Shown one piece after another: positions 1 through 64,000 of a stretch of DNA of 64,000 nucleotides (its first letter is position 1; every line of letters begins with the position of its first letter). The stretch is taken from the NCBI RefSeq assembly GCF_000002425.4, contig NC_037253.1:9525310-9589309 (forward strand), written 5' to 3'. The translations under genes were made by a program, and so were the position numbers. Source of the DNA: Physcomitrium patens (taxonomy: Eukaryota; Streptophyta; Bryopsida; Funariales; Funariaceae). The notes beneath the pieces were generated by a model. That model searched no databases. It was not told the origin of the DNA and was given only the letters and a program-made list of their open reading frames with translations.

Positions 1-34
<34 letters not shown>
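1..34. repeat. (AT)n microsatellite
   Basis: Pure AT dinucleotide repeat at the left edge. It lies where the H element should continue with RNase H sequence, so it may mark a breakpoint or an expansion inside that relic. Confidence 0.95.
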
Positions 35-39
<5 letters not shown>

Positions 40-668
40 ATTAGTCTTTGTATAATAATTCATATAATGGATCTACTATATAAATATAATAAAGAATCTA
101 AATATGATAAAATATACATGTACCTAAAAACCTATAAATATCTATTAAAGAACTACAATCTTCTTTCATTCTCCAAATTGCAATAATTTTGATAAGATCT
201 AATTTTCTTCCATAAAATCTATATAAATATCCAATAATTATGATCTTTTGTATTTTAAATGTAGATTTTTCACCTGATAATGTAACATGAATTTTTTTAA
301 GCTAAGTTAATATTTTTTTTATAATCTTATATATAATCAACAATATACTTGCAACATCCCCTCTTAAAAAAGTTTCATCATTGTCTTTTTTTGTATCCCT
401 TAATAGGAACATCACCTAAAAAAAGTATAGTCTTTTCAAGAATAAAATCCCTCAACACCTTGTTCTTCTTTTTCATCATATGTGCAATTGAGTTGATTGC
501 GCTTTGAAAAAGAGTACACATTCTAACTAGCCTAAGTGGTATTCTCATTTTTGTAATATCTCTACTTTCTTCTCCAAGTTGAAATTGATCATAGCTCAAA
601 TACAAATCATCGATTGAATAGATTGCCCTTTCTACAAATACTTCAGCAAATTCATCTACTATTGATCC
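35..668 (-). pseudogene. pol: H: Ty3-type reverse transcriptase relic, C-terminal part
   Basis: This is the decayed RT end of an E-family element. The 116-codon open stretch at 378-728 aligns residue by residue with the RT of E1 and E2 (VDEFAE, YDQFQL, LVRMCTL, KVLRDF). The active-site box reads FLGDVPIKG, with Gly for the first catalytic Asp. Further left the DNA still follows the pol of E1 (homologous to about 22650-23100) but is full of stops and frameshifts. The open frame runs into the Copia1 LTR, and the missing upstream part resumes at 5967. It is inactive and old. What lies left of it is outside the window. Confidence 0.85.
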
Positions 669-1037
669 TATTGAAGAAACACAATAAACAAGACACAAGT
701 AAGTAGAAATCAGCAAGGTTAGACACAAGAGAAGTGTGGAATGAGATACCTTTCACTTCCAACACCCTTTACTTATAGGTAGAGGTTACATCCATTTTGG
801 CTAGTATTCATCTTACTTTCATCCAACTAAACCCTAGAATCCTCTTAACCTAGCCGCCACTTTAAACTCTAGCTGCCACCTATAATCTTAGCCTCCACTT
901 ATAACCTTAGCCACTACTTAAAACCCTAGCCGCCACCTTGATAACTTTTCTTCATCCTTTTGCTGTCCTTTGACTATTAGCAATTTATCTAAAATAATAT
1001 CTTTTATCTTCTAACTTATCCTCCAATTACTTTAACA
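669..1037 (-). repeat. Copia1 3' LTR
   Basis: A 369-bp LTR. In element orientation it starts TGTTAAAG and ends CTTCAATA, so the usual terminal CA is TA in both LTRs. It contains short repeats of the type CTAGCYGCCACYT. Its partner is 5598-5966, about 91% identical by eye count. Confidence 0.93.
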
Positions 1038-1050
1038 CTCCCACTTTGCT
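1038..1050 (-). other. Copia1 polypurine tract
   Basis: In element orientation a purine-rich stretch (AAAGTGGGAG) abuts the 3' LTR, the expected plus-strand primer position. Confidence 0.75.
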
Positions 1051-1228
1051 ATTGGTCTAAGGCTAATAAACCTAATTCCTTTGTTAATTTATAATTTCTA
1101 TCCATCACCAATACTTTTGTGAGTAAATGAGCAAACATGTCTTCTGTTGCACAATATTTCATGTCAATTACTCCCATCTCAATCTTCTCCCATATGAAGT
1201 GATGTTGAATGTCAATGTGCTTTGTTCT

Positions 1229-2581
1229 TCAATGATGCTTTGGATTCTTGGCAAAAGCAAGGCATCCTTGATTGTCACATTTCATTGGAGTTGCTTCCAA
1301 TTGCACAAGTCCAATATCTTCTAAAACTTGTCTTAGCCATATTGTCTCGATTGCACCATGACTTGTTGCCATATATTCCGCCTCCATTGTAGACCTTGCA
1401 ATTATTGGTTGTTTCTTACAATTCCATGAAATTGTTCCTACTCCAACAAAGAATACATATCCCATTGTTAATCTTCTATCATTTGCATCTCCAATCCAAT
1501 CCGCATCACAATATCCATGCAATGTAATACTATCACCTCCAAGACACAATTTGAAGTTCAAAATACCTTTTAAGTACCTCAAGATCCTGTTAATGGTTGT
1601 CCAATGAATTGGTCCAGCCTTTGATATGTGTTGACTCACAACACTCATTGCATATGTAAGATCCACCCTTGTACCAACCATTGCATATATAAGTGAGCCT
1701 ACTGCTGCCTTGTATGGAACATCTTTCATTTCTTCTTCAACTTCAGTAAATTCCTCATCCGTGAGCTTCATCAACTTCAAATTTGCCTCAAAAGGTGTTC
1801 CAATAGACTTGCACTCCTCCATGTTGAACCATTTCAACACTTCTTCAATGTACTTCTTTTGGCTCAATATAATGATCTTCTTAGCTCGATCTCTCACAAA
1901 TTCTATTCTTAAGCAATACTGGAGCTCTCCCAGATCACTCATTTCAAATTCTTTTGTTAACTTTGCCTTCAACCAATCCATCTTTTTCAAAGTATTGATC
2001 AAATCATCAACATAAAGAATAAAAATCAGCAAGAAGGCTTTTCATTGCATCATATACATGGAATAATCAGCCTCACTCTTCACAAATCTTTCATTCACAA
2101 AGAAAGTGTTGATACGTTGGTACCACGCCCTTGATGATTGTTTGAGCCCATATAAGGATTTCTTCAACTTACACACAAGGTGTTATTTGCCTTCTTCAAT
2201 AAATCCTTGAAGTTGATCCATGTAGATGTCTTCTTTCAATTCTCTATTCAAGAAAGCCGTCTTCACATCCATTTGGTGCATTTCCAAGTCCATTGTTGCC
2301 CCAATTGCCACAATGGTTCTAATGGTAGTGAATTTGGCCACGGGAGCAAATGTCTCATTGAAATCAACACCAGCAACTTGTGAGTAGCCTTTGGCAACCA
2401 ATCTTGCCTTATACCTCATAATATTGCCCATTGCATCCCTTTTGATTCTAAACACCCACTTATAACTAATTGAAGCTCGATTTGGTAGAAGTTGAGTCAA
2501 TTTCCATGTTCCATTATCTATGAGTGATTTGTACTCTTCTTCCATAGCATTCTCCCACTTCATAGCATCACATAAACTCAA
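1229..2581 (-). pseudogene. pol: Copia1 reverse transcriptase and RNase H
   Basis: The C-terminal half of the Copia polyprotein. The N-terminal RT (2183-2581) has the family sequence ALVAKGYSQ, then GVDFNETFAPVAK and MDVKTAFLNREL. After a short interrupted stretch the fragment 1229-2032 begins LYVDDLI, the Y-V-D-D catalytic box. It continues through SLIYAMVGTRVDL and the RNase H motifs CDADWIGD, STMEAEYMA and KCDNQGCLA. Both fragments share the frame of the upstream gag. Several nonsense codons make it inactive. Confidence 0.93.
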
Positions 2582-2647
2582 CGGATTAGCAAGAAGTGCA
2601 ACATTGGCATGTTCTTTACTTACTTGAGGAAAAATATAGTCCTTCCA

Positions 2648-3931
2648 TCATTTACCACGTTGTTTTCTATCTCTCAAAGGATATCTCCTTTCATCTGAAG
2701 AAGACTCAACTTGTTGCACTCCATGGTCACCTCCAACCTTCTTTTCTTTTGAAGCTAGTCTTTTCTCACTCAAAGGTTCATAATCCTCATCACCATCATC
2801 ATCAATATCTTCATACTCTTCATTGCTGGTCTTAACAATTGTAGATGCCTTCTTGTCTACCTTCTTTGCCTCTTCATCTTCATTTCCACCTTTACAACCA
2901 TCATTATCTTTATCTTCTTCCTTCTTTGCTAAATTTGAAGATGTGTCCACAAACACACCATTACTCCCACTTGGATACATCTCCAAGTGCTCACAAGTAC
3001 TCTTGTACTCCAAAAACTCAACATCACAACTTTTGATGATCTTTTTAGTCTCCAAACACATGAGCCTATAAGCCTTTGTACCTTCACAATATCCAACAAA
3101 CATACATTTTGTACCTTTTGCATCAAATTTTGATCTCATATAATCTGGTATCTTTGCATATGCTATGTATCCAAAGGTCTTCATGTGAAAAACACAAGGT
3201 TTTCTCCCATTCTAAGCTTCTTCCCACGTCATTGATGTAAGTGCACTTGTACGACTTCTATTTCTTATGTATACTGCATTCACCACTGCTTCTACCTAAA
3301 ACTCATGTCCAAGGTGTTGTGCATGAAGCATACTCCTTGCCATCTCCACAATGGTTCGATTTCCTCTTTCATCAACTCCATTTTGTTGTCGAGTGTAAGG
3401 AGTGGAGGTTTGTCTTGCAATGCCTTGCAATTTTAAGAAATCATTGAATTGCTTTGACATATACTAACCTCTATTGTCTGTATGCAATACCTTGATTTTG
3501 CATTCACATTGCTTTTCCACAAGTGCCTTAAATTCCTTAAACTTTGGAAAACACTCATTCTTTGTTGTGAGGATGAAAATCCATACTTTTCTTGAAAAGT
3601 CATCAATGAATGTGACAAAATACCTTGTACCTCCTATTGATGGCAACCTCATATGTCCACAAATATCAGAATGGACAATCTCCAATAACTTGGTTGCACA
3701 TGTTACAACTCTATTTGAAAATGAGACCTTTTATTGTTTGTATTGAATACAACCTTCACAAGCAAGTGTCATAGCATTATGGCTTATGTGACCAAGATCT
3801 AAGCCACTTACCATGGATTGGAGATCCTTCATGCTCTTGGCATTCAAATGACCAAGGCGAGGATGCCAAATACCAAACTTGTCTTGATCTTGAGGAAATT
3901 CAGCAAATGTAGCCACTTCAACTCCATTCAC
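2648..3931 (-). pseudogene. pol: Copia1 integrase
   Basis: In reading order: the GAG-pre-integrase zinc region (3731-3931) with WHPRLGHLN and CEGC; the integrase core (3464-3685) with HSDICGHM, FVTFIDDFSRKVW and LHTDNRG; then the C-terminal region (2648-3184) with the YCEGTKAYRLM motif and an acidic, lysine-rich linker leading to RT. The part holding the catalytic Glu (about 3185-3463) is interrupted by stops. All pieces are in the same frame. Inactive. Confidence 0.9.
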
Positions 3932-4027
3932 CTTCTTTCACTTGATGAAGTAGAGGTTGCCATCTCTAAAGCCCTTTGCAATATGATCTCCTTTCAATGT
4001 CTTCACAAAACACCTATTCTTATCAAA

Positions 4028-5116
4028 TTACACTTTACAACCATGTGAAATAAGTTTACTCACCAAGAGGAGGTTTTTCTTCATCTTTGGCACATGTAAG
4101 ACGTCTTTCAATTTGATCTTCTTGATTTGGCCTTTTACAACAATCTCTATAACAATGAAGCCCATTTCAATAGCTTGTACTATGCCATTGTCTTCCATGA
4201 GAATATTTGTTATTGGAATCTCTTCATAAGTGTCAAATAAACACTTGTATGGAATCATGTGCTTGGTGGCACGAGAATCAATGATCCACTTGGACATGGC
4301 AGCCATGGAAGTACCTTCACTTGCCATGAATGCATAATCATCACCTCCATATTTATCACGAGCATTGTTTGTACTTTCTCTATCTCTTTTGTTAGCCTTG
4401 TAGCAATTTCGAGCAAAGTGACCTGGTTTTCCACAAATAAAGCAAGTTCTCACATTGCCATGTTGGTTAAGATGACTCCCCTTGCCTTGCCTTGAAAAGA
4501 GATCCGAATCCTCACTTTGGGACTCTTTTTCTTTCCTTTTGGTCACTTCATGGGTAAATCTTGCCGTCACATAATCCATTGTGAGTTCTTTTATTTTGAT
4601 GGATTCCAATGCCACAATGAGGTAGTTGTAGGACTCGGAAAGGCTCATAAGCAAGGTCATGATAATATCACTCTCTTCTAAAGGCTTGTCAACAATAGCA
4701 AGTTGATTAGCAAGGGCCTTTACCTTGTTGACATGAGCCATGAGGTCTTCACGTTCTTCCATCTTGCAAGTGAAGAATTTCCTCCTTGTGAAGATGATAT
4801 TGGACAAGTTCTTACTCTCATATATGTTGTAAAGAGTCTTCTATGCTTGTGCTAGTCCTTTGCAAGAGATGATGTGAGAAAAGTTGACTTCATCCAAATT
4901 AGTGGAAATCATGCCAAAAGCCTTTTTTTTAAGTCTTGTGAAGTCCTTCCTCTCTTTAGCATCAGCATGAGTGCTTAGAGGCTCTTCACTTTCATCTACA
5001 ATATCCCAAAGGTCCAAAGACGCCAACAAAATCTCCATTTTGACCTTCCAATGGTAGAAATTGTTACTTCTAAACTTTTCAATCACTCTCAAACCTTCAC
5101 CCTCACTTGAAGCCAT
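4028..5116 (-). pseudogene. gag: Copia1 gag and protease
   Basis: Starts at the ATG at 5116 (MASSEGEGLRV) with the Copia gag motif NNFYHWKVKMEILL. A single TGG-to-TAG change near 4838 splits it from the next fragment (4028-4807), which has the capsid region, one CCHC knuckle (CFICGKPGHFARNC) and the protease site. The protease reads WIIDSRATKHM, so the Gly of the D-S-G triad is Arg. It ends in KMKKNLLLVSKL just before the GAG-pre-integrase part. Inactive through the nonsense codon and probably the protease substitution. Confidence 0.92.
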
Positions 5117-5586
5117 GTCTTAGAAGAGGTCTATCAAAAAATATCAAGAAAAAGAGTCTCTATGTCCTTAAAATCACTAAAACAATTTTGTACTAATAAA
5201 ATCTCAGAATGCCCTCTTGTGAACAAATGAATGTTTCTTCACTCCAAACACTCCCAAATCAAATTTTGAAGCTTCTTACAAGTATGTGAACTCCAATCAA
5301 CCTCACTATTAAGTTCTTTCACTCATAAAACTTACTTTCTCATCACAAAATCAAAGATACTATGAAGGTCTTTATATAAGGTCTTAATCACTCAATCCTA
5401 GAAGTTAAGAACCTTCAAACTAATGTAAGAGATCTATAAGGTCCAAATCAGAACCTCCACAAGTCAAAACACAAGATTAGATCATACAATCTCTAACATC
5501 AGCAAACACCATAAGATCTCTTCCACACAAGAGCAACAACCAGCAAATGACTTCAACTTACTTGAATAGCACAACAAAGTGTGTGT

Positions 5587-5597
5587 GGCCCATAACC
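5587..5597 (-). other. Copia1 primer-binding site, half tRNA initiator-Met type
   Basis: The 11 bases touching the 5' LTR read GGTTATGGGCC in element orientation. This is the complement of the anticodon-arm side of plant initiator tRNA-Met (…GGCCCATAACC), not of its CCA end. Drosophila copia and yeast Ty5 are known to use such a cleaved half-tRNA. No TGGTATCAGAGC site occurs here. Confidence 0.75.
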
Positions 5598-5966
5598 TAT
5601 TGAAGAAATACAATAAGCAAGACACAAGTAAGTAAAAATCAACAAGATTAGACACAAGAAAAGTGTGGAATGAGATACCTCTCACTTCCAACACCTTTTA
5701 CTTATAAGTAGAGGTTACATCCATTTTGGCTAGTATTCATCTTACTTTCATCCAATTAAATCCTAAAATCCTCTTAACCTAGCTGCCACTTTAAATCCTA
5801 GCTGCCACCTATAATCCTAGCTCCCATTTATAACCCTAGCCACCACTTAAATCCCTAGCCACCACCTTGGTAACTTTCCTTCATCCTTTTACTGCCCTTT
5901 GACCATTAGTAGTTTATCTAAGATAATATCTTTTACCTTCTAACTTATCCTCCATTTACTTTAACA
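5598..5966 (-). repeat. Copia1 5' LTR
   Basis: A 369-bp LTR, partner of 669-1037, followed by the target duplication GATCC at 5967-5971. Confidence 0.93.
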
Positions 5967-6214
5967 GATCCAATTCCTACATTCTTCATAGTCATGGCAT
6001 TCATTGGCTACATATCTTGAATAAATTGTAATGATCTATTTTTTTTAGGCACTATAAACTATCGACTAGAATATGGTGCAAAAGAGGGCTCTAAAATCTT
6101 CATCTTCATCTTTTCTTTCAATAATTCTACCAAACTTGGTAAATGTGCCTTTAATACTAAAATTGGCCTTAAATTCTAAGGTACATGTGATACAATGAAA
6201 ATAACCATAAGTAT
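5967..6214 (-). pseudogene. pol: H: Ty3-type reverse transcriptase relic, N-terminal part
   Basis: Continues H on the far side of Copia1. The DNA aligns with E1 at 23281-23530, which encodes the RT fingers (counterpart of RFIQDMQPVN, PKKNGSLRF and LPKLVELL). It holds stops. It ends at 6214, where the LTR of G begins after GTAT, the probable 4-bp target site. Confidence 0.85.
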
Positions 6215-7588
6215 TGTCATGTGATGTGATTTGCAATCTAAAAATACTTAGGATATCTAATGATAGAAAGTTTAGCTTTAACTTATTAGCTAAGCTCTAA
6301 TAAGTAATTTATTCTATTTTTAACTTATATACAAAGTCTTAGCTTCCAAAACCTCTTTATTTTATATAAAATTTCCAAATTGTAGCAAACTTCTTAAAAC
6401 ATATTTTTCCTATAAAGAATTTTTTCTTCCCAAATTTTAGAAATTCATATCTCTTGATTCAACTATTTAATTTTTCTCAAATTTTTACATAACATAGCTT
6501 TTATTCTTAATCTTTGTTAAAAAAAAGAAAAATAAACCATAAAATCACTATCAATCTTTTGGCATCATAAAAAACCTAGTAGGTACTCTAAACCCTAACT
6601 TACAAGCACTTAAGCACTATTTTCTTTATGTTTCAAAAACTTAAAATTTAAATGCCACAAAATTTTTATAAATTTTTTATTAACATGACTATACACGTTA
6701 TTAAAAAATTTGAGCCAAAATCTCATCAAATTGTCCAAAATATAGCTCAAAATATACCACTAATGAATTGGGTCTCTTATAATCCTTAGATTTATAACCA
6801 CTAACTTCAACATCTAATATCTCCTTTAATCCAACTTAAAATCCATTAAAAAATATGCCAAAAATATAGCCAAAATAGTGTTCTCTCTAATTCCAGTTGT
6901 TGATCTTTTATTGCTTTTTGTACACACACGTTATATCCAAAAGAGTGACAATAGATACAAAATCAACACCTTAACTTTGAGTACCCATATCTCTTTCATA
7001 TAAATTCCGAATCATACAAAATTTGTACCAAAATCACAGCTAAAAACCTAAAATTTCTAAATCTAGCCTCTAAAGCTCAATCGGCTTTGAAAACGTAATC
7101 CTAATTCCTAATATGGCCTTAGGCAGCCTCCTTGAAGCCCATTGGACATGTTTTTTGGCCAATAGGAATGGAGATTTTTATCATCTATCTCCATTCATCC
7201 ATATGGATGCCCTAACTTTTCTTTTTGCTATCAAGATCTTTCTCCAATCTTTTTTTTAATAAGATTTATATAATATATGCTCTAAACATCAAATAAAAGA
7301 AAAAAAATAAGACTTTAAGGATCACCAATGTTTAATAAAGGTGACTTTAAATATGCAAAAGTTACTATCAATCAAAATTAATCTTATAAGCTCCTATTAA
7401 AAGAAAAAAAAGTTATATAAATTTTAATAGTAGTTTTTTTAAATAGTCTCTTTTTAAAGTAATAATATAATTATATTCTATATTTATTTAAAATCTACTA
7501 ACATGGCTCCTATCATGTTACTTAGTAAATTATATATCAAACATATAAATACAATATTTTTACATGGTAGCAGAATTACAATACGACA
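6215..7588 (-). repeat. G 3' LTR (E family)
   Basis: A 1,374-bp LTR with the family termini: TGTCATGTGATGTG at the left and AATACGACA at the right. The same length is seen for both LTRs of E2. The body is diverged. Near the right end the family pattern of an A/T-rich stretch with TTAATA before the ATACGACA terminus is still visible. Inserted in H. Confidence 0.75.
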
Positions 7589-8644
7589 TCCATCCCTTCT
7601 AAATTTGTACATCTTCTGATATGCACCAAAAAGAATGAATGTTATGGTCGACATCATACCACTTCCTTTATATTTTTTCTTTCACGATCTATGTCTTTTT
7701 CTTCATTTGTAAAGAAATCAATATCTTCTCTAGTACTTTTAGCTATTTTGTCTTGATTTTATTGCATAATAAGTTTTATATGTTTTCTTGCAATTGGAAT
7801 CTTAAAGTGTATTCCATCTAACTTCCTTAGTACTATGTAACATTATTTAGAATATTTACAACTACATAAGGTCCAAATCAATGCTTTAAATTTTTTTATA
7901 AAGTATTATATTGATTATCCAAGCTGCTGTCATAAACAAATATCCAAACATCTTCATAAATTCTTTGAAGCCTTAATTGGTGCCGCTTATCAAATTTGTC
8001 TTTATTTTTCAACCATGACTCTTTCAAATTCACAATTACTTTTTCTATATCTTCAAGTCTCTTTTCTAGCTAACAAATTTGAACTGCAAGAAGTCCTTCT
8101 CTAGACATATTGTCTTTCCAAGGCAAAATATTCTAAGTAGATATTTATTCTTGAATTAGTATAATAGGCTTTTGTTCTTGTATCAATACTGTTGGCAAAT
8201 ATTTAATTACTGAACTATGAACAATATGGTCGGCTTATAAAGCAAATGGTAATAATCTTGACCATTCTTTTGTCCTTCATTTAGATGCTTTAATAAGTGC
8301 TTTGACTATGAGATGATGACCTCACTTACTTTTGGTATTACCTTCAAGATTATATGTTGTTGTAACTACAAGCTTAATTCCACATCTTTCAAAAAAAAAC
8401 TCTTGATTTATGTGCATCCAATTCTCTATAATTAGTAGTGATCTTTCTAATAAATCTATATCTACAAATCACATCTTCCAACAAAAATCTACAAACTCTT
8501 TTAGTGGATTTTATTCTTAGAGCTCTTCTTTCTATTTGATTAAATAAATCTTCTTATACCAAAACCAAATACCGCATCTACCATAATTCCATAGGTATAG
8601 TAAGTAGGTCTACAACTCACTTATAATATATTACAAGAGGATAT
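7589..8644 (-). pseudogene. pol: G: pol 3' end (integrase core and C-terminus) relic
   Basis: Begins with the pyrimidine mirror of the polypurine tract (TCCATCCCTTC) beside the LTR, as in E1 at 20622. It then follows the E1 DNA of 20640-21690 closely but with many stops. The region corresponds to the C-terminal DNA-binding part and the integrase core in the minus sense. It is cut by Ch1 at 8644 and resumes for 17 bp at 14774-14790, where GATAT is duplicated. Confidence 0.8.
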
Positions 8645-9056
8645 TCTCACGGACACAAAATACAGACTTGAAATCTAACAAGAAGTTCAAGAAGAAGTGG
8701 CAGAATTAGATTAAACAGATGAGTACAAGAACAACACCAGAAAGGTGAGCTAGAACTCCAAGAGATGTGTTGTCGAGATTGAAGAACCCTTCAGCCTCGA
8801 TTCCTATATATACTACTGAATAGGAAGCTTCTCGAGCTACTTCCGCTAACTAGGACGCTTCTCCAACAACTTCTACTAATTAGGAAACTTCTCGAGCAAC
8901 TTCCTAGAATCTATCAGAATATTCTAGAACCTTCTAAGAGAATCTTTAGGGAATATTCTAAGAATCTTCTAGAACCTTCTAAAGAAATCTTTAGAAAATC
9001 TTTAGAGAATATTCTAGAAGAATATTCGAAGAATCTTCCAATGTATGTCCATGACA
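8645..9056 (-). repeat. Ch1 3' LTR
   Basis: A 412-bp LTR, partner of 14362-14773. Its outer end reads TCTCACGG where the partner has TGTTACGG, so the canonical terminal dinucleotide has been lost on this side. The interior holds many overlapping GAATATTC/TTCTAGAA palindromic blocks (about 8930-9035). Confidence 0.95.
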
Positions 9057-9235
9057 TCACCTCCTCTTCTAACTTCGAGGTCTCCGAGAAGCAATGTTGT
9101 TATCAGTCAATACCAACGCAAGAAAATGAAAATCTGTCGCATCACATCCGCTATGAATTCCAATTGTTGTTCGCGAGGCAAATGATTCATCGGCCCTTGG
9201 AGCCAATGGTAGTGACCAACACCTTCAACCTCTGA
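9057..9235 (-). other. Ch1 3' untranslated region and polypurine tract
   Basis: Directly beside the LTR the element strand reads AGAAGAGGAGGTGA, a good polypurine tract. No coding signal follows up to the small frame at 9236-9460. Confidence 0.7.
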
Positions 9236-9460
9236 TCAAGCGTGGACTTCTGTGTCTTCATTGTGAAACTGTCCTCCAAACACACCTTCTGGCTGACCGT
9301 CGTAGGCATGCTCGACCTCAAATACAATTACTAGCGATCTGTTGCTCGGTATCCTCCGACGTCGTCGTGGTGCAGGCGGTTCTTCATCTTGCGGTCGTCT
9401 TCGTGAGCTAGTCGCTTGAGATGACATAACAAGTGTAGTATCTTGACTATCCATGTCCAA
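9236..9460 (-). CDS. Ch1 small arginine-rich ORF downstream of pol
   Basis: A 74-codon ATG-to-stop frame between the chromodomain and the 3' LTR. The product is polar: an acidic, Ser/Gln-rich start, then a dense basic patch (PRRRRRIPSNR) that could act as a nuclear signal or bind nucleic acid, then an acidic tail. I recognise no family. Plant chromoviruses normally end with the chromodomain, so this is either an accessory frame or a chance ORF in the 3' untranslated part. The Ch2 counterpart (17138-17444) does not keep it. Confidence 0.3.
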   Translation of the reverse strand: MDMDSQDTTLVMSSQATSSRRRPQDEEPPAPRRRRRIPSNRSLVIVFEVEHAYDGQPEGVFGGQFHNEDTEVHA

Positions 9461-9580
9461 AGGCTAAAATGATGAGAGCAAACTATAGTTGCTAACAAAG
9501 TTCTACACTATCAAACTATGGGTTTTGGAGGTGCCCTTCCCCCTTTTTATGCTACTTGATGAGCAAGCTTCAGCAAGAAG

Positions 9581-11152
9581 CTATCGTTGAATCGGCTTAG
9601 GTTTATGAGGATATCGTTGATGAAATTCTTGTACCTTTTTTGGTGCATTGGCAAGATTTTCGGTACGCTCCCACGTTCGTTCATTGATGTCGTATCCACT
9701 CCAATGCACTAAATACTCCAATTTTCTCCTATTACGCCGTGAATCTAGTACCTTTTCCACCTCGTATTCCTCATGGTTTTCAATTTCGATACTTGGTGGC
9801 GGACTTTGTACTCTTTGGGGAAAAGCTGACTCTCGATAAGGTTCCAACAAAGACACATGAAAGACTGGATGTACCTTCATAGTAGCTGGTAACTCCAGAC
9901 GATATGCCACCGGATTGATCTGCTTCCCGATAACAAATGGCCCTAATCTCCGATAGTCCAATTTGTCACATGGCCGCTTGGTCTTGATATTCCGTCGAAG
10001 AAGCCATACTTTACTTCCAACTTTAAAAGTAGGCGCCTCATTTCGATATTTATCTGCAGATGCCTTGTAACTCTCTTGGGCAGATTGCAATTGAAGCTTC
10101 AACGTCGCTTGAAGCTCCGATAGTTGCTTCACAAATCCTTCAACTGCTGGGTTGTTATTTGCTGAAGAACTCAATAAATCGAGCTTGGGGTGGTATCCGT
10201 AGTTGGAGAAGAATGGTGTTTGTTGAATTGACACATGAAGAGTGTTGTTGTATGCAAACTCAGCAAGCGGTAGATATGCAGTCCAATCATCTTGTTGATA
10301 GTTGATGCTGCATCGTAAATATTGCTCCAAAACTTGATTCACCCGCTCCGTTTGACCGTCAGTTTGAGGATGAAAAGCCGAAGAGAGCTTAATATCCACC
10401 TTCAATATCTCAAAGAGAGACCTCCAAAACTTGGATACAAACTGAGTACCTCGATCCGACACGATATCATCTGGTAGGCCATGATAACGATATATGTTAT
10501 CAAGAAAGAGTCTTGCGGTGTCTTCACTTGACGATGTTTTCTTGCAAGGCACGAAATGCGCCATCTTTGTAAATCGATCCACCACAACAAAGATGCTGTC
10601 AAATGAATTCGATGGCGATAGGTCCGTAATGAAGTCCATAGAAACTGAAGACCATGGTCGATGCGGAATAGGCAATGGCTGGAGAAGTCCATACGGACGA
10701 TGTCGAGGGATCTTGGATCTTGAACAAACATCACAAGAAAGAAAAAATTCCTTCACATCCTTCCACATTTGGGGCCACCAAAAATCTCGTGAAATGAGCT
10801 CCAAAGTCTTGTTGAATCCAAAATGTCCCGCAGTTGGAAAGTCGTGGCGAGATTGAAGTACTCGGAGTCGAGTTGGTCCTTTCGGGATATACAACCGCTC
10901 CTCAAAATACAGAAGATCTCCCTCCACCTTAAACTTGTCATTATCGACACGTTGTTTGATGTCAAGAGCTATAGAATCCTCAATGGTCGTAGTATGTACC
11001 TCGCTGAGGAAGCCGTCATCGATAGTTGCAACAGTAGCAAAAATCCTGAATTTTTCTGGTTTCAACAATATTGTACATTGTTGATCAAACGCTGCTTCTC
11101 CAGCCTTTGGCGCAAGATACGATCTCCTCGATAATGCGTCAGATAATCCTTG
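9581..11152 (-). CDS. pol: Ch1 integrase with chromodomain (pol part 2)
   Basis: Open from just after the TAG at 11153-11155 to the stop near 9581, in the same frame as PR-RT-RH. It holds, in order: the end of the RNase H/integrase linker (SDALSRRSYLAPK); the HHCC zinc domain (HDFPTAGHFGFNKTLELI, then CDVC); the catalytic core (MDFITDL, VVVDRFTKMAHF, SDRGTQFVSKF, TDGQTERVNQ) supplying D, D and E; the GPF-like module (KLDYRRLGPFVIG); and a C-terminal chromodomain (EYEVEKVLDSRR, LEYLVHWSGY, ERTWE; about 9611-9787). The chromodomain directs integration toward modified histones in this group. All key residues are present. The ATG at 11068 is internal, so this part needs readthrough or is simply cut off. 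Confidence 0.95.
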   Translation of the reverse strand, partial: QGLSDALSRRSYLAPKAGEAAFDQQCTILLKPEKFRIFATVATIDDGFLSEVHTTTIEDSIALDIKQRVDNDKFKVEGDLLYFEERLYIPKGPTRLRVLQSRHDFPTAGHFGFNKTLELISRDFWWPQMWKDVKEFFLSCDVCSRSKIPRHRPYGLLQPLPIPHRPWSSVSMDFITDLSPSNSFDSIFVVVDRFTKMAHFVPCKKTSSSEDTARLFLDNIYRYHGLPDDIVSDRGTQFVSKFWRSLFEILKVDIKLSSAFHPQTDGQTERVNQVLEQYLRCSINYQQDDWTAYLPLAEFAYNNTLHVSIQQTPFFSNYGYHPKLDLLSSSANNNPAVEGFVKQLSELQATLKLQLQSAQESYKASADKYRNEAPTFKVGSKVWLLRRNIKTKRPCDKLDYRRLGPFVIGKQINPVAYRLELPATMKVHPVFHVSLLEPYRESAFPQRVQSPPPSIEIENHEEYEVEKVLDSRRNRRKLEYLVHWSGYDINERTWERTENLANAPKKVQEFHQRYPHKPKPIQR

Positions 11153-13099
11153 CTATTTTCCAGGGCGGTAGGTGATAATAAAGTCAAATCGTGATAGAGA
11201 CATATTCCATCGAGCTTGACTACGATTCAAAATTCGAGCTGTCATGAAGTACTCCAAATTCTTGTGGTCCGTATAAACAGTCACTGGATGTGCAGCTCCT
11301 TCGAGGAAGTGACGCCGCTCTTGGAAGGCATCCACTATAGCAAGCAGCTCTTTGTCGTGGATCTCGTAGTTGATCTCAGCAGCAGAGAACTTTCGTGAAT
11401 AGAACGCAACTGGGTGAAGCTTCTTGTCTATGCCCATCTGTGAAAGCACAGCTCCCAAAGCAAAATCTGAAGCATCGGTCTCTAAATAGAAAGCCTTTGC
11501 AAAGTCAGGGTGTACCAAGATTGGAGCCATAGTGAATGCCGTCTTGAGATCTTGAAATGCTTTTGCTGCTTGTGATCTCCATTCAAGCTTGTCTTTGCTT
11601 GTTAGACGCGTGAGTGGTGCAGCAACTTGAGAATAATTCTTGATGAAGATCCGATAGAAGTTAGCAAATCCAAGAAAACACTGAACATCTCTAACCGTCT
11701 TCGGAACTTCCCAAGATATAATTGCTTCTACCTTTTTTGGATCCATCTTCAAGCCCTCTGTAGTCGCAATGAAGCCCAAAAATTCCATCTCATTCTGGTG
11801 AAATTGACACTTCTCCAACTTGGCGTAGAGTCCTCGTTCGCGTAGTTTTTCAAGAACCAAACAAACGTGCTTCTCATGTTCTTCTTCATTCTTGGAAAAT
11901 ATCAAAATATCATCCAGATAGATGACAACAAAGTCATCGAGGTACTCCCGAAAGATGTCGTTCATCATATGCTGAAAGACCGCTGGAGCATTGGTAAGAC
12001 CAAAAGGCATGACATTGTACTCAAAATGGCCATACCTTGTACGAAAGGCTGTCTTCCATTCATCTCCTTCTTTGATTCGCACAAGGTTGTAGGCTCCTCT
12101 TAAATCAATCTTTGTAAAAATCCTTACACGTCCAAGTTGATCTAAGAGGCCAGAGATCAAAGGTAAGGGATAGCGATTTTTCTTGGTCACCTTGTTGAGT
12201 CCTCGGTAGTCCACGCACATCCGCAGTGAGCCATCCTTTTTTTTCACGAATAGGATTGGTGCTCCAGCTGGCGACTTTGAATGTCGAATAAAATTCTTGG
12301 CTAGATTCTCATCGATGTACTTCCGCAATTCTGCCAACTCCGTCTGCGATAGGTTGTATATTGGACCAAAAGGTGGTTGCGCTCCTTCCTCTAAGTCTAT
12401 GGCACAATCATATGGTCGATGTTCCGGCAGTATATCGGCGTTCTTCTTCTGAAACACGTCTTCAAAATCCCTATATTGCTCTGGTATATTCGATGTTGAG
12501 ATATTCTCGCCGCTAGTTGGAGCTGCATAAATGACAAATGGTGCACCTTCCTTGGACGATCTTAGGAACGCTCTCGCTCCAATAAACATGGATTTCTTCA
12601 TGTAGGTTCTACCAAGAGGTTTATTATTATTTTTTTCAGGAAATGTTATCCTTCGTAGCCTCCAATCAATGGACGGATTATGATCTTCTAACCAAGAAAG
12701 ACCAAGGATAACAGGGCTTGATGGGGTTCTAATAATATTAAAAATAACGTGACTACTATGGTCCTTAAACACCACTTCTATAGGTTCTGATTCGTGGGTA
12801 ACGTTGCCTGACAATAAGGGTCGTCCATCTATCACCTCTACGTGAACAGGTTTGGACTTCTGTACTAAACGGATCTTGTGGCGTTTAGCAAACTCTTCAT
12901 CTAAAAAACAAGTAGATGCCCCCGAATCCAATAAAGCTAAAGTTTTTTGTTTTTGAGGGCCTAAAAACAAAGGAATTGTAAAACAACGGGCAGGTTGGAC
13001 AAAGAAGGAGGAACCTGATTGTTGTCGTGATATTATATTGTCCAGCCGCACGGTTCCTACTGTGGTTGGGCGTCGTCGTTTTCCGGAATCATCGCACTT
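11153..13099 (-). CDS. pol: Ch1 protease, reverse transcriptase, RNase H (pol part 1)
   Basis: The frame is open from 13099 and overlaps the end of gag by about 40 nt in the -1 frame. The first in-frame start is only a GTG (13051), so translation probably comes by frameshift from gag. Order: protease (ALLDSGASTCFLDEEF, intact D-S-G); RT (VKKKDGSLRMCVDYRGLN, KIDLRGAYN, MPFGLTNAPAVFQ, VVIYLDDILIFS with intact Y-L-D-D); RNase H (LETDASDFALGAVLSQ, YEIHDKELLAIV, VYTDHKNLEYF). It ends at TAG after FIITYRPGK, where relatives continue into integrase. The stop is best read as a Gln codon mutated CAG to TAG. It is followed by CAA, part of the leaky-stop consensus. Confidence 0.95.
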   Translation of the reverse strand, partial: KCDDSGKRRRPTTVGTVRLDNIISRQQSGSSFFVQPARCFTIPLFLGPQKQKTLALLDSGASTCFLDEEFAKRHKIRLVQKSKPVHVEVIDGRPLLSGNVTHESEPIEVVFKDHSSHVIFNIIRTPSSPVILGLSWLEDHNPSIDWRLRRITFPEKNNNKPLGRTYMKKSMFIGARAFLRSSKEGAPFVIYAAPTSGENISTSNIPEQYRDFEDVFQKKNADILPEHRPYDCAIDLEEGAQPPFGPIYNLSQTELAELRKYIDENLAKNFIRHSKSPAGAPILFVKKKDGSLRMCVDYRGLNKVTKKNRYPLPLISGLLDQLGRVRIFTKIDLRGAYNLVRIKEGDEWKTAFRTRYGHFEYNVMPFGLTNAPAVFQHMMNDIFREYLDDFVVIYLDDILIFSKNEEEHEKHVCLVLEKLRERGLYAKLEKCQFHQNEMEFLGFIATTEGLKMDPKKVEAIISWEVPKTVRDVQCFLGFANFYRIFIKNYSQVAAPLTRLTSKDKLEWRSQAAKAFQDLKTAFTMAPILVHPDFAKAFYLETDASDFALGAVLSQMGIDKKLHPVAFYSRKFSAAEINYEIHDKELLAIVDAFQERRHFLEGAAHPVTVYTDHKNLEYFMTARILNRSQARWNMSLSRFDFIITYRPGK

Positions 13100-14058
13100 C
13101 TAGTCTTGACAGGGTGCCAATTTTGCTTCTTTGGGCAATTTCCAACCTTGTGACCTTCTTCTCCACAGTACAAACATAACCCTTCCTTCATACGCCGTTT
13201 CTTCTCTGTTGGAGTAAGAGATTGGACACGCGCTGTGTCGATTTGCATGTCTGTTGCCTCCGAATGTGAGTTTAAGCTATTTGCAGACATAGTCACGTCG
13301 TAATGAGTCATTTGGTGTCTTGGACGTTGGTCTTGGCGACGCTGGAATAGGCGGTTGTCACACTTTACAGCTTGGCTAATAGCTTCGTTGAGCGTTTGAG
13401 GATCAGGAAGAGATAACAGCAAGTCCTTCACATCATCCTTCAAGCCCCAATAAAACTGACTCACCAACGCCTCTTCACCCAAATTAATGTCACTTGCCAA
13501 TTGTCTGAAATCCGAGGCATAGACTGATGCAGAGCGTGTTCCTTGTCGTAGCGATCGGATCTTTGTTGTAGTCCATCGAACTTTATCATGCTCGCCAAAT
13601 GCTTCTGCAAACGCCTCCAAGAATATTTCAAAGTTGCTCAGGATTGGCGATCGCTTCTCGAACGAGGGAGTAAACCAAGACAGAGCTTGTGCTGTAAGCA
13701 AGGTTCCAACAAGCCCAACACGCGCTTCCTCCGTCGGATAACGTTCGGGCTGTAAAATTGTTATCAACCTGATTTGGTTGACAAAACCTCGAAACTTGGA
13801 ACGAGTTTCATCAAACTTATCCGGAAGACTAACTCGAGGCTCCTTTCGTTGTAGGACTACTCGATCTTGTTGAAATGGAGGTAGAACTACTTCTTCTGGC
13901 GCAGAAGTTTGAGGCTGATATGCTTTAGATGGCGCTATCCCAGATGCTCCATTGTTATGGAGTCCTACCATGACTCCTTCGATCTCTGTTGTCCTATGTG
14001 ACAACGAGGCAAGAGCATTTATGATGGCGTCTAGTTTGGATTCCAAACTTTCAGCCAT
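13057..14058 (-). CDS. gag: Ch1 Gag
   Basis: An intact 333-codon frame from the ATG at 14058. A short coiled N-terminus (MAESLESKLDAIINALASL) precedes the retrotransposon gag domain (KFRGFVNQIRLI, ALSWFTP, ASDFRQLASDINLGEEALVSQFYWGLKDDVKDLL). One CCHC knuckle lies near residues 295-308 (CLYCGEEGHKVGNC). Gag forms the particle that packages the RNA. It ends with TAG at 13057-13059, and pol overlaps in the -1 frame. The stretch G-GAA-AAC at 13078-13084 in the overlap is a weak, non-consensus candidate shift site. Confidence 0.93.
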   Translation of the reverse strand: MAESLESKLDAIINALASLSHRTTEIEGVMVGLHNNGASGIAPSKAYQPQTSAPEEVVLPPFQQDRVVLQRKEPRVSLPDKFDETRSKFRGFVNQIRLITILQPERYPTEEARVGLVGTLLTAQALSWFTPSFEKRSPILSNFEIFLEAFAEAFGEHDKVRWTTTKIRSLRQGTRSASVYASDFRQLASDINLGEEALVSQFYWGLKDDVKDLLLSLPDPQTLNEAISQAVKCDNRLFQRRQDQRPRHQMTHYDVTMSANSLNSHSEATDMQIDTARVQSLTPTEKKRRMKEGLCLYCGEEGHKVGNCPKKQNWHPVKTRSAMIPENDDAQPQ

Positions 14059-14326
14059 TTTAACGTCTTAACCTTCAGCTAACCTTCAGAAAGAAGAAAA
14101 AAGAGTTTTGACAAGAGGACAATATTGGTTCAGAGGAGAGTACTCCGCAACCTCTAAAACGCCTTAAGACTCCAAGATGAGGGGTAATCCACTCTCTCCA
14201 AGAAGAATAAGGCTCCAATATTGAGAAAGAAGAGATATCAGTTTAGAGGAGGGTAATCCGCAACCTCTAAAACACTAGCACACCTTCAAGAAGAGGGGTA
14301 ATCCACTCTCTAACAAGAAGGAACTA

Positions 14327-14338
14327 GCTCTGATACCA
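14327..14338 (-). other. Initiator tRNA-Met-like sequence, displaced from the Ch1 LTR
   Basis: The element strand reads TGGTATCAGAGC, the classic plant initiator-Met primer site, but 23 nt inside the LTR border instead of touching it. It may be a fossil primer site or chance. The sequence that touches the LTR is the self-complementary one at 14348-14361. Confidence 0.5.
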
Positions 14339-14347
14339 GTGAAAATA

Positions 14348-14361
14348 CAGTCTCGACAAAC
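14348..14361 (-). other. Ch1 primer-binding site complementary to its own LTR
   Basis: The element strand reads GTTTGTCGAGACTG, touching the 5' LTR at 14362. Twelve of these bases (TTGTCGAGACTG) occur on the plus strand within the LTR at 14487-14498. The RNA copy of the LTR can therefore pair perfectly with this site over 12 nt. Confidence 0.8.
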
Positions 14362-14773
14362 TGTTACGGACACAAAATACAGACTTGAAATCTAACAAGA
14401 AGTTCAAGAAGAAGTGGCAGAACTAGATTAAACAGATGAGTACAAGAACAACACCAGAAAGGTGAGCTAGAACTCCAAGAGATGTGTTGTCGAGACTGAA
14501 GAATCCTTCAGCCTCGACTCCTATATATACTACCGAATAGGAAGCTTCTCGAGCTACTTCCGCTAACTAGGACGCTTCTCCAACAACTTCTACTAATTAG
14601 GAAACTTCTCGAGCAACTTCCTAGAATCTATCTGAATATTCTAGAACCTTCTAAGAGAATCTTTAGGGAATATTCTAAGAATCTTCTAGAACCTTCTAAA
14701 GGAATCTTTAGAGAATCTTTAGAGAATATTCTAGAAGAATATTCGAAGAATCTTCCAATGTATGTCCATGACA
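14362..14773 (-). repeat. Ch1 5' LTR with TATA box and predicted RNA 5' end
   Basis: A 412-bp LTR starting TGTCATGG and ending CCGTAACA in element orientation. The TATA box TATATATA is at 14522-14529. The self-priming segment CAGTCTCGACAA (14487-14498) begins 31 nt downstream, where a plant TATA box would place the transcription start. The U3 part (14630-14750) is dense in GAATATTC and TTCTAGAA blocks resembling heat-shock-element spacing, which could be regulatory. Confidence 0.93.
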
Positions 14774-14790
14774 GATATATGGGATGCAAC
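14774..14790 (-). pseudogene. G: 17-bp continuation after Ch1
   Basis: GATATATGGGATGCAAC continues the G integrase DNA (compare GGATACGTAGGATGAAG near 21692 in E1), beginning with the duplicated GATAT. The left LTR of Ch2 follows directly. Confidence 0.75.
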
Positions 14791-15344
14791 AGTCAATGAC
14801 AAGAACATGATAAAGATAAATAAACAAGTGAGACTTTTCTCAAAAAAAGATGACAAAATAGAAATCACTTGATATGTATATTAAGAAAGAAATTGCAATG
14901 GCTATTGCCAAAAGCCAAGAAAACTAGAGACCCTTGAAACTAGACTGGAAGCAAGAAAAGAGTTGACAAGAGTGAAGAAGGCTTCACTCTTGTCTCTATA
15001 TATATTATCTAATTAGAGGCTACATGGTGATGTTCTATAGGACCTCCAATATGTGCTGACTTTGTAGGACACATGCCTTGACTTACAAGGCAAGTTTTTC
15101 TACATGTGGGCCACATAGTTAACTTGGGCTTTAAGCTAACAACATGTGTGGCACATGGCCAACTTATTGACCATGTTTTTAATCCAAAAAATCAATTAAA
15201 GACACCTATAAAGTCAAAGCAGCAACTATAAAGCTTCTAGGAAGCTTCTATAGCAAATATTATAGAATTAACTTACTTTTATCTACTTTTACTTACTTCT
15301 ATCTATTTATACATATAATTATTGGCTTACATACGTATGTCCAT
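14791..15344 (-). repeat. Ch2 3' LTR (main part)
   Basis: Partner of 51460-52013. The last 4 bp (GACA) were separated by solo LTR C and lie at 17134-17137. It holds the perfect 12-nt self-priming segment GTTGACAAGAGT at 14962-14973 and a TATATATA box near 15000. Confidence 0.9.
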
Positions 15345-17129
15345 TGTTGTAATATGTGAAGTCTTGCTTGAGAATATTCTGGGACCTGGTTGTGGAAGAA
15401 AGAATAGAAATTGGAATAATAAAATTCTAATTCTAATAGAATACTAACAATGCTCTAATGAGTCCATAATAATGGTAAGCAAGCTTAATTAAATTCAAAA
15501 AAATTCAAAGAAATTTCAAACAAACAATAAGAATTCTTAAAGAAATATTAGAAGGATCACAAATATCACTCAAATACATCTCAATTCAATCTTAATTTAA
15601 TTCTAGTTAAAATCCTATTTAACTTCATTCAAACTTTAGACCAAAAATAATTGAATCTTTAATCCTAATAAAATTCTAAACCCTAAATCAAACCCTAAAC
15701 AAACCTTAAATCAAACCCCAATCAAATCCTAAACCAAATCCTAACCAAACCCTAAAACAAATCCTAAATCCTAAATCAAACCCTAAATCCTAAATCAAAT
15801 TCTAACCAAATCTTAATCCAAATCCTAAATCCTAAACCAAATCCTAATCCAAACCCTAAACCCTAAACCAAATCCTAACTAAGTCCTAAATCTTAAATCA
15901 AATCCTAACCAAATCCTAAACCAAACCCTAATCCAAACCCTAAATCCTAAATTCTAAACCAAATCCTAACCAAATCCTAAATCCTAAATAAATCCTAAAA
16001 AAATCCTAAACTAAACACTAAATTCTAAATCAAATCCTAATCTAAACCGTAAACCCTAAACCAAACCCTAACCAAATCCTAAACCAAATCCTAGTAATTC
16101 CTACAATAGATTTAAACCTCAATAACTAATGAATAAATCATTGATTTAAACTCAAATTTTTCATACTTCTAAAATCATAAGTTAAAAACAAGCACAAAAA
16201 AATTGAAAATGATCGGAATTACCAAATTGACGATAACCTCAAAATGTGATCAGGTATTGGCCGACCTCCTTCACCAATCTTGATGCCAATCTTCTAGAGC
16301 CAGTATCTCTCTTTTGTGTTGTTCGATTGATCTCAAAATTCTCACACACAAAGAAAATCAAGTCTTATATCCTTTCACATAAGTTTCACTTCAATCCAAC
16401 TAATAGATTACAAAAAATCTTAAAAACCTCCACTAGACCTAAAATTCTACTTTCTAAGACCTTGACCCATTTAAACCTCAATTTTCCTCAATTCAACTAT
16501 TAGATCGAGCTTAAATTCACAACACATATTAAACACAACTACAAACATAAACCCACAAAATTTCACCTATAGATCTAATACAAAACTCTTAAAATCACCC
16601 AAAACATAAATCCTATTTTATTTCATAAAATCCAAGTCATCTGGAACAAACCTTGATTTTGCAAAGCTCTTACAAAGCCAAAACAACTCCAAATCATCCA
16701 AAATGAATACCTATAGAAATTCTATTCAATTTGCTATCGAATCCCACTCTTCGATCTGCCAAAGATTCTTGGAGTCCTTGTCAAGACTCAGTTTTGTGTC
16801 CCAAGGTCTGATTTCGACCCTGCTTCATAACTGGCCCTCTTTGGATATCAATATCTAGTTTTTCTAAGTAATTTTTACTAGAATTTACTCTTAACTTCTT
16901 ACTAAAGATTTTTATATTATTTATTTTTCCAATCTACCTTATTTTGCTTTATTTATGATCCTACAAAGTAAGTAGAAGTCATCTTTCTAAAAAAATAGCA
17001 TTGCTACTAAAAGTTTTACTATCTTCCTATCTTTTATCCATATTTTTCTACTTTTTCTTTTAACTTAGCTCTTCTATAATAAGATCCATATTATCATCTT
17101 TCACTATATAGTCATGTTACAATATGTCA
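15345..17129 (-). mobile_element. C: solo LTR, 1.8 kb, with telomere-like interior
   Basis: Starts TGTTGTAATATGTG and ends GTTACAATATGTCA, the family pattern of TGTCGTATTACG…GTTACAACACGACA. Flanks CCAT (15341-15344) and CTGT (17130-17133) fit a 4-bp duplication with two transitions. It sits 4 bp from the end of the Ch2 3' LTR. A degenerate CCTAAA-rich array fills 15661-16093. No internal element region adjoins it. Confidence 0.8.
15661..16093. repeat. Telomere-like degenerate array in solo LTR C
   Basis: About 430 bp built almost wholly from AAATCCTAAACC / AAACCCTAAATC units of about 7 and 12-13 bp, related to the plant telomere CCCTAAA. The units are irregular. F carries a similar array in the opposite sense, so it belongs to the LTR. 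Confidence 0.9.
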
Positions 17130-17444
17130 CTGTGACATTATCCCCCCTTCTAGGGACGATTTCTACGAGGAACGGTCATCATATGTTGAGGAAATCTATA
17201 ATGCGATGAATTGTATTCGCCACATACTCTGAAGTTTGTTCTCTTCAAAGATGATTGATAGGGCCTCTCAACCATTAGTAGTATCCCATACTAGGTTGGG
17301 AAGACCACCTAGTTATTTAATCATTGTTGAGACCTTTATAACTTTCTTCAAATAAAATATTTGGAATACTATCAAGAGTTGTTCCTACCTCTAGTAAAAT
17401 CACCAAACATTGGAAGTCCCTTCCAAGGTCATGATACTAAATGC
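17130..17444 (-). other. Ch2 LTR end, polypurine tract and 3' untranslated part
   Basis: GACA at 17134-17137 completes the Ch2 LTR. The element strand then reads AGAAGGGGGGATAA against the LTR, a textbook polypurine tract. The following DNA weakly resembles the Ch1 3' region around 9100-9190 and has no open frame. ATGC (17441-17444) is the target duplicated by E0; the Ch2 sequence resumes at 47114. Confidence 0.75.
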
Positions 17445-17656
17445 TGTCATATTGAAACACGACTATATAGTGAAAATATAAATGAAAAATATTTTATTAA
17501 TATTTAATCATTTTGGATGTTAGAAACAGTAGCCAATTCCAGAGCCATTACTTAGGATCTAATTAATGTCACTTTATTGCAAGCTATACCACCGTATGTG
17601 ACATCAGCAATATGCTCCACCAGCGTCATCAAACTAAATACCCTCCATACGAACGA
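17445..17656 (+). repeat. E0 5' LTR, first part
   Basis: Starts TGTCATATTGAAACACGAC and matches 45259-45470 of the 3' LTR. It ends ACGA (17653-17656), the target of S1. Confidence 0.9.
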
Positions 17657-17922
17657 TGTCGTGTTGTAACACGAGTATACTATGAAAATATAAAAAATGG
17701 ACTTTTATTAATATTCAATTACCTCGAATATTGGGAGCAACGACCGATTCTAGTGCAAATACTGAGAGGCCAGGTTCAGTCACCCCGTTACAGATCAGTC
17801 TGGGCATACTAAAATGCTCCGTTTGATTCCAATAACGAGAGTCAGCAAGAAGAGAAAGGATCAATTCACATGATGGATGAGCGTTGTCGTATTATGTGCT
17901 TTCCTGCTCAAGAACGCGCCGA

Positions 17923-19263
17923 TGTCGTATTACGTGCTTTTCTGCTCGAGAACGCGCCGGGCGTCTAGCTGTAGAAGGTAGTATGGAGATTCGCCGATAG
18001 TCAAGCAGTCTATCAGTTTTTGACTGCTGGAATATAAACGACTGCAACAATGTACCGTAAATCTATACGGATGCTCTTCGACTACTTGTCGAAGTCTTTT
18101 TTTTTTTTTTTTTGCCCCAGCCGATAGGTCTCTAGACGTTACAAAGAATCCCGAACAACCCAAACTATTAATCTTCAATACCCCTTTGTACTTACGATCT
18201 TGTATCCACTGACTGTCTTGTTAGATTAATCCAATAAATTTCATTCACTCCACATACTCAATCCTATAGACACCCCTTTAATCCTTCAATCACAGACGTA
18301 ACTCGATTTTGCAAAACAGTCAAGAGTATTCAAACCCACTTCATTTAAAAATCCCGATTCACCATTACAACACTGACTTCAGCAGCGATTGCCTCAGTCT
18401 TCCCAAAACTCTACGAAGAAGAAAAATCCAAATTCTATGTCTTTCCTTCCTCGACCCGAAGCATGAAGCTCCTCTCTCTAATTCCCTTGATCTCCAAAAC
18501 CCTCCAATGAAAACTGAACTAGTAACCTTGAAAAGAGCTTGAAGCTAGCTCCTTGATCCAAAAAACCCCCCGATTTCCCCCCCTTCAAAACTATATCCCC
18601 CCTAACCTTATCCTCTGAATTTCTTCAATCTTCCGTCTTAGATCCAGAATTGGCTCCCACCTCAAGCTTGGATCCGAAATTGGCTCTTGCCGTCAAGCTT
18701 TCTCCTCCGTTTTTACCTTTAAGAAATCCATTTACCAAAAACAACGTTCCCTGAAACGACACAGAGAACAAGACAGCCTGAAACAAAATCGAACCCCGTA
18801 ATCGGGACCACATTGAGTCGCCCGACCAATTCAGGTCCTATATTGGGAAAGATGCGCGTAGTAACCTGGATGTTCTCGTAATTGGGCCAAATTGGTCCTC
18901 ACGTCAGATTGGCTAAGACCCGTAGTAAGACCTGGATTTTCCGTAATTAGACTGCATTGGGTTGACCGGCCAATTCAGGTCTCATATTAGATAAGAGGAC
19001 CCGGATTGGATTATCGAAATTGGATCTAATTGGCTCCTCGAACCCGTCGTGTGAATTGGTCCTTCTCTTCCTGCTGACTCCCGTTATTGGAATCGAATGG
19101 AGCATTTCAGTATGCCCCGGCTGACTGTAACGGAGTGACTGAACCTGACCACTCAGTATTTGTACTGGAGTTGGTCGATGCTCTCAATATTCGAGGTAAC
19201 TGAATATTAATAAAATTCTCCTTTCTTTTTATTTTCACAGTATACTCGTGTTACAACACGACA
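17923..19263 (-). mobile_element. S2: solo LTR inside the E1 3' LTR
   Basis: A 1,341-bp LTR running from TGTCGTATTACGTGC to GTTACAACACGACA. It is bounded by CCGA (17919-17922) and CCGG (19264-19267). Other copies of this LTR read GCGCCGGGCG at the site, so CCGG was the 4-bp target. Confidence 0.92.
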
Positions 19264-20621
19264 CCGGGCGTCTGGCTGTAGAAGGTAGTATGGAGATTCG
19301 CCGATAGTCAAGCAGTCTATCAGTTTTGACTACTGGAATATAAACGACTACAACAATGTACCGTAAATCTATACGGATGCTCTTCGACTGCTTGTCGAAG
19401 TCCTTTTTGCTCCAGCCGGTAGGACTCTAGACGTAACAGAGAACCCCGAACAACCCAAACTGTTAATCTTCAATACCGCTTTGTACTTACGATCTTGTAT
19501 CCACTGACTGTCTTGTTAGATTAATCCAATAAATTTCATTCACTCCGCATACTCAATCCTATAGACACCCTTTTAATCCTTCAATCACAGACATAACTCG
19601 ATTTCACAAAACAATCAAGAGTATTCAAACCCACTTCATTAAAAATCCCGATTCACCATTACAATAGTGACTTCAGCAGTGATTGCCTCAGTCTTCCCAA
19701 AACTCTACGAAGAAGAAAAATCCAAATTCTATGTCTTTCCTGACCCAACCCGAAGCATGAAGCTCTTCTCTCTAATCTCCTTGATCTTCAAAAACCTCCA
19801 ATGAAAACCGAACTAGTAACCTTGCAAAAGCTTTCTGCCTGCTCTCCCAATTCTCTTTCAAACTTATTCTTCCCCTAACCTTATCCTCTTGAATTCCTTC
19901 AATCTTTCGTCTTGGATCCGAAATTGGCTCCCGCCGTCAGAGCTTAGATCCAAAATTGGCTCACGTCATCAAGGCCTTCTCCTCCATTTTTACCTTTAAG
20001 AGATCCATTTACCGCAAACAACGTTCCCTGAAACGGCACAGAGAACAGGACAGCCTGAAACAAAATCGAAACCCCGTACTCGGGTCCACATTGAGTCGCC
20101 CGACCAATTCAAGTCCCATATTGGGAAAGATGCCCTTAGTAACCTGGATGTTCGTATAATTGGGTCAAATTGGTCCTCACGTTAGATTGGCTAAGACCCG
20201 TAGTAAGACCTGGATTTCCCATAATTAGATTGCATTGGATTGACCGGCCAATTCAGGTCTCATATTGGATAAGAGTCCAGTAGTAACCTGGATGTTCCCG
20301 TAATTGGGTCTGCATTGGGTTGCCCAGCCAATTCAAGTCTCATATTGGGTAAGAGGACCCGGATTGGATTCTCGAAATTGGATCCAATTGGCTCTTCGAA
20401 CCCGTCGTGTGAATTGGTCCTTCTCTTCCTACTGACTTCTGTTATTGGAATTGAACGGAGCGTTTCAGTATGCCTTGGCTGACTGTAACGGGGTGACTGA
20501 ACCTAGCCACTCGGTATTTGTACAGGAGTTGGTCGTTGCTCCCAATATTCGAGGTAACTGAATATTAATAAAATTCCCCTTTCTTTTTATTTTCACTGTA
20601 TACTCGTGTTACAACACGACA
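19264..20621 (-). repeat. E1 3' LTR, main part
   Basis: Continues the first 38 bp at 17885-17922 after S2. It ends ACAACACGACA at 20621, followed by the pyrimidine-rich mirror of the polypurine tract (TCCACCCCCTC, 20622-20632). Confidence 0.93.
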
Positions 20622-20809
20622 TCCACCCCCTCTGAACCTGTGCATCCTCCGGTATGCACCAATTTACCCAATTGCTATTTGATTCAGAATATATCATCTA
20701 CGTCTTTGTCCAGTCCGTCTTCGTCACCTTCATTATCCAAATCACTTTCATCTTCTTGCTGCGGAATCTCTATACCTTCATTAAGGTCTTCCATATTCAT
20801 CTCTGCGTA

Positions 20810-22162
20810 TCATTGTTTAAATATTTTTACTCGTTTCCCTGCAATTGGTATTTTTAATTTTGTACCATCTAACTCCCGTAATGAGTAAGTCGCACTATCA
20901 TGAACTGTTGTTACCACATATGGTCCAAACCAACATTTTGAGAATTTCCGCAAAGTATTATGTTGATTATCCAGACTATTGTCATAAACAAGTACCCAGT
21001 CACCTTCCTCGATTGCTTTTGGTCTCAATCGATGTTGCTTATCGAATTGCGCCTTGTTTTGTAACCTTACTCTTTTTAACCTTCCCAATGCTATCTGGAC
21101 ATCTTCCATTCTTTGCTCCAATTGTCGAATCCTAATAGCCAGAAGTTCTTCTCTTGTCAATCCATCTTCCCATAGTAGCATACTCCAAGTAAGTACCTTT
21201 TCTTCAATCGGCATAATTGGTTTTTGACCTGTCATAAGTTCTACTGGCATATATCTTGTCACCGAGCTATGTGTTGTTCGATCAGCCCATAATGCAAATG
21301 ACAAAAGCCGTGGCCACTCTTTAACTTTCCCATTACAAGCTTTAACCAATGCTTTCACAATCGGTGGGTGACCACGTTCGCTTTTTGCATTCCCTTCTGG
21401 ATTATAAACAGTAGTCAGTGATAGTTTAACTCCACATCTTTCAAAGAACTTACAAGCTTCTTGCGCATTTAATTCTCCACGATCTGCAGTGATTTTTCCC
21501 ACGCATCCGTAGTGGCAAATGACATCTTCAAGCAAAAACCTACAAATCCCCTCTGTAGATTTTGTCTTCAATGCTCTTCCTTCTACTAGATTTGATAAAT
21601 CTTCACGAGCTAAAATCAAATATCTCATCTGCCATAACCCAACCGGCATAATAACCAAATCAACAACCCATTTAAAATGAATAGCCAGAGGATACGTAGG
21701 ATGAAGACCATCTCGATGCCGGATATTAGAATACGATTGACAGATTTCACATGACTCTACAAATGAGAGCACATCTCGATACATATTTTTCCACCAATAT
21801 CGTTCCTTGAGTTTAGCAAAAGTAGCCCAGATTCCACTATGCCCTGCCCATAAACTATCATGAAACTCCTTTAATAATTTTAGTTTTTCTTCCCTTTTGC
21901 CTATCACTCCTTGTGGCATCTCAATTCCTTTCTTCGGTCTCTTCCATAAGAATCCATCTCGAAGTAAAAATCCATATGTTTTTTTTCTTATTTGTTTGAA
22001 TTTTTCTGTAGACCAATTTCCCTGCTTAGTCAAGGTATTCAAGTAATGACCAATATCCAATAATTCTCCTTCATAAGACTCTTCAAGAAATAGCTTGTCT
22101 TCTCTGTTGAGATTTGATATTGAATAGAATTTCGATCCGACATCATCAATGTCTTCAACCAT
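20810..22162 (-). pseudogene. pol: E1 integrase
   Basis: A 450-codon frame. N-terminal HHCC zinc domain (FHDSLWAGHSGIW, then CEICQ); catalytic core with D in FKWVVDLVIM, D in ITADRGELN and E in NAKSERGHPP, giving the D-D-E triad; the signature AREDLSNLVEGRAL; then ALWADRTTHSSVT and YMPVELMTGQ; and a C-terminal part with DWVLVYD, FGPYVV and DGTKLKIPI. Integrase inserts the cDNA. The domain looks intact, but the polyprotein upstream is broken. The core resembles fungal Ty3-type integrases (AREDLS) more than common plant lineages, to my recollection. Confidence 0.92.
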
Positions 22163-22186
22163 TTCGTCCTCCCTCTCGTATCTTGC

Positions 22187-22612
22187 TCAAGATAGCATGT
22201 CTGCTACTAAATTGTCTTTTCCAATAATATGCTTAAATTCTGGATTTAGTGACTTAATATAAGCAATCCATCTCAACATCGCAATATCTGGCGTCGAACA
22301 GTTAATAATCATTCCAAGTAATGGCAAGCAATTTGTTTCAATTACTACTACTGCCTCAATCAAATAGTCCTTTTCAGCTTTCATAGCCAAAACGACTCCC
22401 CAAAGTTCTCTTTTGACTTGTGAATATGCACGCTGACGAATACTTAAAACTTTAGCCCCAAATCGAACTGCAAATCTACTTCCATTTGAATCATCTTGAC
22501 CCACAGTCCATCCAAAGGCAATTGGACTAGTGTCTACAGTAAGAATCACTGGTCTATTGCACTTATAATCAACCTTCCTCAATATTGGAGGTGACATCAA
22601 TAATTTCTTCAA
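22187..22612 (-). pseudogene. pol: E1 RNase H
   Basis: Starts after a TGG-to-TGA change that ends the RT frame. Motifs: TVDTSPIAFGW (first Asp), SQVKRELWG (Glu), then ETNCLPLL where E0 has ETDCLPLL, so the third catalytic acid is Asn, and GKDNLVADMLS (last Asp). It ends at a TGA that is AGA in E0. Inactive. Confidence 0.9.
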
Positions 22613-22642
22613 TCTTTGTATTGCCTGAATATGCCTTTTTTC

Positions 22643-23980
22643 TCATTTAAATCGGTAATCCTTGCGTAACAGTTCATATAATGGATCCGCTATGTGAGCA
22701 AAATGAGGGATCCAGATTCGATAAAATACACATGCACCCAAAAACCTGCAAACCTCTGTTAAAGAATCACAATCCTCTTTCATCCTTCCAATTGCATCAA
22801 CTTTAGTCGGATCTGGTTTTCTTCCGTAAGATCCACATAAATGTCCAACAATTACAACCTCTCGTACTCCAAATACGGACTTCATATCCGATAATGTAAG
22901 ATGAACTTCTCCAAGCCGAGTTAAAATCTTTTCACAATCTTGTATATGATCAACAACATATTTGCGACACCCCTTCGTATCTAAAGTTTCATCCTTGTCT
23001 CCTTCTCTGCACCCTTTTATAGGAACATCATTCAGAAAAGGCATAGTCTTTTCCGGAATAAAATCTCTCAATACCTTATTCATCCCATTCATCATATGCG
23101 CAACTCAGTTGGTCGCGCCTTGAGGAAGAGTGCACATTCTAACCAATCCAAGCGGTGTCCTCATCGTTGTCATATCTCTACTTCCTTCGGCAAGTTGAAA
23201 TTGATCATAACCTGAATACAAATCACCCATTGAATAGATTGCCCTTCCAGCAAACGCCTCAGCAAATTCATCTACAATAGGTCCAATTCCTGCATTCCTG
23301 ATAGTTACAGCATTCACCGGCTGCATATCTTGAATAAACCGTAGTGACCCATTCTTCTTAGGTACCGTAAACCATCGACTAGAATACGGTGCAAATGAAG
23401 GTTCCAATATTTTCATCTTTATCTTTTCATTTAATAGTTCCACCAATTTAGGTAAATGTGCCCTCGGTACTGGAATCGGTCTTAGATTCCAAGGTACATG
23501 CGGTACAGTGAAGATAACCATAGGTGTTATAATATTTGGATCCACACACCCAATTTCATGAGATTCGAAGGCAAACGATCTACCTTGTTTAGCCAACATC
23601 TTTTTGAAGCAAGTAATTTCTTCTGGCAATAAAGAACCATCAGAACCAATCTTCAATTCTTCAAAAGTCTCTTCAGTAAACTGATGTCCAATACTCATTG
23701 GATCTCTGAAACTTGCTTCTTTTGATGCTTCTCCTATTTGTTCTTTAGAATCCTCTGGTAATGGTCTGGCAACAGGCTTTACCTTCTTATCTGCCATTTT
23801 ATATCTCGTCTCTACAGTGACTTCTAGTGCTTGAAAAGATTCAAGCATGGTATAAACCTCTCTTGAATGAATCTCAACAATCTTATCATTATCTCCTAAC
23901 CCAATAGATGTAATCAATTCCAATGAATCTTCCAGTCCATTTTCTTCATAAACACCTAAAATCCTCTCATCATCTTGCAA
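22643..23980 (-). pseudogene. pol: E1 reverse transcriptase
   Basis: Two frames (23105-23980 and 22643-23095) in register, split by a TCA-to-TGA change after QGATN. Motifs: PSFAPYSSRWFTVPKKNGS and RFIQDMQPVN (fingers), GDLYSGYDQFQL, TPLGLVRMCTLPQGATN (palm), then MPFLNDVPIKG at the active site, where Asn replaces the first Asp of F-x-D-D. EVVIVGHLCGSYGRKPDP and FLGACVFYRIWIPHFAHI match the thumb. The substitution should abolish polymerisation. Confidence 0.93.
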
Positions 23981-24267
23981 TGTACCTAACTTGCATAATT
24001 ATCCTTCAATATTATATAATCTTTTTCTTTCTTTTCTTTTAAAATCATCAACTTTTTTATACATAATATTTCCATTCTCCAATATACCAATAAAACTCGC
24101 ATCAAAGGCACCTTCATTTCGCGAGAGTACCTCCTCTTTTGTACCTCTATAATCTCGCTTTACAGTGGTACCTCCCCAAAATCCTTAAATCCTTCAACAA
24201 TCTTTGGCAATGGTTTCTCCCTCAACCTATCTCGATTCCGTTCATGGTTAGGAGGTATTGTTAGAAA

Positions 24268-26532
24268 TTATACAGCTTTCCTCCCATCTTCGCTCCATAC
24301 CCTTGCATAAGCAGAACCATCGTCAAGTTCTTTTGTTTCCATCCGTATTGCCGTGATATAAGGTTGTCCTAAAATCAACGGATAAGACGTTGTATCTTGA
24401 ACGAAGAAATGTTGCTCCGTCGCAACATCCCCAATCCGAATTTTGACATCTGGACAAGCTCCATATAATTCGCCCTGTGTGTTATTAGCTGCTCGTATTG
24501 TCCATCCATGTTCCATATCAATTGGCCATTTTTGCTTCTTATAAAGATCTTTAGACATGAGATTTATTTCAGAACCATGGTCGACCAAAGCAACTATTGG
24601 TTCTTCTATATCTCCTACCTTCACCAATACCTCAGTAGTTGCCCTTGCCCAATGCTTTTTAGTATAATGGCTCAAAGTTTCCATTTCCTTGTCACTAGAA
24701 TCTTTGAAACGTACTCGCTGATTATACCCATTCTTTTCATTTGTTGGTTGCTTGTAACCAATATCAACCTCTTCTTCATCTCTACATATTCTTGCATCAA
24801 TAGCATGACTCATTCCAGTTTCGCCCATTAATTGCCTCTTTCGTTTAATGCTGTCAATGATAACATCATGAAACTCCTTCTTTGTAATTCCCAAGACTTC
24901 TTTCAATGTGAATTCTACCTTAGCGTTTAATATACGTTCTTCCAACACCCCTTTCAAATTTGTTGCCGCTTCAATGTCAGAAAGTAGCTTATAAGCAATT
25001 GATTTGCCCTTATCTTTTGTCTCCGTTGTTTTTTCTCCCAATGATACTGAGGTATCCTTTACAGGCAATTCTTGTGAAGCTGCCTCTCGAGCCTTGTCTC
25101 CTCGAGTTTGCCTCTTAAAAGAATTTCCTTCTCTAGTATCATCAAAATTTCCTCATCTTTTTTCTTCCATCAAAGCTTCATGTTGGCTCTTAGCAATATA
25201 TGCATGAACTGAAAGAGACTCAACAGGATCCTCCCAACCTGTTCTACCTCGTATTGTAGCTGCAGTTCTCAATAACGCTTCCCGAGGTAATTTCCCTTCT
25301 TGCATTGTAGAAATGACAGAAGCCCAAAACTCACTAGTTTTCGTACTTCCACCAATTTCATCATCTACTCTAGCACCATAACTTGCACTTTCTCGTGCTA
25401 CTGTTTCATGCTCTTTTAAGTAATCTTGAACCAATGCTCTCATTCCTCCCTTGCCAAAATTGGTTTGAAGAAGATCCTCTCTATCTTTCAATGCTATCTT
25501 CCCATCTTTCCAGCAAATAATTCCCTGCCGTATCATATTATTAAATTTATTGCAATCTTTTCTAGTGTGTGAAGCAGCATCACACCAAATGCATCTTTGT
25601 ACATATCCTTGTTTTGAAACATTCTTCAAATTATTTATAGAAGTATTCTCTTCAAGTTTTGCCAATTTGATTTGAAGATCTCGCATTCCTCGTATAATTT
25701 CTTCCATACCCATATCTGCTTTCTTTGACAAGGATGTCGAAGGTTGAACTATAGGCATTGTTGGTGGTGTTGTACATAGTGGAGCTTTGGGTGCTTGTAT
25801 TGTTTTCGGAATATTGCTCCTATCCTTCCTCCTTTCTTTTTTTGTAAGCAATCCCACCGCATCTTCAACGTTTTTCCACTTCGTTGTCAATCCTTCATCT
25901 TCTTCTTTGTCTTCAAGAAGGGGTTCTAATTTTCCTTGCAATTCTCCATCAGCAGCTTGAAGAAATAGATCAACTTTGTTCGACTCTAATGTCAATTTTT
26001 CTACCTTCGATAATTGAGAGTACTGCCTCTCAAATTCCCTTAGTAGCTCTGTTGCTTGCAAATTCTTATTGGGCCGTTCAATCCATCCCAGAAACAGCTT
26101 CTTAGTAATGCGATCAGCATCTTCCAAAAAATATTCGTCTTTCAATGCATGTGAAAAATCCTCCCATGAATTCCCACAACGATCCATAATCGATGTAATG
26201 TGGTCCCTTATCTCCGGTATCGTGGCAAGTCCAAATAGTGCAACCATTTTCTTCTTAGAAACCCGATTTAATTCCATTTCACGAACATAACATCTTAAAT
26301 ACCTTGAAATATTCCTCCCATCAAATTGATCAATTTTATTGACCACTGCTTGCAATGCTTTGGTTGCCAAAGATTCCTTTCGATCATTGCTTTGCTGTTG
26401 CTGCATTGACAATGAGAAGGCTTGAAACAAACTAGCAATAGATGGATCCATGTGCATATCTTGTCCTTTAGAAGACTCCCCACCAGAAACTCCTCCCAAA
26501 AATCCTTCAAAATTTTTATTTTCGTTTTCCAT
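24268..26532 (-). pseudogene. gag: E1 Gag and protease
   Basis: I take the start as the ATG at 26532 (MENENKNFEGF); an upstream in-frame ATG at 26556 lies in the leader. The capsid region (SRYLRCYVREMELNRV, FSHALKDEYF, LLREFERQYSQLS) is followed by one intact CCHC knuckle (CIWCDAASHTRKDC). A CGA-to-TGA change near 25152 separates the C-terminal part (24268-25068). That part holds the protease (ALVDHGSEINLM, with His in the D-x-G triad, and LILGQPYI). It ends at TAA after RKAV, where E0 has CAA. RT then follows in the -1 frame. Confidence 0.92.
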
Positions 26533-26583
26533 AAAAATAAAGATAAAATCAACCAAAATCCAATACCTTCTACCTCAAGCTTT

Positions 26584-26604
26584 CACGTCGGGTTGACCAC
26601 TTTT
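26584..26604 (-). other. E1 primer-binding region, tRNA not assigned
   Basis: After the LTR and a short A-run with G, the element strand reads TGGTCAACCCGACGTGAA. E2 has the same at 33143-33160. It begins TGG as a primer site should, but it matches no plant tRNA 3' end that I know. Confidence 0.5.
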
Positions 26605-27992
26605 TGTCGTATTACGTGCTTTCCTGCTCCAGAACGCGCCGGGTGTCTGGCTGTAGAAGGTAGTATGGAGATTCGCCGATAGTCAAGCAGTCTATTAGTT
26701 TTGACTGCTGGAATATAAACGACTGCAACAATGTACCGTAAATCTATACAGATGCTCTTCGATTGCTTGTCGAAGTCCTTTTTGCCCCAGCCGGTAGGTC
26801 TTTAGACGTTACAGAGAACCCCGAACAATCCAAACTGTTAATCTTCAATACCGCTTTGTACTTACGATCTTGTATCCACTGACTGTCTTGTTAGATTAAT
26901 CCTATAAATTTCATTCACTCCGCATACTCAATCCTATAGACACCCTTTTAATCCTTCAATCACAGACATAACTCGATTTCACAGTACAGTCAAGAGTATT
27001 CAAACCCACTTTATTAAAAATCCCGATTCACCATTACAATACTGACTTCAGCAGCGATTGCCTCAGTCTTCCTTAAACTCTACGAAGAAGAAAAATCCAA
27101 ATTCTATGTCATTTCTTCCCCAACCCGAAGTATGAAGCTCTTCTCTCTAATCTCCTTGATCTTCAAAAACCTCCAATGAAAACCGAACTAGTAACCTTGC
27201 AAAAGCTTTCTGCCTGCTCTCCCGATTCTCCTTCAAACTTATTCTTCCCCTAACCTTATCCTCTTGAATTCCTTCAATCTTCCGTCTTGGATCCAAAATT
27301 GGCTCTCGCCGTCAGAGCTTAGATCCAAAATTGGCTCACGTCATGAAGGCCTTCTCCTCCTTTTTTACCTTTAAGAGATCCATTTACCGCAAACAACGTT
27401 CCCTGAAACGGCACAGAGAACAGGACAGCCTGAAACAAAATCGAAACCCCGTACTCGGGTCCACATTGAGTCGCCCGACCAATTCAAGTCCCATATTGGG
27501 AAAGATGCCCTTAGTAACCTGGATGTTTGCATAATTGGGTCAAATTGGTCCTTACGTCAGATTGGCTAAGACCCGTAGTAAGACCTGGATTTCCCGTAAT
27601 TAGATTGCATTGGGTTGACCGGCCAATTCAGGTCTCATATTGGATAAGAGTCCAGTAGTAACCTGGATGTTCCCGTAATTGGGTCTGCATTGGGTTGCCC
27701 AGCCAATTCAAGTCTCATATTAGGTAAGAGGACCCGGATTGGATTCTCGAAATTGGATCCAATTGGCTCTTCGAACCCGTCGTGTGAATTGGTCCTTCTC
27801 TTCCTACTGACTTCTGTTATTGGAATTGAATGGAGCATTTCAGTATGCCCCGACTGACTGTAACGGGGTGACTGAACCTGGCCACTCAGTATTTGTATAG
27901 GAGTTGTTGCTCCCAATATTCGAGGTAACTGAATATTAATAAAATTCCCCTTTCTTTTTATTTTCACTGTATACTCGTGTTACAACACGACA
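26605..27992 (-). repeat. E1 5' LTR
   Basis: A 1,388-bp LTR from TGTCGTATTACG to AACACGACA, followed by GCGT. It contains three diverged copies of a block of about 73 bp (…CCAATATGAGACCTGAATTGG…). Confidence 0.94.
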
Positions 27993-28909
27993 GCGTGGTT
28001 TGAAGAGCCAATTGGATCCAATTTCAAGACATCCAATCCAGGTCTTACTACGGGCCTCTTAGCCAATATGAGACCTGAATTGGTCGGGCAACTCAATGTG
28101 GTCCCGATTACGGGGTTTCGATTCTGTTTCAGGCTGTCCTGTTCTCTGTGCCGTTTCAGGGAACGTTGTTTTTGGTAAAAAGATTTCTTAAAGGTAAAAA
28201 TGGAGGAGAGAACTTTGACGGTGGGAGCCAATTTCGGATCCAAGATGGAAGATTGAAGAAATTCAGAGGCTAGGGTTTGAGAGAGGAGAGAATTAGGATT
28301 AAAAGGGAGGATAGGTTAAGAAATGAAGGGGAGAGAATAAGTTTTTTGGGGTTTTGAAGGATCGGAGAGCTAGCTTCATGCTTCGGGAGTGGGGAAAAAA
28401 GTCAGAGAATTGGGTTTTTTTTCTTCATAGGGTTTTGGGAAGACTGAAGCAATCATTGCTGAAGTGAGTGTTGTAATGGTGAATAGGGATTTTTAATGAA
28501 GTGGGTTTGATTACTCTTGACTGTTTTGTAAAATTGAGTTACGTCCGTGATGAAGAATTAAAAGGGTGTCTATAGGATTGAGTATGCGGAGTGAATGAAA
28601 TTTATTGGATTAATCTAACAAGACAGTCAGTGGACATAAGATCGTGAGTATAAAGCGGTATCGAAGATTAGCAGTTTGGGTTGTTCGGGGTTCTCTGTAA
28701 CAACTAGAGACCTATCGGTTGGGACAAAAAGGACTTCGACGAGCAGTCGAAGGACATCCGTATAGATTTATAGTATATTCTTGTAGTCATTTTTATTCCA
28801 ACAGTCAAAAACTGATAGACTGCTTGAATATTAGCAAATCTCCATACTATCTTCTACAACTAGACACCCGGTGCGTTCTCGAGCAAGAAAGCACGTAATA
28901 CGACAACAA

Positions 28910-29335
28910 AAAAATCAAGATCATTTTCTAATCCTACATGGAACAGGCCTAGTAGGTATATACCAATGGAGACAGCGAATATGCCTCATGGAAGTGCAAG
29001 AAGACCACTTTGTTGTTTCTGTTGTAGACAAATTGTTCATTATGCTAGTAAATGTCCCAATCCCAGAGCTAGTATTGATTATGCACTAGTGTGTGGGAAT
29101 TACAAGCAGTCAGGACATACTTATCAGTAATGTAATGCTCTATTCAATTTCAATAATCGAGATCAGTAGATCCAAAGCCAAGAAAAAATATTGAAGAGAT
29201 AAATCGAGGACCTCAAGATTCTCCAATAAATTGGGTGGAATGTGTCCAAGCCATTCTTACTAGGAGTCGACAAAAAGAGAAAAGATCAATTCAATATTTG
29301 AATGAGCTTGATGCAAAGGGCTAATTTGACCCAAT
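28910..29335 (+). pseudogene. Captured Gag fragment with twin zinc knuckles inside the E0 5' LTR
   Basis: In one frame the DNA reads RPLCCFCCRQIVHYASKC, then CGNYKQSGHTYQ and CNALFNFNN. These are two CCHC knuckles, the second with one Cys changed to Tyr. A shifted frame then gives INRGPQDSP and ECVQAILTRSRQK, like the linker between Gag and protease of a Ty3 element. It is not the Gag of the E family, whose single knuckle reads CIWC. The same segment lies at the same LTR position in the other copy. Confidence 0.75.
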
Positions 29336-30553
29336 TAAGGGGACATCCAATCCAGGTCTTGTTACGGGCTTCTTACCCAGTATGAGACCTGACTCGGTTG
29401 GACAACCCAATGAGGTCCCGATTACGGAGGCTTTGGTTCCATTTCAAGCTGTTCCATTTTCTATGCCGTTTCGAGGAAACGTCCTTTCTATAGAAAGATC
29501 TTCTTAGAGGCGGAAATTCCATAGAAGCGCGGTCTGTTGTTCCAATTCAGAGTCTAGGGCGAAAGAATAGGGAGGTTTTTGGAATCAGAGAGCTAGCGTC
29601 AGACTCCTTCAAAAGGTGTAAGACTTGGATTCATAGGATTTGGCAGGGCTTTTGCAATCGTTGTTGAAAGTTAGTGTTTGTGTTGGTGATTTGGATTCTT
29701 TTTGCAATAAAGTTAGGGTTAGCACTCTTGATTGTTTTGTGAAATTAGAAAAATATCTACAATTAAAATTTTAGAAGTGTCTAGATGGTTGAGTATGCTA
29801 AGTGCATGCTAAAACTTGTATTAATTTAAGGGTATAGGTAGAGGATATTTGATGGTTAGTATAAAGAGGTATCAAAAGTTGGTAGATTGGGGTTGTTTAG
29901 GATTTTTGCGATATCTTAAGATCTACTAGCTAGAATAAGGTGAATTTTGGCATAATAAGTCGAAGACTTAAAGATGGAGCTACACATAAACTTTGAATGA
30001 GAATTAATAGTTGGAGAAGAAGAAATTGTAATTTAAAATTCATCATCAACTTTCTAGGCAGTGGTCACAGGACGTCAGTGTGGATTTACGGCATTTTCTT
30101 GCAATCTATAAGTTGGGTTGGATTGAAACTTCTTGAGCATTTAGAAGACTTGCAAAGACACTAGTGGTAGAAGTTTTACAACAATTAGACAATTAGATAG
30201 AAAATTACAGCTTGCCAAAGCTTGCTGTCTAGGATTAGGATTTAAAAATTAAAAAATTAAAAATTAAAAATTAAAAAAAAGAAGAAAGAATAATATTAAT
30301 AAATAATATAAAATAAAATAAAATAATACTAACAAATAACAAAAGAATTTATTCTTATAATACCTTGAAGTTATAAAAAATAGTGTTTCTAAGCACTTTA
30401 TATTGGGATTAAGCTTTTACATTGAAATCCAAAATAGTTTGTATTTAGATAGTTGAAATCCACTAGACTACTTGAATATTTGCAAAATATTATTTAATCT
30501 TCCACAACCAGATGCCCGGTGCATTCTCAAGTAAGATAGCACTTAATACAATA
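28910..30553 (+). repeat. E0 5' LTR, second part
   Basis: Continues 17445-17656 after S1 and matches 45471-47109 throughout, including the captured Gag segment and an A/T-rich AAAATTAAAAATT stretch near 30240-30340. It ends TAATACAATA, a decayed TAATACGACA. Confidence 0.9.
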
Positions 30554-31764
30554 TAAGTGGTGAATACGACATGAAACGCTTGAGGTAGAAGGTATTAGAA
30601 ATCGTTTATTTTTATTTTTATTTTATGAGGAATGAGAATAAAAATTTTGAAGGAGCTTTGGAATGAGTTTCAAGTTGAGCTTCTGGTAGGATTCCTTCTA
30701 AAGGACAAGGTATGTACATGGATCCGTCCGTTGCTAGTATGTTTCAAGCCTTATCATTATGTATGCAGCAACAGCAAAGCAATGATCACAAAGAAGCTTT
30801 AGCAACCAAAGCATTACAAGTTGTGGTCAATAAAATTGATCAATTTGATGGAAGGGATATTCCAAATAATTTAGATGTTATATTTAGAAAATAGAATTTA
30901 ATCAGGTTTCTAAGAAGAAGATGATTGAATTATTTGGACTTGCCACTATACCAAAAATAAGAGAGCATATTACATCAATTATGGAGCATTATGGAAATTC
31001 ATGGGAGATTTTTTCACATGCATTAAAAGACGAATATTTTTTGGAGGATAGTGATCATGTTACTAAGAAAGTATTTTTAGAATAGATTTGTAAGCAACAG
31101 AGCTATTAAGAAAATTTGAGAGGTAGTATTCTCAATTATCAAAGGTAGAAAAATTGACATTAGAGCCAAAAAAGGTTGAATTATTTCTTCAAGCTGCTAA
31201 TGGAGAATTACAAGGGAAATTGGAGTTGCTTCTTGAAGACAAAGAAGAAGATGAAGGATTGACAACAAAGTGGAAAAATGTTGAAAATGCAGTGGATTTG
31301 CTTGCAAAAAGAGAAAGGAGGAAGGATAGGAGTAATATTCCAAAAGCAATACAAGCACCTAAAATTCCAATACATACAACATGACCAACAATACCTATTG
31401 TTCAACCTTCAACATCTTTATCAAAGAAAGGAGATATGGATATTGAAGAAATTATACGTAGAATGTGAGATCTTCAAATCAAATTGGCAAGACTTGAAGA
31501 AAATACTTCTACAAATAATTTGAAGAATGTTTCAAAACGAGGATATGTACAAAGATGTATCTGGTGTGATGACGCTTCACATACTAAGAAGGATTACAAT
31601 GAATTTAATAATATGGTACAGCAAGGAGTTATTTACTAGAAAGATGGAAAGATTGCATTAAAGGATACAGAGGATCTCCTTCAAATCAATTTTGGCAAAA
31701 GAGGTATGAGAGCATTGATTTAAGATTATTTAATAGAATATGGAATAGCAATACAAGAGAGCAT
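30554..31764 (+). pseudogene. gag: E0 gag, 5' part
   Basis: Leader with AAGTGGTGAATACGACATG (the counterpart of the E2 primer site), then gag. Readable pieces are the MDPSVASMFQALSLCMQQQQ region (30720), DQFDGRDIPNN, and the LFLQAANGELQGKLELLLEDK stretch (31154-31384). The knuckle reads CIWCDDASHTKKDY, so its last Cys is lost. Broken by several stops and by E2 at 31765. Confidence 0.88.
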
Positions 31765-33138
31765 TGTCGTGTTGTAACACGAGTATACAGTGAAAATAAA
31801 AAAAAAGGGGAATTTTATTAATGATCAATTACCTCGAATATTAGAAGCAACGACCAATTCCAGTGCAAATACTGAGTGGCCAGGTTCGGTCACCCCGTTA
31901 CAGTCAGCCGGGGCATACTGAAATGCTCCGTTCGATTCCAATAACGGGAGTCAGCAGTAAGAAAAAGGACCAATTCATGCGACAGGTGAGCTTGGTTCGA
32001 AGATCCAATTGGATCTAATTTCGAGAATCCAATCCGGGTCCTCTTACCCAATATGAGACCTGAATTGGTCGGGCGACCCAATGCAGTCTCATTTCGAGAA
32101 TCCAATCCGAGTCCTCTTACCCAATATGAGACCTGTATTGGTCGCGCAACCCAATGCAGTCTGATTACGGGAAAATCTGGGTCTTACTACTAGACTCTTA
32201 TCTAATATGAAACCTGAATTGGTCGGGCGACTCAATGTGGTCCCGATTACGGGGTTCGATTCTGTTTCAGGCTGTCCTATTCTTTGTTTCAGGGAACGTT
32301 GTTTTCGGTAAATGGATCTCTTAAAGGTAAAAATGGAGGAGAAAGCTTTGATGGCGAGAGCCAATTTCGGATCTAAGCTCTGACGGCGGGAGCCAATTTC
32401 GGATCCAAGACGGAAGATTAAAGAAATTCAGAGGATAAGGTTAGGGGGGGAATAAGTTTTTAGGAAGGTTTTTTTTTTCAGATCAAAGAGGAGGGGGGGT
32501 TTTTTTTTTTTTTTATCAGGGAAGAGCTAGCTTCAAGCTCTTGGGAAGGTTACGAGTTTTTTTTTATGGGAGGTTTTTGAAGATCAAGGGGATTGGAGAA
32601 GAGCTTCATGCTTCGGATCGGGGAAGAAAAGACGGAGAATTGGATTTTGCTTCTTCATAGAGTTTTGGGAAGACTGAGGCAATCGTTGCTGAAGTCAGTG
32701 TTGTAATGGTGAATCGGGATTTTTTCTAATGAAGTGGGTTTGATTACTCTTGACTGTTTTATGAAATCGAGTTACGTCTGTGATTGAAGGATTAAAAAGG
32801 TGTCTATAGGATTGAGTATGGGGAATGAATGAAATTTATTGGATTAATCTAACAAGACAGTCAGTGGATACAAGATCGTAAGTACAAAGCGGTATTGAAG
32901 ATTAACAGTTTGGATTGTTCGGGGTTCTCTGTAACGTCTAAAGACCTACTGGCTGGGGCAAAAAGGACTTCGACAAGCAATCGAAGAGCATCTGTATAGA
33001 TTTACGGTACATTGTTGCAGTCGTTTATATTCCAGCAGTCAAAACTAATAGACTGCTTGACTATCGGCGAATCTCCATACTACCTTCTACAGCCAGACAC
33101 CCGACGCGTTCTGGAGCAGGAAAGCACGTAATACGACA
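31765..33138 (+). repeat. E2 5' LTR
   Basis: A 1,374-bp LTR, about 95% like its partner by sampling. An internal tandem block of about 73 bp (ATTTCGAGAATCC…CAATGCAGTCT) is repeated at about 32019, 32092 and, diverged, 32165. Poly-G/poly-T runs lie near 32450-32520. Confidence 0.95.
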
Positions 33139-33210
33139 AAAAGTGGTCAACCCGACGTGAAAGCTTGAGGTAGAAGGTATTGGATTTTGGTTGATTTTAT
33201 CTTTATTTTT

Positions 33211-35475
33211 ATGGAAAACGAAAATAAAAATTTTGAAGGATTTTTGGGAGGAGTTTTTGGTGGGGAGTCTTCTAAAGGACAAGGTATGCACATGGATCCG
33301 TCTATTGCTAGTATGTTTCAAGCCTTCTCACTATCAATACAACAACAGCAAAGCAATGATCGAAAGGAAGCTTTGGCAACTAAAGCATTGCAAGCAGTGG
33401 TCAATAAAATTGATCAATTTGATGGGAGGAATATTTCAAGGTATTTAAGATGTTATGTTCGTGAAATGGAATTAAATCGGGTTTCTAAGAAGAAAATGGT
33501 TGCACTATTTGGACTTGCCACGATACCGGAGATAAGGGACCACATTACATCGATTACGGATCGTTGTGGGAATTCATGGGAGGATTTTTCACATGCATTG
33601 AAAGACGAATATTTTTTGGAAGATGCTGATCGCATTACTAAGAAGCTGTTTCTGGGATGGATTGAACGGCCCAATAAGAATTTGCAAGCAACAGAGCTAC
33701 TAAGGGAATTTGAGAGGCAGTACTCTCAATTATCGAAGGTAGAAAAATTGACATTAGAGTCGAACAAAGTTGATCTATTTCTTCAAGCTGCTGATGGAGA
33801 ATTGCAAGGAAAATTAGAACCCCTTCTTGAAGACAAAGAAGAAGATGAAGGATTGACAACGAAGTGGAAAAACGTTGAAGATGCGGTGGGATTCCTTACA
33901 AAAAAAGAAAGGAGGAAGGATAGGAGCAATATTCCGAAAACAATACAAGCACCCAAAGCTCCACTACGTACAACACCACCAACAATGCCTATAGTTCAAC
34001 CTTCGACATCCTTGTCAAAGAAAGCAGATATGGGTATGGAAGAAATTATACGAGGAATGCGAGATCTTCAAATCAAATTGGCAAGACTTGAAGAGAATAC
34101 TTCTATAAAAAATTCGAAAAATGTTTCAAAACAAGGATACGTACAAAGATGCATTTGGTGTGATGATGCTTCACACACTAGAAAAGATTGGAATGAATTT
34201 AATAATATGATACGACAAGAAATTATTTGCTGGAAAGATGGGAAAATAGCATTGAAAGATAGAGAGGATCTTCTTCAAACCAATTTTGGCAAGGGAGGAA
34301 TGAGAGCATTAGTTCAAGATTACTTAAAAGAGCATGAAACAGCAGCACGAGAAAGTACAAGTTATGGTGCTAGAGTAGATGATGAAATTTGTGGAAGTAC
34401 GAAAACTAGTGAGTTTTGGGCTTCTGCCGTTTCTACAATGCAAGAAGGGAAATTACCTCGAAAAGCGCTATTAAGAACTGCAGCTACAATACGAGGAAGA
34501 ACAGGTTGGGAGGATCCTGTTGAGTCTCTTTCAGTTCATGCATATATTCCTAAGAGCCAACATGAAGCTTTGATGGAAGAAAAAAGACGAGGAAATTTTG
34601 ATGATACTAGAGAAGGAAATTCTTTTAAGAGGCAAACTCGAGGAGACAAGGCTCGAGAGGCAGCTTCACAAGAATTGCCTGTAAAGGATACCTCAGTATC
34701 ATTGGGAGAAAAAACAATGGAGACAAAAGATAAGGGCAAATCAATTGCTTATAAGCTACTTTCTGACATTAAAGCGGCAACAAATTTGAAAGGGGTGTTG
34801 GAAGAACGTATATTAAACGCTAAGGTGGAATTCACATTGAAAGAAGTCTTGGGAATTACAAAGAAGGAGTTTCATGATGTTATCATTGACAGCATTAAAC
34901 GAAAGAGGCAATTAATGGGCGAAACTGGAATGAGTCATGCTATTGATGCAAGAATATGTAGAGATGAAGAAGAGGTTGATATTGGTTACAAGCAACCAAC
35001 AAATGAAAAGAATGGGTATAATCAGCGAGTACGTTTCAAAGATTCTAGTGACAAGGAAATGGAAACTTTGAGCCATTATACTAAAAATCATTGGACAAGG
35101 GCAACTACTGAGGTATTGGTGAAGGTAGGAGATATAGAAGAACCAATAGTTGCTTTGGTCGACCATGGTTCTGAAATAAATCTCATGTCTAAAGATCTTT
35201 ATAAGAAGCAAAAATGGCCAATTGATATGGAACATGGATGGGCAATACGAGCAGCTAATAACACACAGGGCGAATTATATGGAGCTTGTCCAGATGTCAA
35301 AATTCGGATTGGGGATGTTGCGACGGAGCAACATTTCTTCGTTCAAGATACAACGTCTTATCCGTTGATTTTAGGACAACCTTATATCATGGCAATACGG
35401 ATGGAAACAAAAGTACTTGATGATGGTTCTGCTTATGCAAGGGTACGGAGCGAAGATGGGAGGAAAGCTGTATAA
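33211..35475 (+). CDS. gag: E2 Gag and protease, long uninterrupted ORF
   Basis: Open for 754 codons from the ATG at 33211 (MENENKNFEGF); an upstream in-frame ATG at 33187 is less likely. Order: Gln-rich N-terminus (SIQQQQSNDRKEA), capsid (SRYLRCYVREMELNRVSKKK, CGNSWEDFSHALKDEYFLED, LLREFERQYSQLS), knuckle CIWCDDASHTRKDW with the last Cys changed to Trp, a long charged linker, and protease (ALVDHGSEINLMSKDLY … LILGQPYI). The single D-H-G motif implies a homodimeric aspartic protease. The frame stops at TAA after RKAV, where E0 encodes Gln. Confidence 0.92.
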   Translation: MENENKNFEGFLGGVFGGESSKGQGMHMDPSIASMFQAFSLSIQQQQSNDRKEALATKALQAVVNKIDQFDGRNISRYLRCYVREMELNRVSKKKMVALFGLATIPEIRDHITSITDRCGNSWEDFSHALKDEYFLEDADRITKKLFLGWIERPNKNLQATELLREFERQYSQLSKVEKLTLESNKVDLFLQAADGELQGKLEPLLEDKEEDEGLTTKWKNVEDAVGFLTKKERRKDRSNIPKTIQAPKAPLRTTPPTMPIVQPSTSLSKKADMGMEEIIRGMRDLQIKLARLEENTSIKNSKNVSKQGYVQRCIWCDDASHTRKDWNEFNNMIRQEIICWKDGKIALKDREDLLQTNFGKGGMRALVQDYLKEHETAARESTSYGARVDDEICGSTKTSEFWASAVSTMQEGKLPRKALLRTAATIRGRTGWEDPVESLSVHAYIPKSQHEALMEEKRRGNFDDTREGNSFKRQTRGDKAREAASQELPVKDTSVSLGEKTMETKDKGKSIAYKLLSDIKAATNLKGVLEERILNAKVEFTLKEVLGITKKEFHDVIIDSIKRKRQLMGETGMSHAIDARICRDEEEVDIGYKQPTNEKNGYNQRVRFKDSSDKEMETLSHYTKNHWTRATTEVLVKVGDIEEPIVALVDHGSEINLMSKDLYKKQKWPIDMEHGWAIRAANNTQGELYGACPDVKIRIGDVATEQHFFVQDTTSYPLILGQPYIMAIRMETKVLDDGSAYARVRSEDGRKAV

Positions 35476-35585
35476 TTTCTAACAATACCTCCTAACCATG
35501 AACGGAATCAAGATAGGTTGAGGGAGAAACCATTGCCAAAGATTGTTGAAGGATTTAAGGATTTTGGGGAGGTACCACTGTAAAG

Positions 35586-37100
35586 CGAGATTATGGAGGT
35601 ACAAAAGAAGAGGTACTCTCGCGAGATGAAGGTGCCTTTGATGCGAGTTTTATTGGTATATTGGAGAATGGAAATATTATGTATAAAAAAGTTGATGATT
35701 TTAAAAGAAAAGAAAGAAAAAGATTATATAATATTGAAGGATAATTATGCAAGTTAGGTACATTGCAAGATGATGAGAGGATTTTAGGTGTTTATGAAGA
35801 AAATGGACTGGAAGATTCATTGGAATTGATTACATCTATTGGGTTAGGGGATAATGATAAGGTTGTTGAGATTCATTCAAGAGAGGTTTATACCATGCTT
35901 GAATCTTTTCAAGCACTAGAAGTCACTGTAGAGACGAGATATAGAACGGCAGATAAGAAGGTAAAGCTTGTTGCCGGACGATTACCAGAAGATTCTAAAG
36001 AACAAATGGGAGAAGCATCAAAAGAAGCAAGTTTAAGAGATCCAGTGAGTATTGGACATCAGTTTACTAAAGAGACTTTTGAAGAATTGAAGATTGCTTC
36101 TGATGGTTCTTTATTGCCGGAGGAAATTACTTGCTTCAAAAAGATGTTGGCTAAACAAGGTAGATCGTTTGCCTTCGAATCTCATGAAATTAGGTGTGTG
36201 GATCCAAATATTATAACACCTATGGTTATCTTCACTATACCACATGTACCTTGGAATCTAAGACCGATTCCAGTACCGAGGGCACATTTACCTAAATTGG
36301 TTGAACTGTTAAAAGAAAAGATAAAGATGAAAATATTGGAACCTTCATTTGCGCCGTATGCTAGTCAATGGTTTACGGTACCTAAGAAGAATGGGTCACT
36401 ACGGTTTATTCAAGATATGCAACCGATGAATGCAGTAACTGTCAGGAATGCAGGAATTGGACCTATTGTGGATGAATTTGCTGAGGCGTTTGCTGGAAGG
36501 GCAATCTATTCAATGGGTGATTTGTATTCAGGTTATGATCAATTTCAACTTGCCAAAGGAAGTAGAGATATGACAACGATGAGGACACCGCTTGGATTGG
36601 TTAGAATGTGCACTCTTCCTCAAGGCGCGACCAACTCAGTTATGCATATGATGAATGGGATGAATAAGGTATTGAGAGATTTTATTCCAGAAAAGACTAT
36701 GCCTTTTCTGAATGATGTTCCTATAAAAGGGTGCAGAGAAGGAGACAAGGATGAAACTTTAGATACGAAGGAGTGTCGCAAATATATTGTTGATCATATA
36801 CAAGATTGTGAAAAGATTTTAACTCGGCTTGGAGAAGTTCATCTTACATTATCGGATATGAAGTCCGTATTTGGAGTACGAGAGGTTGTAATTGTTGGAC
36901 ATTTATGTGGATCTTACGGAAGAAAACCAGATCCGACTAAAGTTGATGCAATTGGAAGGATGAAAGAGGATTGTGATTCTTTAACAGAGGTTCGCAGGTT
37001 TTTGGGTGCATGTGTATTTTATCGAATCTGGATCCCTCATTTTGCTCACATAGCGGATCCATTATATGAACTGTTACGCAAGGATTACCGATTTAAATGA
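35586..37100 (+). pseudogene. pol: E2 reverse transcriptase
   Basis: In the -1 frame relative to gag-PR. Sense sequence resumes right after the gag-PR stop (RDYGGTKEEVLSRDEG, then NIMYKKVDDF). A TAA precedes the main 445-codon frame at 35763. RT motifs match E1, including the active site FLNDVPIKG with Asn for the first Asp. Thumb and connection follow (GHLCGSYGRKPDPTKVDAIG). It ends at TGA in place of the Trp codon after YRFK, also as in E1. Confidence 0.93.
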
Positions 37101-37556
37101 GAAGAAAGGCATATTCAGGAAATACAAAGATTGAAGAAATTATTGATGTCACCTCCAATATTGAGGAAGGTTGATTATAAGTGCAATAGACCAGTGATTC
37201 TTACTGTAGACACTAGTCCAATTGCCTTTGGATGGACTGTGGGTCAAGATGATTCAAATGGAAGTAGATTTGCAGTTCGATTTGGGGCTAAAGTTTTAAG
37301 TATTCGTCAGCGTGCATATTCACAAGTCAAAAGAGAACTTTGAGGAGTCGTTTTGGCTATGAAAACTGAAAAGGACTATTTGATTGGGGCAGTAGTAGTA
37401 ATTGAAACAAATTGCTTGCCATTACTTGGAATGATTATTAACTGTTCGACGCCAGATATTGCGATGTTGAGATGGATTGCTTATATTAAGTCACTAAATC
37501 CAGAATTTAAGCATATTACTGGAAAAGACAATTTAGTAGCAGACATGCTATCTTGA
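37101..37556 (+). pseudogene. pol: E2 RNase H
   Basis: TVDTSPIAFGW, then KREL followed by TGA where E1 has Trp. It continues from 37353 with VVVIETNCLPLL, the third catalytic acid being Asn as in E1, and GKDNLVADMLS, closing at the TGA shared with E1. Confidence 0.9.
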
Positions 37557-37580
37557 GCAAGATACGAGAGGGAGGACGAA

Positions 37581-39059
37581 ATGGTTGAAGACATTGATGA
37601 TGTCGGATCGAAATTCTATTCAATATCAAATCTCAACAGAGAAGACAAGCTATTTCTTGAAGAGTCTTATGAAGGAGAATTATTGGATATTGGTCATTAC
37701 TTGAATACCTTGACTAAGCAGGGAAATTGGTCTACAGAAAAATTCAAACAAATAAGAAAAAAAACATATGGATTTTTACTTCGAGATGGATTCTTATGGA
37801 AGAGACCGAAGAAAGGAATTGAGATGCCACAACGAGTGATAGGCAAAAAGGATGAAAAACTAAAATTATTAAAGGAGTTTCATGATAGTTTATGGGTAGG
37901 GCATAGAGGAATCTGGGCTACTTTTGCTAAACTCAAGGAACGATATTGGTGGAAAAATATGTATCGAGATGTGCTCTCATTTGTAGAGTCATGTGAAATC
38001 TGTCAATCGCATTCTAATATCCGACATCGAGATGGTCTTCATCCTACGTATTCTTCGGCTATTCATTTTAAATGGGTTGTTGATTTGGTTATTATGCCGG
38101 TTGGGTTATGGCAGATGAGATATTTGGTTTTAGCTTGTGAAGATTTTTCAAATCAAGTAGAAGGAAGAGCATTGAGGACAAAATCTACAGAGGGGATTTG
38201 TAGGTTTTTGCTTGAAGATGTCATTTGCCACTACGGATGCGTGGAAAAAATCACTGCAGATCATGGAGAATTAAATGCGCAAGAAGCTTGTAAGTTCTTT
38301 GAAAGATGTGGAGTTAAACTATCACTGACTACTGTTTATAATCCAGAAGGGAATGCAAAAAGCGAACGCGGTCACCCACCGATTGTGAAAGCATTGGTTA
38401 AAGCTTGTAATGGGGAAGTTAAAGAGTGGCCACGGCTTTTGTCATTTGCATTATGGGCTGATCGAACAACACATAGTTCGGTGACAGGATATATGCCAGT
38501 AGAACTTATGACAGGTCAAAAACCAATTATGCCGATTGAAGAAAAGGTACTTACTTGGAGTATGCTACCATAGGAAGATGGATTGACAAGAGAAGAACTT
38601 CTGGCTATTAGGATTCGATAATTGGAGCAAAGAACGGAAGATGTCCAGATAGTATTGGGAAGGTTAAAAAGAGTAAGGTTACAAAACAAGGCGCGATTTG
38701 ATAAGCAACATCGATTGAGACCAAAAGCAATCGAGGAAGGTGACTGGGTACTTGTTTATGACAATAGTCTGGATAATCAACATAGTACTTTGCGGAAATT
38801 TTCAAAATGTTGATTTGGGCCATATGTGGTAACAACAGTTCATGATAATGTGACTTACTCGTTACGAGAGTTAGATGGTACAAAATTGAAAATACCAATT
38901 ACAGGGAAACGAGTAAAAATATTTAAACGAAGACACGCAGAGATGAATATGAAAGACCTTAATGAAGGTATAGAGATTCCGCAGCAACAAGATGAAAGTG
39001 ATTTGGATAATGAAGGTGACGAAGACGGACTGGACAAAGACGTAGATGATATATTCTGA
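37581..39059 (+). pseudogene. pol: E2 integrase
   Basis: Zinc domain (FHDSLWVGHRGIW, CEICQ), core (VVDLVIMP, ACEDFSNQVEGRAL, ITADHGELN, NAKSERGHPP) and C-terminal part (DWVLVYD, SLRELDGTKLKIPI) with an acidic tail (DEDGLDKDVDD). Three private nonsense codons (two TGG, one CAA origin) split it at 38573, near 38620 and at 38813. The catalytic residues are kept. Confidence 0.92.
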
Positions 39060-39079
39060 ATCAAACAGCAATTGGGTAA

Positions 39080-39121
39080 ATTGGTGCATACCGGAGGATG
39101 CACAGGTTCAGAGGAGGTAGA
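39080..39121 (+). other. E2 polypurine tract region
   Basis: GGAGGATGCACAGGTTCAG, then AGAGGAGGTAGA, touching the 3' LTR. The GGATGCACAG block recurs before the 3' LTRs of E0 (45231-45242), F (52231-52240) and E1, so it is a conserved part of the 3' end. Confidence 0.8.
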
Positions 39122-40495
39122 TGTCGTGTTGTAACACGAGTATACAGTGAAAATAAAAAGAAAGGGGAATTTTATTAATGATCAGTTACCTCGAATATTG
39201 GAAGCAACGACCAATTCCAGTGCAAATACTGAGTGGCCAGGTTCGGTCACCCCGTTACAGTCAGCCGGGGCATACTGAAATGCTCCGTTCGATTCCAATA
39301 ACGGAAGTCAGCAGGAAGGGTAAGGACCAATTCATGCGACGGGTGAGCCTGGTTCGAAGAGCCAATTGGATCTAATTTTGAGAATCCAATCCGAGTCTTC
39401 TTACCCAATATGAGATGTGAATTGGTCGGGCGTTCCAATGCAGTTTCATTTCGAGAATCCAATCCGGGTCCTCTTACCCAATATGAGACCTGTATTGGTC
39501 GCGCAACCCAATGCAGTCTGATTACGGGAAAATCTGGGTCTTACTACTAGACTCTTATCCAATATGAGACCTGAATTGGTCGGGCGACTCAATGTGGTCC
39601 CGATTACGGGGTTCGATTCTGTTTCAGGCTGTCCTATTCTTTGTTTCAGGGAACGTTGTTTTCGGTAAATGGATCTCTTAAAGGTAAAAATAGAGGAGAA
39701 AGCTTTGATGGCGAGAGTCAAATTCGGATCTAAGCTCTGACGGCGGGAGCCAATTTTGGATCCAAGACGGAAGATTAAAGAAATTCAGAGGATAAGATTA
39801 GCGGGGGAATAAGTTTTTAGGAAGGTTTTTTTTTTCAGATCAGAGAAGAGGGGGGGTTTTTTTTTTTGGGATCAGGGAAGAGCTAGCTTCAAGCTCTTGG
39901 GAAGGTTATGAGTTTTTTTTCATTGGAGGTTTTTGAAGATCAAGGGGATTGGAGAGGAGCTTCATGCTTCGGGTCGGGGAAGAAAAGACGAAGAATTGGA
40001 TTTTTTTTCTTCATAGAGTTTTGGGAAGACTGAGGCAATCATTGCTGAAGTCAGTGTTGTAATGGTGAATCGGGATTTTTTCTAATGAAGTGGGTTTGAT
40101 TACTCTTGACTGTTTTGTGAAATCGAGTTACGTCTGTGATTGAAGGATTAAAAAGGTGTCTATAGGATTGAGTATGCGGAATGAATGAAATTTATTGGAT
40201 TAATCTAACAAGACAGTCAGTGGATACAAGATCGTAAGTACAAAGCGGTATCAGAGATTAGCAGATTGGGTTGTTCGGGGTTCTCTGTAACATCTAGAGA
40301 CCTACCGACTGGGGCAAAAAGGACTTCGACAAGCAGTCGAAGGGCACCCGTATAGATTTACGGTGTATTCTTGCACTCGTTTATATTCCAGCAGTCAAAA
40401 ACTGATAGACTGCTTGACTATTGGCGAATCTCCATACTACCTTCTACAGCCAGACGCCCGGCGCGTTCTCGAGCAGGAAAGCACGTAATACGACA
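39122..40495 (+). repeat. E2 3' LTR
   Basis: A 1,374-bp LTR, partner of 31765-33138, ending GTAATACGACA. Confidence 0.95.
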
Positions 40496-40499
40496 GCGC

Positions 40500-41705
40500 A
40501 AGTTATGATACTAGAGTAGATGATGACTTTGGTGGAAGTATAGAAACTAGTGAATTTTGGACTTCTGCCATTTCTGCAATGTAAAAAAGAAAAATGCCTA
40601 GAGAAGCGTTATTGAGGACTACAGCTACAATACGAGGTACAACAGGTTGGAAAGATCCTATTGAGTCTCTTTTAGTTCATGCATATATTGCTAAGAGTCA
40701 ACATGAAGCTTTGATGGAAGAAAAGAGATAAAGAAATTTAGATGATACAAGAGAAGGAAATTCTTCTAAGAGGCAAATTCGAGGAGACAAGGCTCGTGAG
40801 GCGGCTTCACAAAAATTGCCTATAAAAGATACTTCAACATCATTGAAAGAAAAAACAAAGGAGACAAAAGATAAGGGTAAATCAATTGCTTATAAGCTAC
40901 TTTCTGATATTGAAGCGGCAACAAATTTAAAAGAGGTGTTGGAAGAATGTATATTAAATATTAAGGTGGAATTCACATTGAAAGAAATTTTGAGAATTAC
41001 AAAGAAGGGGTTTCATGATATTATCATTGACAGTATTAAGCAAAAGAGGTAATTAATGAATGAAGTTGGAATGAGACATGCTATTGATGCAAGATTATAT
41101 AAAGATGAAGAAGAGATTGATAATGGTTATAAGCAATCAACAAATAAAAAGAATGGGTATAATCAACGAATACATTTTGAAGATTATAGTAATAAGGAAA
41201 TAGAGGCTTCAAGTGATTATATTCGAAAGTATTAGGCAAGGGCAACTACTGAAGTATTGGTGAAAGTAGGAGATATAGAAGAACCAATTGTTGCTTTAGT
41301 CGACCATGGTTCTGAAATAAATCTTATGTCTAAGAATCTTTATAAGAAGCAAAAATGGCCAATTGATATGGAACATGGATGTCAATACGAATAGCTAATA
41401 ACACATGAGGCGAATAATATAGAGCTTGTCCAGATGTCAAAATTTGAATTGAAGATGTTGCGACAGAACAACATTTCTTTGTTCAAGATACTTCTTATGT
41501 ATTGATTTTAGGACAACCTTATATTACGGCAATACGAATGGAAACAAAATTTTTTGATGATGGTTCTGCTTATGCAAGGATATATAGTGAAGATGGAAAG
41601 AAAGCTGTACAATTTCTAATAGTATCTCCTAATCATGAACGAAATCGAGATAGGTTGAAGGAGAAACCATTGCCAAAGATTGTTGAAGAATTTAAGGATT
41701 TTTGA
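40500..41705 (+). pseudogene. gag: E0 gag 3' part and protease
   Basis: Continues the E0 gag after E2. It reads SYDTRVDDDFGGS, then KDKGKSIAYKLLSDIEAATNLK and the protease (ALVDHGSEINLMSK, MILGQPYITAIRM). At the position where E1 and E2 have TAA it keeps CAA (KKAVQFLI), so that stop is derived in E1 and E2. Several private stops. Confidence 0.88.
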
Positions 41706-41715
41706 GAAGTACCAC

Positions 41716-43228
41716 TATAAAATAGGATTATGGAGGTATAAAAGAGGAGGTACTCTCGCGAGATGTAGATACCTTTGATGCGAGTTTTATTGGTATATTT
41801 AAGAATAGAAATATTATATATAAAAAAGTTGATGATTTTAAAAGAAAAGAAAGAAAAAGATTATATAGTATTGAAAGGGAATTACGCAAGTTAGGGACAT
41901 TAGAAGATAATGAGAGGATTTTAGGTGTTTATGAAGGAAATGGATTGGAGGATTCTTTGGAATTAATTGCATCTATTGGATTAAAAGATAATGATAAGAT
42001 TGTGGAAATTCATTCGAAAGAGGTTTATACTATACTTGAAACTTTTCAAGCACTAAAAATTATTGTAGAGACAAAATATAAAGCAGTAGATAAAAAAGTA
42101 AAACCTGTTGACAGACCTTTACTAAAAGATTCTAAGGAGCAAATGGAAGAAGCATCAAAAGAAGAAAATTTAAGAGATCCAAAGAAGATTGGACATCAGT
42201 TTACAAAGGAGACTTTTGAAGAATTGAAGATTGGATGTGATGGTTCTTTATTTCCAACAGAAATTGAATATTTTAAAAAAATGCTTGTGGATCGAGGTAA
42301 ATCATTTACTTTTGGATCTCATGAAATAGGATGTCTAAATCCTAATATTGTTGCTCCTATGGTTATCTTTATAGTACCTCATGTGCCTTAGAACTTAAGG
42401 CCAATTTTCGTGTCGAGGATACATTTACCTAAATTGGTAGAATTATTGAAAGAAAAGATGCGAATGAAAATTTTGGAGCCTTCTTTTGCTCCATATTTTA
42501 GTCGTTGGTTTATGGTGCCTAGAAAAAATGGATTGTTATGTTTTATTCAAGATGTGCAGCCAATGAATGTAGTAACTATAAGAAATACAGGTGTAGGACT
42601 TTTACTAGATGAGTTTGTAAAAGCGTTTGTGGAAAGGATAATTTATTCAATGGGAGATTTATATTCGGCTTATGATCAATTTCAACTTATGCATGGGAGT
42701 AGAGATCTAACAACTATGAGAATGCTACTTAGATTACTTAAAATGTGTATTCTCCCACAAGGTGCTACTAACTCAATTACACATATGATGAATGACATGA
42801 ACAAGGTATTAAGAGACTTCATTACTGAAAAAACTATGCCTTTTTTAGATGATCTTCTTATCAAAGGATGTAAAGAAGGAAAAATAGATGAAACTTTAGA
42901 TGAGAGAGGGTGTCGCAAATATGTTATTGATCATATACAAGATTGTGAAAAGATTTTAACTCAACTTGAAGAGGTTCATCTTACACTTTTAGGAGCAAAA
43001 TCTACATTTGGAGTGCAAGAAGTTCTTATTGTTGGACATTTGTATGGATTTTATGGAAGAAAGGCAGATCCAAGTAAAGTTGATGCAATTGGAAGGATGA
43101 AAGATTCATGTGACTCTTTAACAAAAGTATGCAAGTTTTTAGGAGCTTGTGTATTTTATCGTATATGGATTCTTCATTATGCTCATATAGTCGATCCATT
43201 GTATGAATTATTACATAAGAATTATTGA
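41716..43228 (+). pseudogene. pol: E0 reverse transcriptase
   Basis: RT with the active site MPFLDDLLIKG, so both catalytic Asp residues are present, unlike E1, E2 and H. Other motifs: PRKNGLLCFIQDVQPMN, YSAYDQFQLM, CILPQGATNSITHMMN, GHLYGFYGRKADP. As in E2, RT lies in the -1 frame relative to gag-PR, and the TAA after VPL is conserved. Private stops disable it. Confidence 0.9.
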
Positions 43229-45049
43229 TTTAAATGGAAAAAAAAGCATACTGAAGCAATACAAAAGCTAAAGGTGTTATTGGTGACACCTCCAATTTTA
43301 AGAAAAATTGATTATGACTATAATAGATAAGTAATTCTTATTGTGGATACTAGTCCTAGTGCTATTGGATGGACTGTGGGTTAAGATGATTTAAGTGGAA
43401 ATAGATTTGCAGTTTGATTTGGAGCTAAAGTTTTAAGTACTCATCAACATGCATATTTGCAAGTCAAAAGAGAACTTTGAGGAGTTATTTTGGCTAAGAA
43501 AGCTGAAAGAGATTATTTGATTGGTGCACTAATAGTAATTGAAACAGATTGCTTGCCATTACTTGGAATGATTACTAATTATTCAACATTGGATATTACA
43601 ATGTTAAGATGGATTGCTTATATTAAGTCATTAAATTTGAAATTTAAGCATGTTGCTGGAAAAGATAATTTAGTAGCAGACATGCTATCTAGAGCAATAT
43701 ATGAAAGAGAAGACAAAATGCTTGAAGACATTGATGATGTTGGATCAAAATTCTATTCAGTATCAAATCTTAACAAAGAAGACAAGCTATTTCTTGAAGA
43801 ATTTTATGAAGGAGAATTATTGGATATTAGTCATTGTTTGAATAACTTGACTAAGCAAGAAAATTGGTCTACAAAAAAAATTAAATAAATAAGAAAAAAG
43901 ACATATGGATTTTTGCTTCAAGAAGGATTTTTATGGAAGAGACGAAAGAAAAGAATTGGAATGCAACAAAGAGTGATAGGCAATAATGAAGAGAAACAAA
44001 AATTATTAAAGGGATTTAATGATAGTTTATGGGCAGGACATAGAGGAATTTGGGCTACTTTTGCTAAGCTTAAGGAACGATATTGGTAGAAAAATATGTA
44101 TCAAGATGTGCTCTTATTTGTAGAGTCATGTAAAATTTGTCAAGCATATTCTAATATACAACCTTGAGATTGTCTTCATCCTACATATCCTCTAATTATT
44201 CATTTTAAATGGATTGTTGATTTGGTTATTATGCCAATCAGGTTATGGCAAATAAGATATTTGGTCTTAGCTTGTGAAGATTTATCAAATCAAGTAGAAG
44301 AAAGAGCATTGAGAACAAAAACTACGAAAGGAATTTGTAGATTTTTGCTTGAAGATGTTATTTGCTGCTACGGATGTGTAGGAAAAATCACTGCAGATCG
44401 TAAAGAATTAAATACACAAGAAGCTCATAAATTCTTTGAAAGATGTGAAATTAAACTATTACTGACTACTACTTATAATTCTAAAGGAAATGCAAAAAGT
44501 GAGCGTGGTCACCCATCGATTGTGAAAGCATTAGTTAAAGCTTGTAATGGGAAGGTTAGAGAATGGCCACGACTTTTGTCATTTGCATTATGGGCTGATC
44601 GAACAACTCATAGGTCAGTAACGAGATATATGCCTATTGAGCTTATGACAGGTCAAAAATCAATTATGCCAATTGAAAAAAAAGTACCTACTTGGAGTGT
44701 ACTACTATGGAAAGATGGATTGACAAGAGAAGAACTTCTAACTATTAGAATTCAACAATTAAAGCAAAGTTCGAAAGATGTGCATATAGCATTAGAAAGG
44801 TTAAAAAGAGCGAGATTACAAAAAAAGGCATGATTTCATAAGCAGCATCGATTGAAGCCTAAAATAATTGAAGAAGGTGATTGGATTTTGGTCTATGATA
44901 GTAGCTTGGACAATCAACATAGTGCTTTAAGGAAGTTTTTTAAGCAATGGTTTGGACCGTATATGGTAACAACTATTCATGATAATGCAACTTATTCATT
45001 GCGGGAGTTAGATGGAACAAAGTTAAAAATACCAATTGCAGGGAAGTGA
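43229..45049 (+). pseudogene. pol: E0 RNase H and integrase
   Basis: RNase H has IETDCLPLL with Asp, and DMLSRAIYERED without the stop seen in E1 and E2. Integrase: zinc region near 44030-44160, core with ACEDLSNQVEERAL, ITADRKELN and NAKSERGHPSI, and C-terminus with DWILVYD and LDGTKLKIPIAG. Numerous stops, mostly at former Trp, Gln and Arg codons. Confidence 0.9.
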
Positions 45050-45258
45050 GTAAAAATATTTAAACAAAGATACACAGAAATAAATATAGAAGATCTTGGT
45101 GAGGACATAGATATTCCTCAACAGGAAGATGAATTTGACTTGGATAACAAAAGTAATGAAAAGAATTTGGACAAAGACTTGGAAAACATATTATGAATCA
45201 AACAACAACTAGATTATTTGATGCATACGAGAGGATGCACAAGTTCAGAGTAAATGGA

Positions 45259-47109
45259 TGTCGTGTTGTAACACAACTACATGGTGAAAATATAAATAAA
45301 AAAGATTTTATTAATATTTAGTCATCTTGGATGTTAGAAACAGTGACCAATTCCAGTGCCATTATTTAGGGGCCAGTTAATGTTACTTCATTGCAAGCTA
45401 TACCACTGTACGTGACATCAGTAATATGCTCTACTGGCGTCATCAAACTAAATATCCTCCGTACGAACGAAAAAACCAAGATCATTTTCTAATCCTATAT
45501 GGAACAAGCCTAGTAGGTATATACTAGTGGAGACACCCAATATACCTGATGGAAGTGCAAGAAGACCACTTCGTTGTTTCTGTTGCAGACAGATTATTCA
45601 TTATGCTAGTAAATGTTTCAATCCCAGAGCCAGTGATAATTATGCACCAATGTATGGGAATTGCAAGCAGTCAAGACATACTTATTAGCAATGTAATGCT
45701 CTGTTCAATTTCAATAATCAGGATCAGCAGATCCAAAGCCAAGAAAAAATATTGAGGAGATAAATCGAGGACCTCAAGATTCTCCAATAAATCAGATGGA
45801 ATGTGTCTAAGCCATTCTTACTAGGAGTCGACAAAAGGAGAAAGGATCAATTCAACATTTGGGTGAGCCTAATATGAAGGGCTAATTTGACCCAATTAAA
45901 GGGACATCCATTCCAGGTCCTGTTACGGGCCTCTTACCCAGTATGAGACTTGACTTGGTTGGACAATCCAATGAGTTCCCGATTACAAAGGCTTCGATTC
46001 CATTTCAAGCTGTTTTGTTCTTTACGTCATTTTGGAGAAACGTCCTTTCTATGGAAAGATCTTCTTAGAGGCGGAAATTCTATGGAATCGTAGTTTGCTA
46101 TTCCAATTCGGAGTCCAGGGCGGAAGAATAGGGAGGTTTTTGGAGTCGGAGAGCTAGCATTAGGCTCCTTCGAAAGGTATAAGACTTGAGTTCATAGGAT
46201 TTGGCAGGACTTTTACAATCGTTGTTGAAAGTTAGTGTTTGTATTGGTGATTTGGTTTTTTTTTGTAATAAAGTTAGGGCTAGCACTCTTGATTGTTTTG
46301 TGAAATTGGAGAAACATCTACAATTGAAATTTTAGAAGTGTCTAGATGAATGAGTATGCCAAGTGTATATAAAAACTTGTATTAATATAAGGATACAAAT
46401 AGAGGATATTTTATCGTTAGTGTAAAGAGGTATCAAAAGTTGGCAGATTGAGGTTGTTTAGGATTTTTGTGATATCTAGAGATCTACTAGCTAGAATAAG
46501 GTGAATTTTAGCATGGTAAGTTGGAGACTTAAAGATGGAGCTGCACACAAAGTTTGAATGAGAATTAATAGTTGGAGAAGAAGAAATTGCAATTCAAAGT
46601 TCGTCATCAACTTTCTAGGCAGCGGTCACAAGACATCAGTGTGGATTTATGGCATTTTCTTACAATCTGTAAGTTGGATTGGTTTGAAACTTCTTGAACA
46701 TTTAGAAGACTTGCAAAGACACTAGTGATAGAAGTTTTACAACAATTGGACAATCAGATTAAAAATTACAGCTTACCAAAGCTTGCTGTCTAGGATTAGG
46801 GTTTAAAAATTAAAAAATTAAAAATTAAATATTAAAAAAAAGAAGAAAGAATAATATTAATAAATAAAATAAAATAAAATAAAACTAACAAATAACAAAA
46901 GAATTTATTCTTATAATATCTTGAAGTTATAAAAAGTAGCATTTCTAAGCACTTTGTATTGGAATTAAGCTTTTACATTGAAATCCAAAATAGTTTGTAT
47001 TTAGATATTTGAAATCCATTAGACTATTTGGATATTTACAAAACATTGTTTAATCTTTTACAACCAGACATCCGGTACCTTCTCAAACAAGATAGCAAGT
47101 AATACGATA
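45259..47109 (+). repeat. E0 3' LTR
   Basis: A 1,851-bp LTR from TGTCGTGTTGTAACAC to GTAATACGATA. It holds the empty S1 target site (ACGA at 45467-45470), the captured Gag segment, and an AAAATTAAAAATT region near 46800-46890. Confidence 0.92.
45471..45895 (+). pseudogene. Captured Gag fragment with twin zinc knuckles inside the E0 3' LTR
   Basis: Same segment as 28910-29335. It reads RPLRCFCCRQIIHYASKC (an intact CCHC knuckle from about 45575), then YGNCKQSRHTY and, after a stop, QCNALFNFNN. Presence at the same place in both LTRs shows that it was part of the LTR before E0 inserted. Confidence 0.75.
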
Positions 47110-47113
47110 ATGT

Positions 47114-47600
47114 ATTGTATCTCGCCATCTATTCAAAGAAGAACATGTCATTTTCAAAGATCTTCATCTTGATTGCATCGTCTTGAAGGTTGTGATAATC
47201 ATAATATCTTGTCCAACAAGTCAACAAACGAAGGCTCTTGAGTTGAATCCACAGATTGTTAGTTTTCTATCTCCTCAACATCATAACTATAAAGAAGCTA
47301 CAAACAAGGATTGAAAGTAGAATGTTATCTTATTTAGATCTTGATTCTTTTATAAAGAAGGTTTTCATCTTGATTTTGATGGATGTCGTCGATAAAAAGC
47401 CTCCATTGCCTTTGCTGCATTTGTAAGATTCTTTACAAGCTCTCATGTATATTCACTAATATCATATCCGTGCTAATGGATAAGATATTCCAATTTATTT
47501 TGGCGCTGCCTTGAATCTAAGACTTCTTCTACTTCAAACTCTTCATTATTATTTACTTCTATGGGAGGAGGTGGAGCTTGACTTCTTCTTGGTATGTCCA
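47114..47600 (-). pseudogene. pol: Ch2 3' untranslated part and chromodomain relic
   Basis: ATGT at 47110-47113 is the E0 duplication. The DNA at about 47390-47550 reads, in the minus sense, as a decayed chromodomain: EVEEVLDSRQRQ, KLEYLIH, HGYDISEYT, with stops. It aligns with the Ch1 chromodomain at 9611-9787. Confidence 0.8.
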
Positions 47601-48860
47601 CTATCTTATATGGTTTAAAAAGAGACTTGTTGAATATTGGATGGATTTTCATTGACTCTGATAGGTATAAATGATATGCAACTGGATTGATTTGTGCAGA
47701 AATAGAAAATGGTAGCAGCCTTCAACAATCCAACTTGTCACAAGGATGAGAGATCTTGATATTGCGACAAAGTAACCATACTTTATTACCCATGTAGAAT
47801 GGTGGTTGTTCCTTTTGATAGACATCCGCATTGACCTTTTGTTGTTCTTGAGCTTCTTTTAACTATGCCTTGATCGTTGCATGTAGCTCTGACAAATGAA
47901 TTGCCAAATCATTTGCAATAGGATTATCAATTTTTGAAAAGTCAAAAATATCAAGTCATAGATGATAACCATAATTGGTAAAGAAAGGTGTTTGTTTTGT
48001 AGAAGAATGTACCATATTATTGTAAGTAAATTCTACTAATGGCAAAAGATTTGTCCAATCATCTTGTTAGTAGTTAATGGTACATCTTAAATACCGCTCC
48101 AAAACTTGATTAACACACTCCATTTGTCCATCAATTTGAGGATGGAATGCCAAAGACAGTTTTATATCTACTTTTAGAATCTTGAAAAGAATTTGTAAAA
48201 ATCTTAATATAAATTAAGTTCTCCTATCTGATATAATATCCTTGGGTAATCCATGATAGCGATAGATATTGTCAAGAAAGAGCTTAGCTGTTTCTTCACC
48301 TGTGATAGATTTTGTACATAGTACAAAATATGCCATCTTAGTAAAATGATCTACTATCACGAATATAGAGTCATAAGAACCTGAAATTGGAAGATCCGTA
48401 ATGAAATCCATAGAAACACAAGACCATGGTTGTTTTGGAATGGATAATGGCTAAAGAAGTCTGTAAGGTCAATGACGAGGAGTTTTTGATCTCAAACAAA
48501 TATCACAAGATTGTACAAAATCTTTGATTGCTTTCCACATTTGGGACCGCCAAAAGTCCTTAGATATTAATTCCAAAGTTTTACTGTATCCAAAATGTCC
48601 TACTGTTGGAAAGTCATGATGAGCTTCAAGAGCACGTAATTGAGCTTCACCTTCTGGATCATATAGGCGTCCCTCAAAATATAGTAGATTTTTCTTGAAT
48701 TCAAACTTGGAAGTATCATGAGACTTTGAAGGATTTTCCTTAATATCATGAATAAGAGGATTAGAAGACATACTTGACTGAACTTGCTTAATGAAAGTTG
48801 AATCAACAGTTGGTATTGATTTCATTGCTCAAAGATGAAGATGCTCTGGCTTCAAGAGAA
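47601..48860 (-). pseudogene. pol: Ch2 integrase
   Basis: Zinc domain and core are readable in 48469-48825 (HHDFPTVGHFGYSKTLELIS, CDICLRSK) and 48214-48411 (MDFITDLPISGSYDSIFVIV, DHFTKMAYFV, LPKDIISDRRT). The lower part to 47601 follows the Ch1 DNA with stops, including the GPF-like module. Inactive. Confidence 0.88.
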
Positions 48861-49760
48861 TTATTTGTTGTTGATCAAAAGCAGCATCTCCTTTCTTTGG
48901 TGCAAGGTAAGATTGTCTAGAGAGTGCATCTGACAAACCTTGTTATTTTTTTGGTCAATAAAAGATCTTGAATTCGAATCTTGACAAAGACATACTTCAA
49001 CGGGCTTGGTAATAATTCAAGTATGAATCTATTCAAATATGAAGTTCATGTTCTTTTATATTCTTAGAATAGATTAAGATATTGTCTAGGTAACAAACAA
49101 CAAAATCATGTAAAAACTCTCGAAAGACATCATTCATTAGATGTTGGAATGCTGCTAGTGCATTTATAAGTCCAAAAGGCATGACATTATATTCAAAATG
49201 TCGATACCTTGTTTGAAATGCAGTCTTCCATTCATCTCTTTCTTTGATGCGTACTAGATTGTATGCTCTTCATAGATCTATTTTTAAATAGATCTTAGCT
49301 TGATTCATCTGATCAAAGAGTCCAAATATCAAAGGTAGTAGGTACCTATTTTTTATAGTAATTTTATTGAGTCTTCGATAATTGACATATATCTGCAATG
49401 AACCATTTTTTTTCTTCACAAATAAAATTGGAGCTCGTGCTGGAGATTTGAAATGGCGTATGAAATTCTTGGCCCATCTCTCTTCAATATACTCCTTGAA
49501 TTCAGCCAACTCATTTTGAGATAATTTGTAGATTGGTCTAAATGGCGATTGTGCTCCTTCTTAGAGGTCAATTGAGCAATTATAGGGATGATGTTCCGGA
49601 AGAGTATCCACATCCTTCTTCTCAAATACATCTTGAAAATCTTGATATTGGCTTGGAATGCCACTTGAAGTCTTTTCACCAATAGAAACAGGTGTGGCAT
49701 AAATGACTCAAGGTGATCTTTGTTTTGCAGCATGCAAGAAAGCTCTTGCACCTACAAATA
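48861..49760 (-). pseudogene. pol: Ch2 reverse transcriptase, truncated
   Basis: 49270-49509 reads EYIEERWAKNFIRHFKSP, FVKKKNGSLQIYVNYRRLN and LLPLIFGLFDQ (RT fingers). Palm sequence continues leftward to about 49040, where the Y-L-D-D region is damaged. Most of the thumb, connection and RNase H is missing compared with Ch1: only about 200 bp separate the active-site region from the linker before integrase. An internal deletion removed it. Confidence 0.82.
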
Positions 49761-50240
49761 TAGGTTTAATTATACTAGACTTATGACTTTCTACTTCATT
49801 AACTATGCTCTTAATTATACTTTCAATAAAGTTAAGACTGCGAGAAGTCTAATTTATTTTAGGATTATATTTTTTTAGCCATAATAAACCTAGAATGACT
49901 GGATTAGAAAGAGATCTAATGATATTAAATATTACAAAGCTACTATGACCATTATTTGTTATTTCTATAGGAAGGATTTCATGAGCAACATCTCTTGAAG
50001 ACAAAGATGATCATCCATGACTTCTACATGAACAGGTTTAGTTTTCTTTACTAAAAATATGCTATATCTTTTAGCAAATTCTTCATCTAAGAAACATGCT
50101 GAGGCTCCTGAATCTAGCAAGGTAGAGGCTTTGTAATGTTTAGGTCCTAAAATAATATTTATAGTAAAACATGGAGATGGTTCTGAAGAGAGGATAGGAC
50201 CTTCACTAGGCATTGTACAAGGTTCCAACTGCATAGTCCC
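49761..50240 (-). pseudogene. pol: Ch2 protease
   Basis: 49965-50234 reads CFTINIILGPKHYKASTLL, then DSGASACFLDEEFAKRYS with an intact D-S-G, and KTKPVHVEVMDD, matching the Ch1 protease. Stops follow downstream. Confidence 0.88.
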
Positions 50241-51259
50241 TATTGTAGCTGGACAAATTTATTTTTCGACATGCTATCTTTTTTGATCACCGTACTCCTC
50301 ATTTTAAAGTTGCGTCACTTCTTTAGGTAATGTTGAGTAATGTGCTTAGGTTCTCCACAATATAAGCACAATCTTTTCTGACAACGATGAGTCTTTTTTT
50401 GCTCAGTAAGAGGTTTGAAATGTATCACATCAATTTGCATATCCTCTACTTTCGAATATATGTGTTGAAGAGATGTTGGTGTTGCTATTGAATTATAGTA
50501 ACATTGAGGTCCACTTATATGGTTCTCAGATCAGAATTCAAAAAGATGATTGTAGCACTTCACAGCAAAGTTAATTACTTAATTCAATGTTTGAGGATCA
50601 AGTAAGTTGAGCATTAATTTTTTTACCTCATATTGTAATCCGTAGAGAAATTGGTTAATAAGTGCAACTTCATCCCACTTGATATCAGTTGCAAGTTATC
50701 AAAATTGTGAAGCATACAACATCACTGATCAATTTTCTTGTCGCAAAATATGGATCTTATTGGTTGCAACACATATAACATCATGTTCTCCATACATAGA
50801 TCAAAACTCTATCAAAAAAGCCTCTAGATTTTCTAATATTGGATCTCATCGTTCAAAAAAAGATCAAAATCATGGTATTGTTGAACTTGAAAGAAGCATA
50901 CCAATGAATCTAACTTGCAATCCTGGAATTAGATAGCTTTGGAGTTGAAGTTCAATCACAAGTTGTACTTGATTAATAAATCCTCTAAACTTTAATCTAG
51001 TGCCATCAAACTTCTTGAATAGGATAATTTTTGGTTCTCTAACACTGAAAGGGTGTTCTACCATAGAAGAAGGGACATGATTTGGTGCAGATATTGAAGC
51101 AGCTCCAATCATTTCTATATCTTCACTTCTTGTCAATCTTCTTGCTCGTTGTGGTGGTAAATTGAGTTGATGCATTGCAAGCATTAACTCCCTCAATTGC
51201 TCTTGCATTTGTGCCATTGCACTCTTTATTTCAGCAAGTTCTGCTATGATAACACTCAA
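50241..51259 (-). pseudogene. gag: Ch2 gag
   Basis: Starts at about 51259 (MSVIIAELAEIKSAMAQMQ, a coiled N-terminus), then KIILFKKFDGTRLKFRGFINQVQLV. The middle is broken. The zinc knuckle near 50335-50395 reads CLYCGEPKHITQHY, with the last Cys lost. Aligns with the Ch1 gag. Confidence 0.85.
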
Positions 51260-51446
51260 AAAAGAAAAAATGTTTAATATCGCTCAAGACAAATAAAAGA
51301 GAGGATTTGAGAACAAAGAAAATACTAAAGACAATATCAGTTTAGAAGAGGGTAATATGCAACTTCTATTATGCTTATGTCTTATCAAGAGAAAAGAGCA
51401 ATCCACTCTTAATCAAGATTAGACAAAGCTGTAATATTGTAAGTGT

Positions 51447-51459
51447 ACTCTTGTCAACC
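51447..51459 (-). other. Ch2 primer-binding site complementary to its own LTR
   Basis: The element strand reads GGTTGACAAGAGT, touching the 5' LTR at 51460. GTTGACAAGAGT occurs on the plus strand exactly in the 3' LTR (14962-14973) and with one transition in the 5' LTR (51631-51642). The RNA copy can thus pair with this site over 12 nt. Confidence 0.78.
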
Positions 51460-52013
51460 TGTCAAGGACAAGAATATGATAAAAATAAATAAATAAATAA
51501 AACTTCTCTCAAAGAAAGATGACAAAATAGAAATAACTTGATATGTATATTAAGAAAGAAATTGGAATGGCTATTGCTAAAAGCCAAGAAAACTAGAGAC
51601 CCTTGAAACTAGACTGGAAGCAAGAAAAGAGTTGATAAGAGTGAAGAAGGCTTTACTCTTTTCTCTATATATACTATCTAACTAGAGGCTACGTGGCAAT
51701 ATTCTATAAGACCTCCAATATGTGTTGACTTTATAAGCCACATGCCTTGACTTATAAGGCAAGTTTTTCTACGTATGAGCCACATAGTTAGCTTGGTGTT
51801 CAAGTTAACAACATGTGTGGCACATGGCCAACTTGTTGACCACGTTTCTAATCCAAAAAGTTAATTAAAGACACTTATAAAGTCAAAACAGCATCTATGG
51901 AGCTTCTAGGAAGCTTTTATAGTAAATATTATAGAATTAACTTACTTTTATCTATTTTTACTTACTTCTACCTATTTATATAATTACTAGCTTATATGTG
52001 TATGTCTATGATA
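51460..52013 (-). repeat. Ch2 5' LTR with TATA box
   Basis: A 554-bp LTR from TGTCAAGGACAAG to GTCTATGATA on the plus strand. TATATATA lies at 51666-51673, 31 nt upstream (element sense) of the priming segment, the same spacing as in Ch1. Confidence 0.9.
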
Positions 52014-52265
52014 TATACTTATTTTAAGAACTTTATGGTATAGAATTGAAGATACTTATAGCAAGTAAACGAATCAAGTCATTTAATAAGGAGATGAAGG
52101 TATTTCTTTTGATGAAGAACAAAATCTCATACAAGATATATTTAGATGGAAGTAGAGTAATAAATTGAAGATTAAGAATTTGAACAAGATGAAGAGCGTT
52201 CTAAATCAACATATTGAAGAATCATTGGTACATGCTAGAGGATGCACAGATTTAAGAGAGGTGGA
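52014..52265 (+). pseudogene. pol: F: extreme 3' end of an E-family pol
   Basis: Aligns with the end of E2 integrase and its 3' untranslated part (E2 38850-39121). The counterpart of LDGTKLKIPI…GKRVKIFK is recognisable at DNA level with frameshifts. GAGGATGCACAG and AGAGAGGTGGA (polypurine tract) precede the LTR. The rest of F is absent; the Ch2 LTR abuts. Confidence 0.8.
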
Positions 52266-52640
52266 TGTTGTGATGTAACATGACTAATAGATGAAAGAAT
52301 GTAGAAATTATTTTATTATAAAAGATCTTAGTTTAAAATACTATAGCAAATTATTTTAAAAATTTATATTATGGTCAAAAGGATAGTAAAACTAAAAAGT
52401 ATTAATATTACCTTTTACAAAATAGACTTTTATTTATTTTATAGAGCCATGAATAAAAAATAAATAAATAAATAAACAAAATAAATTAGAAAATCAAATA
52501 GTAAAGGCATATGTAGGAAGAAATTAAGAGTATATTTTAGCAAAATTTACCTCAACAAGCTAAGAATTGATATCCAAAGAGGTATGATTGTCAACCGAGG
52601 TTGAAATCAGATCCCAAGGTACAAAATTGCACAATTACAA

Positions 52641-53909
52641 TGTTGTATTATGTGTTGTCTTACTTGGAAATACATCAGGCACCTAATTATGAAAGGTGAG
52701 GTTATGTTTTACAATTATCCAAGAAATCTAAATAAGTTTCATCCATATGAAAAGAGTATAATCTAAATTTTAATTCAAGAGTGCTAAAAAAGACTCTTCT
52801 TAGTAGCTTCAATTAAATATAAACCTCAATTAACTTGTTACTTTCATATTTAAGCAATTTAGATTTTTCTTGTAAGCTCCAACTCTAATCAGTGAGCTTT
52901 GGCTCGCTGTAACTTCTAATTTGATAGTCCACTTAACATGAAATTTTGTGTGCAATTGTCAATGAAAGTCTTCTATATGCTCAAGTATTTTTATCTCAAT
53001 CCAAATTACGGATTATGAGAAAACCTCCAAAAATTGCATTGATGTCACTTAGCTACCAACTTAAATAGTGAAGCAAAAGTTCCAATAGTAATTTTTCCTT
53101 CTCCAACTATTAACTTTGATTCAAAATTGGTATGTAGCTTAATCTTCAAGTCTTTCAATACCACGCTAAATTTTACCTTGATCAAACTAGTAGATCTCTA
53201 GATATCATAGAAATCCTATTTAATCCCAAGTTACCAATTTCTAATATATTCTTGTACCAAAACCTAGATATCTCTCAATTGCACTATTAGATTACCACAA
53301 AATTTTATAAATACCTTCAATACCTAATTATCCAAGTACTATCAAAATTTAGACTATAAATATGAGACCAATTTTATGAAATAGTTTAGAGTGCGAACCT
53401 TAATTTTATTGCATAAATTCTAAGTTGCCAATACAAATCTTGACTTCCAACAGTAATTGCTAACTATCTTCAAATCCTAATCTCCGATCTTTGAATGAAT
53501 CCCTATTTTGCCTTAAGAGGTTGTTTTAGTAGCTAGAGGTCTGATTTTAATCCTATCTCACAAACGATCAACCCTTGAGTATTAATCTAACCTATCGTAA
53601 GGATTTTTTAGTTCAATCCTATCCTTAACTTAATCTTAGTATCAACTATACTAATTATTTATCTCTTCTAATATGATTTTATCAATTTATGGTCTTTCTA
53701 AGGTAGTAAAAGAGTCTCTATACCTAGAAGGTAAAATTACTAATTAACCTTCAACCTACTAACTATTAAGATAAGAAAATAACCTAAAAAGCTTTTATAA
53801 AAGCCATATTTAGATACCTTGAATAATTATTGAATCAAGTTAATTAGATATTAATTAGAAATTCAATTTTGATTATAGTTTCACTATATAGTCGTATTAC
53901 ATCACGACA
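52641..53909 (-). mobile_element. S3: solo LTR in the F LTR
   Basis: A 1,269-bp LTR from TGTTGTATTATGTG to GTATTACATCACGACA, bounded by a perfect ACAA duplication (52637-52640 and 53910-53913). The orientation is opposite to its host LTR, so the pair looks like an inverted repeat. Confidence 0.9.
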
Positions 53910-54589
53910 ACAATGATTTTGAGATTGTTTTGGAGATCAGAGAGTAGGATTTGATAGCGGACTTCATAGGATTTTTATGAGCATTAATTTTGTGTGATTT
54001 AAATTTTTAATGACTTTTTAAGAACTTTACAAAATCAAGTTTGTTTTGGATGACTCAAGTTTTTGTGAAATAAAATAAGATTGACGTTTTGGATATTTTC
54101 AAGAGTTTTTTAGTAGATCTATAATTGAAATTTTGTGTGTTAATGGTTATAATTGTGCTTAATATGTATTGTAAATTTTATCATGATCTAATATTTGATG
54201 TGAGGATTATTGAGATTCAAGAGGATTGAGGTCTTCAAAAGTAGAATTTTAGATCTAGTGAGGATTTCTAAGATTTCTTGCAATTAACTTGTTGGATTGG
54301 AGTGAAAGTTATGTATATGGATAGAATAAAAAACTTATTTTTCTACTTATATTAGAATTTTGAGATCAATTGAATAATTCAAAAGGGAGATGTCAATACT
54401 GGAAGGTCTACATCAAGGTTGGAGAAGAACACTAGTCAACATCTGAGCAGATTTTAGGATTTTTCTTCTATTTGGTAAGTGAAATTGTCTTCAAATTTTT
54501 TGTATTTTTTTGTAACTAAGATATTGAAAGGTGTATAAAATTTTAAATAAGATCAATGGTTTAATTAAAAGATATTGAGGTTCTAAACT

Positions 54590-55060
54590 ATCTTAGGATT
54601 TGATTTAAGGTTTAAGATTTGTTTAGGGTTTGATTTACGTTTTAGGATTTTATTAGGATTTTATTAGGATTTGATTTAGAATTTCGGATTTAAGATTTGA
54701 TTAGGATTTTATTTAGTATTTAAGATTTAAGATTTAATTAAGATTTGATTTAGGATTTAAAATTTGATTAGGATTTGATTAAGATTTGATTAAAATTTAA
54801 TTAGAGTTTGATTTAGAATCTAAAATTTGATTAGGATTTGATTTAAGATTTAAGATTTGATTAGGATTTGATTTAGAATTTAGGATTTGGTTAGGATTTG
54901 ATTAGGATTTGATTTAGGATTTAAAATTCGTCTAAGGTTTGATTTAGAGTTTTGGATTTGTCTAAGATTTGATTTAGGAATTAAGATTTATGTAGAATTT
55001 GATTAAAGTGCATTAGGATTTCAATTAGGATTAAATTAGAACTTGATTGAGATTTATTTA
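54590..55060. repeat. Telomere-like degenerate array in the F LTR
   Basis: About 470 bp of TTAGGATTTGATT / TTTAGGATTTAAG units, the reverse complement type of the array at 15661-16093. Units of about 12-13 and 17-18 bp, imperfect. Confidence 0.9.
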
Positions 55061-55344
55061 AGATATATTGTGATTATTTTAATATTTTTTAGGACTTCTT
55101 AAGGATTCTTTTAAGGTTTATTGTAGATTATCTTTCAACTCCTTTAAGATTTTTTATTATTTCTTTTGTAATTTCTTTAAGGTTTCTTTCAAATTTGAAT
55201 AAAGCTTCTTTAGCATTATTAAGATTTAATTAAAATTTATTTAGTATTCTATTTGATTTAGGATTTTGTTATTATAATTTCTATTCTACCTTCCACAGCC
55301 AGGTACTTGGTGTACTCTCAAGCAATATCTCACATAATATGACA

Positions 55345-55990
55345 ACACATAAAGAGCATATCTTTTAGTACTTCATCTATTACTTGCAAGATGAATTTGG
55401 TCTTCATTACATCTAATAAAAGTCTCTCTAAAGATGAAAGTTGAAAGAATTTTCTTTTAAACTTCCTAAACAATTCATTAGAGGTCATAGATCTTATTGA
55501 TTGTTACTCAATCCATTTCAAAAATAAAATCTTGATAATTCTATCAGAAACTTTATCATAAAATTCATCATTCAACTTCCTTTTAAAGTCACTATAAGCC
55601 TCTAAATTATTTCCATGTGAATCTATTATTTTCTTGTTAATTTCAAGAATGCATGCCAAATCAAAATAAAAAAAATATAATAAGACTCAAGGACTTGATG
55701 TATCTCCATCTCTCTGATATATTTTCAAAAAAACTTGGTGATGTTCTTTCTATCAAACCTTTTATGCTTATTGATCATGCCTTATAATACCTTGACTACC
55801 CCCTTCTTGTTTGCTTGCTTCTTTTGTGGTCTCTCTATAAACATACTTAAAGCCAAAAACAAATTATTTGTATTTGCTCCCCCAATACCACTTGTATTAG
55901 TCCCCTCAAAAAATATTACAAAAAAATTACATCTTTTTTTAAACTCTTGAATTTCTTTTTCATGCTTCAAGCTTCTATTTTAGTCCCATA
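55345..55990 (-). pseudogene. gag: K: divergent gag of the E superfamily
   Basis: Read on the minus strand the DNA gives MKHEKEIQEFKK at the start (55970), then RFDRKNITKFF and KYIREMEIHQVL, HGNNLEAYSDFKRKLNDEFY, DRIIKILFLKWIE, ELFRKFKRKFFQLSSLERL. This aligns in order with the E1 Gag (FDGRNISRYLRCYVREMELNRV, CGNSWEDFSHALKDEYF, DRITKKLFLGWIE, ELLREFERQYSQLS). Identity is low and stops are few, so K is a distant lineage rather than a decayed E1 copy. F may have inserted in it. Confidence 0.72.
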
Positions 55991-56369
55991 TTTCTATTAA
56001 GCTTCACTTACACTTTCAATTTTCCTAAAAGATGCTTTCAAATAAAGCACCAAATTTATATTAAGGAGGCAAGCTTCTTTAGGAGAATATGGAATCTTTG
56101 ATTACAAATAGGTTGCAAGAAAGCATAATGTTGTCTCAATAAACTTAAATATAAAAAATTAATCCAAAGGTTGAGTATAATATTTAGATTAATTCCTTTT
56201 TTGTATCAAGATACATCTAATTCCTAACCTCTTTTTATTAAAATATCTATAACTTATTTTTTACTAATCCAATATAGGAAAAGCTTAATTTATTGAACTT
56301 AATTCAAGCTAAAAACTTCAAAATTTTAAAATCAATAAATATTTTTTTAAAAAAAATGAGAGCAAAACT

Positions 56370-56850
56370 AAAGAAAACTTTTACTCCTTGCTATAGCTAT
56401 AGCCTTTAAAACTCCTTTCTACAAATTTTCTTGGATCTTCTTTATTACATCTTTTTTTCTTGCATATAAAGAATTATTAAAAAGATAAAAATAAGATCTT
56501 ATTTTTCTCAAAATTTCAAATTAAAAAAGTTAAAATTAAATAAGTGGCATAAAAAAATCCAAACCAGTCTTGAATCTTGCTGCTCAAAACTTCCAGCGAC
56601 CCTTCTCTCACAAATTGGAATAGATCTTCTTTATTATAGTTCTTTTTCTTATATAAAAAGACTTATTAGAGAGCTAACAATAAGATCTAGCTTCATTCAA
56701 AATCTCAAGACAAAAAAATAAAAATAAAATAAATGATATAAAAAAATCCAAACCAATCTTGAATCTTGTTGCTTAAATATCTTCCATAACCTCCTCTCAC
56801 AAATTTACATAGATCTCTCTTGTCATAGCTCCTTCCTTATTGCAGCCCAA
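56370..56850. repeat. Tandem repeat, about 190-bp unit, two and a half copies
   Basis: The phrase ATAAAAAAATCCAAACC followed by TCTTGAATCTTG recurs at about 56550 and 56740. CCTTCTCTCACAAATT or its variant and AAGATCT blocks keep the same spacing, and the preceding partial copy starts near 56370. It lies upstream of K gag (element sense) and may be its leader. No coding capacity seen. Confidence 0.75.
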
Positions 56851-58299
56851 AGAAACTCCACTTGATGCCAAAATGTCATCCTAATCTTCTTCCAATACCT
56901 ACCTTGAATCATTATAGAGCCAAGTATGTACCCTAAAAGATAATACCTTCAAAGCTTAAATAATTGTAACTTTAAAATTCACTCTTTAATCCAAATTACA
57001 AGATAGCCTCAATTAAATTTTTTTTGTAATTAGTGGTATGAAGTAGAAGTAACAAGAACAACAACAAAAGGAGCAAAATACAAAATATAAATGAAACAAA
57101 AACAATCAAGCAATTATACACTATAAAACTAGTCACAGTTTGTTCGCTAAATTTTTATCAAGTAAAAAATAAAATATAAAAGTAAAAAAAATTATTTTTA
57201 GAAATTAATTTTTTATCTTTACAATGGTATAAGTAACATATAAATCCGAATTACTATGAGTAAGTTATGAAGGTTTTAAAATAATATATAAATAAATAAA
57301 AAAATTAAGTATATAATTTTACCTTAGAATAATTTGCTTAAGAGATCAAGAGTTCGAGCCTCACTAAGGCTCATAAGTAGTGTATATAGATTCTTAAGAG
57401 AGGCCATGAGGCCTTAGTCTTATCTTCCTAACTACCTTCAAGGTACTACAACCCATATGGGACTTTTGCACCTCCCTTCTTATAAGGACTATACTAGCTG
57501 CTGGTCCTCTTATTTTCTATTAATAAACTCCATAATTTTTCATTTTTGACTTTACCATGATGTTTAAAAATATCCAATTAGCCTAGAAATCTGTAATGGT
57601 CTTCAAATCTTGCTTCATTTCTTCATAATAGCTCCAAGGTGGTAAAACTCATTTTTACCAAAGTCTTGGAAATTGATCTAAAAATTCCTAAAAATTCTAA
57701 AAAAATTCTAAAAATTCCTATAATAGTTTTTATAATACTAATATCAATTGAAGACTACAATTTCCTACCTTGATGATTTTTATAGTAATAAAATCAATTT
57801 AAATCTACTACTTTTTATATAACTAATTAAAAAGATATGAGGTTCTTTCTCATGCTTCTTCTAACTACTAACTAACATTTATAGTTTTTCTTATAAATAA
57901 TGTTTATAGATAGAAGGCCAATATAAATATTTATCTTAATAAATATCTCTCAATACTCAATAATAAGTAAAAAAATACTAAATCAACTAAGATAATTGCT
58001 TCCAAGACTTATTAAGACTCCAATTCTACAACTAACACTTTAATTTTTTATTTGTCTAAAGATTTCTATGCTATTTACTATATATTGTGGCTCTAAATAC
58101 TTTAAATGCATATTTTTATACTAAAAAAATTAATGAATCAATTTAATGACTCATAACAATTCATTAAAGACAACAATCTTCTATTCTAAATTCCATTCAA
58201 ATTTGTAAATATATTATCATTATATTCTTCTCTTCTTACAAATAAAACTAATTATCTTCTAAATTACTTAGATGCATTAAATTAAGTGTATCATAATAG
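56851..58299. other. Unassigned AT-rich stretch
   Basis: No supported frame. A tRNA B-box-like GTTCGAGCC occurs near 57352 without a convincing A box. The rest is AT-rich low-complexity DNA. Confidence 0.6.
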
Positions 58300-58830
58300 A
58301 GATAAAAATTGCTTCGATCTAATAACTAATATTGAGATTGGTCGCATATAACATAATACAAGTCAAACAGATAAGTGACCAATTTTTATGCTCAACTATA
58401 TCATTTTGAGAAGGCATATAAAGAGTCATAAAATGTTGAATCATACCATGAAGCTTATAATAAGTTAAAAATTCTTTACTTATAAATTTTTTATCATTAT
58501 TTATTTGTCTCATTAATAAGAGTTGGCCAAATTGAATAATAATTTGACAATGATATTTTTGGAAAATATTAAAAAATATAGATTTCTTTCAAAAAAAATA
58601 TTGTTGTGAAGTAAAAATAATAATAATAAGCCCTTCTAAAAGAAATGATAGCTATAGGATCACAAAGATTAGAATGGATTAAAGTAAACAATATTGTGGT
58701 ACATATGATAGGTATTTTAGGTGAAGGCATTTTATTGTATTTATTATAAATATAATCTTTACAAAAAAAAAATATATTAGATAATAAAGATAATTCAAAG
58801 ATAAGGTGATGGTAGATCATATATTATATG
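58300..58830 (-). pseudogene. pol: Copia2 GAG-pre-integrase and integrase relic
   Basis: Upstream part: CKDYIYNKYNKMPSPK (pre-integrase zinc end), IHSNLCDPIAIISFRRAYYYYFYF (counterpart of HSDLCGP … YYLTFIDD). Downstream part (58319-58513): KKFISKEFLTYYKLHGMIQHF, LYMPSQNDIVEHKNWSL (counterpart of the catalytic Glu region NGVVERKNRTL, with the Glu kept in VEHKN). The frames are shifted and broken. Confidence 0.82.
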
Positions 58831-61289
58831 CTAAAATGATGAAGATGCCCTAATTAATGATGCACAGCGTCAAAATATTGCTAGAATTTTAAATGGGTTG
58901 AGTTAAATGATTACTAGCTATTGTTTAAAATACAATTGTTGAAAGGCTATTAATTGTTGTTTGGAGTTGGTCTACTCCAAGCATCAGCACTCTAAGTAAT
59001 ACTAGCAAAGACTGCTCTAGCATGAATTGCGCAAGCTTAGGCTCCACTATCGTACTATAATTGCTTATAATATGTAAAACTTAGTTAGAATATATAATAT
59101 GTTCATAAGTCTTGGTGCATGTTAGAATGGTTAATAGATTAATTTAAAGAGAATGAATATAAGAAATTTTATTTTGAATTTTATTTATTTTGATTTTTGC
59201 ATTAAAAAAAATATATGATCTAAATATTTAGTATGAAGCCTTGGGAGAAGGTGGAAGCTTAAGGATGTAAATCTAAACTAAATGGAGACTAATTGAGAGA
59301 GATGAAAGGAAGACATAGTCAGATAAAAGCAAGGAATTGAGAACTTCATCCCTATTGATTGAATAGCATGCATAATGGGCTTTTAAGAGGCTGCTCATAA
59401 TCTTAACAAGGATTTTGATAACTTTAAAGAGGGCAGCTGGAAATTAGAAGACAATATTATAAAGTTTAGAATTTGGATTATAATTTTTGTACAAAAATTA
59501 GAAGATTTGGAATTAGAATGAAGAAGATATAGCCGTTTGAAGTTAAGGTATTAATTTAAGATATAATATTATTCTTTTGAGGATATGAGGAGTTATATAA
59601 TAGCTTTTGAAGATATGAAGAGTTATATAGTAGCTTTAGAAGATTAAAAGATGTAGATGGAACAATGATTTTAAGGCCTACATCTTTTACAAAAGAATTA
59701 TTGCTTTTGAAGTTTATATAAAGGAATTATAGGGAGTTGAAGGAGGTGCTTCCAAATCAAAGATAGTAAGTAAGAAATTTTATTTATAGTAATGGTTGGA
59801 GCAATAACTTGAGTTTATGGACGAATTTTTGGCTCAAATTTTTTAGAAAATATAATATTTTGTGTTAAAAAGCTATACATATAAATTTTGTTGCATTTGA
59901 GCTTATATTTTGTGATATATAAAGAAAATTGCATGCATGTGTATAAAGATAAGGATTTAAAGTGTCTGTTAGGATTTTCAAGATATCTCAAGATCCACAA
60001 TGAATTTGTAGTTGAAATTTATTATAGAAGTTAATAAGAATACATTAGTACCTTTTGTAAAATTTGAGTTTTTTTGGATGGTCGAATTAAAAAATATGAC
60101 GTATTGAAGTTTGGAAAAATCTCCACATAAGGATATATAAGGTTTTAGAGGATTTTTTCATATTTTGGATGTTGTTAGTTACTTTAGGCTTATATATTTC
60201 GTGTAATTACTCAAAAAAAGAAATTTTATATATAAACTTAAGGTGTCTCTTATTTTGAAGCTTGATTGAATAATTAGTGGCAGCTAGAAACCTAATATTT
60301 TTTTGAGGAAAATTCTCTCTATCCCAACACTATGAGCTTAGGTCATGTGGTAGTGGATTACACTTGCAGAAATCACATCTAGATTGGCCAAGGTCATGTT
60401 GGCTTTGGCCATGTTATTTTAGGCTATTCTAATAAGAGTCATGCTAATTAAGACAATAGTTTGGCAAGCATACAATGTATTAGCTTTATTGTAGGGCCAT
60501 GCTATTATAGGACCATTATTGGCAATGAAATTCTTGTTAAATATGAAATGGCTATAGATAGGTTGACTATAAGGACAATAAATGACATATAGATATGAGT
60601 GGTTGATGGTGCCATCTATATCTTAGTAGGGATTAGGGCTGCTATTACCACTAGTACTCTATTAGAATGAATGGCCATTGTTGCTATTAAAATAAGTATA
60701 GATAAGCCACATAAAGGAGGAAAGAAGGTAGTAGTACTCATCTGAATTATAAGAGATTGTATAAGTATCTTGATAGTATGCAAAGAGCTATTATTATACT
60801 AATGGAGGTTGATATTGGCTACAAATATCAGAAGAAGGTAGATATAGCTTGTGAGTTGGAATTTGGGCTAGAAGCGAGGCTATAAAGATATGGATGCTTG
60901 ATCTTGTAAGTTTGGTTGGTCATGAAATTGATAAAGTAGAGTTGAACAAGGTAAGTACTTGCACAAAAATCAAAGTAGTAGGTATGCTATTCAAAGGATC
61001 TTGGTCAAAATCTACAACTTGTAATTGCTTGAGATTAAGAATGATAAGGCAAGATTGTAAGTGATTAGCAACCATAAGGTGTTAATAATCTATAATAGAT
61101 TATAGATTAATTATTGCAATAGAAAGGTACAGATAATCTGTAATTGAGCAAGGCTTGTAATCAAAATAAAGAATATTGATGTATAAATCCTATGAGGTGG
61201 TTATCAAATATTAAAAATTATAGTCTTGTATGTGAAGTGAAGAAAATATTAATAAAATTCTTTTATTAAAAGAATATAGATTGGCTTGT
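58831..61289. other. Unassigned insertion-like stretch inside Copia2
   Basis: No long frame. Around 59990-60130 short phrases (GTAGTTGAAATT, TTTTTTTGGATGGTCGAATT) weakly recall the interior of E-family LTRs such as 54000-54140, so an old LTR may be included. I could not define ends or a duplication. Confidence 0.4.
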
Positions 61290-61650
61290 TTAGAGATTGA
61301 AAATCAATAAATGTCACCAATTTCAGATGTTTTAGTACTGATAACACATGTATTACTGATAAATTTAATTTATATATACTCAATCTTTGTGAATTGAGCG
61401 ATTGATAAAAGATTCTTTTTCAAACTTAGAATATATAAGATATCTAAAATCTATATATATTGACTAAATTTAAATCATAAGATAATAGATTCGATGCCTT
61501 AAATAATATGAAAACTATTATCTCCTAATAAAACAAATTTTGGTGACGTAAATAGAATATAGTTGTTGAAAAAGGTATTCAAAGAAGCCATATTGTTGCT
61601 AGTTCTAAAATCTAGATATCATGGTTGACCAAGAATATCAACATATACTA
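61290..61650 (-). pseudogene. pol: Copia2 protease relic
   Basis: One minus frame reads YLDFRTSNNMASLNTFFNNY, then SPKFVLLGDNSFHII, a stop, GIESIIL, and ILYILSLKKNLL. This is the Copia protease pattern in which WxLDSGASNHM, a GDN turn and DVLYVPNLKKNLLS follow in order. The active site has become DFRTSNN. Weak continuation to 61290. Confidence 0.78.
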
Positions 61651-61770
61651 CCATAATAAGATATAATGGTATCTTTGCAACATAAGATCTTCTTGATTTG
61701 ATTTGTTCATGTGATTTTTCTATTTCTTGTAATATTTTGGAAATTTGTGTTTTTATTTTCCACAAAAATA

Positions 61771-61910
61771 GGAGATAATATGATTAGTTGGTAGATTGGA
61801 ATCATTACTTTTATTTTGATTACTTCACAATGTATAAATATCACATATGAGATAATATAATTAGTTAGTAGGTTGAATTAAATCATTACTTTTATTTTGA
61901 ATAGTAATAA
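61771..61910. repeat. Imperfect tandem duplication of about 80 bp
   Basis: GAGATAATATGATTAGTTGGTAG and the later GAGATAATATAATTAGTTAG each lead into ATCATTACTTTTATTTTGA. Two copies. Confidence 0.8.
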
Positions 61911-61949
61911 ATATACTCTATAAATCAAAAAGAAAAATTAATAATAAAT

Positions 61950-62380
61950 TAACTTGTTGTAGTTAAGTAAAAATATAACCACTAATAGCAACTTTCTTGA
62001 AGATATATTATTAATTTTCTATAAATGCATAAATATCTTTATTCTCATCTATAGTTAAATAACAAAGCTTCTTATAGAAATATACCTAAGAAGCTTTATT
62101 GGATTGTTTGCAAATATGTTTGATATAATTCTAAATTGAATTTTAATATAGCTAGTTTGTATAGTGTCATAAGTTGTTTAACTCTACAATGCAAAAGTAA
62201 TTTTGCATGGGTATTGACATCCTTCAAATTCTAGGCATGATGTTGCACCAAATTACTTATATTGAATGCAACCTCAAAGCTATTAATTACTCTCCATATT
62301 TCTACTCAACTTATAAGAGCCTCCAATTTAATACTCCAAATACAATAATTACTTAGAAAAAACAAAGATATTAATGGAAT
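61950..62380 (-). pseudogene. gag: Copia2 gag relic
   Basis: The minus strand near 62200-62345 reads WSIKLEALISRVEMWRVINSFEVAF, with breaks, fitting the Copia gag motif WSxKMxALLxxxxLWxVV. Downstream, LKDVNTHAKLLLHCRV may continue it. Heavily decayed. Confidence 0.55.
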
Positions 62381-62454
62381 ACAAGAAGAATTATAAAAAA
62401 CTTTAGTACTTGGAATTTTTCACTTATACTAAAGAAAATAAAGGGAAATTAGTA

Positions 62455-62465
62455 CTTTGATACCA
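62455..62465 (-). other. Copia2 primer-binding site, initiator tRNA-Met type
   Basis: The element strand reads TGGTATCAAAG, one change from the standard TGGTATCAGAG. Confidence 0.7.
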
Positions 62466-62467
62466 CA

Positions 62468-62708
62468 TAAGAGAAAGAATACTAAAAATGATAATAAAGC
62501 AGAAATATATTAATAAATAACTTGATTACATCATATTGATAAAAAAAAATTATATTATCTTGTACAAAGAGGTAGTTGTAACTTTTCCATAACTACTTTG
62601 TAACTACCTAAAGATAATTCTATATTTATTAAAATATATTAATTAATTTAATATATATTAATAAATCTAATAGAATTGGTATCTTGTATAAGTAGCTTAT
62701 GCATGTCA
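62468..62708 (-). repeat. Probable Copia2 5' LTR
   Basis: Bounded by the primer site on the left and GCATGTCA on the right, giving about 241 bp that starts TGACATGC in element sense. With no second LTR in the window, the right border is a guess. Confidence 0.4.
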
Positions 62709-63629
62709 GTTGTTGTAGGTTGCGGATGTGAGCGGCAAAGCAATTTGAAAGGTCAAGGTTGTGTATTAGTTTGAATAGGTTAAATTCACAATTGGTTCTA
62801 TAATTCTTTTTATAAGGGTGTTTGGAGGAAACAAGAAGTTTGCAAGGAATCTTTGATTGCCATGAGATCTGTGCCCAGAAGACTTATTAGTAGTAAAAGA
62901 GTGTTGTTTGACAAGTTTACTTGATAATTTGAAACAAAGATAATTGGAATTGATTCTCAATTTTCTACCACTGCTTAATATTGACATGCTATTGATTGAA
63001 AATAAAGCTCATGTACAAGCAAACAATTTAATGGAAATAAGATGTGAAATATTAAAAACTTTATTTGTGATCAATCTACATTCTATGTTGCAAGTGCATT
63101 GAGTTTTTTGAATTTGAATTTATACCATTTACTTCAATTGCTATGAGTAATATTGATATCTAAATCTACATGAATGTGATTGGTGTGAAAAAATTGTAGT
63201 AGCTAAGATTGGATAAACAATAAAAAATACATTTAATCTTCCATAATAAATATCATTGACTACCTATAATCTTAAATTATTTATTTGATTTTAAGTAATA
63301 AAATTTTATCAATTTCTTCTAAACTTTGCATGATTATAGATTCTAAAAATATTTTTGAATTTAAAAATATAATATATTTTTTAGAAGTAAAGAAGGAAAG
63401 TGGAAAATGCTTAGTATGGTACAAAGAACCTTTCTTCAAGAAGCAATGTATACATTTATTTTTTAAAAAAAAACCTAAACATAGCAAAGAATGATAGATG
63501 GTTGAAATAGGCAAAGTAGATTATGTACCTTTCACTTGTTACTTTGGCTATTATCTATGAGGAGAGAGAAGGGGAGAAGAGAGAGGGATCTTACAAATAT
63601 TTGACAATATCTTTCTATACTAAAAAAAT
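62709..63629. other. Unassigned AT-rich stretch
   Basis: Short frames only; none resembles a known family. The 73-codon minus frame at 62766-62987 shows no recognisable domain. Confidence 0.6.
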
Positions 63630-63631
63630 AT

Positions 63632-63681
<50 letters not shown>
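63630..63681. repeat. (TA)n microsatellite
   Basis: Near-pure TATATA tract interrupted by AAATA early on. Confidence 0.93.
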
Positions 63682-63684
<3 letters not shown>

Positions 63685-64000
63685 CTTATTTACCACTTAA
63701 AAAATTTGAAAAACATTCTAATACATGCAAAATATTTTAATACAAAGTGTAAAATAAAAATAAAATGAGTAAACCTCATTCAATACATTTTAATATTTCT
63801 AATTTATTTTTAAAAATTATTCTTCTTTATGATTGTAAAAAAATGACATGAATAATAAAAAATAAAAAAATAAAAAAATAAAATTGATATAAATTTAAGT
63901 TTAAAAAATGATTGTTATATAAATATTTATAATATAAAATCATGATATGCTCTAAAAATTATGCTAATTAATGCTTATAAGAAGGCAAGACAAGTAGCAC
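63682..64000. other. Unassigned AT-rich end of window
   Basis: A-rich low-complexity DNA (AAAATAAAAAAATAAAA near 63858); nothing supported. Confidence 0.6.

Follow-up and report, generated by a model that had tools for sequence, protein, structure and literature searches.

The question raised by this locus is how the retrotransposon Ch1, which lies on the minus strand of the window (the whole stretch of 64,000 nucleotides, or 64 kb, analysed here), primes its reverse transcription. The initial annotation proposed that the 5' end of the element's own RNA serves as primer, as in yeast Tf1, and supposed an angiosperm host in which such a case would be new. As to the mechanism, the proposal is strongly supported by a fixed geometry and by covariation across families, and self-priming by the RNA 5' end is very probably the best explanation of the sequences, but the supposed host and novelty are to be given up. 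The host is a moss, Physcomitrium patens, to whose proteins another element of the window (33169-35472) is matched, the best 20 of its 113 matches all being P. patens proteins (73-93% identity). In addition, self-priming was already predicted by Neumann et al. (2019) for most plant Tcn1-clade elements, which are found in mosses and club-mosses and group with Tf1/sushi, and for the TAR lineage of Ty1/copia including Houba and Osr-1 (PMC6317226). The kind of priming is already known, and what is added here is comparative evidence, an 11-nt limit, a hairpin and possible fern-associated members.

The element Ch1 and its relatives

Ch1 is best explained as a moss member of the Tf1/sushi (plant Tcn1-like) branch of chromodomain Ty3/gypsy elements, and its features are collected in Table 1. 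The LTR boundary at 14362, on which the whole argument depends, is independently fixed by the 412-nt LTR pair and the flanking 5-bp GATAT duplication; the two LTRs show 10 differences over 412 nt, and a plain BLAST alignment of them is 4 nt short because the last bases of the 3' LTR are mutated. The element strand shows, one after the other, TATATATA (14529-14522), A14497, the LTR end at 14362, GT and TTGTCGAGACT (14359-14349), and the first T of TATATATA lies 32 nt before A14497. The integrase carries a chromodomain at its C-terminus (PF00385, residues 463-513, E 4e-16). Neither a tRNA gene nor an Rfam family at or above threshold was found within the 64-kb window. Among 7958 homologues scored, the best 120 are mostly unnamed environmental proteins, the named ones being from frogs, fishes, fungi, Closterium and two angiosperms. 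A reverse transcriptase (RT) tree of 23 rows, with long branches and without named rows for Tf1, sushi or Tcn1, unites Ch1 and ten relatives of environmental origin with the fungal and vertebrate rows (support 98/98) and leaves the two angiosperm rows and Closterium outside this fork.

Table 1. Coordinates of Ch1, of the related element B and of a second B-type LTR in the window
Feature	Position	Strand	Basis or remark
5' LTR of Ch1, 412 nt	14362..14773	-	repeat comparison, target site duplication (TSD)
3' LTR of Ch1, 412 nt	8645..9056	-	repeat comparison; one change in its primer copy
TSD GATAT, upstream side of Ch1	14774..14778		
TSD GATAT, downstream side of Ch1	8640..8644		
TATA box TATATATA of Ch1	14522..14529	-	
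U3 arm (13 nt), hairpin across predicted start	14506..14518	-	loop 14502-14505, other arm 14489-14501
Predicted RNA 5' end, 11-nt putative self-primer AGTCTCGACAA	14487..14497	-	+1 at A14497, placed by distance from TATA
Putative self-priming PBS TTGTCGAGACT	14349..14359	-	2 nt beyond LTR end; base 12 (14348) not conserved
tRNA-iMet-type plant PBS string TGGTATCAGAGC	14327..14338	-	23 nt displaced from LTR
Ch1 leader with ~85-nt duplication	14122..14320	-	14235-14320 and 14122-14205, 81%
Ch1 gag frame (Retrotrans_gag, Ty3_capsid, DUF4939)	13057..14067	-	domain matches
Ch1 pol frame 1 (protease, RT, RNase H)	11153..13099	-	domain matches; in-frame stop at end
Ch1 pol frame 2 (integrase: H2C2, rve, SH3_Tf2-1; chromodomain)	9581..11152	-	domain matches
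Polypurine tract adjoining Ch1 3' LTR	9057..9070	-	by eye
5' LTR of element B	51460..52013	-	outer end by eye
Primer of element B, ACTCTTATCAA	51632..51642	-	
PBS of element B, TTGACAAGAGT	51447..51457	-	2 nt beyond its LTR
Primer ACTCTTGTCAA in second B-type LTR (~14791-15350)	14963..14973	-	complementary throughout to B's PBS

Relatives for comparison were obtained inside and outside the moss genome. Element B belongs to a second moss family, and Ch1 is inserted beside a B-type LTR (14774-15350) with intact hairpin and primer, two related families being nested there. Outside the moss, a scan of prokaryote genome contigs gave 15 contaminating chromovirus loci, and eight of them (L001, L003, L004, L005, L006, L008, L011 and L014) have a 5' LTR end and start region on one contig; these eight come from two records, L001 from one and the other seven from one metagenome-assembled genome (MAG), and do not count as eight genomes independent of one another. 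The closest relative is L001 (89% in the protease-RT-RNase H frame), and its 5' R start and PBS are identical to those of Ch1 within a surrounding LTR-leader alignment of 80% identity. Scans of viral contigs gave no relative.

Complementarity, its register and its limit at base 11

The 12-nt complementarity without mismatch reported in the initial annotation is exact, since TTGTCGAGACTG occurs in the 64 kb only at 14348-14359 (minus strand) and 14487-14498 (plus strand), and a third copy with one mismatch, at 8770-8781, is the equivalent site in the 3' LTR. With up to one mismatch allowed, 0.14 matches to TTGTCGAGACTG are expected by chance in the 64-kb window, and three were reached in 0 of 100 shuffles; any 11-nt inverted repeat at such spacing appeared in 8 of 2000 dinucleotide shuffles of the Ch1 region. 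Fixation of the match across copies had been proposed as a check. Through a gag-only query, 40 places were scored of 2352 first-look candidates and the 5' ends of the other 39 were read; these are the best-matching copies and probably young. The complement is present in most of them: the primer is intact in 37 of 39, the PBS likewise in 37 of 39, and 35 of 39 pair 11/11, PBS bases 1-11 being changed in 2 of 429 cells. In total 75 Ch1-type copies (76 with the L080 copy) and about nine of B type were read, and among the 75 the PBS base 12 (14348) departs from G in 24 (A in 23, C in one) and is G in the remaining 51. Because of this variability, the conserved complementarity is 11 nt, not 12. The constraint ends at base 11, where a primer starting at the predicted A14497 would end, and this equals the length of the Tf1 primer, which consists of bases 1-11 and is released by a cut between bases 11 and 12 (PMC7175516). 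An earlier sample (40 places scored of 1292 first-look candidates), with the self-PBS in 39/39 and full 11/11 pairing in all of these, versus the iMet-type string in 30/39, was set aside because its query contained the primer and the self-PBS, and the gag-only sample was used instead.

The same arrangement recurs in the relatives. In all nine tabulated elements the PBS begins 2 nt after ...ACA, an offset that was preset in the tabulating finder and was given identically by an unconstrained search in its six element matches, and +1 is located 30-34 nt after the first T of TATA (9/9). Pairing is 11/11 in seven of the nine, 10/11 in B and 7/11 in L003. In the same register, 7/8 outside loci pair 11/11; the exception, L003, carries a family primer in its 3' LTR, which may point to a mixed contig or to decay of the copy. 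No such signature was found in the other seven outside loci (L002, L007, L009, L010, L012, L013 and L015), six of which have little sequence upstream of the match, and L015 has no LTR pair despite 3 kb upstream; L002, with a match that begins at base 2, was covered by the blind scan described below and not by the unconstrained search. The B family was searched by homology to the LTR and leader of B in 20 stretches of 10 kb near, not at, known copies, and its ten alignments pair at 11, 11, 11, 11, 11, 10, 10, 10, 6 and 5 positions (10-11/11 in 8/10). The two low alignments and one of 11/11 (L079 plus strand, 68% identity) stop 6 nt or less after the PBS position, with their leaders unaligned; 3' or solo LTRs may lie behind the two low ones. 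One B-family copy, L082, has a pair with both sides changed, and one older Ch1-like copy pairs 10/11.

Four primer classes are distinguished, namely AGTCTCGACAA (Ch1, L001), ACTCTTRTCAA (B family), AAGGYGAACAA (L004, L005, L006, L011, L014) and (A)CTCTTGATCAA (L008), from all of which the 5' primer copy of L003 diverges. With L003 left aside, a primer matches the PBSs of other classes at 4-8/11, and values are high mainly within its own class. Over seven distinct rows both sides changed in 8 of the 11 pairs and one side only in none of the 11; the covariation score was 0.693 versus 0.203 in shuffles (0/500), with weaker measures at 4/500 and 10/500, and 93.5% of the 77 cells pair, falling to 26-41% when the partner is slid. 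Complementarity had played a part in finding six of these seven rows, and in one row the primer of a B-type LTR is combined with the PBS of another B copy; the covariation test is therefore supportive rather than unbiased.

A blind scan, in which 340 kb were searched for the combination of TATA, primer and CA-NN-PBS, recovered elements of the Ch1 and B families and missed L008. It also gave matches of 10-11/11 outside element ends in L063, L065, L070, L073, L074 and L075 (11/11 in L065 and L074), which are not counted as support, and in three controls of 340 kb each the matches at ≥10/11 numbered 9, 15 and 27, overlapping TATA matches not being collapsed; because of both, a single match of the scan proves little. 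In predicted folds from +1 to beyond the PBS, the primer lies on the PBS with a mean probability of 0.80-0.98 in 8/9 elements and of 0.32 in L003, the z-scores are modest (-2.2 to +0.7) and the overall stability is unremarkable. As judged by eye, a second stem of the three-duplex "pretzel" type, formed by post-primer sequence and the LTR end, is seen in L004, L005, L006 and L008 and is less clear in Ch1 and L001, and a third stem is not established.

Proposed self-priming and other explanations

The complementarity, its register, its covariation across families, the 11-nt limit and its near-fixation in the copies read are established directly, at the level of sequence. In the mechanism proposed on these grounds, the Ch1 transcript would begin with A14497 and anneal through its first 11 nt (AGUCUCGACAA) to the PBS 2 nt beyond the 5' LTR, the RNase H of the element would cut after base 11, and the freed 3' OH would prime minus-strand strong-stop DNA, so that the cDNA end would carry 2 extra bases. 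Furthermore, plus-strand synthesis would copy the primer into the new PBS, and the PBS would be rewritten from the RNA 5' end in each cycle, which would account for its exact Watson-Crick match to the primer. Counted against self-priming are the pairing of L003 at only 7/11, the modest fold z-scores, the iMet-type 12-mer that is exact in 31/39 copies, and the Selaginella element SM-Tcn1, for which Novikova et al. (2010) reported neither a tRNA PBS nor self-priming (PMC2864245).

The initial annotation had overlooked a tRNA site of TGG type, the iMet-type string TGGTATCAGAGC at 14338-14327, 23 nt beyond the LTR. The string is named as a PBS elsewhere (PMC7215508). It is a plant PBS string usually ascribed to tRNA-Met, and it fits tRNA-iMet. 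tRNA priming needs TGG for the CCA end of the tRNA. As for the initial annotation's refuting case, a tRNA whose 3' end fits the string beside the LTR, no tRNA ending in CCA offers such a match to a site that starts with G. That tRNA-iMet primes at this site, the self-complementarity being RNA structure only, is nevertheless very unlikely, even though the match to the standard plant PBS string is exact over 12 nt and the string is 12/12 in 31 and 11/12 in 8 of the 39 gag-sampled copies, hence at least 11/12 in all; the idea of a one-copy oddity was rejected, the string being family-wide in the Ch1 copies read. An iMet PBS of the Tekay/CRM/Reina type stands at the edge of the 5' LTR, but the 12-nt match of Ch1 sits 23 nt away and would leave a 23-nt cDNA tail for the integrase to remove. 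Moreover, no such site was found in L001 or in the 32-34 nt after the PBS of the other outside loci, and the TGG needed for the CCA end is missing in the B-family leaders, which mostly read CAATATCAGAGC at this position, and in the older Ch1-like copy (AGATATCAGAGC). The B family suggests that a copy-rich family without TGG can still transpose. Nine of 75 copies read TAG instead of TGG (G to A at 14337), on two backgrounds; since the C of the opposite strand is in a CHG context, 14337 is likely a methylation-deamination hotspot, and these variants, in which recurrent deamination is suspected, were not used as proof. Being displaced, absent from the outside loci as far as these were covered and devoid of TGG in the second family, the iMet-type string probably does not serve as the main primer site of Ch1; it is regarded as either a relic or an auxiliary site, or else as a leader motif that converged on the PBS string.

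A joint use of both sites, or a role of the iMet-type string as an auxiliary tRNA-binding element, is unlikely. Among the Ch1 copies read, both sites are close to fixation, and the 9-mer TATCAGAGC lies at about the same place in B-family leaders, but changes within the iMet site (8/468 cells) compared with the leader beyond (17/2223) reveal no extra conservation, and the terminal TGG is not conserved between the families. Site-wise conservation of the string is uninformative, most changes probably post-dating insertion. The 9-mer recurs 23-26 nt beyond the LTR in the two moss families (for B in L064, L071, L079, L080 and L082), and the preceding TGG does not, since the B copies read mostly CAATATCAGAGC. 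Element B itself has CAATATTACAGC, which was taken at one time as a decayed iMet PBS and then as unrelated leader, readings dropped in view of the other B copies. It is extremely unlikely that the PBS copy is a by-product of the inverted repeat at the promoter, i.e., of the hairpin of U3 arm and primer, with no role in priming: the U3 arm has nearly the same sequence as the PBS, but the PBS tracks the primer exactly, with 77 of 77 pairs Watson-Crick in the seven full-pairing elements, whereas the U3 arm tolerates G-U pairs and mismatches; L008 has no U3 arm, and yet its PBS pairs 11/11. Nor would a by-product account for the constant 2-nt gap at the LTR end. Finally, loose versions of the complementarity do arise in the control scans and at six non-element loci, as described above, but chance has a practically negligible probability, since any 11-nt repeat is found in 1-20 of 2000 shuffles per element and the same register recurs in independent families; the covariation and the pairing kept in the copies likewise count against chance.

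The U3:R hairpin and comparison with known systems

The predicted start is spanned by a U3:R hairpin whose arms covary, a feature less expected than self-priming itself. In 8/9 elements, L008 being without it, the predicted start lies inside an inverted repeat of 10-13 bp with a 4-nt loop, having two mismatches in B, three in the 5' copy of L003 and one in L006. In ten sequences (L008 and the 5' copy of L003 left out), 113 of 120 arm pairs are Watson-Crick, 4 are G-U and 3 mismatched, the pairs having been counted directly as MAFFT misaligned the set; a conservation row labelled "U3 arm" (14514-14503) overlaps the true arm only in part and was not used. The hairpin is predicted to be more stable than the duplex of primer and PBS in 7/8 elements, in L006 by only 0.4 kcal/mol. 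With R repeated, the primer would be present at both ends of the RNA, and the 3' copy would be locked with the U3 arm in a hairpin of 12-13 bp with a 4-nt loop; the 5' end would lack the U3 arm because transcription would start inside the hairpin. U3 arm, primer and PBS would then evolve as a three-way covarying unit. A question that arises here is what keeps the 3' primer copy from priming, and as a tentative model, somewhat doubtful as yet, the hairpin at the RNA 3' end might be a switch which lets the PBS capture and cleave only the 5' primer copy and which shields the strand-transfer acceptor. A literature search made without the full Tf1 papers gave no earlier description of the U3:R hairpin, and it is not claimed as unpublished.

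Ch1 has the C-terminal chromodomain, the RT grouping and the PBS complementary to the predicted RNA 5' end (11/11) by which Tf1/sushi elements are recognized, and self-priming is held to be common to this group (PMC10085805). It has been demonstrated for fission yeast Tf1 and inferred elsewhere (PMC7175516, PMC10085805), including Cryptococcus Tcn1, for which it is proposed (PMC7175516). Like Ch1, Tf1 and Tf2 of Schizosaccharomyces pombe have the first 11 nt of their RNA complementary to the PBS at the 5' LTR, a chromodomain integrase and an SH3_Tf2-1 domain; unlike them, Ch1 lives in a moss, has gag and pol in different frames, a 2-nt gap between LTR and PBS and an iMet-type string in its leader, and self-priming, demonstrated for Tf1, is predicted for Ch1 from sequence. 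The predicted U3:R hairpin is described here for Ch1. The plant Tcn1-clade chromoviruses of mosses and club-mosses, likened here by description, share with Ch1 the host group, the chromodomain, the RT grouping and the predicted self-priming, although the majority are described without a tRNA PBS and Ch1 has a displaced one. RLG1, the most abundant LTR element of P. patens, is also a chromodomain gypsy element very abundant in the moss (PMC7466625), again compared by description. With Sushi-ichi and other vertebrate Tf1/sushi elements the likeness lies in the vertebrate RTs of Ch1's supported group; their hosts are vertebrates. A moss family with more than 1000 candidate copies, together with relatives that bring four covarying primer classes, makes the plant case directly testable in a model moss by available methods for RNA ends and cDNA, and the signature, a PBS matching the RNA 5' start exactly with a sharp end at base 11, could serve to call self-priming from genome sequence.

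Some observations on the source records are added. L001 (CADCWO010000091.1), filed under a Synechococcales cyanobacterium, encodes a moss-type retrotransposon, and this reference genome is probably contaminated with eukaryotic DNA. In an uncultured Trichormus MAG (ERR2144891), binned as a cyanobacterium, Tcn1-like retrotransposons are found on nine contigs (L002-L008, L011 and L014); since the symbiont of Azolla bears the name Trichormus, these may be fern elements, outside the moss and club-moss range reported for plant Tcn1. The ends of two of the contigs share the same 55 bases (1-55 equal to 5146-5200 in L004 and 1-55 equal to 5211-5265 in L008), as in circular single-LTR assemblies, and are either an assembly artefact or extrachromosomal circles. 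In the window itself, two copies of one moss Ty3-type element, 20813-26574 (minus) and 33169-38570 (plus), lie in opposite orientation around a centre at about 28-30 kb, and the GC skew changes sign near 28-30 kb, at the centre between them.
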